From the NCBI GenBank assembly GCA_013001695.1, contig JABDMC010000349.1, positions 1-43,469 of the forward strand: a stretch of DNA of 43,469 nucleotides, in the 5' to 3' direction. The notes under the pieces are model-generated. The model was not told the DNA's origin, made no database searches, and worked only from the letters and a program-made list of their open reading frames with translations. The stretch comes from Akkermansiaceae bacterium. GTDB lineage: Bacteria; Verrucomicrobiota; Verrucomicrobiia; Verrucomicrobiales; Akkermansiaceae. Positions 1 through 43,469 of this stretch are shown piece by piece; the first letter of the stretch is position 1, and every line of letters begins with the position of its first letter. The position numbers were made by a program, and so were the translations under genes.

Positions 1-27
1 GTATCCCGGGAGGCGTCAGATCCGTCG

Positions 28-2602
<2,575 letters not shown>

Positions 2603-3031
2603 TCACCGATCACCGGCCACCGCAGGTGGCAGGAGCAGCCGATGGAATCGTCTGAAAACCAGCGCTCCTGCCAGGGCGCCGAGGACGTCGGCGAGCCAGT
2701 CGGCGGGGTCGTTGCCGGTGCGTTCGGGGGTCCATGACTGGTGCCATTCGTCGAGGGCGCCGACGGCGGCGAGGATGATGACGACGAGGAGGACGAGGGT
2801 AGGCCAGTGGAAGGAAATTCCGGGCCGGTAGCGCAAGAGGAAGAGGGCGGGGCTGAGGAGGCCGGCGCCGCCGAAGAAGTAGCCGAAGTGGAGGACCTTA
2901 TCGAGTCCCGGGATCTCGGGGCCTCCGGTGGTGATGAGGGCCATGGAGGAGAGGGCCCAGAGGGCGAGGAACCAGGCGAGGAAGGAGGAGAGCCAGAAGT
3001 AGGGTGAGTGCGCTACGCGGGGAACGGACAT
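2603..3031 (-). CDS. VanZ-like membrane protein
   Basis: A 142-residue integral membrane protein of the VanZ-like family, whose molecular function is generally unknown (VanZ itself gives low-level teicoplanin resistance). Four hydrophobic segments are visible: SSFLAWFLALWALSSMALI, the segment after LDKVLHFGYFFGGAGLL, LVLLVVIILAAVGAL and WLADVLGALAGALVF. The family signatures are the DKxxHFxxF stretch and DEWHQSWTPERTGNDPADW, where an acidic residue and an aromatic/His cluster sit before the last helix. The start ATG is at MSVPRVAHSPYFW. It stands alone between repeat-rich DNA and a toxin-antitoxin pair; no glycopeptide-resistance genes are nearby. Confidence 0.9.
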   Translation of the reverse strand: MSVPRVAHSPYFWLSSFLAWFLALWALSSMALITTGGPEIPGLDKVLHFGYFFGGAGLLSPALFLLRYRPGISFHWPTLVLLVVIILAAVGALDEWHQSWTPERTGNDPADWLADVLGALAGALVFRRFHRLLLPPAVAGDR

Positions 3032-3145
3032 GGGGGCGGTAGACGGTGGACGGTGGGAAGGGCCGGAGGGGACTCGTCTCCGGGAAGAGGAGCGGCATGG
3101 GCCGGGCCAACTGTCTACAGTCTACTGCCTACGGTCTACCGACCC

Positions 3146-3421
3146 TCACTCCGTCTTGCGGACCTCGTCTTCGAGGCGTTCCGCGAGCCACTGTTTCATC
3201 ATCGACTGGTAGTTGAGGAAGCGGGAGCGGGCCATGCGCTTGATGCGGGAGAGCATGCGCGGGTCGAAGCGGAGCGTGATGGTGGTGGATTCGCGGGAAT
3301 CGGGCGCGTGCTCGGATCCCTTCATCAGGGAGGAATCGAGCTCGTGGCCGAGCCAGAACTTGGCCTCCGCCTCTTCATCCTCGAATTCCGGGATCTCGGT
3401 CCACTGGGTGATGGTCTTCAT
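3146..3421 (-). CDS. BrnA/CopG-type antitoxin
   Basis: A 91-residue ribbon-helix-helix protein and the likely antitoxin of the preceding BrnT-like toxin. The N-terminal half carries the W..IPEF.DEEAEAKFW pattern typical of CopG-like antitoxins paired with BrnT. The C-terminal half is the DNA-binding part: a beta strand (STTITLRFD) followed by two helices (PRMLSRIKRMARS and YQSMMKQWLAERLEDE). In known pairs the antitoxin dimer neutralises the toxin and represses the operon. The gene begins 9 nt after the toxin stop, so the order is toxin then antitoxin, as in brnTA. The symbol is left blank because the DNA-binding part could also be called CopG family. Confidence 0.85.
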   Translation of the reverse strand: MKTITQWTEIPEFEDEEAEAKFWLGHELDSSLMKGSEHAPDSRESTTITLRFDPRMLSRIKRMARSRFLNYQSMMKQWLAERLEDEVRKTE

Positions 3422-3430
3422 GGCAGGGGC

Positions 3431-3709
3431 TTACTTGAAGGAGGCGTACTTGCGGTTGTAGAACTTCTCCTCGCCGTCGGTCATGTCGCGGGCCGCGATG
3501 ATGCGGATCTTCTTCCCGTCGGACCAGAAGCACAGGAAGAGGTAGCGGTCGGAGACGGTGCGGCCGAGGGCGTAGAAGCGGGCCTCGCCGTCGTCGCGGT
3601 CATTGTCCGGGAGGAGGCGCACGGCGAAGGGATCCTCGAGGGCCTCCTCGATCTCCTTGGGCTTGGTGGCCTTGAGGTCAAAGTGGACGTCCAGCAGGTC
3701 GAGTTCCAT
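3431..3709 (-). CDS. brnT: BrnT-family toxin
   Basis: A 92-residue protein of the BrnT family, RelE-fold ribonucleases that stop translation by cutting RNA. The family layout is visible: an N-terminal strand with acidic residues, a central LEDPFAVRLLPD segment, GRTVSDRYLFLCFWSDGKKIRIIAARDMTDGEEKFY matching the family's V.F......RIISAR.A...E...Y core in shorter blocks, and a basic end. The RIIAARDMT stretch carries the conserved Arg and the ARxx motif. The start ATG gives MELDLLDVHFDL. It is the first gene of a two-gene minus-strand operon with the antitoxin. The ~70 bp up to the S8 protease stop would hold the promoter. Confidence 0.9.
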   Translation of the reverse strand: MELDLLDVHFDLKATKPKEIEEALEDPFAVRLLPDNDRDDGEARFYALGRTVSDRYLFLCFWSDGKKIRIIAARDMTDGEEKFYNRKYASFK

Positions 3710-3778
3710 GAAACTTAAGGGAAATTAACGAATAAGGGGGCTCGCCACAATGAAATACGAAGGGCGGGGGGCAAGCGC

Positions 3779-4543
3779 TTATGCCACGGGGGGTTCCGCG
3801 GTGTGGCGGAGGGCGGCCTTGGCGAGCAGGGGGTGCAGGCCGGGGTGGAGGGTGAGGATGCGGGCGAGGAGGGCCGCCACCCGGGGGGCGGCAAAGCTGC
3901 TGCCGACGAGCTTGCGGGTCCCGCCGCCGGGCCACAGGGCGGAATCGTCCTCGCCGCGGGTGGCGAACTCGATGAGTCCGCCGCCGGCGCGGTAGAGGCC
4001 GGGGCGCCCGTCGGGATCGGCCCCGACGCCGATGACGGTGGGGAAGTGGGCCGGCCACTCGGCGGTCTGGAATCCGGTATTGGACCCCGCCGCGACGATG
4101 TGCACCCCGCGGAGATAGAGGGCGTCGATCCATGACTTGTAGACGGCGGCATCCTGGGGGCGGGCCGGGGCGCCGAAGGAGCACTGCACGATGTGGTAGC
4201 CGCGATGGGCGGCCTGGCGGATCCCCTCGCGGATGATGGCGGCGCGGGACTCCTTGAAGTGGCCGAGGACGCGGATGGAGCCGAGGGTGGCGGCGGGAGC
4301 GATCTGGTGGATGATGCCCGCCACCGCGGTGCCGTGGCCGAAGACGTCGCCGTCGCCGGATTCCCGGAGGGAGACGCGTCCCCCCTCGGAGAGGATGGCG
4401 AGGTCGTCGTCGAAGTCGGCGTGGGCGAGCCCGGGGTGGGTGAGGTCGATCCCGGAGTCGAGGATGGCGATGCGCACGCCCTTGCCGTCGCCGGCCTCGA
4501 GGGCGTGCCGGGCATCCTCCGGGGTGATCCAAGGTTCAGCCAT
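3779..4543 (-). CDS. Cytoplasmic S8 (subtilisin-like) serine protease
   Basis: A 254-residue peptidase S8 domain with nothing else attached. The triad is complete: Asp29 in AILDSGIDLTHPG, His70 in FGHGTAVAGII, Ser216 in GSSFAAPRVAALLA, with the oxyanion Asn155 in AAGSNTG. There is no signal peptide, propeptide or membrane segment, so it should act in the cytoplasm and not need pro-domain maturation. The ATG at 4543 (MAEPWITPEDARHALEAGDG) is chosen over an upstream in-frame start because the extra 50 residues are low-complexity and overlap the GAF gene. It is the third gene of a tight operon: small protein A, GAF protein (7 nt gap), protease. Its substrate is unknown; small protein A or the sigma circuit next door are only guesses. 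Confidence 0.93.
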   Translation of the reverse strand: MAEPWITPEDARHALEAGDGKGVRIAILDSGIDLTHPGLAHADFDDDLAILSEGGRVSLRESGDGDVFGHGTAVAGIIHQIAPAATLGSIRVLGHFKESRAAIIREGIRQAAHRGYHIVQCSFGAPARPQDAAVYKSWIDALYLRGVHIVAAGSNTGFQTAEWPAHFPTVIGVGADPDGRPGLYRAGGGLIEFATRGEDDSALWPGGGTRKLVGSSFAAPRVAALLARILTLHPGLHPLLAKAALRHTAEPPVA

Positions 4544-4550
4544 GCGGTCT

Positions 4551-5069
4551 TCAGGACTGCTGGTGCAAGGCGGCCTCGAGAAGCCGGCCGATGCAGGCCG
4601 CGGCGAAGTCGAACTCTTCGAGGTCGGCGGGGCGGAATTCCTTCGGCTCCTCGCCGGAACCCGCCGGGCGGGTGTGGACGCAGGTGATGACACCGCAGAT
4701 CTCGCCGTTGGTGACCACCGGGACCGCGATCATGGCGTCGGTGGTGATTCCGAGCTGCGAGTCGAGAAGGGAGCTATGCTGGGGATTGCTGGAGATGGCA
4801 TTCTCACAGATATTTTGTCCGGAGGCATAGACATAGGAAACGATGCCCTGGTTCAGGGGCTGGAGGAAGTGGCCCACGAAGTGTTCGGCGTGGGGGCCGG
4901 TCCCGAGGACGGGATCGAGGTGTTCGCTGGCGGCCAGCCAGAGGGCGGTGTTGTGGGCCCCGACGTGGCGGCCCGACCTGGCGAGGAGTTCACGGGTGAG
5001 GCCGCCCGTGATATCGTCGATGAGACCCGCGCGGGCCCACTCGGCGGGCGGCAGGTTGGAGCTGTTCAT
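4551..5069 (-). CDS. GAF-domain protein
   Basis: A 172-residue protein made almost entirely of one GAF domain (about residues 25-168). Visible blocks are an N-terminal helix (IDDITGGLTRELLARSGRH), the strand NTALWLAASE, the segment GIVSYVYASGQNICENAIS, DAMIAVPVVTNGEICGVITCVH (the two central GAF strands) and a C-terminal helix FAAACIGRLLEAAL. GAF domains bind small ligands such as cyclic nucleotides or transmit redox and light signals; the ligand here cannot be told. Position between small protein A (9 nt gap) and the S8 protease (7 nt gap) suggests that it senses a signal for the protease. A link to cAMP from the nearby cyclase is possible but not shown by the sequence. Confidence 0.88.
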   Translation of the reverse strand: MNSSNLPPAEWARAGLIDDITGGLTRELLARSGRHVGAHNTALWLAASEHLDPVLGTGPHAEHFVGHFLQPLNQGIVSYVYASGQNICENAISSNPQHSSLLDSQLGITTDAMIAVPVVTNGEICGVITCVHTRPAGSGEEPKEFRPADLEEFDFAAACIGRLLEAALHQQS

Positions 5070-5078
5070 GCCGGCTGT

Positions 5079-5297
5079 TTACTCTCCATTCAGAAGGGTG
5101 GCCAGCATCTCCATGGCGTATTCGTTGCCACGCAATTCGCGATACAATGCGAGCAACTCGTCGTCGCTCAATCCGCCCGCCACGAAGCGCCGAATGAGAT
5201 CGTCCAGTTCCGCCGGAACCTCTTCCTCGCCACGCGATCGCACCGGCCCCGGAAACGACGCCAGGAACCGGCAGATGGTGCCAAAGTTGCTTTCCAT
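5079..5297 (-). CDS. Small acidic helical protein A (paralog of protein B)
   Basis: A 72-residue cysteine-poor protein of no family I can name. ATG at 5297 is chosen over an upstream TTG because MESNFGTICRFLASF then lines up with the paralog at 8687-8899 (MDNYQTIHQFLQAF). The two share the pattern TIxxFLxxF at the N-terminus and FxAGxLSDxE..L.RELxxNExAMExLAxLL at the C-terminus. The second half (VAGGLSDDELLALYRELRGN) has the outline of the helical part of zinc-finger-like anti-sigma domains (a G-L-S-x-E turn followed by an amphipathic helix), but the zinc ligands are absent. It starts the operon with the GAF protein and the S8 protease. Anti-sigma or adaptor function is inference only. Confidence 0.75.
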   Translation of the reverse strand: MESNFGTICRFLASFPGPVRSRGEEEVPAELDDLIRRFVAGGLSDDELLALYRELRGNEYAMEMLATLLNGE

Positions 5298-5309
5298 GAT
5301 TGCGAACAA

Positions 5310-5337
5310 ATCATAAAGACGACGAATCAGATATCAA
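5310..5337 (-). promoter_or_regulatory. Candidate sigma-70-type promoter before small protein A
   Basis: On the minus strand TTGATA (plus 5332-5337) and TATGAT (plus 5310-5315) are separated by 16 bp. Each differs from the consensus hexamer by one base. They sit in an AT-rich patch that stands out in this GC-rich locus. Transcription would begin only about 6 nt before the ATG at 5297, so the mRNA would be almost leaderless; the match may still be chance. Confidence 0.4.
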
Positions 5338-5460
5338 TATATTCAGTAATCCTTAATCAATTCGTGTGAGTATCCGCCGCGACAAGGACTATGGATCCGG
5401 TCCCGCCCGATCAGGATCAGCAGGTTGCGCAGATCATCACGGCGGGGACGCCGGGCGTCT

Positions 5461-6471
5461 TCAGGAGCGCCGCTTGAACTTCTGCTTCTTCTGGCGGTCG
5501 TCGCCGCCGCCCGGATCACCACCGCCGATGTCGCCGCCACCGGTATCGCCGCCACCGGTATCGCCGCCGCCGGTATCGCCGCCGCCGGTATCGCCGCCGC
5601 CGGTATCGCCGCCGCCGGTGTCCCCGCCGCCGGTGTCCCCGCCGCCGGTGTCCCCGCCGGGATCATTTCCGCCAGCGGAGGTGTCGTTGGCCTGGCGACG
5701 GACGAAGATCTGGTCGCTGACGATATCGCGGCCGCGGGGCGTGCCGTCCTTGGCGGGGGAGCGATTGATGTCGCGCTCCGCAGGGACGCGGGTCAGGAAT
5801 CCGTCGCGCTTGAGGGTGTCCTGGTGCTCGATGGCCTCGCGGATCTTGTCGAGGGCGTGATTCGGGAGCGGCCCGAAGGTATCGGGATCGACGAGTCCGG
5901 AGGTCTTCATGAGGCGCCGGAGGTCGACTTTGACCGGCTTGGGAAGCTTGCGGTCGTTGGCCCGGAAGACGGCCATTTCGCCGGCGCGCACGGTGACCTT
6001 GTCGCGCCGGTTCTCATTCGGGAAGAGGTCGAGGGAGCCTTCCAGCACGATGGCCTTCATCCACTTCTTGGCGAAGTATTCCAGCATGATGGTGGTCCCG
6101 GTGACCGAGGCGGTCACGGTGGGGGTGTTGATGCGGGCCCCGCCGGCGTTCCGGGGAACCTGCAGGAGGAGCGTCCCCTGGGTGAGACTGAGGTCGCGGG
6201 ACCCTTCCTCGAAACTGAAGACGGAATTGGCGCCGAGGCGGGTCAGGGTCTGATCCTGGAAGCGCAGCTCGGAGCGGGAGCGGCGTCCCGTCTGGAGGGA
6301 CGTGCGGCCGTGCACGAGGTCGCCGGGGCTGGCCTTGCGGGCGGCGCGGTCGGGCCGGTAAATGCGGACGTCATTGATGACCTTGGTGACGTTCGCGGAC
6401 TCCAGCGAATTCGCCACCCCGAGAGGCGTGGCGAGACCGATGGCCAGAGAAATGGCGGCAAGACGTTTCAT
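5461..6471 (-). CDS. Exported FecR-domain protein 1 with Gly-Asp repeat tail
   Basis: About 336 residues. It has a Sec signal peptide (MKRLAAISLAIGLATPLGVA), then a FecR-type beta domain (from SLESANVTKVINDVRIY through GDLVHGRTSLQTG, RSRSELRFQDQTLTRLGAN, SVTGTTIMLEYF and IVLEGSLDLFP), a conserved PKPVKVDLRRLMKTSGL segment, and a long disordered tail with eleven GGGD-type pentads before a basic end (QKKQKFKRRS). Classical FecR has a cytoplasmic anti-sigma part and a membrane helix; neither is present, so this protein should be wholly periplasmic or surface-attached. An in-frame ATG 12 nt upstream (6483) is the alternative start. It follows OMP1 by 38-50 nt and is probably co-transcribed with it. 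It is a paralog of the FecR proteins at 7571 and 9727. Confidence 0.9.
   Translation of the reverse strand: MKRLAAISLAIGLATPLGVANSLESANVTKVINDVRIYRPDRAARKASPGDLVHGRTSLQTGRRSRSELRFQDQTLTRLGANSVFSFEEGSRDLSLTQGTLLLQVPRNAGGARINTPTVTASVTGTTIMLEYFAKKWMKAIVLEGSLDLFPNENRRDKVTVRAGEMAVFRANDRKLPKPVKVDLRRLMKTSGLVDPDTFGPLPNHALDKIREAIEHQDTLKRDGFLTRVPAERDINRSPAKDGTPRGRDIVSDQIFVRRQANDTSAGGNDPGGDTGGGDTGGGDTGGGDTGGGDTGGGDTGGGDTGGGDTGGGDIGGGDPGGGDDRQKKQKFKRRS
5501..5663 (-). repeat. 15-bp tandem repeat encoding GGGDT
   Basis: A 15-bp unit is repeated in frame at the 3' end of FecR1, giving eight DT pentads and single variants ending in DI, DP and DD. The units fall into sub-blocks by third-base and A/G differences (GGTATC versus GGTGTC on the plus strand), which suggests successive expansion. 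Length change in steps of 15 bp keeps the frame, so the tail could vary between strains. Confidence 0.92.
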
Positions 6472-6521
6472 GGGGGGGAACATGACCTTGACGGTTGAGA
6501 TGCAGTGATATGCGGAGAACT

Positions 6522-7484
6522 TCAGAACTTGGCGTGGAGGCCGAGGCCGAGGCCCGCCTGCCACGCCTCGTAGTCGCTGAGGCCCCCGGGCCGGTTGGAG
6601 TCGTTCCGGCCGTAGAGGATCGAGGCGTAGAGCTTGGCGTGCTCGCCGAGGCGGTAGTTCAGGTCGAGCCCGCCGTAGCTGTACCAGTCGCGGCGGCTGG
6701 AATGGCGGTATTCGCGGAAGGACGTCTTGGCGTAGGCGCTGAACTGGAGCCGATTGGTGAGGCGGCGGTAGTAGCCGAGGCGGGCCGCGTACTGGCGGCG
6801 TTCGAGGCGGGAGGGGGTGGCGTCGAGATCGATGCGCGCCTGGGTCGAGAGGGTGACGCTGTGCTCCGAGGTCTGGTAGAGGGTCTTGTAGGCCCCGAGG
6901 CGGATGCGGTGGAAGCGGTTCGTGAGGTGGTCGTCGGCGCTCGTCAACGGGAAGCCCGGGTCGTCGGCATTCACGTAGAGGAACTCGTAGCGGCTGTAGA
7001 CGGTGATGTCGGCGAGGTCGGGGAGATTGCGGATGAGGCCGATCCCGAGCTCGCTCGATTCGAAGTCGAGGCCCTCGGAATCGTAGAGGTAGGCGTCCTG
7101 GTAGGCGAAGGCGTCGAGGAAGAGGTTTTCGCCGAGGCGTTGCTTCCACCGGGCGCCGAGGCTGCCGACGAAGAACCAGCCGTCATCGGGGTCGCTGGAA
7201 TCGGCGCCGATGTTGTCCGACCAGAAGAGGTGGGTTTCGGCGCGGACCTTGAGGGGGGCGCGCTTCCACTGGGGGCGGAGGATGACCTGCTCGCCGAGAT
7301 CGCTGTCGCCGCTGCTGGCCGGGGCGTGGGTGTCTTCGTCGCCGACGTAGTAGTTCGGGGCGTAGTAGCGGGGGTCGTCGTCGGCGGTGCTGCCGCCTTC
7401 AAGACGCTCCTCGGGCGTGGCCGCCATTCCGGGGAGGATGGCTGCCCACCAGATCGCGACCGTAAGGGGAACGGGGAAACGCAT
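6522..7484 (-). CDS. Outer-membrane beta-barrel protein OMP1
   Basis: A 320-residue exported protein. The signal peptide is MRFPVPLTVAIWWAAILPGMA, followed by a short acidic linker and the box GDSDLGEQVILRPQ. From there to the end it alternates polar and aromatic residues in beta-strand fashion (KVRAETHLFWSDNIGAD, NLFLDAFAYQDAYLYD, ITVYSRYEFLYVNAD, LTNRFHRIRLGAYKTL, KLYASILYGRNDSN) and it ends in Phe, as expected for Bam-dependent barrels. The number of strands looks like 12 to 16. It shares the GDSDLGEQ, FWSDNI, RYEFLYV.AD.P and HLTNRFHR.R.GA.K boxes with OMP2. There is no TonB box or plug. The FecR1 gene follows directly. The ligand or cargo is unknown. Confidence 0.85.
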   Translation of the reverse strand: MRFPVPLTVAIWWAAILPGMAATPEERLEGGSTADDDPRYYAPNYYVGDEDTHAPASSGDSDLGEQVILRPQWKRAPLKVRAETHLFWSDNIGADSSDPDDGWFFVGSLGARWKQRLGENLFLDAFAYQDAYLYDSEGLDFESSELGIGLIRNLPDLADITVYSRYEFLYVNADDPGFPLTSADDHLTNRFHRIRLGAYKTLYQTSEHSVTLSTQARIDLDATPSRLERRQYAARLGYYRRLTNRLQFSAYAKTSFREYRHSSRRDWYSYGGLDLNYRLGEHAKLYASILYGRNDSNRPGGLSDYEAWQAGLGLGLHAKF

Positions 7485-7570
7485 GGAAGGGTGGACGGTC
7501 CGGAGACCGTTAACTTTCCTTAGTTATTAACAGGACTTTGGGGTCTTTGGCAAGACCGATTCTGGGCGAC

Positions 7571-8437
7571 CTACCTGCGATTGAAGCGGGGGAGGTTGGT
7601 GAAGATCCTGGGGCCCTCCTCCTTGGGGGGGGAGTCGTCGGCCCGGTCGGTGACGACCTCGCGGGCCCCCGGGGGGTCCGCCGAGGACGGGTCGGCGTCC
7701 TCGCGCTGCGGGCCGGCCGAGGCCTGCGGCCCGGGATTCGTGAGGACCTCCTGCTTTTCGATGGTGGCGGAAATCTTGTCGGTGGCCTCCTTCGGGAGGG
7801 CCCCGAAGGTCTCGGGGTTGGCGAGGGCGGAGGTCTTCATGAGGCGCTTCACGTCGACCTTCACCGGCTTGGGGACGAAGGGCTCGTTGGGGCGGAAGAC
7901 CGCCATTTCGCCCGCCTTGATGCGGACCCGGCGCTTGCCGTTCTGCCGGGTCCGGACCTCGAGGCTGCCTTCCAGCACGATCATTTTCGCCCACTGGTTG
8001 GCGAAATACTCCATCATGATGGTCGTCCCGGTGACCGAGGCGGTCACGGTGGGCATGTTGATGCGGGCCCCGCCGGAATTCTTCGGGACCTGGAGGAGGA
8101 GGGTGCCCTGCTCGAGGTGCAGCTCGCGGGTGCCGGCCTCGAAGCTGAAGACCGAATTGGCGCCGAGCCGCGTGAGGGTCTGGTCCTCGAAGCGCAGTTC
8201 GGACCGCGACCGGCGGCCGGTCTGGACGGAGGTGCGGCCCTGGACGAGATCCCCGGGGCGCGCCTTGCGCATCGCGGAGTCCGGCCGGTAGATCCGCACG
8301 TCATTGACGACCTTGGTGACGTGGGCGGCTTCAAAACTGCCAGCCGTGGCGACCGGCGGGACGAGGAGGCCCAGCAGCGCGGCGGCCGCAAGGGCGGTCC
8401 CTCGCGGCGGAGCGAATGAGAGGGAGATTGGGGGCAT
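7571..8437 (-). CDS. Exported FecR-domain protein 2
   Basis: A 288-residue paralog of FecR1 and FecR3. The N-terminus carries a hydrophobic export signal (TALAAAALLGLLVPPVATAG) after a 15-residue polar lead. The FecR core follows with the same blocks as its paralogs: HVTKVVNDVRIYRPD, GDLVQGRTSVQTGRRSR, FEDQTLTRLGANSVFSFE, TASVTGTTIMMEYFAN, IVLEGSLEVR, then KPVKVDVKRLMKTSALA. The C-terminal ~70 residues are proline- and charge-rich and probably disordered, without the Gly-Asp repeats of FecR1. It has its own AT-rich upstream region with a terminator-like hairpin separating it from small protein B. OMP1 follows after 86 bp, so FecR2, OMP1 and FecR1 may form one unit. Confidence 0.9.
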   Translation of the reverse strand: MPPISLSFAPPRGTALAAAALLGLLVPPVATAGSFEAAHVTKVVNDVRIYRPDSAMRKARPGDLVQGRTSVQTGRRSRSELRFEDQTLTRLGANSVFSFEAGTRELHLEQGTLLLQVPKNSGGARINMPTVTASVTGTTIMMEYFANQWAKMIVLEGSLEVRTRQNGKRRVRIKAGEMAVFRPNEPFVPKPVKVDVKRLMKTSALANPETFGALPKEATDKISATIEKQEVLTNPGPQASAGPQREDADPSSADPPGAREVVTDRADDSPPKEEGPRIFTNLPRFNRR

Positions 8438-8533
8438 GGCGAAGGAAGGGTGAAAACCGGCCCCATTTTATTAACATTTTCTGACAATTAACGCAAGCCT
8501 GGGAGAGCGGAAAATCGGTTGCCCCTGGAAGCC

Positions 8534-8563
8534 AAAAACCCCCGCCCGGCGGAGCCGGAGGGG
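8534..8563 (-). terminator. Probable intrinsic terminator after small protein B
   Basis: On the minus strand a GC hairpin with core CCGGC-TCC-GCCGG, flanked by C-rich and G-rich arms, is followed by five T. It lies about 125 nt downstream of the small protein B stop and about 100 nt upstream of FecR2, so it would separate the sigma/protein B transcript from FecR2. Confidence 0.5.
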
Positions 8564-8686
8564 AGATTGAGGAGGAATGCGGAGTCAGTTGGAAGGGTGG
8601 CGGAGAAGCCCGGGCAACCCGTCCATCCGGGGGGCAATGGGGTGGTCGAAGGGGACCCGGGCTCGGGGGGGGAGGAAGAAAAGTCG

Positions 8687-8899
8687 TTAGTTGCGAAGCA
8701 GGCTCGCGAGGCGCTCCATGGCGTTTTCGTTGGCGAGGAGCTCGCGGGAGAGGTCGCTGACCTGCTCGTCGGTGAGGTTTCCGGCGGCGAAGTTCTTGAT
8801 GTCCTTCTCGAGATCGGGCGTGACGGCGTCGGTGCTGCGGCCGCTGATTTCGGGTGCGAAGGCTTGGAGGAATTGGTGAATCGTTTGGTAGTTGTCCAT
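8687..8899 (-). CDS. Small acidic helical protein B (paralog of protein A)
   Basis: A 70-residue protein, cysteine-free, of unknown family. It aligns end to end with small protein A (5079-5297): TIHQFLQAF at the start, then FAAGNLTDEQVSDLSRELL and NENAMERLASLL at the end. Predicted structure is three or four short helices. It lies 75 nt downstream of the ECF-like sigma gene on the same strand, the place where anti-sigma genes usually sit, and its C-terminal half has the outline of the helical part of anti-sigma zinc-finger domains without the zinc ligands. No membrane segment is present, so if it is a sigma regulator it acts in the cytoplasm. That role is inferred from position and shape only. 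Confidence 0.78.
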   Translation of the reverse strand: MDNYQTIHQFLQAFAPEISGRSTDAVTPDLEKDIKNFAAGNLTDEQVSDLSRELLANENAMERLASLLRN

Positions 8900-8974
8900 G
8901 ATCGAAGGGGCGAGGTTCAGCTTCTCGACGGGTCAGATGGGGCTTTATTCAAAGGAATATGAAGTATTTCGGGC

Positions 8975-9661
8975 TCAGGCCCGGCTTCCCACGAGGAAAT
9001 CGGTGGAATTCCGGCAGAGGGCGATGAAATCCTCCCAGTTGAGTTCGATCCAGGGGTCGGCCTTCTTGAGCTCGGCGAGGGTTTTCTCGCGGATTTCCTC
9101 CATGACGCCGGTGATGGCGCGGCTGACCTTCGACTGGCTCCACCCGAGCGAGGCCGCGAGGGTTTCCTGCCGGACGCCGTGGATCGACACGAGCCGCATG
9201 AACATGAGATCGCGCGGGTTGCACTCGCGGAAGGCGTTCACGAGGGCGTCGCGCAGGAGGCCGACGAGGTGGTCGTCGGTTTCATCCGAGAGCGATTCGC
9301 CCTCGAGGAGGTCGAATTCGTCGGTGGGAGCGCCCTCCAGGCCCCGTTCCGGGAGGTTTCCCTGGAACTTCTGGCGGCGCTTGAGGTCGATGAGGCGGTT
9401 GATGGCGGCCCGCGAGAGGAAGGCCCGCAGCGTCCCGCCGCCGTTGTAGGAGAGCAGGAGCGGCTTCTTGCCGTCGCGGCCCGCGAAACAGTCCGCAAAG
9501 AGGTCGGCGGTGATGTCCTGGGCCTCGGTATGCGATGCCCCCCGCCGCGCCAGGACCGACTGCAACCATGTGATCGTGTCCTTGGAGCTGATCAGCTCAC
9601 AGGCTTCCTTGTTGCCGGAGAGGGCCCTCTCGACGAGATCGAGATCGTCTTCGTGTTCCAT
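8975..9661 (-). CDS. ECF-like RNA polymerase sigma factor
   Basis: A 228-residue sigma-70-family protein with regions 2 and 4 only. Region 2 is at about 15-98: a first helix pair, TEAQDITADLFADCFAG (the core-binding DAxDixQevF-type helix) and TLRAFLSRAAINRLIDLKRR (-10 recognition). Region 4 is at about 148-198, with the helix-turn-helix VRQETLAASLGWSQSKVSRAI that reads the -35 element. The linker (about 100-140) is acidic. After region 4 there is an extra ~30-residue tail (KKADPWIELNWEDFIALCRN), longer than in minimal ECF factors and possibly regulatory. Small protein B follows on the same strand and FecR3 precedes it. By analogy with FecI it may drive the FecR and OMP genes around it, but no shared promoter motif is clear enough to prove this. 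Confidence 0.9.
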   Translation of the reverse strand: MEHEDDLDLVERALSGNKEACELISSKDTITWLQSVLARRGASHTEAQDITADLFADCFAGRDGKKPLLLSYNGGGTLRAFLSRAAINRLIDLKRRQKFQGNLPERGLEGAPTDEFDLLEGESLSDETDDHLVGLLRDALVNAFRECNPRDLMFMRLVSIHGVRQETLAASLGWSQSKVSRAITGVMEEIREKTLAELKKADPWIELNWEDFIALCRNSTDFLVGSRA

Positions 9662-9726
9662 TGAGTGGGGGGATCATTGGAAAGACGGGGCGAGGAATCA
9701 AGGGCAGGGGACCGCCAATGCGCATA

Positions 9727-10536
9727 TTATGGGCCGCCCGGGGAGTTCGGCTCGTCGGGAAAGTTGGGCAGGCGGACGGGAAAATCGCGGCCGAGGTCGC
9801 GGATCCGGCGCTGATTGACCTCGGCCCGCGAGCCGTGGCGCGGGTTGAGGACGTTGGTGCGGACGAGGCGTCCGGCGGCGATCTGGCGCTGCTGGGCGGC
9901 GATGGCGTTGGCGATGGCCTCCGCCGCGGCGGCCGGGAGGGCCCCGAAGAGGCGGGCGCTGGCCAGGGGGGAGGTCTCGACGTTGCGCTTCAGGTCGATG
10001 TCGACCGGCTGGGGGACCCGGCGGTCGTTGGCCCGCATGACCAGCATCTGGCCGGCGAGGATCGTGACGCGGCGGCCGACGGTGTTGAGGAAGGCCTCGA
10101 GCCGCCCCTCGAGGACGATGATCTTGACCCACTTGCCGGCGAAGAACTCCATCAGGATGGTGGTCCCGGTGATGGAGGCCGTGACGGTCGCGGTCCGGAT
10201 GCGGGCCCCGCCGGCGTTCCTGGGAACCTGGAGGAGCAGGGTGCCCTGCTCGAGTTGGAGGTCGCGGGTTCCCTGCGCGAAGCTGAAGATGGAATTCGCG
10301 CCGAGGCGGGTGATGGTGTTGTCCTGGAAGCGCAGTTCGGAGCGGGACCGGCGGCCGGTGTGCAGGGAGTTGCGGCCGCGGATGACGTCGCCGGTGCTGG
10401 CGGTGCGCCCGTCCGCGCCGGGGCTGTAGATGCGGACATCATTGATGACGCGCGTCACGGTGGCGGATTGCAGGCTGGCGGCGTGGGTGAACGGCGCGAG
10501 GGCCATTCCGGCAAGGAGCAGGAGGTGGGATTTCAT
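9727..10536 (-). CDS. Exported FecR-domain protein 3
   Basis: About 269 residues. ATG at 10536 (MKSHLLLLAGMALAPFTHAAS, a clean signal peptide) is preferred to an in-frame TTG at 10551. The FecR core matches its two paralogs block by block: TVTRVINDVRIYSPG, GDVIRGRNSLHTGRRSR, FQDNTITRLGANSIFSF, TASITGTTILMEFFAGK, IVLEGRLEAFLN, GQMLVMRANDRRVPQPVDI. The tail is short and rich in Arg, Asn and Pro. There is no transmembrane helix after the signal and no cytoplasmic anti-sigma region. It lies between OMP2 (57 bp upstream) and the sigma gene (65 bp downstream), so OMP2, FecR3, sigma and protein B could be one transcript. Confidence 0.9.
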   Translation of the reverse strand: MKSHLLLLAGMALAPFTHAASLQSATVTRVINDVRIYSPGADGRTASTGDVIRGRNSLHTGRRSRSELRFQDNTITRLGANSIFSFAQGTRDLQLEQGTLLLQVPRNAGGARIRTATVTASITGTTILMEFFAGKWVKIIVLEGRLEAFLNTVGRRVTILAGQMLVMRANDRRVPQPVDIDLKRNVETSPLASARLFGALPAAAAEAIANAIAAQQRQIAAGRLVRTNVLNPRHGSRAEVNQRRIRDLGRDFPVRLPNFPDEPNSPGGP

Positions 10537-10593
10537 GGCAAGGTGGGTCAACAGATTGACGAGTGGTGAGGGTGAATTATGCGTGGTGGGAGC

Positions 10594-11562
10594 TTAGAAA
10601 GCGAGGTGGAGTCCGGCCCCGATGCCGCCTTGGATTGCTTCGTAGTCGTTAATGCCTCCAAACGAATTCGAGTCGTTTTTCCCGTAGAGGAGGGAGGCGA
10701 AGAGGCGGGTCCGGTCGGTGAGCAGGTAGGTGACTTCGAGCCCGGTGGCGTAGTGCCAGTCCTCCCGCGGGCCGTTCTGGTAGTCGAGGTAGGTGGCGCG
10801 CGCGATGGCCGTCAGCTTGAGCTTGTCGGTGGCATGGAAGGTGTAGCCCGTGCGCAGGCCGAACTCGTGCCGCTCGAGGCGGGCCGGGGAGGCGTCGAGG
10901 TCGAAGAGGGCCTCGGTGCCGAGGTAGGCGGTGTGCCGCGGCGCGCTGAGGAAGACCTTGTGCGCGCCGAAGCGCAGGCGGTGGAAGCGGTTCGTGAGAT
11001 GCGACTTCGGGCTGAAGAAGCTGATGGCCGGGTTGTCGGCGTGGACGTAGAGAAACTCGTAGCGGCCGAAGAGGAGAAGGTCGCCCCACTCGGGGAAGAT
11101 CTTGACGAGGCCGACGCCCGCCTCGGTCGATTCGAAATCGAGCGGGCCGCGGTCGTAGCGGTAGACGTCCTCGAACACGAAGGTGTCGACGAAGAGGTTG
11201 TCGCCGATGCGCGGGCGCCAGGTCAGCCCGCCGCGGTTCGCCCAGAACCAGCCGTCGGTTTCGAGGGCCGGGGTGGCGGCCGCGATGTTGTCCGACCAGA
11301 AGACGCCCGTGTCGGCCTCGAGCCGGATCGGGGCGCGGCGGGGGGCGCGGGCCAGGATGAGCTGCTCGCCGAGGTCGGAGTCTCCCGCGCTTTCGGGCGC
11401 GAAGCGCTTCTCCTCGTCGAGGTCCTGGTCGGCGTAGGGCGCGGGATCGAAGACGCTGGATCCGCCGAGGGCCCGCTCCACCGGGGAAAACGCGTCGACG
11501 GCCTGCAGCGCCGGGAGCGGTCCCAGGCAGAGGAAGGTGGTGAACAAGAGTGCTTTGGGCAT
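10594..11562 (-). CDS. Outer-membrane beta-barrel protein OMP2
   Basis: A 322-residue exported protein, paralog of OMP1. The start ATG at 11562 gives a signal peptide (MPKALLFTTFLCLGPLPALQA); the much longer open frame upstream is the antisense of the cyclase gene. Shared blocks with OMP1 are AGDSDLGEQLILARA, GVFWSDNIAA, DNLFVDTFVFEDVYRYD, LDFESTEAGVGLVK, FGRYEFLYVHADNP, HLTNRFHRLRFGAHKV and LFASLLYGKNDSN. The C-terminus is LHLAF, ending in Phe. No plug domain or TonB box is visible. It diverges from the CHASE2 cyclase gene over only 57 bp, so the two promoters must overlap or lie very close, which ties the cyclase to this locus. Confidence 0.87.
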   Translation of the reverse strand: MPKALLFTTFLCLGPLPALQAVDAFSPVERALGGSSVFDPAPYADQDLDEEKRFAPESAGDSDLGEQLILARAPRRAPIRLEADTGVFWSDNIAAATPALETDGWFWANRGGLTWRPRIGDNLFVDTFVFEDVYRYDRGPLDFESTEAGVGLVKIFPEWGDLLLFGRYEFLYVHADNPAISFFSPKSHLTNRFHRLRFGAHKVFLSAPRHTAYLGTEALFDLDASPARLERHEFGLRTGYTFHATDKLKLTAIARATYLDYQNGPREDWHYATGLEVTYLLTDRTRLFASLLYGKNDSNSFGGINDYEAIQGGIGAGLHLAF

Positions 11563-11619
11563 GGAAGCGACGGATGCTTTTGTTAGACTCCTTCCCATGC
11601 TAAGTATGTCCGGGCGCTG

Positions 11620-13794
11620 ATGGCAAGCCAAGGGACCACCGATGAATCCGGCCTGTCGCGGCTTTCGTGGCTCGTCATGCTCGGAGCGGCTGGGGTGACG
11701 GCGGCCCTCTGGGGCGGCTGGCTCCTGTTTTTCAGCACCCTGGCGTGGGAGGCCGACCGGCAGTACCAGGACCTCCTGACCACGCAGTTGAGGCCCACGG
11801 CGGAGCGGGCCGACCTCCTCTGCCTCGGGCTGGATGAAGAGAGCCTCTCGCTGTCCTCGGTGGACGAGGAGGTCATCGAGGCCTCGGAGGTGCTGCCGTT
11901 GATGCGGGGCCGCTACCCGTGGAACCGCAGGGTCTGGGCCGCGGTGGTGGACCGCCTCGGCGAGGCCGGCGCGCAGGTCATCATCCTCGACTTCATATTC
12001 ACCGAGCCATCCGGCGATGCGGGGGCGGACCGGATGCTGGCGGAGGCCATCGGGCGGCATCGCGACAAGGTGGTGCTGGCGTCGCTCTGGGGACCGGTCC
12101 GCGCGCCGGACGGGCAGGAGATGATCGTCATGCGCGAGCCCCTCGAGGAGTTCCTCGGGCCGCTCGATGACGAGACCGCCATCGGCTACACGAATTTCTG
12201 GATGGATCCCGAGGACGCCTCGCTGATCCGGACCGTGAACTACCGCATCACGGCGCGCGAGGCCAACGGGCTGAAGCCGGTCGTCGGGGAGCCGCGCTAC
12301 GATTCGCTGGCGGGCGCCGCGGCGCGGAAGCTCGGGGTGGACCCGCCGCCCGGCGAGTGGCGGTTGCGCTTCGCCGCCGAGCGGAAGGCCGTGCAGGGCG
12401 ACGGGGAACGGGCCGCGGGGGACGGCGAGAGGCAGACCCGCTACCTGTCGGTGGACAGCTACGAGCCGCGGAGTCTCTACGAGCTGTTCGTCCCCGACCT
12501 GTGGCAGATGCGCTACGGGGGCGGCGACGGCCTCGCGGGGAAGGTGGTCCTGGTGGGACCCACCGCCCCCCGCTTCCAGGACAATCACCGCACCCCGTCC
12601 GGCCACCTTCTCGGGCCGCAATTGCACCTGCAGGCGCTCGGCTGCCTGCTGGAAGACAGCTTCTGGAAGGAGCCGCCGCCGTGGGCGGAGTGGGCCCTGC
12701 TCGCCGGGCTGGCGCTGGCGGGGATGGTGCTGGTGAGGATGGTGCGCAATCCCGTGGCCTTGCTCGGGGCGGTGCTCGCCCTCGCGGCGGCGCTGGTTCT
12801 CGGCTGCGGGGTTCTCGCCGACCGGACCGGGGTGCTCTTCACCGGGTTCCCGGGGCTGCTCGCCCTCCTGGGCGTCACCATCAGCGGGGGCGCGGTGGAA
12901 TTTTTCGTGGAGCGCGCGCGGCGCCGGCGCCTCCACCGGCACCTGCAGCGGTCGGTCTCGGCGGACGTGGCGGACCAGATGGTGCGGTCCCCCGGCGGGT
13001 ATTTCGAGATGGCGCGCGGCCGGCGCCGCAAGGTGGTGGTGCTCTTTTCGGATGTGCGCGGGTTCACGGCGCGCTCCGAGCAGACCGCCCCGGAAGAGCT
13101 CGTCGAGCAGCTCAACGAGTATTTCAGCCGCATGGTGCGGATCGTGTTTTCGCGGGGCGGCACGCTGGACAAGTTCATCGGGGACGCCGTGATGGCGACG
13201 TGGGGCGGGTTGAGCGACGAGCCCTACGATGATCTCGTGCAGTCCGCGGTGTCCGCCGCCGCCGAGATGCAGAAGGCCCTCGAGGAACTGAACGCCGATT
13301 GGGAGCGCCGGGGGCTGCAGCCCTTCGAGGCGGGCATCGGCATCCACTTCGGCGAGGCGGTGGTCGGCGAGATCGGCTCGGACGAGCGCAGCGATTTCAC
13401 CGCCATCGGCGATGCCGTGAACGTGGCCTCCCGCATCGAAGGGCTCACCAAGCACCTGCAGGTGCCGGTCCTGATGACCGGCGAGGCCGCCGCCAAGCTC
13501 GGCCGCGACCATTCGGTGCTGGGGCTCGGGCGCTTCGGGGTGGCCGGCCGGAAGGGCGTCCTCGAGCTCTACACCCTCGCCAACGGGATCGGCTCGCAGG
13601 ACACCCTGCGCCTCGGGTCCGCCCTGGAACGCATCGAGCGCGGCGAGTGGGACCGCGCCGCGGAAGCGCTCGAGTCGCTCGGCGACGACACCCACCTCGA
13701 GGGCCTCGTCGACCTCTACCTCGGCGAGATCGAGAAGGCGCGGTCCGCGGGCGCCGGGGAGTGGAACGGGGTGGTCAGACTGGGGACCAAGTGA
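11620..13794 (+). CDS. CHASE2-domain class III adenylate cyclase
   Basis: A 724-residue membrane sensor that should make cAMP. Order: one N-terminal membrane helix (about 17-42), a periplasmic CHASE2 domain (about 45-345, with RYPWNRRVWAAVVDRLGEAG and VIILDFIF as signature), three membrane helices (about 356-437) and a cytoplasmic cyclase domain (about 465-650). Catalytic parts are complete: metal Asp478 in LFSDVRGFT and Asp522 in DKFIGDAVMA, purine-selecting Lys in LDKF and Thr in DFTAIGD (adenylate type), and transition-state Asn and Arg in NVASRIE. The C-terminal ~70 residues are an extra helical part. CHASE2 ligands are unknown. Its start lies 57 bp from divergent OMP2, and its last 20 bp overlap the end of the convergent DUF3307 gene. 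Confidence 0.95.
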   Translation: MASQGTTDESGLSRLSWLVMLGAAGVTAALWGGWLLFFSTLAWEADRQYQDLLTTQLRPTAERADLLCLGLDEESLSLSSVDEEVIEASEVLPLMRGRYPWNRRVWAAVVDRLGEAGAQVIILDFIFTEPSGDAGADRMLAEAIGRHRDKVVLASLWGPVRAPDGQEMIVMREPLEEFLGPLDDETAIGYTNFWMDPEDASLIRTVNYRITAREANGLKPVVGEPRYDSLAGAAARKLGVDPPPGEWRLRFAAERKAVQGDGERAAGDGERQTRYLSVDSYEPRSLYELFVPDLWQMRYGGGDGLAGKVVLVGPTAPRFQDNHRTPSGHLLGPQLHLQALGCLLEDSFWKEPPPWAEWALLAGLALAGMVLVRMVRNPVALLGAVLALAAALVLGCGVLADRTGVLFTGFPGLLALLGVTISGGAVEFFVERARRRRLHRHLQRSVSADVADQMVRSPGGYFEMARGRRRKVVVLFSDVRGFTARSEQTAPEELVEQLNEYFSRMVRIVFSRGGTLDKFIGDAVMATWGGLSDEPYDDLVQSAVSAAAEMQKALEELNADWERRGLQPFEAGIGIHFGEAVVGEIGSDERSDFTAIGDAVNVASRIEGLTKHLQVPVLMTGEAAAKLGRDHSVLGLGRFGVAGRKGVLELYTLANGIGSQDTLRLGSALERIERGEWDRAAEALESLGDDTHLEGLVDLYLGEIEKARSAGAGEWNGVVRLGTK

Positions 13795-14200
13795 CCCAGG
13801 CGTAGCCCTGGTAGAGGAGGACGGCGTAGACGAGCTTGCACAGGATGTGCAGGGCCTGGTCGACCTCGAAGGAGATCTTTTCCTCGCCCTTGACGAGATC
13901 GATGACGGTGTGGAGGACCCACTCGATGAGGCCGAGGATGACCGAGCCGGTGAGGAGCCACACCGCCCCGGCGTGGATGACGGCGTGGGCGAGGAGGGCG
14001 TTGCCCCAGAGCCCCCACGGGCGCCCGTTCGGGAACGAGGCCGAGAGGTCGCCGCGCCGGGTCTTCGCCTTGGCGAGGAAGTCCGACTGGAGGGCGTAGT
14101 CGCCGAGGGCGTGCCCGACGATCATGGCGAACAGGACGACGAGCGCGGCGCCGGCATTGCCCGCAACCTGGGCGGCATCTGGGAGAGTGGCGAGCAGCAT
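13775..14200 (-). CDS. DUF3307 membrane protein
   Basis: A 141-residue protein with about four membrane helices, of the DUF3307 family (function unknown). The family hallmark is HALGDYALQSDFLAKAKTRR near the N-terminus, followed by LLAHAVIHAGAVWLL and LIEWVLHTVIDLVKG with conserved His and Asp in the helices; these suggest a metal site or membrane-embedded enzyme. The gene lies 15 nt after the cyclic-nucleotide-binding-domain gene and is probably translated from the same mRNA. Its 3' end overlaps the convergent cyclase gene by 20 bp. Confidence 0.88.
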   Translation of the reverse strand: MLLATLPDAAQVAGNAGAALVVLFAMIVGHALGDYALQSDFLAKAKTRRGDLSASFPNGRPWGLWGNALLAHAVIHAGAVWLLTGSVILGLIEWVLHTVIDLVKGEEKISFEVDQALHILCKLVYAVLLYQGYAWVTWSPV

Positions 14201-14215
14201 GCGGGTGGGAGGCGC

Positions 14216-14698
14216 CTATTGGTAGAGATAGCGCAAGGCGACCTGCTGTTCCTTGGCGGTGAGTTTCTCGGTGGTGTTGCGCAGGCGGCCGCAGAGCACC
14301 CCCAGCATGCCGAGGAGGAGGCGGCCCGCGGCTTCGGGGTAGGAGGCGAGAAAGGCGTCGATATCCTCGCGGCTGGCCCGCCAGACCTGGCAGAACTCCT
14401 GGGCGTGGACGGTGGCGCTGGCCTTGCCGGGATCGAAGACGCTGACTTCCCCGATGGTTTCGCCGGGCTCGGCGCGGGAGATGAGGGTGCGCTTGCCGTC
14501 GACGTCGGTGGTGACGTGGAGCACCCCGGAGATCACGAAGTAGAGCGAGTTCTGGGGGCTGCCCTCCTCGATGAGCTGCGCATCCGCCTGCACGGGAAGA
14601 AACTCGCCGTAGTCGCTGAGGAGGCGGCGGTCGGCGTCGTCGAGAGCGGCGAGGATGCCGAGGGCGGGAAGTTCAGGCTTGTTGAATTCGGTGCTCAT
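14216..14698 (-). CDS. Stand-alone cyclic-nucleotide-binding-domain protein
   Basis: A 160-residue protein consisting of a CRP-type cNMP-binding domain (about 15-125) and a C-terminal helical part, without DNA-binding helix-turn-helix. The beta-roll is clear (FLPVQADAQLIEEGSPQNSLYFVISGVLHV), and the phosphate-binding cassette GETIGEVSVFDPGKASATV has the conserved Glu84. In CRP the next key residue is an Arg before Ser-Ala; here it is Ala93 (KASATV). The domain may thus bind cAMP weakly or not at all, or bind another ligand. It lies one gene away from the adenylate cyclase, which makes a cAMP-response role tempting. It could also act with the ABC operon upstream (139 bp gap) or with DUF3307. 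Confidence 0.9.
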   Translation of the reverse strand: MSTEFNKPELPALGILAALDDADRRLLSDYGEFLPVQADAQLIEEGSPQNSLYFVISGVLHVTTDVDGKRTLISRAEPGETIGEVSVFDPGKASATVHAQEFCQVWRASREDIDAFLASYPEAAGRLLLGMLGVLCGRLRNTTEKLTAKEQQVALRYLYQ

Positions 14699-14837
14699 GG
14701 TGACGCGGGAGACAGGGCAGTTTCCGGCAGGATGGCCGGTGAAGGAAGCGGAATCACACCGGGCCCCGGCGGATCGGGAAGAATCCGGGAGGATCTCGCG
14801 GGTTCCGCCGGGAAATCGGGGGAGGGCGGGCCGGGGC

Positions 14838-16754
14838 CTACCGGTCTTCGAGGAGTTCCACCGCGAGGCGCTGGGCGGCGGGGAGGTCGAGGACGAAGTA
14901 TTCCGGATCCCCCGAGAGGCGGCCGTAGAAGAACCGGTTCTGGCGCGATTTGGTGGCGCGGGCGACCTCGAGGGTGACGGGGGTGATGCCGGCCGGTTCC
15001 CCGCGATCGTTGAGGCGCTTGTAGAGGACGGTGAGCGCGTAGTCGGGGTCGGCGAGGGCGGCCCGGGCCTCGGGGGCGTCGGTCCCGAGCCAGCTGGCGA
15101 CCCGCAGGCTTTCCAGGAAGGTCAGGAAGTTGTTGGCCCGCTGGACATTGAGCGAAGCGGTGACGTCCTCGCCGCCATGACGCGCGGTCCATTCCTGGGC
15201 GATGAAGTTGTAGGTGAGGTTGAGCGGCTCGCGGCCGCGGCGTTCGATGCGCAGGCCGGTGAGGTCGACGACGTTGAACGGCCACAGGAGCGAATCGCGC
15301 CACTCGTGTGGCTGGGTCGGGATGTGCGCGAAGGTGCTCCCCTCGATCTCCATCACGGACGGGGCGCCGCCCCGCATGGCGAAGTAGCGGTTCTCGCCGT
15401 CCCGCCCGAAGAGCAACTCGATGCCGGCGCCGTCGCCCCCTTCGAGGAGGACGCGCTTCTCCGGGGCGTCGAGGCCGAAGGGCGCAAGGTCGGTGGCGGC
15501 GTCGGAGGCGAACCCCTTGACGCGGTCGCGCGTGATGGCGGTCAGGAGCTTCGCGACGGTGAGCTCGTTGGCGAGCGATTCGCGGGGGCCGTAGTTCACC
15601 AGCCAGCGGGGCCGGCCGTCGGTGCGGGCCGTCCCGAGCTTCACGATGAGCGGGCGGGGGAGGTGGGTGGCGTCGAGGGTGATGGTCCGGAGGGCCGCGA
15701 TGTTGAGGTCCGCGAGGGTCTTGCTGCGGAGGTCGTTGATGGACAAGGCGAGCTGCGAGAGCGTGGGGCGGCCATTCACGGGGGTGAGGGGAAACTCGAA
15801 CACCGCGGGGCGCCCCGCGGTCTTGCCGAGGAGGGAGGTCGCTTCGGGCGTGGCGGGCGGTTCGACCGTCAGGACCGCGGCCGGAACGGCCTCCCCGTCG
15901 GCGTTGAAGACCTGCAGGTCGACGGTCAGGTAGGGTTCGTCGGGGTCGAGGGTGGTGACCGAGCCGGGGTCGTGCACCGTGGCGGCCTCGAGGTTCGTGA
16001 GGGTCGTCAGGAGGCTCTTCACCGCCGCGGGGTCGGTGCGCAGCTCGAGCGGTTTCGTGATTCTCCAGCCGGCCTCGGGCGTGCTCCGCGAGAGGAGGAG
16101 TTCCCCGGTGCCGCTGCTGATCGCGATGGAGGCGAGCTGCGCCGGGTTGAAGAGGAAGGGGCGATGGTCGCGCAGGACGCCGAAGCCCTTCTCGAGGAGG
16201 CTGCGCCGCACCTCGGGGCCGGAGCACACGTAGACGTAGTCGCCGCTCCCCTCGTCACCGGGGCGGACGAAGACCGTCTCGTAGAGGAGGTTGTTCCTGG
16301 TGTCGAAGCGGTGCCAGGCGGTGCGCCTCCCGAGGGCGAAGCGCGCCACGCGGCGGCCGGAGGTGTTGATGAGCTCGATGTCGAAGTGGCCGGCGCGAAA
16401 CCCGCATTCCTCGGGCGTGGCGGAGCGCGCCGGGATGATGTCCTCGATGCGGAGGTTCCGGGCGAAGTCCACGAGGCCCTCGAGGTGGCGGTAGTCGGCG
16501 CGGTCCTCGGCCGGTTCCTCCATCAGCCAGCGGCCGCCGCGCTTGCGGAACGAGGCCCGGTCGCCGGAGCTGTTGGTGAGGTTGAGCCGCACGATGTTCC
16601 CGGCGTCGAAGTCGTAGAGGAGGTCCTCCTTGGCGAGGGGCGGCTTCCCGAAGACGGCGCTCAGGTCCTGGTCCCGGATCTGGACGGCCGCGAGCGATCC
16701 GAAGACGGCGGCCAGGACCACGAGGAGGACGGTGGTGGCAACGAGGGATCGCAT
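14838..16754 (-). CDS. DUF4340-domain protein of the Gld-type ABC operon
   Basis: A 638-residue protein with one N-terminal membrane helix (LVATTVLLVVLAAVFGSLAAV) and a large extracytoplasmic part. The repeated beta-rich blocks (YDFDAGNIVRLNLTNSSGDRA, RWLMEEPAEDRADYRHLEGL, then LVDFARNLRIEDII) are the DUF4340 pattern; two or more copies follow along the chain (GWRITKPLELRTDPAAVKSL, PLNLTYNFIAQEWTARHG). Proteins of this kind are regularly encoded after GldG-like genes in Verrucomicrobia, Planctomycetes and relatives. The gene starts 5 nt after the GldG stop and is last in the four-gene transporter operon. It probably forms the periplasmic part of the complex; the substrate is unknown. Confidence 0.88.
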   Translation of the reverse strand: MRSLVATTVLLVVLAAVFGSLAAVQIRDQDLSAVFGKPPLAKEDLLYDFDAGNIVRLNLTNSSGDRASFRKRGGRWLMEEPAEDRADYRHLEGLVDFARNLRIEDIIPARSATPEECGFRAGHFDIELINTSGRRVARFALGRRTAWHRFDTRNNLLYETVFVRPGDEGSGDYVYVCSGPEVRRSLLEKGFGVLRDHRPFLFNPAQLASIAISSGTGELLLSRSTPEAGWRITKPLELRTDPAAVKSLLTTLTNLEAATVHDPGSVTTLDPDEPYLTVDLQVFNADGEAVPAAVLTVEPPATPEATSLLGKTAGRPAVFEFPLTPVNGRPTLSQLALSINDLRSKTLADLNIAALRTITLDATHLPRPLIVKLGTARTDGRPRWLVNYGPRESLANELTVAKLLTAITRDRVKGFASDAATDLAPFGLDAPEKRVLLEGGDGAGIELLFGRDGENRYFAMRGGAPSVMEIEGSTFAHIPTQPHEWRDSLLWPFNVVDLTGLRIERRGREPLNLTYNFIAQEWTARHGGEDVTASLNVQRANNFLTFLESLRVASWLGTDAPEARAALADPDYALTVLYKRLNDRGEPAGITPVTLEVARATKSRQNRFFYGRLSGDPEYFVLDLPAAQRLAVELLEDR

Positions 16755-16759
16755 GGGAA

Positions 16760-18370
16760 TCAGGCGCGCCGCGCGTTCCAGACGAAGAGGGCAAGGAGGG
16801 CGAAGGCGCCGGGAATGATAAAGAGGTTCAGCCGGTTGACGAAGGAAATCTGCCGGGGGAGGAGGTTGAGCTTGTAGTTCTGGATCGGGCGGGGGCCGAC
16901 GCCGATGAGTTCCTCGCGGCCGAGCAGCCAGTTGGCGGAATTGCGCAGGAAGTCAATCTGCTCCGGGCGGAGCCGGTCGGGGTGGAGGAAGGCGGTGTTG
17001 GCGATGACGACCATGCGGGAGGTCATCCCGGCGGTGCGCTCGTCGGTGGCATTTCCGCGGATCACGGCGGCGGCCGGAAAGAGCCGGGTGGTCTGGCCGG
17101 CGACCGGAGCCGGGTTGCCGGAGTCCTCGGCGGGATCGAATTCCGGGTCGCCTTCCGCGTAGCGGCTTTCCCCCCAGAAGCCGGGGGCCACCTCGATGAG
17201 CGCCAGCGGGAAGATGCGGCGGTTCAGGAGGTCCTCGGCCCCCTCCCGCACCTCCAGCGAGGAGGTCCCGCCCTCCAGGACGGTCCCCTTGCCGGCGAGG
17301 TCGACGGTGATGCGGTTCAACTGCGCGCCGAACGCGAAGGTGGCGCGCACCCGGCTGCTCGTCTGGCCGTCGCGCACCGTGAGGATGCGGTCGTCGCGGG
17401 GGGTGATGCCGTGCTCCCGGAGGAAGGCGCGGAGGCGGGCGGGGCGGTGCACGGGGTCGAGCACCACGAGGAGCGCGGATCGGGGACGCTCCCAGTAGTC
17501 CCGGAGGATCTGCTCTTCACGCTCGTCGAGGTCGTATTGCGGGGCGATGAGCGCCACCCCCTCGGCGTCCTCCGGAATGCGGCCGGTGTCGGAGAGGCGG
17601 AGGGGGGTGAGCAGGATGTTCTGGCGGCGCAGGGTCCCCGAGAGGACGCTCCACGGCGTGTTTTCGGCGCCATCCTGCAGCTGGCTCTTGTCGGCGAGGA
17701 AGTAGATGCGCCGCGGTTGTCCCTCCACCGCGGCGATGAGGTCGGAGGTGAGGAGATCCTCGGCCTGGTAACCGACGAGGCGGCGCTGCTTGCGGGTATC
17801 GGTCCGGTAGACCAGCATGTCCTCGACCGGCAGGAAGCGGATGCGGGCGTTGCGTTCCTCCTCCCGGCCGGGCGGCTCCTGGGCCTCCCCGGGGGCGTCG
17901 CCCGCGGCGGGGGCGGGCGGGGCCGGAACGGCGTCGACGATGATGACATCCTCGATGAACACGTGCTGGTAGGCGTCCGCGATCTCGAGGGCCCGGTCGG
18001 CGTCCCGCACCGGATCGACGAACTCGACGTCGAGGGCGCCCTTCGCGAGGCGCTCGTATTCCGAGATGAGGGCCTGCAGGCGGGCGTGGTGCGGCGAGGA
18101 GCGGCGGATGGCGGCGATGATGTGCACCGGCCGCTCGCGGCCCCCGAGCGCTTCCGACCGGAGGTAGTTGACGGTGGCCGACGAGAGGGTGAACTCGCCG
18201 CTGCGGGTCAGGTCCCAGCGGTGGTGGTTGGTGGCCGCCAGGAAGTTCACCGCCACCAGCACGATGACCGCGAGGACCAGCTGGACCGCCACGATGATGC
18301 CGAGCGGCAGGCGGCGGACGGACCGGGGGGCGCGGGTGCCGGCGGGCGGCGATTCTTCGGGTGCGCTCAT
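16760..18370 (-). CDS. GldG-like ABC transporter auxiliary protein
   Basis: A 536-residue protein with membrane helices at both ends (about 22-46 and the last 25 residues, LFIIPGAFALLALFVWNARR) and a large extracytoplasmic domain. The stretch RWDLTRSGEFTLSSATVNYL after the first helix is the GldG-family mark, and the middle (GVALIAPQYDLDEREEQILRD, SALLVVLDP) has the GATase-like fold seen in these proteins. A proline/alanine insert (about residues 153-175, VPAPPAPAAGDAPGEAQEPP) looks like a flexible linker. It begins 4 nt after the permease stop. In Bacteroidetes, GldG works with GldA and GldF in gliding; outside that phylum the same set exists without known gliding, so motility should not be assumed. 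Confidence 0.9.
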   Translation of the reverse strand: MSAPEESPPAGTRAPRSVRRLPLGIIVAVQLVLAVIVLVAVNFLAATNHHRWDLTRSGEFTLSSATVNYLRSEALGGRERPVHIIAAIRRSSPHHARLQALISEYERLAKGALDVEFVDPVRDADRALEIADAYQHVFIEDVIIVDAVPAPPAPAAGDAPGEAQEPPGREEERNARIRFLPVEDMLVYRTDTRKQRRLVGYQAEDLLTSDLIAAVEGQPRRIYFLADKSQLQDGAENTPWSVLSGTLRRQNILLTPLRLSDTGRIPEDAEGVALIAPQYDLDEREEQILRDYWERPRSALLVVLDPVHRPARLRAFLREHGITPRDDRILTVRDGQTSSRVRATFAFGAQLNRITVDLAGKGTVLEGGTSSLEVREGAEDLLNRRIFPLALIEVAPGFWGESRYAEGDPEFDPAEDSGNPAPVAGQTTRLFPAAAVIRGNATDERTAGMTSRMVVIANTAFLHPDRLRPEQIDFLRNSANWLLGREELIGVGPRPIQNYKLNLLPRQISFVNRLNLFIIPGAFALLALFVWNARRA

Positions 18371-18374
18371 GCCG

Positions 18375-19127
18375 TTATTGCTTCCATCGCCGGAAGTCGA
18401 CGACGAGGTGGGTGAGGAAAAGGGTGAAGATCGCCATCGTGGAGTAGTAGACGATCGGCCGGCTGTCGATGAGCCCCTTCGTGAAGAACTGGAGGTGCTC
18501 CTGGCACGAGAGGTAGTGGAAGATGCCGCTGGCGCGGAACGACTCGCCCCAGATGACCGGGACGTAGCCGAGGAAGTAGTGGATGACGAGCAGGCCGATG
18601 GTGAGGATGCCCGCGATGATCTGGCTGGAGGTCATCGCGGATGCGAGGCAGCCGACGGCCGTGAAGAAGAACCCCATGAGGGCGATGATGACCGCCGCCC
18701 CGAGAAGCGACCCGAGGGTGAAGGGCGCCGCGATGTCGGTCAGGGTGCCGAACAGCTGGAAGTGGACCAGCGCCGGGATCCAGAGCAGGAGGTAGAAGCT
18801 GAAGGCCGCGAGAAACTTCGAACTGACCAGCTGCCAGGTGCGGACCGGGGCGGTGAGGAGCGTCTCGAGCGTGCCGGTGCGCTCCTCCTCGGCGAAGAGG
18901 CGCATCGTGATGAGCGGGAAGATGAACAGGAAGTAGAACCAGAAGTTCGGCGTGTGGAAGGTGATGTAGACGAGGCTCTCCCGGATGGGGGCGTCGCCGA
19001 GGGCCTTCATGGACGTCGACAGCGAGATCCCCTGCATGATGGCCACGAAGGCCAGCACCACCCAGCCGAAGGGGCTCAGGAAGAAGGCTCGGATCTCCTT
19101 GCGGTACAGGGTGAGGAGGGTGCGCAT
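18375..19127 (-). CDS. ABC-2 type permease (GldF-like)
   Basis: A 250-residue ABC-2 permease with six hydrophobic segments, beginning with the typical YRKEIRAFFLSPFGWVVLAF and carrying the MRLFAEEERTGTLETLLTAPV cytoplasmic loop that couples to the ATPase. Further helices are FLAAFSFYLLLWIPALVHF, GSLLGAAVIIALMGFFFTAVG, ILTIGLLVIHYFLGYVP and TMAIFTLFLTHLVVDF. It matches GldF-like permeases in size and order. The ATPase gene lies 64 bp upstream and GldG 4 nt downstream. Confidence 0.93.
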   Translation of the reverse strand: MRTLLTLYRKEIRAFFLSPFGWVVLAFVAIMQGISLSTSMKALGDAPIRESLVYITFHTPNFWFYFLFIFPLITMRLFAEEERTGTLETLLTAPVRTWQLVSSKFLAAFSFYLLLWIPALVHFQLFGTLTDIAAPFTLGSLLGAAVIIALMGFFFTAVGCLASAMTSSQIIAGILTIGLLVIHYFLGYVPVIWGESFRASGIFHYLSCQEHLQFFTKGLIDSRPIVYYSTMAIFTLFLTHLVVDFRRWKQ

Positions 19128-19191
19128 GGGGCGGGGTTCGGGGAGCGGGGTTCGGGGTGGGGGGATTCCGGTCGGTGGGACGGCCTCGCCG

Positions 19192-20124
19192 TCAGTCCTT
19201 GCGGGTCAGTTCCACGAAGACGTCCTCGAGGGTCGCCTCGTGCCGGTAGATGGATCGCAGCGGCCAGTCGCGGTCGCGGCAGAGTTGGGCGATGCGGGCC
19301 CGTTCGTCGGCGCCGGACTCGACGAGCACCGAGAAGTGCTCCCATCCGTCGTGGGAGAGGTCATGGCTGACCTTGCGGACCTGGTCGAGGCCGTCGAGGG
19401 CGCGGGCCGCGTCGTCGGCCGGCCCCTTCAGCTCGAGGGTGATGCGGCCCGCGGCGCGCATCTGCGAAACGAGGTTCGAGGGGGTGTCGGCCGCCTTGAT
19501 GCGGCCCGCGTCGATGATGATGATCTTGTCGCACAGCATCTCCACCTCCGAGAGGATGTGCGTCGAGATGAGGATGGTGTGCTTCTCGCCGAGGCGCTTG
19601 ATGAGGTGCCGGATGGCGCGGATCTGGTTCGGGTCGAGACCGTTGGTCGGTTCGTCGAGGATCAGGAGTTCGGGGTCCTGCACGAGGGCATCCGCGAGGC
19701 CGGTCCGCTGCCGGAATCCCTTGGAGAGCGTCTTGATCATCTTGCGGCGCACGGCCTGCAGGCCGCACTGGTCGATGACCTCCTCGATCCGGCGGTTCAG
19801 GACGCTGCCGGTGAGCCCCTTGATGCGGGCCCGGAAGGTGAGGTACTCGCGGACCCGCATGTCGCGATACAGGGGGACCGATTCGGGGAGGTAGCCGATG
19901 CGGCGGCGCGCCTGGAGCGACTGCCGGAAGATGTCGAACCCGGCCACCGAGGCGGCCCCCGCGCTGGGGGGGAGGTAGCCGGTCAGCATGCGCAGGGTGG
20001 TGGTCTTGCCCGCGCCATTGGGGCCCAGGAAGCCCACCACCTCGCCGCTGCCGACATCGAAGGAGATCTCCTCGACGGCAGCATGACGGCCAAACCGCTT
20101 GGTGAGATGATCGACGTGAATCAT
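19192..20124 (-). CDS. ABC transporter ATPase (GldA-like)
   Basis: A 310-residue nucleotide-binding subunit, first gene of the operon. Walker A is GPNGAGKTTT, the Q-loop region YLPESVPLY, the signature LSKGFRQR, Walker B LLILDEPTNGLDP and the switch His in STHILSEVE. The ~90 residues after the ATPase core are the accessory domain of GldA/NosF-type ATPases. ATG at 20124 (MIHVDHLTKRFG) is chosen because homologs start there; an upstream in-frame extension is Arg-rich and unlike the family. It powers the GldF-like permease with GldG and DUF4340 as extracytoplasmic partners. Divergent from sucA over 129 bp. Confidence 0.94.
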   Translation of the reverse strand: MIHVDHLTKRFGRHAAVEEISFDVGSGEVVGFLGPNGAGKTTTLRMLTGYLPPSAGAASVAGFDIFRQSLQARRRIGYLPESVPLYRDMRVREYLTFRARIKGLTGSVLNRRIEEVIDQCGLQAVRRKMIKTLSKGFRQRTGLADALVQDPELLILDEPTNGLDPNQIRAIRHLIKRLGEKHTILISTHILSEVEMLCDKIIIIDAGRIKAADTPSNLVSQMRAAGRITLELKGPADDAARALDGLDQVRKVSHDLSHDGWEHFSVLVESGADERARIAQLCRDRDWPLRSIYRHEATLEDVFVELTRKD

Positions 20125-20156
20125 GGAGCGAAGGCGCCGCCCCGGCTTCGACGCAA

Positions 20157-20189
20157 TTGACTTGGCCCGGCGCGGCATTTAGGTAAACT
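20157..20189 (+). promoter_or_regulatory. Candidate promoter for sucAB
   Basis: TTGACT at 20157-20162 is a 5/6 match to the -35 hexamer; an AT-rich GGTAAACT patch follows at 20182-20189, the only plausible -10 area. The spacing is 19-21 bp depending on how the -10 is read, which is longer than ideal. It lies 65-100 bp before the sucA start. Confidence 0.3.
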
Positions 20190-20253
20190 GAAGCAAGGCG
20201 AGCTCCAAGGAAGAAAACCCCTTCCGATTTACTTCCCGGGCGCCCATCCCCTC

Positions 20254-23031
20254 ATGAATTCATCGGTTTCCTCGCGGCTGAGCGCCGAGCTGCTCGAGCA
20301 GAAGTACGAGTTGTGGCTGGACGACCCGGGGTCGGTGGAACCGACGTGGTCGGCGTTTTTCGACGGCTTTGCGCTCGGGTCGGCCCAGCCGAAGAAGCCC
20401 GGCGAAACCAACGAGGCGGGCGCCGCCACGGTGCCGGCCTCGCTCGACGGCGAGCACCAGTTGTCCTTCCGCGGCCGCGTGGTGAGCCTCGTCTACAACT
20501 ACCGGACGCTCGGGCACACCCAGGCGCGGATCAACCCGCTGGAGGAATCGACCCCGCGCAACCCGCGGCTGGAACTGTCGACCTTCGGGCTGACCGCGGA
20601 GGACATGGAGCGGGAGGCGTCCACGCAGTTCTTCCGGGCGGGCACGAAGATGGCCCTCGCCGAGATGGTGGAGGCCCTCGAGGCGACCTACTCGGGGCAC
20701 ATCGGCTTCGAGTTCATGCACATCCACAACACGGAGGTGCGCAACTGGATCCGGGAGCGGATCGAGAACCGGGTCCGGCGCCCGGAGCCGGAGAGCGCCG
20801 TGAAGCTCAAGATGCTGCGCTGGGTCATGGAGGCGGAACTCTTCGAGTCCTTCGTCGGGAAGAAGTTCCTCGGGGAAAAGCGCTTCTCCCTGGAAGGCGG
20901 GGAGGGGCTCATGGTCATCCTGAACCGGATCCTCGAGCAATGCCCGGGGAGCGGGGTGAAGGAGATCGAGATGGGCATGGCCCACCGCGGGCGGCTGAAC
21001 GTTCTCGCCCAGATCGTCAAGAAGTCGCTCAAGACGATCCTCTACGAATTCACCCCGAACTATGTCCCCGACCTCGTGGCGGGGGACGGGGACGTCAAGT
21101 ATCACCTCGGTTACGAGAAGGTCATCGCGCTTCCCGACGGGCCGGTGCGGGTGAGCCTCGCCGCCAACCCGAGCCACCTCGAGGCGGTCAACGCCGTGGT
21201 GGAGGGCAAGGCCCGCGCCCGGCAGCGCATGATCGGCGACGACGGCGTCCAGACGGACCGCAAGCAGGTCCTCCCGCTTCTCATGCACGGCGATGCGGCC
21301 TTTGCCGGGCAGGGGTCGGTGGCGGAGGTGCTGAACCTCTCGCAGCTTCCGGGGTACCGCACCGGGGGGACGATTCACCTCATCGTCAACAACCAGATCG
21401 GCTTCACCACCATGCCGGCCGACGCGCGGTCGTCGTCCTATGCCACCGACGTGGCGAAGATGATCGAGGCGCCGATCCTGCACGTGAACGGCGAGAAGCC
21501 GCTGGAGTTGCTCTGGGCGGCGGAGTTTGCCCTCGCCTTCCGGCAGGAATGGGGGCGCGACGTGGTGATCGACATGTATTGCTACCGGCGGCAGGGGCAC
21601 AACGAGACCGACCAGGCCGCCTTCACCCAGCCGCACATCTACCGGAGCATCGCGAACCGCAAGCCGCTGGGGCAGCTCTACGGCGATCAGCTTGTCGAGG
21701 AGAAGAGCGCCAGCCGCGAGGAGGTCACCGAGGTGCACGACACCATCTGGGACCGGTTCGAAGCCGACTACGTCGAGATGAAGCGCCTCGAGGAGGAGGG
21801 CAACCGGACGGTTTTCACCGGGTCGACCGCGGAGGTCCAGCCGCCCTACACGCACGACAAGGTGCGCACCGGGGTCTCGCGCGACCTCCTGCAGCGCGTC
21901 GGCAAGGTGCTCACCACCGTCCCGGAGGGCTTCAAGGTGCATCCCACCCTCGGGAAGCGCTTCCTGCCGCGCCGGGCCGAGGCGTTGAAGGCCGGGGGGC
22001 CGTTCGACTGGGCCTTCGCGGAATCCCTCGCCTGGGGGACGCTCCTCCTCGAGGGCAACCCGGTGCGCCTTTCGGGCCAGGACTGCCGGCGCGGAACCTT
22101 CAGCCAGCGGCACGCCGTGTTCTACGACTACGAGAGCCGCGAACGCTGGGTGCCGCTCCGCACCCTCGCCGACGACCAGGCCAAGTTCTGCGTTTACAAC
22201 AGCCTGCTGTCCGAGGCCGCGGTGCTCGGGTTCGATTACGGATATTCCCTCGGTTGCCCGCAGATGCTCATCATGTGGGAAGCGCAGTTCGGGGATTTCG
22301 CGAATGGCGCGCAGGTCATCATCGACCAGTTCATTTCCTCCGCGGAATCGAAGTGGCAGACGCCGAGCAGCATCGTGATGCTGCTGCCGCACGGGTACGA
22401 GGGGATGGGGCCGGAGCACTCCAGCGCCCGCCTCGAGCGTTTCCTGCAGTTGTGCGCGGAGAAGAACATGATCGTGGCGAACCTCACCACCCCGGCGCAG
22501 TATTTCCACGCCCTGCGGCGGCAGAAGCGCCGGGAATTCCGCAAGCCGCTCGTCCTGATGACGCCCAAGAGCCTCCTGACGCGCCCCGAGGCGGTCTCCC
22601 GCGAAAAGGACTTCCTCGAGGGGACCTGCTTCCGGGAGGTTCTCGCCGATCCGGGGTTGCCCGCCAAGGCGGCCGAGATCGAGCGGATCGTGTTCTGCTC
22701 CGGCAAGGTCTTCTACGACCTCCTGCAGCACCGCAAGGAGCACGAGATCGACAATACGGCCCTGATCCGCATCGAGCAGCTCTACCCGTACCACGAGAAG
22801 ATGATCAAGACCGTCCTGCGGCGGTTCAAGAATGCCACCAAGTGGGTCTGGTGCCAGGAGGAGCCCCTGAACATGGGGGCGTGGACCTACATCGCGCCGC
22901 GTCTCCAGAAGACGGTCGGCAGCCGCGTGCGCTATGCGGGCCGGGACCGCGCCTCCAGCCCGGCGCCCGGGTCGAAGGCCATGCACCTCCGCGAGCAGAA
23001 AATGCTGGTTGAGGAGGCCTTCTCGGTCTAG
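20254..23031 (+). CDS. sucA: 2-oxoglutarate dehydrogenase E1 component
   Basis: A 925-residue thiamine-diphosphate enzyme that decarboxylates 2-oxoglutarate and passes the succinyl group to the lipoyl arm of E2, in the TCA cycle. The N-terminal E2-binding segment (LLEQKYELWLDDPGSVEPTW) is present, then EIEMGMAHRGRLNVL, the diphosphate/metal site HGDAAFAGQGSVAEVLNL followed by NNQIGFTT, RQGHNETDQAAFTQP, the transketolase pyrimidine-binding domain (RLSGQDCRRGTFSQRHAV) and SSARLERFLQLCAE. Length and motifs are normal. The gene is followed by the E2 gene after 30 bp, forming sucAB; E3 (lipoamide dehydrogenase) is not in the window. Confidence 0.98.
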   Translation: MNSSVSSRLSAELLEQKYELWLDDPGSVEPTWSAFFDGFALGSAQPKKPGETNEAGAATVPASLDGEHQLSFRGRVVSLVYNYRTLGHTQARINPLEESTPRNPRLELSTFGLTAEDMEREASTQFFRAGTKMALAEMVEALEATYSGHIGFEFMHIHNTEVRNWIRERIENRVRRPEPESAVKLKMLRWVMEAELFESFVGKKFLGEKRFSLEGGEGLMVILNRILEQCPGSGVKEIEMGMAHRGRLNVLAQIVKKSLKTILYEFTPNYVPDLVAGDGDVKYHLGYEKVIALPDGPVRVSLAANPSHLEAVNAVVEGKARARQRMIGDDGVQTDRKQVLPLLMHGDAAFAGQGSVAEVLNLSQLPGYRTGGTIHLIVNNQIGFTTMPADARSSSYATDVAKMIEAPILHVNGEKPLELLWAAEFALAFRQEWGRDVVIDMYCYRRQGHNETDQAAFTQPHIYRSIANRKPLGQLYGDQLVEEKSASREEVTEVHDTIWDRFEADYVEMKRLEEEGNRTVFTGSTAEVQPPYTHDKVRTGVSRDLLQRVGKVLTTVPEGFKVHPTLGKRFLPRRAEALKAGGPFDWAFAESLAWGTLLLEGNPVRLSGQDCRRGTFSQRHAVFYDYESRERWVPLRTLADDQAKFCVYNSLLSEAAVLGFDYGYSLGCPQMLIMWEAQFGDFANGAQVIIDQFISSAESKWQTPSSIVMLLPHGYEGMGPEHSSARLERFLQLCAEKNMIVANLTTPAQYFHALRRQKRREFRKPLVLMTPKSLLTRPEAVSREKDFLEGTCFREVLADPGLPAKAAEIERIVFCSGKVFYDLLQHRKEHEIDNTALIRIEQLYPYHEKMIKTVLRRFKNATKWVWCQEEPLNMGAWTYIAPRLQKTVGSRVRYAGRDRASSPAPGSKAMHLREQKMLVEEAFSV

Positions 23032-23061
23032 CAACCAGCGACCCCTGCGACGCGAAGGAAT

Positions 23062-24579
23062 ATGGCGCAAGAAGTGAAGATCCCCGCCGCGGGCGAGTCC
23101 ATTACGACCGCCAGCCTCGCGAAGTGGCACAAGGCCGACGGGGACCACGTCGAGAAGGGCGAGCGCCTCGTCACCATCGAGACCGACAAGGTGTCGACCG
23201 AGCTGGAAGCGGACCTCGCGGGGACCCTGAAGATCCTCGTGCCGGAAGGCGAGGAGGTCGACATCGGGACGGTCATCGCCGAGATCGAGGAAGGGGAGGG
23301 GAAGGCCCCGGCGCCGGCCGCGGAGAGCAAGTCTTCCGGGGCCGCCGAGCCGGACCGCCATGAGGAGCCCGCGGCGCCGAGGACGATCAACATCAAGGTG
23401 CCCGCGGCGGGGGAATCGATCACCTCCGCGAGTGTGGCGCAATGGCACAAGCGGAATGGCGACCAGGTCACGAAGGGCGAGAAGCTGGTGACCCTCGACA
23501 CCGACAAGGTATCGAGCGACCTCGAGGCCGATGCCAGCGGGTTGCTGGCCATCATCGCGGCGGAAGGGGAGGAAGTCGACATCGGCGCCGTGATCGGAAC
23601 CATCACCACCGGGGGCGCCCCGGCCGCCGCGGCCGCCAGGGAGCCCGCGGCCGAAGAACGGGCCTTCGCCGACCCGCCCGGGGCGGAACCCGCCAAGGCG
23701 CCCGCGGCGGAGCCGGCGGCCGCCGCCAAGGCGCCCGCGCCCGCGAAGGCCGTCGACGAGCTGGTCAAGGCCGCCGCGGCCCTCGAGTCCGCCAGCGAGA
23801 AGGGGCTCCCCGACCTGACGGTGGTGCCCGCGCCGCCCGAGGCGAAGTCCGCGGAGCCCGAAGCCCGGAAGGAACCGGAGGGCCGCGTGACGCGCCGCAA
23901 GATGTCGATGCTGCGGCGCAAGATCGCGACGCAACTCGTTAACGTCCAGCAGACCGCGGCCATATTGACGACCTTCAACGAGGCCGACATGTCGGCCGTG
24001 ATGCGGCTCCGGAAATCGGTCCAGGAGGACTTCGTCGCCAAGCACGGCGTGAAGCTCGGCTTCATGTCGTTCTTCGTGAAGGCCGTGGTGCAGGGCTTGA
24101 AGGAGGTCCCCGCCCTCAACGCCCGGATCGACGGCGAGGAGATCGTGGAGAACCACTTTTACGACATCGGGGTGGCGGTCGGCACCAAGAAGGGCCTCGT
24201 GGTGCCCGTCGTCCGCGAGGCCGACGCCAAGGGGTTCGCCGGAATCGAGAGCGACATCATCGACTACGCCACCCGGGCGCGGGACGGGAAGATCCAGCTG
24301 GAAGATCTGCGCGGCGGATGCTTCACGATCTCCAACGGCGGGGTCTACGGGTCGCTCCTCAGCACGCCCATCCTGAATCCCCCGCAGAGCGGAATCCTCG
24401 GGATGCACACCATCCAGCAGCGACCCGTGGCGGTCGACGGCAAGGTCGAGATCCGCCCGATGATGAATCTCGCCCTGAGCTACGACCACCGCCTGGTCGA
24501 TGGCAAGGAAGCGGTCACCTTCCTCATCAAGGTGAAGGAAAGCATCGAGAACCCGACGCGGCTGATGCTGGAGCTGTAG
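23062..24579 (+). CDS. sucB: 2-oxoglutarate dehydrogenase E2 (dihydrolipoyl succinyltransferase), two lipoyl domains
   Basis: A 505-residue E2 acyltransferase. Two lipoyl domains are visible at about 1-80 and 108-190, each with the lipoylated lysine in a DKV turn ([11 protein letters not shown] and [11 protein letters not shown]). An Ala/Pro-rich linker follows (about 195-275), then the catalytic domain from [17 protein letters not shown] with MSFFVKAVV and the active-site motif [13 protein letters not shown]. The peripheral-subunit-binding domain, which normally sits in the linker and has a GTG.GGRI-type core, cannot be found. The same is known for animal DLST, which also lacks a canonical E3-binding domain. 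How E1 and E3 attach is therefore unclear. The gene is 30 bp after sucA. Confidence 0.97.
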
Positions 24580-24679
24580 CGGCGGCATCCCGGCGCGGTC
24601 CGGACCGGCGGCGTCCCGGCATCGGGTCCTCCCCGACGATCACCGCCGTCAAGCGCTCCATTCGGCCCGTGCCTGCAGA

Positions 24680-25651
24680 ATGAAAGACGACCTTTTCCGT
24701 TTCCTCAAGGGCTTCGCGATGGGAGCCGCGAATGTCATTCCCGGCGTGTCGGGGGGGACCATCGCCTTCATCACCGGCATCTACGAACGGCTCATCGACG
24801 CCCTCAAGGCCATCGACACGACCACCCTGCGCCTCGTCCTGAAGGGGCGTGTGCGGGAGGCCGCGGTGCGCGTCGACCTCCGGTTTCTCGTCGCCATCGT
24901 GGCCGGGGTGGGGGGCAGTTTCCTGACCCTCGCGAAGGCCCTGAAGTGGGGGTTCGCGCACCACGAGACCGCGGTGTGGGCCTTCTTTTTCGGTCTCATC
25001 GTGGCCTCCCTGCCCGCCGTCGGGAAGATGGTGAAGCGCTGGTCGGCGGGTCCGGCGCTGGCCCTCGCGGCCGGGTTGGCGGTGGCCCTCTCGATGGCGT
25101 TTCTCAGCCCCGCCGGCCAGAACGAGAACCCGTTCTACCTCGTCCTCTGCGGGGTGGTGGCGATGTGCAGCATGATCATCCCGGGTCTCAGCGGGTCGTT
25201 CGTGCTGCTCCTGATGGGGAACTACAAGCTCATCATGGTGGACGCCCTCACGGCGCTGTCCGACCTGGAGCTCGCGGCGGCCCTGAAGATCCTCGTGCCG
25301 GTCGGGATCGGGGCGGTCCTGGGGGTGCTCCTCCTGGCGCGGGTCCTGAGCTGGCTCTTCCACACCTGGCACGACATCGCGGTGGCCATGATCACCGGCT
25401 TCATTGCCGGTTCCCTCGTCATCATCTGGCCGTGGAAGGACACCATCACCGAGCTCTTCATCCGCGACGGGGAAGAGAAGGTGAAGATCGTGGGCTTCGA
25501 GCGCTGGCACCTTCCCGATTTCACCACCCCGGGGACCTGGCTCGCCCTGGGCCTCATGGCGGTGGGGGCGATCCTCATCATCGCCCTAGAGCGCGTCGCG
25601 AAGCAGGGGGGCCGGGAAGGGGAGAAAACCGCCGGCGAGCGGAGTTCGTAG
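24680..25651 (+). CDS. DUF368 membrane protein (PopT-like polyprenyl-phosphate transporter)
   Basis: A 323-residue protein with about nine membrane helices. DUF368 proteins were recently shown in other bacteria to return undecaprenyl phosphate across the inner membrane for cell-wall recycling. The family's two related re-entrant motifs are present: ANVIPGVSGGTIAFITGIYE near the N-terminus and SMIIPGLSGSFVLLLMGNY in the second half, the sign of an internal duplication. The C-terminus (REGEKTAGERSS) is basic and lies in the first copy of the 329-bp tandem array, and the stop codon overlaps an inverted repeat. It is 100 bp after sucB on the same strand, with no other partner. Confidence 0.93.
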   Translation: MKDDLFRFLKGFAMGAANVIPGVSGGTIAFITGIYERLIDALKAIDTTTLRLVLKGRVREAAVRVDLRFLVAIVAGVGGSFLTLAKALKWGFAHHETAVWAFFFGLIVASLPAVGKMVKRWSAGPALALAAGLAVALSMAFLSPAGQNENPFYLVLCGVVAMCSMIIPGLSGSFVLLLMGNYKLIMVDALTALSDLELAAALKILVPVGIGAVLGVLLLARVLSWLFHTWHDIAVAMITGFIAGSLVIIWPWKDTITELFIRDGEEKVKIVGFERWHLPDFTTPGTWLALGLMAVGAILIIALERVAKQGGREGEKTAGERSS

Positions 25652-25798
25652 TTCCGCCTTCAGGCGGAATCGTTCCGGCCGTCACCGTGGGATCCAGCGC
25701 TCCAGCCGCCGCGTTCCTCGTGCCGCGCAACCGGGAATGGAGGCGCGACCGACGATAGTTCCTGCAGGAGGCGCCCCTGTCCGCCTGAAGGCGGGACT
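25650..25798. repeat. 149-bp element with palindromic inverted ends, copy 1
   Basis: Begins with AGTTCCGCCTTCAGGCGGA and ends with its reverse complement (one mismatch at 25795). Each end is itself a hairpin (TCCGCC-TTCA-GGCGGA). Non-autonomous, with no coding capacity. It looks like a REP/BIME- or MITE-type element. The left end overlaps the DUF368 stop codon. Confidence 0.75.
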
Positions 25799-25978
25799 CC
25801 ATGCAACCGGGAGCGCCGGTCGTTGGCATCTCTACCGCCCCTCCTCCTTCGGCACCAGTTCCGGGGCGCTCGCCTCGTCCTCGTCCCGGAACGGGGAGGC
25901 GTACCACTGCCGCCGCGTTCATCGCGCCGCGCGACCGGCGCCGGGAAGGGGAGAAAACCGCCGGCGAGCGGAGTTCGT

Positions 25979-26127
25979 AGTTCCGCCTTCAGGCGGAATC
26001 GTTCCGGCCACCACCTAGGAATCCAGCGCTCCTGCCGCCGCGTTCCTCGCGCCGCGCAACCGGGAATGGAGGCGCGACCGACGATAGTTCCTGCAGGAGG
26101 CGCCCCTGTCCGCCTGAAGGCGGAACT
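25979..26127. repeat. 149-bp element with palindromic inverted ends, copy 2
   Basis: Same element displaced by 329 bp. Here both 19-bp ends are perfect reverse complements, and the complementarity continues one base further on each side (GTAGTTCC and GGAACTAC). Confidence 0.75.
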
Positions 26128-26307
26128 ACATGCAACCGGGAGCGCCGGTCGTTGGCATCTCTACCGCCCCTCCTCCTTCGGCACCAGTTCCGGGGCGCTC
26201 GCATCATCCTTGTCCCGGAAGGGGGAGGCGTACCACTGCCGCCGCGTTCCTCGCGCCGCGCGACCGGCGCCGGGAAGGGGAGAAAACCGCCGGCGAGCGG
26301 AGTTCGT

Positions 26308-26456
26308 AGTTCCGCCTTCAGGCGGAATCGTTCCGGCCGTCACCTTGGGATCCAACGGTCCAGCCGCCGCGTTCCTCGTGCCGCGCAACCGGGAATGGTG
26401 GAACGACCGACGATAGTTCCTGCAGGAGGCGCCCCTGTCCGCCTGAAGGCGGAACT
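26308..26456. repeat. 149-bp element with palindromic inverted ends, copy 3
   Basis: Third copy, ends perfect. It lies just beyond the stop codon of the RND gene (26490), so on that side the hairpin could act as an mRNA 3' end. Confidence 0.75.
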
Positions 26457-26489
26457 CCATGCAACCGGGAGCGCCGGTCGTTGGCATCT

Positions 26490-29400
26490 CTACCGCCCCT
26501 CCTCCTTCGGCACCAGTTCCGGGGCGCTCGCCTCGTCCTCGTCCCGGAACGGGGAGGCATACCATTGCCACGCCCGCTGGAAGAGGCCCTTGATGTCCTC
26601 GTTCACGAGGTAGGCGCAGGGAATCAGGAAGAGCGTGATGACCGTTGCAAAGAGGATCCCGAAGGCCAGCGAGATCGCCATGGGAATGAGGAACTGCGCC
26701 TGGATCGAGCGGTCCAGGATGAGCGGCATGAGTCCCGCGAAGGTCGTCAGGGACGTCAGGAGGATCGGACGGAAGCGGGCCGCCCCCGAGCTCAGGACGG
26801 CGTCCTTCGGCGAGACGCCCTCGCGCCGCCGCCGGTTGGTGAAGTCCACCATCACCAGGGAGTCGTTCACCACCACCCCCGCGAGGGCCATCATCCCGAA
26901 CACCGAGAGCCACGACGGCGTGATATCCATGATGAGGTGCCCGATGAGGGCCCCGATGATCCCGAAGGGAATGGCCAGCAGCACGAAGATCGGCTGCAGC
27001 AGGGAGCGGAAGGGGATGGCCAGCAGGGCGTAGAGCGCGAGGATGAGACCCCACCAGCTGATCTGGTTCTGCCGGCTGGTTTCCTCGTGCTCGGCGATGA
27101 ACCCGTCGTAGCGCCACGAGAGGCCCGGGACGCTGTTGACGATGGCGTCGATCTCCGGCACCAGCTCGCGCGACATTTCGATCATCCCGGAGCTGGACTC
27201 CTCGGGCTGGGCGAAGACATTGAAGGCGCGGGCCCCGTCGATGCGGTTGATGCGCGTCGGGGCCTGCACGATCTCGGCCGTGGCGACGTGCGAAAACGGC
27301 ACCATCGCCCCGGTCCCGGTGGATACCTTCAGGCTCTCGAGGGAGTGCATGTTGTCCCGGAGCGCTTCCGGCATTCGGATCATGACGCGGATCTCCTCGC
27401 GGTCACGCTGGATGCGCTGCGCTTCCGCCCCGAAGAAGGCGTTGCGCACCTGCGTGGCGAGGTCGCGCTCGGTGACCCGCAGTTCGCGGGCCCGCGGCTT
27501 CAGCCGGATCTCGAGCTCGTCGCGCCGGCGCCCCCGATCGGTCCAGGCATTGGCGATCTGGCCCTCGAACGATTCGAGCAGACCCACGAGTTCATCCGCG
27601 ACGGCGTTCTTCGCGGCGGAATCGGGTCCGCGCAGCTCGATCTCGATCCCCTCCATGTCCTGGTAGCGTCCGCGGCTGCCGCGCTGGGAATGGATCCGGA
27701 TGTAGCGCGATTCCGGGCGCCCCTCGATCAACTCCCGCCAGCGCCGCTCGAGCTCGATGTTGGGCGGGCCCTTCGTGGTGCGCATGCTCGGCGGGACGAT
27801 CTCGAGGCCCACCGATCCGTAGTTCTCGTCGGTGTTGGTGCTGCGGAACCCCGCGCCCGAGGCGGTCATGATCGACTGGATGAGGGACGTTCCGTTTCCG
27901 GAATCGCGGAATTCGTCACCCACCACGGCGGCCGCGTCGGCCACCATCTGGACGACCCGGTCGGTTTCCTCGAAGGGCGTGTCGTCCGGCATGTCGATCG
28001 TGGCGTCGATGCGGTAGCGGTCGATGTTGGGCATGTCGACCCATCCGAGGTAGCCGCCGAACCAGAGGCCCATCGAGGCGAGTCCGGCGGCGAGGAAGAT
28101 CGAGAGGGTCGTGTAGCGGTGCCGGGAGGCGACCCCGAGGAGCGGCTTGTAGACGCGCTCCACGAAGCGCTCCAGGGAATCCGCGATGCCCTTCTGGAAC
28201 CGCGCCAGGGGGCCGAGGTTCTTGCGGTGGGTCTTGAGGTGCTTCAGGTGGGAGGGAAGAATCAGCTTCGACTCGACCAGCGAGAAGAGGAGGACCCCGG
28301 CGACCACGGGCGGAATCTGGCGGGCGAAGTTGCCGTAGAACCCGTCGAAGAACATCAGGGGGACGAAGGCCACCACGGTCGTGATGACCCCGAAGGTCAC
28401 CGGGACGGCGACCTCCTTGGTCCCTTCCACCGCGCCCTCCAGGGGCGTCATGCCCTCCCGCAGCTTCGTGTAGATATTCTCGCCGGTGACGATGGCGTCG
28501 TCGACCACGATGCCCACCACGATGATGAAGCCGAAGAGCGACATCATGTTGATCGTCATGTCGAAGTAGGGCATCAGGAGGAGCCCCCCCGCGAAGGAGA
28601 TCGGGATTCCGATCACCACCCAGAAGGCCAGCATGGGACGCAGGAAGAGGCCGAGGACCAGCAGGACCAGGAAGGCCCCCTGCGCGAGGGAGGTCCCGAG
28701 GGTCGAGAGGCGGCCCCGCAGGGAGATCGACTCGTCGTCCCACACCGCCACCCCGACGCCGTCCGGGAGCCGCCGGGACGCCTTGCCGGCGTAGTCGTGG
28801 ATGGCGTCCGAGATCTCGATGGCGGATTCCTTGCCGCTGCGGAGGACCTCCACGCGGAGGGCCGGCCTGCCGTTGTAGCGCAGCATGCTCTGCCCGGACT
28901 CGAAGCCGTCGCTGATCCTGGCGACCTCCCCGAGGCGCACCTCCGCGCCGTCGGCGGCGCGCAGGATGATGTCGCGGAATTCATCGCCGGTGTATGCCTG
29001 GCTGCGGGTCCGCAGCAGGACGCGGCCGGCGCTGGTACGCACCGCGCCCGCCGAGAGGTCGATCGACGACCGCCGGACGGCGTCGGTGACATCCTGCAGG
29101 GTGAGCCCGTAGGACTGGAGCACCGCGGGGTCGGCCTCGATGGCGATCTCGCGCTTGCGGTTGCCCCAGATCGCGGCCTGCGAGATTTCGGGGCGGGCGA
29201 GGAGATCGTCGCGCACCTGGTGAGTGGCCTTCAGGAGGTCGTCTTCGTTCAGGTCGCCGTAGACGACGACGTTGGCGATCTCCCAGAAGGCCTCCGTGTT
29301 GGGGAGGTAGATGCGGGGCCGCTCGGTTTCCCCCGGGAAGGTGGTGATGGCGTCCACCCGGCGCTGGACCTCCTCGAGCATCTCGCGGAGGTCGGCATCC

Positions 29401-29687
29401 TCGTCGGGTTCGATGGAGATGCGGGCCGACCCCGAGTTGGCGGTCGAGGTGATGCGCTCCACGCCGGGGATGCCTTCCACGGCCTGTTCGATCGGGATGC
29501 AGATGGTTCGCTCGACATCCTCCGGGGTCGCCCCGCGGAAGGTCATCCGGATCCAGATCTGGTTGAACTCGTAGTTCGGCCGGATCTCCAGCGGCAACTG
29601 CGTGAAGGCGGCCCACATCCCGCCGAGAAGGATCGCGATCAGCAGGAAATTGGCGGCGATGCCGTTGCGCGCGAACCAGCGAATCAT
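26490..29687 (-). CDS. RND-family efflux transporter
   Basis: A 1065-residue inner-membrane proton-driven pump of the AcrB/MexB/CzcA superfamily. The first helix follows RWFARNGIAANF; two large periplasmic loops and twelve helices are apparent. Proton-relay aspartates are at 396-397 in GIVVDDAIVTGENIY, and the second half has the matching ALAGVVVNDSLVMVDFTNRR helix. The sequence resembles the multidrug/unknown-substrate branch more than the metal (CzcA) branch, but this is not certain. No periplasmic adaptor or outer-membrane channel gene is adjacent: leuB lies upstream and the tandem array downstream. The last ~25 codons (ASAPELVPKEEGR end) are duplicated in the array. Confidence 0.97.
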   Translation of the reverse strand: MIRWFARNGIAANFLLIAILLGGMWAAFTQLPLEIRPNYEFNQIWIRMTFRGATPEDVERTICIPIEQAVEGIPGVERITSTANSGSARISIEPDEDADLREMLEEVQRRVDAITTFPGETERPRIYLPNTEAFWEIANVVVYGDLNEDDLLKATHQVRDDLLARPEISQAAIWGNRKREIAIEADPAVLQSYGLTLQDVTDAVRRSSIDLSAGAVRTSAGRVLLRTRSQAYTGDEFRDIILRAADGAEVRLGEVARISDGFESGQSMLRYNGRPALRVEVLRSGKESAIEISDAIHDYAGKASRRLPDGVGVAVWDDESISLRGRLSTLGTSLAQGAFLVLLVLGLFLRPMLAFWVVIGIPISFAGGLLLMPYFDMTINMMSLFGFIIVVGIVVDDAIVTGENIYTKLREGMTPLEGAVEGTKEVAVPVTFGVITTVVAFVPLMFFDGFYGNFARQIPPVVAGVLLFSLVESKLILPSHLKHLKTHRKNLGPLARFQKGIADSLERFVERVYKPLLGVASRHRYTTLSIFLAAGLASMGLWFGGYLGWVDMPNIDRYRIDATIDMPDDTPFEETDRVVQMVADAAAVVGDEFRDSGNGTSLIQSIMTASGAGFRSTNTDENYGSVGLEIVPPSMRTTKGPPNIELERRWRELIEGRPESRYIRIHSQRGSRGRYQDMEGIEIELRGPDSAAKNAVADELVGLLESFEGQIANAWTDRGRRRDELEIRLKPRARELRVTERDLATQVRNAFFGAEAQRIQRDREEIRVMIRMPEALRDNMHSLESLKVSTGTGAMVPFSHVATAEIVQAPTRINRIDGARAFNVFAQPEESSSGMIEMSRELVPEIDAIVNSVPGLSWRYDGFIAEHEETSRQNQISWWGLILALYALLAIPFRSLLQPIFVLLAIPFGIIGALIGHLIMDITPSWLSVFGMMALAGVVVNDSLVMVDFTNRRRREGVSPKDAVLSSGAARFRPILLTSLTTFAGLMPLILDRSIQAQFLIPMAISLAFGILFATVITLFLIPCAYLVNEDIKGLFQRAWQWYASPFRDEDEASAPELVPKEEGR

Positions 29688-29876
29688 GGGTTAGGGGTCG
29701 GAGGTCGGAGGGAACGGAGCGGCTCGGAGGTCATGGATTCAACGCCTTGGATGGGGGAATGTTTCGCGCCAGGCCCCGAATTGGGCGGCACCTTAGCATA
29801 CTCCGGGGGTCGGGTCGCTTTATCTCCGTGCTGACCCCTGGCATCCGACCTCGCGTGGCGGTCATCCCGGTCCTCC

Positions 29877-30995
<1,119 letters not shown>

Positions 30996-31096
30996 TCAGG
31001 GCCGATTGCTAAAGGCCGAATTGCGGGCCGCCGGGGGGAATAACCCCGCGATTTTGGAGTCGTGGCGAGGGGGCGGGTCCGGCACTCTCTCGCGGC

Positions 31097-32074
31097 GTGG
31101 ACCTCGTCTGGGATTTCGGCTGGCTCGTGGCGGGCTTTGTCCTGCTCTATTTCGGTGCCGAGTGGCTCGTGAAGGGGAGTTCCGAGATCGCCCTGAAGCT
31201 CGGTCTCAGCCCCCTGGTGGTGGCCCTCACGGTGGTGGCCTTCGGGACCAGCGCCCCGGAGTTGCTGGTCAGCGTGCAGGCCGGTCTCCGCGACCAGGGG
31301 GACATCGCCCTGGGCAACGTGGTGGGATCCAACATCTGCAACATCGCGCTGATCCTGGGGGCCGGGGCCCTCGTGCGGCCGGTGGTGATTCATGCCCAGA
31401 TCATCAAGCGCGAGATGCCGGTCCTGCTCGCCATCTCGATCGTCTTCGTCTGGTTCCTGTGGGACGGGCGGGTGCAGCGGTGGGAGGGCGGGGTGCTCTT
31501 TGCGGGCATCATCGCCTACGTGTGGGCGAGCTTCCATGCCGCGAAGCGTGAACCCCATCCCGAACAGTTCGAGGCATTCGAGGCGGAGGAGCTGCAGGCC
31601 ATTCGCAAGGGCGGGGCGGGGCGCCTCGTGCTGGATGTCGCCCTCATCGTCGCCGGTCTCGCGGCGCTCATTTTCGGAGCGGACCGGCTGGTGGTCAGCG
31701 GCGTCTCGCTGGCGGAGCGCTTTGGCGTTCCGGAGGCCATCATCGCGCTCACCCTCGTGGCCTTCGGGACCTCCCTCCCGGAACTGGCCACCGCCCTCGT
31801 GGCCTCGGTGCGCAATCAGGGGGACATCATCTCCGGCAATGCCATCGGCTCGTGCATCTTCAACATCCTGGCGGTGGTCGGCCTGGCCTCGCTGGTGACG
31901 CCCCTCGTGGCCCGCGACCTGAATCGCATCGACCTGTGGGTCATGCTCGGCCTGACCTTCCTGATCATCCCGTTCATGTGGTCGCGGATGCGGTTGTCCC
32001 GGGCGGAGGGCGCGATCCTGCTGGCGGGGTATCTCGGATACTGCGGCTACCTGGTGGCGCGAGGCGGCTCCTGA
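31097..32074 (+). CDS. CaCA-family sodium/calcium antiporter (YrbG-like)
   Basis: A 325-residue membrane protein with ten helices in two inverted halves. Each half carries the alpha-repeat of the family: VVAFGTSAPELLVSVQAG with GNVVGSNICNIALILG, and LVAFGTSLPELATALVAS with GNAIGSCIFNILAVVG; the Glu of TSxPE and Asn/Ser residues bind the ions. A charged cytoplasmic loop (AAKREPHPEQFEAFEAEELQ) joins the halves. The start is GTG at 31097. It probably exchanges Na+ or H+ for Ca2+ at the inner membrane. Convergent with the DUF1287 gene, 46 bp apart. Confidence 0.95.
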   Translation: MDLVWDFGWLVAGFVLLYFGAEWLVKGSSEIALKLGLSPLVVALTVVAFGTSAPELLVSVQAGLRDQGDIALGNVVGSNICNIALILGAGALVRPVVIHAQIIKREMPVLLAISIVFVWFLWDGRVQRWEGGVLFAGIIAYVWASFHAAKREPHPEQFEAFEAEELQAIRKGGAGRLVLDVALIVAGLAALIFGADRLVVSGVSLAERFGVPEAIIALTLVAFGTSLPELATALVASVRNQGDIISGNAIGSCIFNILAVVGLASLVTPLVARDLNRIDLWVMLGLTFLIIPFMWSRMRLSRAEGAILLAGYLGYCGYLVARGGS

Positions 32075-32120
32075 CCGCGGGCGGCCGGATCGAGGCCGCG
32101 GGAAAAGGGCGCGGGTGCCC

Positions 32121-32720
32121 TCAGGGACCCGGGGTCACCCGGTAGTGGCCGGTCAGGGGAAACCGGAAGAGGCAATCCTCCTCCCGCGCGCCGGCGCCGA
32201 TGTTGTGGATGACGAGGGGCGTGCCGCCGGCCGTCTTCCGGTCGGAAACGATCATGATGTGCGGGAGGTTGGGCGGAACCGTGCAGGTCACCAGGTCGCC
32301 GGGACGGTAGTCGGCGGGCTTCCTGGTCACCGCGAGGGCGTGGCCCTTGCGCTTCAGCCAGGTGCGCAGGTTGGGAACCCGGCGGTGGTCGATGTTGCGG
32401 TCCGGCCGCTTCAACCCCCAGATCTTCGGGTAGGCCCCGAAGTGGGCCTTCATGTCCTCGTGGAGAAGTTTCTGGAGGTCCATCCGGTGCGCCCGGCGGA
32501 AGGCCCGGACGATGACGTCGGTGCAGACGCCCCGCTCCGGAGCGACATCCCCGCCCGGGTATTTCAAGGCGACGTAGGCCGGGTCGTAGCGGGTCGTGAC
32601 CCCCACCTGGGCGCGGGCCGCCGCCACCAGGGGGTGGGGGCGCGCCGCGGCGGGCGGATCCGCGGCGGCCATGCCGGGGACGAGCAGCATCACGACGAGA
32701 GCAAACCTGGTTCCCGGCAT
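32121..32720 (-). CDS. DUF1287 exported protein
   Basis: A 199-residue protein with a signal peptide (MPGTRFALVVMLLVPGMAAA) and a DUF1287 domain, related in outline to NlpC/P60-type cysteine hydrolases. The likely active-site cysteine is in PERGVCTDVIVRAFRRA; the histidine candidates are in VPPNLPHIMIVSDR and LVIHNIGAGA. Other family marks are YDPAYVALKYPGGDV, NIDHRRVPNLRTWLKR and DYRPGDLVTC. Members are thought to be periplasmic but have no settled substrate. It diverges from the acyltransferase gene over about 96 bp. Confidence 0.92.
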   Translation of the reverse strand: MPGTRFALVVMLLVPGMAAADPPAAARPHPLVAAARAQVGVTTRYDPAYVALKYPGGDVAPERGVCTDVIVRAFRRAHRMDLQKLLHEDMKAHFGAYPKIWGLKRPDRNIDHRRVPNLRTWLKRKGHALAVTRKPADYRPGDLVTCTVPPNLPHIMIVSDRKTAGGTPLVIHNIGAGAREEDCLFRFPLTGHYRVTPGP

Positions 32721-32816
32721 CTGGCGGAAGAGCGGCGCAAGGCGGCGGGCTTGTCTCCCGCTTGTTCACAATATTTGAGGATTGGGCCGCCGTCCGGGCC
32801 GTGCGATGATGCCGTC

Positions 32817-34013
32817 TTGCGGAGATACCGAATCGACCTGCCCTACACCTTCCGTCCGCCGAAACCATGGGACTGGTTGCGGCCCGCGGCCATCGCGGTG
32901 AGCGACGCGCGATTCCTCCGGAAGCGGTTCAACGTCCGGGAAGTGGTGACGAAGGGCTGGGAACGCGTCGCGGAACTGGCCCGCAAGGGGGACTCGGTCC
33001 TCCTCGCCCCGAATCATTCCGATCACGCCGACCCGCATGTCCTCGTGCACGCCGGCCTGCGCCACGACCTGGCGCTGCGGTTCATGGCGGCCCGCGAATT
33101 GTTCGACCGCGGGGCGGCGCAGTCGTGGGTGCTGCAGCGGATGGGGTGCTTCTCGGTCGATCGCGACGGTCCCGACATCGCGGCCATCAAGACCGCCATC
33201 GCGGTCCTGGCCAAGGGGCGGTGTCCGCTGGTGGTCTTCCCGGAAGGCGAGATCTACCACCATCACGAACAACTCGACCCGCTCCACGAGGGCGTGGCGT
33301 CGATCCTGCTGCGGGTCGCGGGGAAACTTCCCGACGGGCGGGAAGCGTGGCTCGTGCCGCTGGCCCTGCGCTTCCGGCACGATCCCGAGGTCGAGGCGAC
33401 CTTCGGGGAGCGGCTCTCGCGGCTCGAGGACCGCATCGGGTGGACTCCGCGTCCCGCGATGCCGATCGACGAGCGCATCATCCGCCTGGGCACCGGCATC
33501 CTGTCGCTCAAGGAGGTCGAGTACCTCGGCGCCGCCGGGCAGGGGAGCCTCGCGGATCGTCTCGACGCCATGTGCCGCCAGCTTCTCGAGGAGGTCGAGG
33601 GCCGCCACGGGAAGGATGAGCGGGCCGCCACCCCGCCGGAACGCGTCCGCGGGCTGCGCTACCGGATCCGGAGGCGCCTTCTCGACGCCGACAATCCACC
33701 CGGGAAGGAGGAGCGGGACGCCCTGCAGGAGGACCTCGACCGGGTCTTCACCGCCCTGCAGGCCCACAGCTATCCCGGCGACTACCTCCTCAGCGACCCG
33801 TCGCTCGACCGGCGCGCCGAGACGATCATGAAACTCGAGGAGGACCTCCTCGGCGATTGCGTCTACCCGGCGGGCCGCGTCGCGAGCGCGGTGGCCGGCG
33901 AACCCATCCCGGTCAGCCGCATGCTGGCCGGCGGGAAAATCACCCCGAAGAGTTCCACCGAGCTGACGGCTTTGCTCGAGATGGAGCTGTCGGCCCTGTT
34001 GACCCGGGCCTGA
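32817..34013 (+). CDS. PlsC-like acyltransferase with C-terminal extension
   Basis: About 398 residues. The first ~210 form a PlsC/LPLAT domain with the catalytic motif APNHSDHADPHV (His and Asp), the GCFSVDRDG block and the substrate motif VFPEGEIYHHHEQ; such enzymes acylate glycerol-phosphate lipids at the inner membrane. The remaining ~190 residues (from about IRLGTGILSLKEVEYLG) are helical and charged (RYRIRRRLLDADNPPGKEERD) and match no domain I recognise. No ATG exists near the domain start, so TTG at 32817 (before RRYRIDLPYTFRPP) is the best choice; another TTG lies 42 nt further up. Convergent with aroB, 15 bp apart. Confidence 0.88.
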   Translation: MRRYRIDLPYTFRPPKPWDWLRPAAIAVSDARFLRKRFNVREVVTKGWERVAELARKGDSVLLAPNHSDHADPHVLVHAGLRHDLALRFMAARELFDRGAAQSWVLQRMGCFSVDRDGPDIAAIKTAIAVLAKGRCPLVVFPEGEIYHHHEQLDPLHEGVASILLRVAGKLPDGREAWLVPLALRFRHDPEVEATFGERLSRLEDRIGWTPRPAMPIDERIIRLGTGILSLKEVEYLGAAGQGSLADRLDAMCRQLLEEVEGRHGKDERAATPPERVRGLRYRIRRRLLDADNPPGKEERDALQEDLDRVFTALQAHSYPGDYLLSDPSLDRRAETIMKLEEDLLGDCVYPAGRVASAVAGEPIPVSRMLAGGKITPKSSTELTALLEMELSALLTRA

Positions 34014-34028
34014 CTCCGGGGCGCGGCG

Positions 34029-35114
34029 TCAGCGCGGCAGGCGGAGTTCCGCGATGGCGGCCTCGAGCTGGGTTTCGGTGACGGAACGGTCGAGGATGCC
34101 GTGGCCGAGCTCGTCGAGGAGGACGAAGGTCATCTGCCCGCCGATGAACTTCTTGTCGCGGCGGAGGTGGGCGAGGATCGCGGAGGTGGAAATCTCCTCC
34201 GGCAGCGAGAGCGGCAGGTTGAATTTCGCGAGGAGGTCGAGGAGGCGCGTCGAGGCGGCCGGATCGAGCCCGGCGATCTCCTCGGAGAGGTGGAGGGCGG
34301 CCCGGATGCCCAGCGCGATGGCCTCGCCGTGCAGGAGGGTGCCGTACGGAACGGAGGCCTCGATGGCATGGCCGACGGTGTGCCCGAAGTTCAGCAGGGC
34401 GCGGGTGCCGGTGGTTTCCATCTCGTCGTCCTCCACGATGCGGGCCTTGATGCCGGCATTGCGCGCGATGAGATCCGCGGAGAGCGCCTGGTCGCCGGGG
34501 TCGAGGGCCTCGATGGCGTCCAGCATCGGGGCGTCGCGGATGGCGGCATGCTTGATGACCTCCGCAAATCCCTCCCTGTAGACGCGCGCCGGCAGGGTCT
34601 TGAGCGTCTCGGGGTCCGCGAAGACGGCCCGCGGTTGATGGAAGGCGCCGATGAGGTTCTTCCCCTCGGGTTCGTTGACGCCGGTCTTGCCGCCGATGGC
34701 CGAGTCGACCTGGGCCACGATGGTGGTGGGAACCTGCACGTAGGGGATGCCGCGGTACAGGATGGCGGCGACGAAACCGGCGATGTCGCCCACCACCCCG
34801 CCGCCGAGGGCGAGAATCCACGAGGACCGGTCGTGGCGGTGCTCGATGAGCGAGCGGCAAAGGTGCTGGACCTGCTCCATGGACTTCGACGCTTCCCCCG
34901 GGGGGATGAGGTGGTTCGACATCTCGTACCCCGCGGCGGCAAGGGACTCCTTCGCCGGGGCGTCGTAATGGAGCGAGACGTTGGCGTCGGTGATGACGGC
35001 GCAGCGGCCCGCGAGGCCCGCCGATTTGCATTGCTTCCCGAGGTGCTCGAGGATCCCGTTTTCCACGACGATGTCGTAGGACTTCGAGGCGAGGTTGACC
35101 GTGACGGTGGGCAT
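34029..35114 (-). CDS. aroB: 3-dehydroquinate synthase
   Basis: A 361-residue enzyme, second step of the shikimate pathway, converting DAHP to 3-dehydroquinate with NAD+ and a divalent metal. Visible: the NAD-binding GGGVVGDIAGFVAA, the VPTTIVAQVDSAIGGKTGVN motif, PEGKNLIGAFHQP, and metal ligands in EGFAEVIKHA (Glu), NFGHTVGHAIE (His) and LLHGEAIALG (His). ATG at 35114 (MPTVTVNLASKSYDIVVENG) is preferred to an upstream in-frame start 27 codons earlier, since homologs start near the LASKSYD strand. Follows the exonuclease gene by 59 bp on the same strand. Confidence 0.97.
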   Translation of the reverse strand: MPTVTVNLASKSYDIVVENGILEHLGKQCKSAGLAGRCAVITDANVSLHYDAPAKESLAAAGYEMSNHLIPPGEASKSMEQVQHLCRSLIEHRHDRSSWILALGGGVVGDIAGFVAAILYRGIPYVQVPTTIVAQVDSAIGGKTGVNEPEGKNLIGAFHQPRAVFADPETLKTLPARVYREGFAEVIKHAAIRDAPMLDAIEALDPGDQALSADLIARNAGIKARIVEDDEMETTGTRALLNFGHTVGHAIEASVPYGTLLHGEAIALGIRAALHLSEEIAGLDPAASTRLLDLLAKFNLPLSLPEEISTSAILAHLRRDKKFIGGQMTFVLLDELGHGILDRSVTETQLEAAIAELRLPR

Positions 35115-35173
35115 CGAGGGGGAATTTGCGAAATCCTCCGTCCCGCTACCAATCAATAATTGCCCCGGGATCG

Positions 35174-35776
35174 TCAGGGCCGCAGGCGGGACCACGCCGA
35201 AAGGTCCGGGCGGAGGAGGAGATCGAGGGATTTCCCGGAGAAATCGAGTTCACGCAGGAGGTGCTCGAGGAGGAAGAGCGAGGCCACCGAGTCGTAGAGG
35301 GCGTCGTGGAAGCGGCGGCCGGGGAGGCGCTCGTCGATGGACGCCACGAGCCCGAACCGTTCGCAGAGGGCGCCGAGGGAGTGCTCGGCGAGGTCCGGCC
35401 AGGCGGCGCGGGCGAGCAGCAGGGTGTCGATCCACGGTCCGAAGGGGTGCCCGGGGAAGGCCCGCAGGAAACGCTTCTCGGTGCCGTGCCCGTGGGCCAC
35501 GAGGATCCGCCCGAGAAGGAGGCCTTTGACCTCCGGCCAGAGGGAGAGAAGGGTGGGGGCGTCCTCGAGGTCGTCGGGGGTGATGCCGTGCACCTTCTGG
35601 GCCGACCACGTGATGGACTGGCCGGCGTGGAGGAAGGAGACGAAATCGCGGCCGAAGGACTCCGTCGGCGACCAGTGGGCGATGGCGATCTGCACCGGGA
35701 CGTCGGTGCGTCCGCGGGCGGCGCCGGCCGATTCGAAATCGATGGCGGCGAACGACGACTCGGAGATGAGGGGCAC
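35174..35776 (-). CDS. DEDDh-type 3'-5' exonuclease (DnaQ-like)
   Basis: A 200-residue exonuclease-fold protein. Motif I AAIDFESAG supplies Asp13 and Glu15; motif III FHDALYDSVAS supplies the His and last Asp. Motif II, normally HN..FD, reads VAHGHGTEKRFLRAF, with Glu in place of the usual Asp. That may be tolerated or may change activity. The middle (VSFLHAGQSITWSAQKVHGIT) matches the DnaQ/epsilon family. It has no polymerase or UvrC domain, so it is a stand-alone proofreading- or RNase T-like nuclease. First gene before aroB on the minus strand, divergent from lemA. Confidence 0.9.
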   Translation of the reverse strand: MPLISESSFAAIDFESAGAARGRTDVPVQIAIAHWSPTESFGRDFVSFLHAGQSITWSAQKVHGITPDDLEDAPTLLSLWPEVKGLLLGRILVAHGHGTEKRFLRAFPGHPFGPWIDTLLLARAAWPDLAEHSLGALCERFGLVASIDERLPGRRFHDALYDSVASLFLLEHLLRELDFSGKSLDLLLRPDLSAWSRLRP

Positions 35777-35837
35777 GCCGGTGATTTAACGCGGGGGAAG
35801 GGCGGATGGGCAGGATTTTTGGCGGGCGGGGTCCCGG

Positions 35838-35872
35838 AGGCCCCCTCTCCACAGAGGGGCCGGAATTATAAT
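35838..35872 (+). promoter_or_regulatory. Consensus -10 box with adjoining inverted repeat upstream of lemA
   Basis: A perfect TATAAT lies at 35867-35872, 36 bp before the lemA ATG. No -35 hexamer is seen at normal distance. Instead an inverted repeat (GGCCCCCTCT, 4-base loop, AGAGGGGCC; 35839-35861) occupies the -35 area. It could be an operator for an activator or repressor. Confidence 0.45.
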
Positions 35873-35908
35873 GGTCTTCGCCGCGGTCGGGCGCGTAGAG
35901 TGCGCGGC

Positions 35909-36508
35909 ATGGGTGGAACTGTCCTGATCCTGATTCTCGTCCTGCTCGGCGTGGCCGTCGTCGCGGTCCTCGTCGTGATCGGCTCGTACAACGGCCTCGT
36001 GAAGCTGCGAAACCGCTATCGGAACGCCTTCGCGCAGATCGATGTGCAACTGAAGCGGCGCCACGACCTCATCCCGAACCTCGTGGAGACCGCCAAGGCC
36101 TTCCTCAAGCACGAGCGCGAGACGCTGGAGGCCGTGATCCAGGCGCGCAATGCCGCCGAGTCGGCGCGGCAGGGGGCGAGCCCCGACAATCCCGAGCAGA
36201 TGAAGTCCCTCATGGCCGCCGAGGGCGGCCTCGGGTCGGTCCTCGGCCGCCTGTTCGCCTTGTCGGAAGCCTATCCCGACTTGAAGTCGAACCAGAACAT
36301 GATGCAGCTCAGCGAGGAATTGACGAGCACCGAGAACAAGGTCGGGTTTGCGCGGCAGGCCTACAACGACGCCGTGACGGCCTACAACACCAAGACCGAG
36401 AGCTTCCCGTCGAACATCATCGCGGGCATGTTCAACTTCACCCGGGCCATTCTCTTCGAAGTGTCGTCCGACGCCGAACGGGAGCGCGTCGACGTGAAGT
36501 TCGACTGA
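35909..36508 (+). CDS. LemA-family protein
   Basis: A 199-residue membrane-anchored protein: one N-terminal helix (VLILILVLLGVAVVAVLVVIG) followed by the LemA coiled-helix domain. Family marks are YNGLVKLRNRYRNAFAQIDV, QLKRRHDLIPNLVETAKAFL, the LSEAYPDLKSNQNMMQLSEE block, TENKVGFARQAYNDAVTAYN and FPSNIIAGMFNF. Function is not settled; LemA proteins are often encoded with HtpX/M48 peptidases, as here, and may help or anchor them. ATG at 35909 is used, since the longer open frame upstream crosses the promoter area and is not conserved. Confidence 0.95.
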   Translation: MGGTVLILILVLLGVAVVAVLVVIGSYNGLVKLRNRYRNAFAQIDVQLKRRHDLIPNLVETAKAFLKHERETLEAVIQARNAAESARQGASPDNPEQMKSLMAAEGGLGSVLGRLFALSEAYPDLKSNQNMMQLSEELTSTENKVGFARQAYNDAVTAYNTKTESFPSNIIAGMFNFTRAILFEVSSDAERERVDVKFD

Positions 36509-36633
36509 TGGACCGGGCTGGGTTGCGGAACCCGGAAGGGCGATGAGGTTCCCGGGGATCCGTCCGCCGGGGGCCGGCCGTCCCGCCGCCGGAGGACCCG
36601 GGGGGACCCTCCCTCCCGCACGCCACTGACACG

Positions 36634-38565
36634 ATGGACTTTTTCCAGGCACAGGACGACGCGCGGCGCCGGACGAGGTGGCTGGGGGTCATGTTCCTCG
36701 CGGCGCTGGTGGCGGTGGTGATCGCCGTGAACGTCCTGGTGTGGATCCTGGGGGCGGCGTTTTTCGGGGCGAACGAGGCCGGGGCCTCCCTCCCGGCCCG
36801 GGGCGGGTTCCCGCCGGTCGAGGTCATCCTGGTGACCTCCCTGGTCACCGCGGGGGTGATCCTCGCGGGGAGCGGGTTCAAGAGCCTCGCCCTGCGGGGC
36901 GGCGGCGGCGTGGTCGCCAAGGATCTCGGCGGGCGCCTCGTGGTCCCGCACTCCGGCGATGCCGACGAGCAGCGCCTCATCAACGTGGTGGAAGAGATGG
37001 CCATCGCCTCGGGGGTTCCCGCGCCGCAGGTCTACGTGATGGACGATGAACCCGGGATCAACGCGTTCGCGGCGGGGACCGAACCCGCCAACGCCGTCAT
37101 CGGCGTGACGCAGGGGTGCGTGCAGCGCCTCACCCGCGCCGAGTTGCAGGGGGTCGTGGCCCACGAGTTCAGTCACATCCTGAACGGCGACATGCGGCTC
37201 AACATGCGCCTCATCGGCCTCGTCTTCGGCCTCATGGGCATCACGATGGTGGGGCGCACGATGCTGAATGTGATCCGCTACTCGCGGATGGGAGCGGGCC
37301 GGCGGGGTGAGGGCGTGGCGGTCATCCTGGTGCTGGTGGTGCTGGGTCTCGGGTTGCTGGCCATCGGGGCGGTGGGCACCCTGTGCGGCCGGATGATCCA
37401 GGCCGCGATCTCCCGGCAGCGGGAGTTCCTTGCGGATGCCTCCGCGGTGCAATTCACCCGCGAGCCGGACGGCATTGCCGGCGCCCTCATGAAGATCGGC
37501 GGCCAGAGGCACGGGTCGCGCGTGCTCAACGCCAAGGCCATGGAGGCCAGCCACATGTTCTTTGCCGACGGGGGGATGTTCGCCTTCGGGTTCGCCACCC
37601 ATCCGCCGCTGCCCATCCGGATCAGGGCGATCGATCCCAGCTGGGACGGGGGGTTCGTGAAGAGCGCCCTGCCCCCGGTGGGCGGATCGGCGGAGCCGCC
37701 CCCGCTGCCCGGCGCCTCGCGGATGGAAACCGGCGCCTCCGTCATGATGCTCGACCGGATGGGCGATCCGGGGCGCGCCCGCTGGGAACACGGGAGGATG
37801 TTGCGGAGCGACCTCGACCCCGCGTGGATCGAGGCCGCCCACGATCGCAACGGCGCCCAGGCGCTGGTCTTCGGCATGCTCCTCGCGGAGGACGACCGCC
37901 TGCGGCAGGGGGAGGTGGACTTCCTCACCAAATCCGCCGGGGAGGAGGCCGCGGCGGTGGCCCTCCGCTGGCAGGGTGAACTCCGCGACCTCCACTCGGC
38001 CCGGAAAATCGCCCTCATCGACCTGTGCATCCCGTCGTTGCGGCGCCTCAGCCCGCCGGAACACGAGCGATTCGTCGAGATCACGAAGTGGCTGATCGCA
38101 AGCGATGCCGAGGTGAGCCTCTTCGAGTACATGCTCCAGCACGTCGTGGCCCGGCACCTCGCCACCCATTTCGACCGGCGCGGCATGCCCGGGATCAGGT
38201 TCCGGCGGATGAAGGACCTCGGGCCCGAGGCGAATGTCCTCACGTCCGCGATGGCCCGCCTCGACCGCGACCCCGGGATGGCCGCGGTGGCCTTCGCGGC
38301 GGTGCAGGACGAGTGGGGGGCCTCCGGAAATTGGATCCCCCGGCTGCTCGACCCGGAAAATTGCGGCCCCCCGGACCTGCACCGGGCCCTGGAGCGCTTC
38401 GAGGCCGCCACCCCTCTCGTGAAGAAGCAGATCCTGCGCGCGGTGGGCGTGGCCGCCGCCCATGACGGGGTGCTGGGCAGCCGCGAAATCGAGTTATTGC
38501 GGGCCACCGCCGACGCCATCGGTTGCGGCATCCCTCCCTTCGTGGTCGAACTCGAGCAAACCTGA
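36634..38565 (+). CDS. M48-family metallopeptidase with TerB-like C-terminal part
   Basis: A 643-residue inner-membrane zinc peptidase related to HtpX. Membrane helices at about 16-45 and 65-85 precede the catalytic domain; zinc ligands are His177 and His181 in VVAHEFSHILNGD and a Glu in SRQREFLADASAVQFTR, with two more helices between. The C-terminal ~250 residues are soluble and end in KKQILRAVGVAAAHDGVLGS, then REIELLRATADAIGCGIPP, the pattern of TerB-like helical domains often found at the end of long M48 proteins. The likely role is quality control of membrane proteins. Comes 125 bp after lemA; the UbiA-like gene follows after 9 nt. Confidence 0.94.
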   Translation: MDFFQAQDDARRRTRWLGVMFLAALVAVVIAVNVLVWILGAAFFGANEAGASLPARGGFPPVEVILVTSLVTAGVILAGSGFKSLALRGGGGVVAKDLGGRLVVPHSGDADEQRLINVVEEMAIASGVPAPQVYVMDDEPGINAFAAGTEPANAVIGVTQGCVQRLTRAELQGVVAHEFSHILNGDMRLNMRLIGLVFGLMGITMVGRTMLNVIRYSRMGAGRRGEGVAVILVLVVLGLGLLAIGAVGTLCGRMIQAAISRQREFLADASAVQFTREPDGIAGALMKIGGQRHGSRVLNAKAMEASHMFFADGGMFAFGFATHPPLPIRIRAIDPSWDGGFVKSALPPVGGSAEPPPLPGASRMETGASVMMLDRMGDPGRARWEHGRMLRSDLDPAWIEAAHDRNGAQALVFGMLLAEDDRLRQGEVDFLTKSAGEEAAAVALRWQGELRDLHSARKIALIDLCIPSLRRLSPPEHERFVEITKWLIASDAEVSLFEYMLQHVVARHLATHFDRRGMPGIRFRRMKDLGPEANVLTSAMARLDRDPGMAAVAFAAVQDEWGASGNWIPRLLDPENCGPPDLHRALERFEAATPLVKKQILRAVGVAAAHDGVLGSREIELLRATADAIGCGIPPFVVELEQT

Positions 38566-38574
38566 CGCTCCGCG

Positions 38575-39474
38575 GTGCGCAACGGCCGCATGCGGGGCTT
38601 GCTTTGTCGGGGCGATCCGCGGATGGTGCGCCACTGGATGCAACGCCAACCCGTCTGGCTTTGGCCGAACCTTCTCAGTCTCGACGCCCCCCTGGTGGCG
38701 GTGGTCTGGATGTGGATGTTCGCCAAGACGTGGCGGGTGGAATACTTCCCCCCGGCGATCTACCTGCTCCTCGCCCTGGTGGTGTGGAGCGTCTACGTCG
38801 CGGACCGCCTCCTCGACGCCCGGTTCCGGCAGATGATGGACCGGGACGTGCCCACCCGGCACCGCATCCACGCCCGGCTCCGCAAGCCGTTGACGGTCGG
38901 AATGATCCTGGCGGTCATCTCCTCGATGGGCCTCCTGGCCTTTCTGCCGGTCGGCCTCTGGATGCACGGGAGCTTCGTGCTGGTCCTCGTGGCGCTCTAC
39001 TTCGTGATGTCCTTCGTCCAGGAGACCGAGTTGATGACCTACTTCAAGAACATCCTCGCGGGGCTGGCCTTTGCCTACGGCACCGCGGTGGGCGTGCAGT
39101 TCTACCGGCCGGCATCGGACCTCCTCTGGTTCCTGCTGTCCACCGAGGTCCTGTCGTTCGCGGTCCTGTGCATATTCAACATCACCGCCATCGATTTCTG
39201 GGAAGAGTCGCGGAAGTCTCCGGACCCCGAGGTGAAGCGCGGATACGAGATGTTGCTCACCCTCCTCCTGATCATGCTGGGGGCCTTCGCGTTGCTCCTG
39301 GCGGTCTTCGCGGATTCCTACAACAAGCCGTTTTTCGTGGCGGTCCTCGTGGCGACCGGCCTCCTCTACCTCGTGAACCGGGAGCGCAGCCGCTTCTCGA
39401 TGGACGCCCAGCGGGTCCTCGCGGACCTCGCCATGCTGCTGCCCCTGCCGGTCTTCATGTTCTACATGAGGTGA
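38575..39474 (+). CDS. Polytopic membrane protein, possibly UbiA-superfamily
   Basis: Up to 299 residues (GTG start at 38575), with eight or nine hydrophobic segments. In-frame ATGs at residues 6, 17 and 22 are equally possible starts; the conserved-looking part begins around QPVWLWPNLLSLDAP. The segment VVWSVYVADRLLDARF with a following basic loop (RHRIHARLRKPL) resembles the first Asp-rich region of UbiA prenyltransferases, and FNITAIDFWEESRKSPD could be the second, but neither fits the standard NDxxDxxxD / DxxxD motifs exactly. A prenyl-transfer role is thus tentative. It begins 9 nt after the M48 gene and is likely co-transcribed with it. Confidence 0.7.
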   Translation: MRNGRMRGLLCRGDPRMVRHWMQRQPVWLWPNLLSLDAPLVAVVWMWMFAKTWRVEYFPPAIYLLLALVVWSVYVADRLLDARFRQMMDRDVPTRHRIHARLRKPLTVGMILAVISSMGLLAFLPVGLWMHGSFVLVLVALYFVMSFVQETELMTYFKNILAGLAFAYGTAVGVQFYRPASDLLWFLLSTEVLSFAVLCIFNITAIDFWEESRKSPDPEVKRGYEMLLTLLLIMLGAFALLLAVFADSYNKPFFVAVLVATGLLYLVNRERSRFSMDAQRVLADLAMLLPLPVFMFYMR

Positions 39475-39545
39475 TCCCGGGGGGCGGGCCGCGGGCCGCT
39501 TAGGTTGCGCTTGCGGTCGGCCCGCGGGGCGGATTGGATGGGGGG

Positions 39546-40178
39546 ATGGAAGCGAGCGGAAAGCAGAAACGGCCGGCGATCCTGATCATCGGGGCCCCCG
39601 GCGCCGGGAAGGGGACCCAGGGGAGAATCATCGGGACCATCCCGCGGTTCTTCCACTGCGCCTGCGGCGATGTCTTCCGCTCGCTCGATACCCGCACCGA
39701 GCTCGGCCAGCGCTTCGTCGAGTATTCCAGCAAGGGCGAGCTGGTTCCCGACGAGCTGACCGTCGAACTCTGGGAGGCCCAGCTCGACAACTGGACGGAG
39801 ACCTACCTCTACAAGCCGGACATCGACATCCTCGTCCTCGACGGGATTCCGCGGAACGTGCGGCAGGCGGAGATGCTGGAGGCCTACCTCGACGTCCAGC
39901 AGGTGTTCCACCTGACCTGCCCGAACCGGACCGAGCTGGCGCGCCGCATGCGGAAGCGGGCCCTGAAGGAGAATCGCATCGACGATGCCAACGAGTCGGT
40001 CATCCAGAACCGCATCCAGACCTACGAGGATGAGACCAAGCCGATCCTGGATTTCTACCCGCGCAGTATCATCTCCGAGATCGATGCCACCCAGCAGCCG
40101 GTGAAGGTGCTGAGCGACATCCTGAGACGGGTCACGGATCTGCCGGCATACCGCCAGATCTCCGCCATCAAGGTCTAG
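39546..40178 (+). CDS. adk: Adenylate kinase (short-LID type)
   Basis: A 210-residue nucleoside monophosphate kinase that interconverts ATP + AMP and 2 ADP. P-loop GAPGAGKGTQ, the AMP-site CGDVFRSLDTRTELG and the LDGIPRNVRQAEML block (family LDGFPR) are clear; then comes a short LID (RMRKRALKENRIDD) without zinc-binding cysteines, and the second Arg site NRIQTYEDETKPILDFY. ATG at 39546 is chosen; an in-frame TTG lies 12 nt upstream. The GIPRN in place of GFPRT and the short LID suggest a divergent adk-like paralog, so a second canonical Adk elsewhere in the genome is possible. Confidence 0.88.
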   Translation: MEASGKQKRPAILIIGAPGAGKGTQGRIIGTIPRFFHCACGDVFRSLDTRTELGQRFVEYSSKGELVPDELTVELWEAQLDNWTETYLYKPDIDILVLDGIPRNVRQAEMLEAYLDVQQVFHLTCPNRTELARRMRKRALKENRIDDANESVIQNRIQTYEDETKPILDFYPRSIISEIDATQQPVKVLSDILRRVTDLPAYRQISAIKV

Positions 40179-40260
40179 CCGCGGCGCCACGGCCGCGGCC
40201 CGCAATCACGCTTCCCCCGCCGGAGGACACCACGAACCACCCCGAACAAACTCAGGACCG

Positions 40261-41223
40261 ATGCGGGTGGTATTCATGGGGACGGGTGAGATCGGGGTGC
40301 CGTGCCTCGATGCCCTCCTCGCCTCGTCGCACGACATCGTGGGATTGGTGACCCAGCCGGACCGGCCGGTGGGCCGGCACCAGGAGTTGACGCCGCCGCG
40401 CGTCAAATCGATCGCGCGGGATGCCGGGGTGCCGGTCCTGCAGCCGGAACGGGTGCGCCGCAAGGATGCCGTGGAGGAGATTCGCGCCCTTGCCCCGGAC
40501 GTGATCGTGGTGGTTGCCTACGGACAGCTCCTGCCGCCGGACCTGCTGGCGATTCCGCCGAAGGGATGCCTCAACGTGCACGCTTCCCTGTTGCCGCGGC
40601 ATCGGGGCGCGTCGTGCATCCAGGCCGCCATCGCGGCCGGCGACGAGGAGAGCGGGGTGACCATCATGTTCATGGCCAAGGGCCTCGATACGGGCGACGT
40701 CATCCTGCGGCAGGCCACCGCCCTCGCCCCGGGGGAAACCGGGGGCAGCCTGCACGACCGGCTCGCGGCCCTCGCGCCCCCGGCGCTCATGGACGCCCTC
40801 CGGCGGCTCGAGGCGGGCACCGCCCGGCCCGAGCCGCAGGACGGTGCGCTGGCGACCTACGCGCCCAAGCTGCGGCGCGAGGACGGGGAACTCGACTGGT
40901 CCGCGGGGGCAAGCGCGCTCGAGCGCCGGATCCGCGCCTACGACCCATGGCCGGGGACCTACACCTGGTTCCGTGACGCCCGCGGCCGGGAACGGCGGCT
41001 GAAGGTGTTTCCCGCGGTGGAGGTCGCCGCGGGCTCCGGCCCGCCGGGGACCATCCTGGAAGCCGGTGCCGCGGGCCTCGTGGTGGCCTGCGGTGACGGG
41101 GGCCTCCGGGTGCACGCCCTGCAACCGGACGGCGCCAAGCGGATGGGCGCCGCCGAGTTTCTCACAGGCCACGAAACCGTCCCGCGGGAAGGCTTCTTTT
41201 CGCTGGCGAAGGGTCGGGGTTGA
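40261..41223 (+). CDS. fmt: Methionyl-tRNA formyltransferase
   Basis: A 320-residue enzyme that formylates initiator Met-tRNA using 10-formyl-tetrahydrofolate. N-terminal Rossmann-type domain: VVFMGTGEIGVPCLDALL, LVTQPDRPVGRH, the catalytic strip NVHASLLPRHRGAS (Asn, His) and GVTIMFMAKGLDTGDVIL (Asp). The C-terminal tRNA-binding beta-barrel begins near TYAPKLRREDGELDW. Length is typical. It is followed after 15 nt by an unknown exported protein gene and then pyrH and frr, so this run probably forms a translation-related operon. Confidence 0.97.
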   Translation: MRVVFMGTGEIGVPCLDALLASSHDIVGLVTQPDRPVGRHQELTPPRVKSIARDAGVPVLQPERVRRKDAVEEIRALAPDVIVVVAYGQLLPPDLLAIPPKGCLNVHASLLPRHRGASCIQAAIAAGDEESGVTIMFMAKGLDTGDVILRQATALAPGETGGSLHDRLAALAPPALMDALRRLEAGTARPEPQDGALATYAPKLRREDGELDWSAGASALERRIRAYDPWPGTYTWFRDARGRERRLKVFPAVEVAAGSGPPGTILEAGAAGLVVACGDGGLRVHALQPDGAKRMGAAEFLTGHETVPREGFFSLAKGRG

Positions 41224-41238
41224 GCGCATCTTCCGGCG

Positions 41239-41826
41239 ATGCGAACAGAAATCCTGGCGGTCCTGCTCGGGTGCCTCCCGGTGGCGGCGAGCACCATCGA
41301 GGTGGTCCGGCTTTTCCAGCCGCTCTCGCTTCATGGGACCGACGGGTCGGGTGACGAGGACGAGGCCGGGGAACCGCTGCAGGCGGCCGTGATGCCGCGG
41401 CCCTTCGCCCTTGGCGGGGCCATTCCCGAGGATCTCGTCAAGGCCGTCGCCCGCCCGTGCGAAATCGGCACCAACAGCCCGGGCTACGAGGTCCAGGAAT
41501 CCAACCTCATCATCCTCTGCGGCATCGGTCTCGCGGTCAGCTTCGAGGAGGAGTCCGAAACCCTCGTGGTGACATTCGACGTGAAGGAACTGTCCATCCC
41601 GGAGGACGTCGACCTCACCGCCCGCCAGGTGCTGAAGCTGTCGATCCGGGCCGTGCAGCGCAGCCTCGAGGATTATTTCTCCCACGGCGAGCACACCCTG
41701 AAGTGGAAGGTGGCCATCACCGGCACGAAGGATGGGAACGCCAGCCTCAAGAACATGGGCAAGGAGTTCCTCATCGCCGGCAAGAAACAGGATGACCCCC
41801 CCGGGGTGGACGAAGACGGCGGATAG
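41239..41826 (+). CDS. Exported protein of unknown function
   Basis: A 195-residue protein that I do not recognise. It starts with a probable signal peptide ([19 protein letters not shown]), has an acidic linker ([12 protein letters not shown]), then a block with two cysteines (RPCEIGTN and LIILCGIG) that could form a disulfide, beta-rich segments ([20 protein letters not shown]), a helix ([20 protein letters not shown]) and a strand ([14 protein letters not shown]). The end is disordered and acidic. It lies 15 nt after fmt and about 56 nt before pyrH; the tight packing says it is a real, co-transcribed gene. A link to translation is not implied. Confidence 0.8.
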
Positions 41827-41882
41827 GCCCCCGTCTTTTCGCTTTGCAAGTGACGGGGCGGCTGGTTGGATCCCGCAACGTA

Positions 41883-42626
41883 GTGAGTCAATCTGATACG
41901 GGTTTGGTTCGGCCTTTCAAGCGAGCCGTCATGAAGTTGAGCGGCGAGGCCCTCCGCGAGCGGGGCAGCACCGACAATATTTCCCCGGAAATCGTGGGGC
42001 GCATCGCCGACGAGATCAAGGAGGGGCTCAAGTCCGGGGTCGAACTGGCCATCGTGGTCGGCGGCGGCAACTTCTGGCGCGGCGCCAGCGCCAGCGAGCG
42101 CGGGATGGACCGCGCCACCGCCGATTACGTCGGGATGATGGCCACCGTCATGAACGCCCTCGCCCTGCAGGCCGCCCTCGAGGCCGTCGGGGTGATGTGC
42201 ATCGTGCAATCCGCGATCGAGATGAAGAATGTCGCGGAGCCGTTCATCCGGCGCAAGGCATCCCGGCATCTCGATGCCAAGCGCGTCGTGATCTTTGCCG
42301 CCGGGACCGGCAGCCCCTTCTTCTCGACGGACACCACCGCCGCCCTGCGCGCCAGCGAGATGGGGGCCGACGTGATCCTGAAAGCCACCATGGTCGACGG
42401 GGTCTACGATGCCGACCCCAAGCTCCATCCCGAGGCGGTCCGCTACGAGACCGTGAGCTTCCAGACCTGCATCGCGGACCGCCTGCAGGTGATGGATGCC
42501 ACCGCCTTCAGTCTTTGTATGGACAATAATGTCCCGATCGTCGTATTTGATCTTGGCCCCGCGGGCAATATCGAGCGGGCCCTCCGCGGGGAAGACATCG
42601 GAACCGTGGTGCATTCCGAAAACTAA
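41883..42626 (+). CDS. pyrH: UMP kinase
   Basis: A 247-residue amino-acid-kinase-fold enzyme that phosphorylates UMP to UDP, usually controlled by GTP and UTP. Motifs: [13 protein letters not shown] (family KLSGEAL), [47 protein letters not shown] and [13 protein letters not shown]. No ATG precedes the core: GTG at 41883 gives a normal-length enzyme, while TTG at 41844 would add 13 residues and the ATG at 41931 would cut into the core. Followed after 12 nt by frr, the usual pyrH-frr pair; rpsB and tsf, common upstream partners, are absent. Confidence 0.97.
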
Positions 42627-42638
42627 CGATTACCAGCG

Positions 42639-43205
42639 ATGAAACCGGAGGAAGTATTGGCGAACGTCAAGGAACACATGAAGAAGGCCGTGGAGTACAT
42701 GGGCCACGAATTCTCCAGTGTGCGGACCGGCAAGGCCTCGCCGGCCCTCGTTGAGAACCTCGACGTCATGGTGTCGAGCTACGGCAGCAGCATGAAGTTG
42801 AAGGCCCTCGCGGTGATCACGACGCCGGAACCGCGGATGATCATGATCCAGCCGTTCGATCCCAGCACCACCGGGGACATCGAGAAGGCCATCCGGGAGA
42901 GCAAGCTCGGGTTGAACCCGGTCGGGGAGGGGAAGGTGATCCGCCTGCCGATTCCGGAACTCACCGAGGAACGGCGCAAGGACCTCGTCAAGACGCTCAA
43001 GCACATGGCCGAGGAGACGCGCGTCCGGGTGCGGGCCTGCCGGAAGGAGGGCATGGACGGCGCCAAGAAGCTCAAGTCCGAGGGGATCCTGACCGAGGAC
43101 CAGATGCACGACCTCGAGAAGGACGTCCAGGAACTCACCGACCAGTTCGTCAAGGAGATCGACGGCCTCTTCGATGCGAAGGAGAAGGAAGTGATGACCG
43201 TCTAG
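42639..43205 (+). CDS. frr: Ribosome recycling factor
   Basis: A 188-residue factor that, with EF-G, splits the ribosome after termination. The tRNA-like fold is evident: MKKAVEYMGHEFSSVRTGKA, LVENLDVMVSSYGSSMKLKA, then PRMIMIQPFDPSTTGDIEKA, IRESKLGLNPVGEGKVIRLP, LTEERRKDLVKTLKHMAEET and RVRACRKEGMDGAKKL. Length is standard (about 185). It is the last gene of the fmt-to-frr run; strong inverted repeats follow within 10 bp of its stop. Confidence 0.98.
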   Translation: MKPEEVLANVKEHMKKAVEYMGHEFSSVRTGKASPALVENLDVMVSSYGSSMKLKALAVITTPEPRMIMIQPFDPSTTGDIEKAIRESKLGLNPVGEGKVIRLPIPELTEERRKDLVKTLKHMAEETRVRVRACRKEGMDGAKKLKSEGILTEDQMHDLEKDVQELTDQFVKEIDGLFDAKEKEVMTV

Positions 43206-43214
43206 TGTGCATAT

Positions 43215-43343
43215 TTCACGAAGTGAACCATGCGTTTTGCGAAGGAGGCTGAAGCTCAATCATCTGATTCGCAAAACCGACTCTGACCAGTCAGAGCCTG
43301 TCGGCCCCCGCGTTCGCGGGGGCGGAAATTTCATGAAATTTCC
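43215..43343. repeat. Cluster of inverted repeats after frr
   Basis: Four separate inverted repeats follow one another: TTCAC-GAA-GTGAA (43215-43227); GTTTTGCGAA at 43234-43243 pairing with TTCGCAAAAC at 43268-43277; CTCTGAC-CA-GTCAGAG (43281-43296); a GCCCCCGC/GCGGGGGC hairpin (43304-43323); and directly after it the perfect 20-bp palindrome at 43324-43343. The GC hairpin could end transcription of frr, but no T run follows it. The whole could be a repeat element or a structured RNA. Confidence 0.85.
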
Positions 43344-43346
43344 GGG

Positions 43347-43469
43347 CTAGTCTTCCGCGTGCAGTTCCCGCAGGAGGCGCTCGTGCCGGGCCTTGCGGAA
43401 GGCGCGGACCGCGATGAGGAGGTAAACGAGCGAAACGGCGAAGAGCGCGAGGAGATAGCGGGTGGAGGC
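43347..43469 (-). CDS. C-terminal fragment of a small membrane protein (possibly CcmD-like)
   Basis: The last 40 codons and TAG stop of a minus-strand gene that runs off the window edge. It encodes one membrane helix (YLLALFAVSLVYLLIAVRAF) followed by a basic, helical tail (RKARHERLLRELHAED). A single helix followed by an Arg-rich tail resembles CcmD-type heme-export subunits, but many small membrane proteins look alike, so this is only a suggestion. The frame is open to the edge. Confidence 0.55.
   Translation of the reverse strand, partial: ASTRYLLALFAVSLVYLLIAVRAFRKARHERLLRELHAED

Follow-up and report, generated by a model that had tools for sequence, protein, structure and literature searches.

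A four-gene core of ECF sigma factor, small protein, GAF protein and S8 protease beside a CHASE2 cyclase, FecR and barrel module in an Akkermansiaceae genome

Gene content and layout of the locus

The window, meaning the whole analysed stretch of 43,469 nt (contig JABDMC010000349.1 of assembly GCA_013001695.1, Akkermansiaceae bacterium), carries the locus between positions 3,779 and 14,698. Its genes were delimited by codon-usage gene calling and translation, and the following features were found.

3779..4543, minus strand: S8 (subtilisin-fold) protease of 254 aa, core module (Pfam Peptidase_S8, 5e-25)
4551..5069, minus strand: single-GAF protein of 172 aa, core module (Pfam GAF, 1e-9)
5079..5297, minus strand: small protein A, putative anti-sigma, 72 aa, core module (alignment with small protein B; profile search, 2e-26)
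5461..6483, minus strand: FecR1, predicted to be exported, with FecR domain and (GGGDT)n tail, envelope module (Pfam FecR, 2e-11)
6522..7484, minus strand: OMP1, predicted exported beta-barrel of about 320 aa, envelope module (weak OMP_b-brl, 0.006; 45% identity to OMP2)
7571..8437, minus strand: FecR2, predicted to be exported, with FecR domain, envelope module (Pfam FecR, 6e-12)
8687..8899, minus strand: small protein B, putative anti-sigma, 70 aa, core module, directly downstream of the sigma gene (alignment with small protein A)
8975..9661, minus strand: divergent ECF sigma factor, core module (PDB profile match; structure match to SigE and AlgU)
9727..10536, minus strand: FecR3, predicted to be exported, with FecR domain, envelope module (Pfam FecR, 1e-10)
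10594..11562, minus strand: OMP2, predicted exported beta-barrel of about 320 aa, envelope module (weak BBP2_2, 0.0025; ortholog in genome G026)
11563..11619, no strand: divergent intergenic region between OMP2 and the CHASE2 gene, 57 bp (sequence)
11620..13794, plus strand: CHASE2-transmembrane class III adenylate/guanylate cyclase, envelope module (CHASE2, 4e-29; Guanylate_cyc, 5e-20)
14216..14698, minus strand: stand-alone cyclic-nucleotide-binding protein, possible accessory (cNMP_binding, 2e-19)

Gene calling, translation and Pfam domains confirmed the genes, order and strands of the original prediction, and its spacing also held, with 9 nt between small protein A and the GAF gene, 7 nt between the GAF and S8 genes, and 57 bp between OMP2 and the cyclase. 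The paralogy that it had proposed is borne out as well: FecR2 shares 59% of its residues with FecR1 and 49% with FecR3, and identity is 45% between the two barrels and 41% between the two small proteins. The layout is an old tandem duplication, with OMP2-FecR3-sigma-small B followed by FecR2 and OMP1-FecR1-small A, upstream of GAF-S8.

No promoter common to the nine window genes was found in a bipartite 4+4 motif search, whose best count was 3, no more than in shuffled sequences. Just two copies of the element TGTTAATAA stand in the window, one ahead of OMP1 and one ahead of FecR2, which is not enough to claim a regulon. Rfam revealed no RNA element between positions 2500 and 15000. Toxin-antitoxin genes of BrnT and CopG type adjoin the core in the window and at two loci of relatives (L021 and L023).

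Recurrence of the four-gene core

Relatives were surveyed in 190 genomes of the host's order, by co-occurrence tests that ignore phylogeny. The sigma factor, small protein, GAF protein and S8 protease form a recurrent unit. An S8 gene lies within 300 bp of 84 of the 93 GAF matches, in 83 cases on the same strand and downstream. The sigma gene was found in 52 genomes and the small protein in 54, with 51 genomes having both, and every one of the 57 small-protein matches adjoins a sigma or a GAF gene. Genome G024 even encodes a natural fusion of sigma (residues 10-210), small protein (217-276) and GAF domain (308-458).

The complete core is present also at L021, L023, L028, L029 and L030, which belong to several families, and a second copy is carried by contig C142 of this genome. 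The commonest order is sigma-small-GAF-S8; at other loci the GAF-S8 pair is on the opposite strand. Looser arrangements were found in one genus of family f2, with the sigma gene 9-22 kb away from small-GAF-S8, in G026, with the S8 gene on another contig, and in G039, where it is apart from its GAF gene. Synteny of the core with LigA and VanZ-like genes is stable in three genomes. Its distribution within the order is patchy, and at the thresholds used it is apparently confined, among the sampled genomes, to this one order of Verrucomicrobiota. The four-gene core looks like a new mode of gene switching; no description of it was found in the open-licence literature.

Proteins of the core

The sigma factor of the window is classified, from sequence profiles and a predicted structure, as a divergent member of the ECF type, with sigma regions 2 and 4 only. 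It is below the Pfam and NCBIfam cut-offs; in NCBIfam, Myxococcales gmx1 and the generic ECF superfamily score best. The family profile matched the ECF sigma factors SigH, SigE and AlgU in PDB over positions 10-211 (1e-8), and a search with the predicted structure placed ECF sigma factors first (SigE, AlgU), with low global TM. A conserved C-terminal extension of about 30 aa ends in a PWxxxxWxDF tail. A single-sequence sigma query of the contigs of this genome returned one locus only; an alignment query would be better for this purpose.

The small proteins may act as anti-sigma factors. The AlphaFold2 model of small protein B has four helices (pLDDT 74), and its three-helix part superimposes on the DdvA anti-sigma domain with rmsd 2.1 over 43 aa at 21% identity, a match that is not significant (Z only 2.7). 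Foldseek returned no significant match for the small protein, and none of the Pfam and NCBIfam anti-sigma families matched any of ten small proteins. The modelled fold resembles the class I anti-sigma domain, ASDI (PMC7406223), in being helical, with three helices bundled and a fourth standing apart, but the lone helix is N-terminal in the small protein and C-terminal in ASDI, and the small protein has neither a zinc motif nor a match to the sequence family. Stray matches of small proteins were to VbhA (2e-4) in one member and to GvpK in two.

The S8 protease is predicted to stay inside the cell. Neither a signal peptide nor a propeptide was seen in its sequence, which aligns to mature subtilisin BPN' over almost the entire length, and the catalytic Asp, His and Ser in the subtilisin motifs are invariant in seven family members. 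The GAF family profile has its best PDB match in the GAF tandem of the adenylate cyclase CyaB2 (1ykd, 9e-14), followed by PDE5, PDE2A, PDE6 and PDE10. The closest solved relatives are thus cAMP- or cGMP-binding GAF domains, and this similarity suggests a cyclic nucleotide as ligand of the GAF protein.

The envelope module

The CHASE2 cyclase, exported FecR proteins and barrels form a second recurrent module. A listed FecR match lies within 5 kb of 54 of the 97 CHASE2 matches, 47 of these in divergent orientation. CHASE2 genes stand beside FecR and outer-membrane genes in the window, on C142 and in G026; the G026 ortholog of the cyclase is 41% identical and has the same divergent arrangement, and on C142 a FecR-TPR-barrel fusion is followed by the CHASE2 cyclase. 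The N-termini of FecR1-3 are signal-peptide-like when judged by eye, with the FecR domain directly after, and no cytoplasmic anti-sigma part was found in them by inspection of the sequences and domain search. OMP1 and OMP2 gave no match to TonB-dependent receptors, only weak ones to OMP_b-brl or BBP2_2.

Membrane cyclic-AMP sensor sets like the envelope module are already known. Clusters of CHASE2 cyclase, FecR and TPR or outer-membrane protein were reported earlier from Campylobacterota (PMC9239204), and the window shares with them a CHASE2 cyclase adjoining FecR and outer-membrane or TPR proteins. In contrast to those clusters (PMC9239204), no phosphodiesterase was seen alongside the cyclase, and the FecR and barrel genes of the window are separate, multiplied and flanking a sigma factor.

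Linkage of the two modules

The locus consists of two juxtaposed modules, core and envelope, which are paired only sometimes. The original prediction had read all the genes as one system, to be given up if related genomes carry them at unrelated loci, and this is largely what the linkage counts and genome G010 reveal. Only 4 of 109 CHASE2 genes are within 30 kb of a sigma gene, and 105 have none at this distance. G010, of the same genus and 94% complete, kept sigma-small-GAF-S8, but the CHASE2 and OMP genes are gone and a FecR remnant is at the place of FecR3. The one-system reading thus finds only partial support, since in relatives the locus falls apart into two modules: recurrence and the G024 fusion bind the sigma, small, GAF and S8 genes together, and CHASE2, FecR and barrel genes belong together too, but the two groups are not one obligate system. 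The search for a class III cyclase in G010 found none; unless one was missed in this metagenome-assembled genome, that source of cAMP is not obligatory for the core there.

A looser coupling of the core to cyclases survives, since the four sigma-CHASE2 pairs compare with about 0.4 expected by chance and, in seven genomes of a second family, a HAMP-type membrane cyclase and a barrel-like protein are about 1.9 kb from the core GAF gene. Class III cyclases were found in 50 of the 52 sigma genomes versus 77 of the 138 others. In G101, CHASE2-FecR is tail-to-tail with small-GAF-S8. The cNMP-binding genes near the core in the window and in G147 count as a further link. In G046 and G112, the divergent position is taken by a Ser/Thr kinase that also carries a receiver domain.

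Proposed mechanism and alternatives

A tentative model, held with somewhat less than even confidence, is that of two modules in which an envelope-driven cyclic nucleotide lets the GAF protein and protease remove the small anti-sigma protein and so free the sigma factor. The barrel and FecR proteins would signal the state of the outer envelope to the CHASE2 cyclase and alter its activity; in this way the envelope module may feed the core. The GAF protein, possibly with the adjacent cNMP-binding protein, would bind the cyclic nucleotide, and the ligand-loaded GAF would allow the cytosolic protease to cut the small protein, its putative substrate. The small protein would otherwise hold the sigma factor, which once freed would transcribe its targets. 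The chief evidence against this model is G010, with a core but no detected class III cyclase; the 105 CHASE2 genes with no sigma gene within 30 kb, the small protein's lack of a match to any anti-sigma family, the looser arrangements of the core and the failure to find a common promoter also count against it.

The roles assigned to the core bring to mind a switch linked to type III CRISPR. The Calp system reportedly has a Lon protease with a SAVED sensor and cyclic oligoadenylate as its messenger, whereas the core uses an S8 protease and a separate GAF protein. CalpL-CalpT-CalpS (PMC12751052) would be comparable in its working to the proposed core, with a nucleotide messenger, a cytosolic protease, an anti-sigma and a released ECF sigma factor. 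No CRISPR genes were seen at the core loci read. A full non-CRISPR switch, in which the nucleotide of a neighbouring membrane cyclase acts through GAF on a cytosolic subtilase that destroys the anti-sigma of about 70 aa and leaves the ECF sigma factor free, is rather unlikely as a whole. If true, it would add a cytosolic subtilase with a GAF sensor to the known modes of ECF sigma control, represent a cellular counterpart to the CRISPR-linked Calp switch, and hint at what FecR and barrel genes beside CHASE2 cyclases may feed. It also makes testable whether GAF and S8 are jointly a ligand-gated protease.

Somewhat unlikely, too, is a real core with a signal other than a cyclic nucleotide, the nearness of CHASE2-FecR-barrel genes being mostly incidental and the independent modules neighbouring in few lineages. 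The rarity of sigma genes near CHASE2 matches, the G010 core without detected class III cyclase, the kinase at the divergent position and the many ligands known for GAF domains speak for it, but cyclases of different types recur as neighbours, the nearest solved GAF domains bind cyclic nucleotides, and chance alone would give fewer CHASE2 pairs than were found. The protease could also degrade the sigma factor itself and keep the system off, with GAF and small proteins as adaptor or brake. ECF54 loci resemble the present one by genomic context alone, an ECF sigma gene linked to a subtilase. Besides subtilases they contain genes for carboxypeptidase and CHAT proteins, and sigma proteolysis was proposed there as control (PMC8999054, section 3.3); the conserved sigma tail could serve degradation or docking. 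Unlike ECF54 (PMC8999054), the core almost always includes a small partner of its own and a GAF protein, while the ECF54 proposal concerns systems without an anti-sigma, and in the G024 fusion the sigma factor would be joined in cis to the machinery of its degradation. This explanation is unlikely.

A quite improbable view regards the core as an anti-phage or conflict system with a ligand-activated protease that kills or reprograms the cell. Patchy occurrence, a second-messenger-type sensor plus protease, the toxin-antitoxin neighbours and one weak match to an effector-associated domain (0.12) would suit it; against this, PADLOC recognized no complete system, its matches being confined to generic models for subtilase, PycC cyclase and cNMP domain, the synteny with LigA and VanZ-like genes is stable, and no mobile-element context was seen. 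Hardly credible is classical FecA-FecR-FecI surface signalling, the likeness drawn in the original prediction. Here, too, an ECF sigma factor has FecR-domain proteins and outer-membrane barrels for neighbours, but the likeness fails on the defining features. FecA belongs to the TonB-dependent receptors and includes a plug and a signalling domain, and the window barrels of about 320 aa gave no match to such receptors; in the FecR of that system an anti-sigma part on the cytoplasmic side precedes the membrane helix at the N-terminus, and FecR1-3 show no such part; and the sigma factor is not of FecI type. Membership in this system was therefore rejected on domain content.

Beside the genes of the proposed two-module route, the cNMP-binding gene at 14216-14698 is the last one in the interval of the original prediction, which had not named it. 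The gene is retained in G010, where it stands beside a DUF3307 gene, and in G147 an independent cNMP-binding gene comes after the small protein.

Gene content of the window

The window, contig C141, belongs to a MAG of 5.13 Mb in 399 contigs. Every gene named in the original prediction was found there, with strands and spacing as claimed. Coordinates are given after choice of start codons.

3146-3709, minus: BrnT-type toxin and CopG/BrnA-type antitoxin pair, immediately after the S8 gene
3779-4543, minus: S8 protease
4551-5069, minus: GAF protein
5079-5297, minus: small protein A
5461-6483, minus: FecR1
6522-7484, minus: outer-membrane barrel OMP1
7571-8437, minus: FecR2
8687-8899, minus: small protein B, paralog of A
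8975-9661, minus: sigma factor
9727-10536, minus: FecR3
10594-11562, minus: OMP2
11620-13794, plus: CHASE2 cyclase
13775-14200, minus: DUF3307 protein that separates the cyclase from the cNMP-binding gene, within the predicted interval
14216-14698: stand-alone cNMP-binding protein, also within that interval
14838-20178, minus: ABC-transporter-like operon that encodes an ATPase, a permease and two large membrane-anchored proteins, gliding-type in appearance

Core module in the order

Profiles built from the window and relative loci were run against 190 genomes of the order, and only the best candidates per genome were scored, at strict E-values. The GAF profile gave 93 matches, with an S8 gene within 300 bp in 84 and downstream on the same strand in 83 of these. 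The sigma factor had 55 strong matches across 52 genomes; GAF or S8 lay within 2.5 kb in 23 and within 30 kb in 17 more, and of the other 15, several sit on short contigs or close to contig ends. All 57 strong matches of the small protein are at most 400 bp downstream of sigma and/or at most 300 bp upstream of GAF, except for one locus with a looser arrangement. Sigma and small protein are present together in 51 genomes (Fisher 2e-41, uncorrected for shared ancestry). Phylum-wide, the S8 subfamily was found in 5 of 338 genomes, all five from this order. The new element is the set of sigma, small protein, GAF and S8, which almost certainly exists as a unit; no description of this set was found in the open-licence literature.

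A 466-aa fusion protein in genome G024 matches the sigma profile at residues 10-210 (1.7e-25) and the GAF profile at 308-458 (2e-30). Between them, residues 217-276 match the small-protein profile with 13-15 bits, against 10.9 for the top of about 2000 shuffles. No other single finding speaks as strongly for these three proteins working as one machine. G138 likewise codes for sigma fused to GAF, its sigma part matching less well.

Arrangement of related loci

Locus L021, from a Verrucomicrobia MAG that is the nearest named relative, and L023, from the same-genus genome G010, share with the window the order sigma-small-GAF-S8, then BrnT, CopG-type antitoxin, a VanZ-like gene and DNA ligase; the toxin-antitoxin pair after S8 in all three thus represents old synteny. 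FecR, barrel and CHASE2 are all absent from the 9 kb of upstream contig in L021. L023 has neither barrel nor CHASE2 at the locus; it carries the cNMP gene, the adjoining DUF3307 gene, as in the window, and next a FecR remnant (41% over 56 aa, 2e-11). The ABC-transporter-like operon adjoins the core in L023 too.

In L024 (genome G026), CHASE2 and OMP-FecR-sigma are arranged as in the window, with small-GAF 4-5 kb further on. The second copy in the genome of the window, on contig C142, has GAF-S8 and sigma-small on opposite strands. About 17 kb from it lies a 1246-aa fusion of FecR, TPR repeats and TonB-type barrel (L005, 7393-11133), directly followed by a CHASE2 cyclase; both halves therefore recur, yet apart. 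A tight sigma-small-GAF-S8 set without envelope genes is present in L028 and L029 from another family, GAF-S8 and sigma-small are convergent in L030, and L025 has the order sigma-small-GAF. L026 and L027 have a lone sigma, and small-GAF-S8 is elsewhere in those genomes. The neighbours of these lone sigma genes are an SGNH-hydrolase-like gene and a pseudouridine-synthase gene. The parsimonious reading is an ancestral order CHASE2/OMP-FecR-sigma-small-GAF-S8, to which the window adds an old tandem duplication of OMP-FecR-(sigma)-small.

Core proteins and proposed mechanism

In profile and fold the sigma factor resembles ECF sigmas, and its C-terminal extension is conserved. Four helices are predicted in the small protein with moderate confidence; over 43 residues the last three superpose at 2.1 A on helices 1-3 of the anti-sigma domain from DdvA, but with a Z of 2.7 this fit does not count as evidence by itself. 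PMC7406223 gives an account of the class I anti-sigma fold. The S8 proteins are likely cytosolic, as judged from sequence, since all catalytic residues are kept while a propeptide and a visible signal peptide are absent. Among solved structures, the GAF family is closest to the cAMP-binding GAFs of CyaB2, a cyanobacterial adenylate cyclase, and of mammalian cyclic-nucleotide phosphodiesterases, a kinship that does not prove the putative ligand. ECF54 sigmas have subtilase neighbours, and proteolytic control was proposed for them (review PMC8999054). Release of sigma by the protease is here a reasoned proposal, held tentatively, and a cyclic-nucleotide input would be its least certain step.

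Envelope genes and cyclic nucleotides

The original prediction of one envelope-signalling system stands in part. The core and the CHASE2/FecR/barrel set both recur, but only 4 of 109 CHASE2 matches (window, C142, G026 and G101) have a strong sigma at 30 kb or less, against 0.36 expected. Of 97 CHASE2 matches, at least 54 have one of the listed FecR matches within 5 kb, in at least 47 cases divergent. In Campylobacterota, CHASE2 cyclases cluster with FecR, TPR and phosphodiesterase genes (PMC9239204).

A link of the core to cyclic nucleotides is supported by three separate settings with a membrane class III cyclase beside it. The window and G026 have CHASE2-FecR-barrel, and in G101 CHASE2-FecR meets S8-GAF-small tail to tail. 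Seven genomes of one genus have a HAMP-type cyclase with a barrel-like protein (so called from sequence appearance, with no Pfam match) about 1.9 kb from GAF. Proteins binding cNMP are next to the core in the window, G010 and G147, and 50 of the 52 genomes with sigma contain a class III cyclase, versus 77 of 138 others (uncorrected for phylogeny). Against the link counts G010, with a core but no class III cyclase detected in the genome. So do G046 and G112, where a fusion of a Ser/Thr kinase and a receiver domain (L041, 1790-3181; L030, 5512-6855) stands divergent from GAF-S8, in the place that the HAMP cyclase has in other genomes of the genus.

In the C-terminal part of FecR1 (5461-5690, minus), about ten GGGDT-type repeats are followed by a basic tail, absent from the other FecR paralogs. 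Only two copies of the 9-mer TGTTAATAA exist in the window, at 7524-7532 and 8468-8476 (minus), upstream of OMP1 and of FecR2; it is possibly a promoter element common to both.
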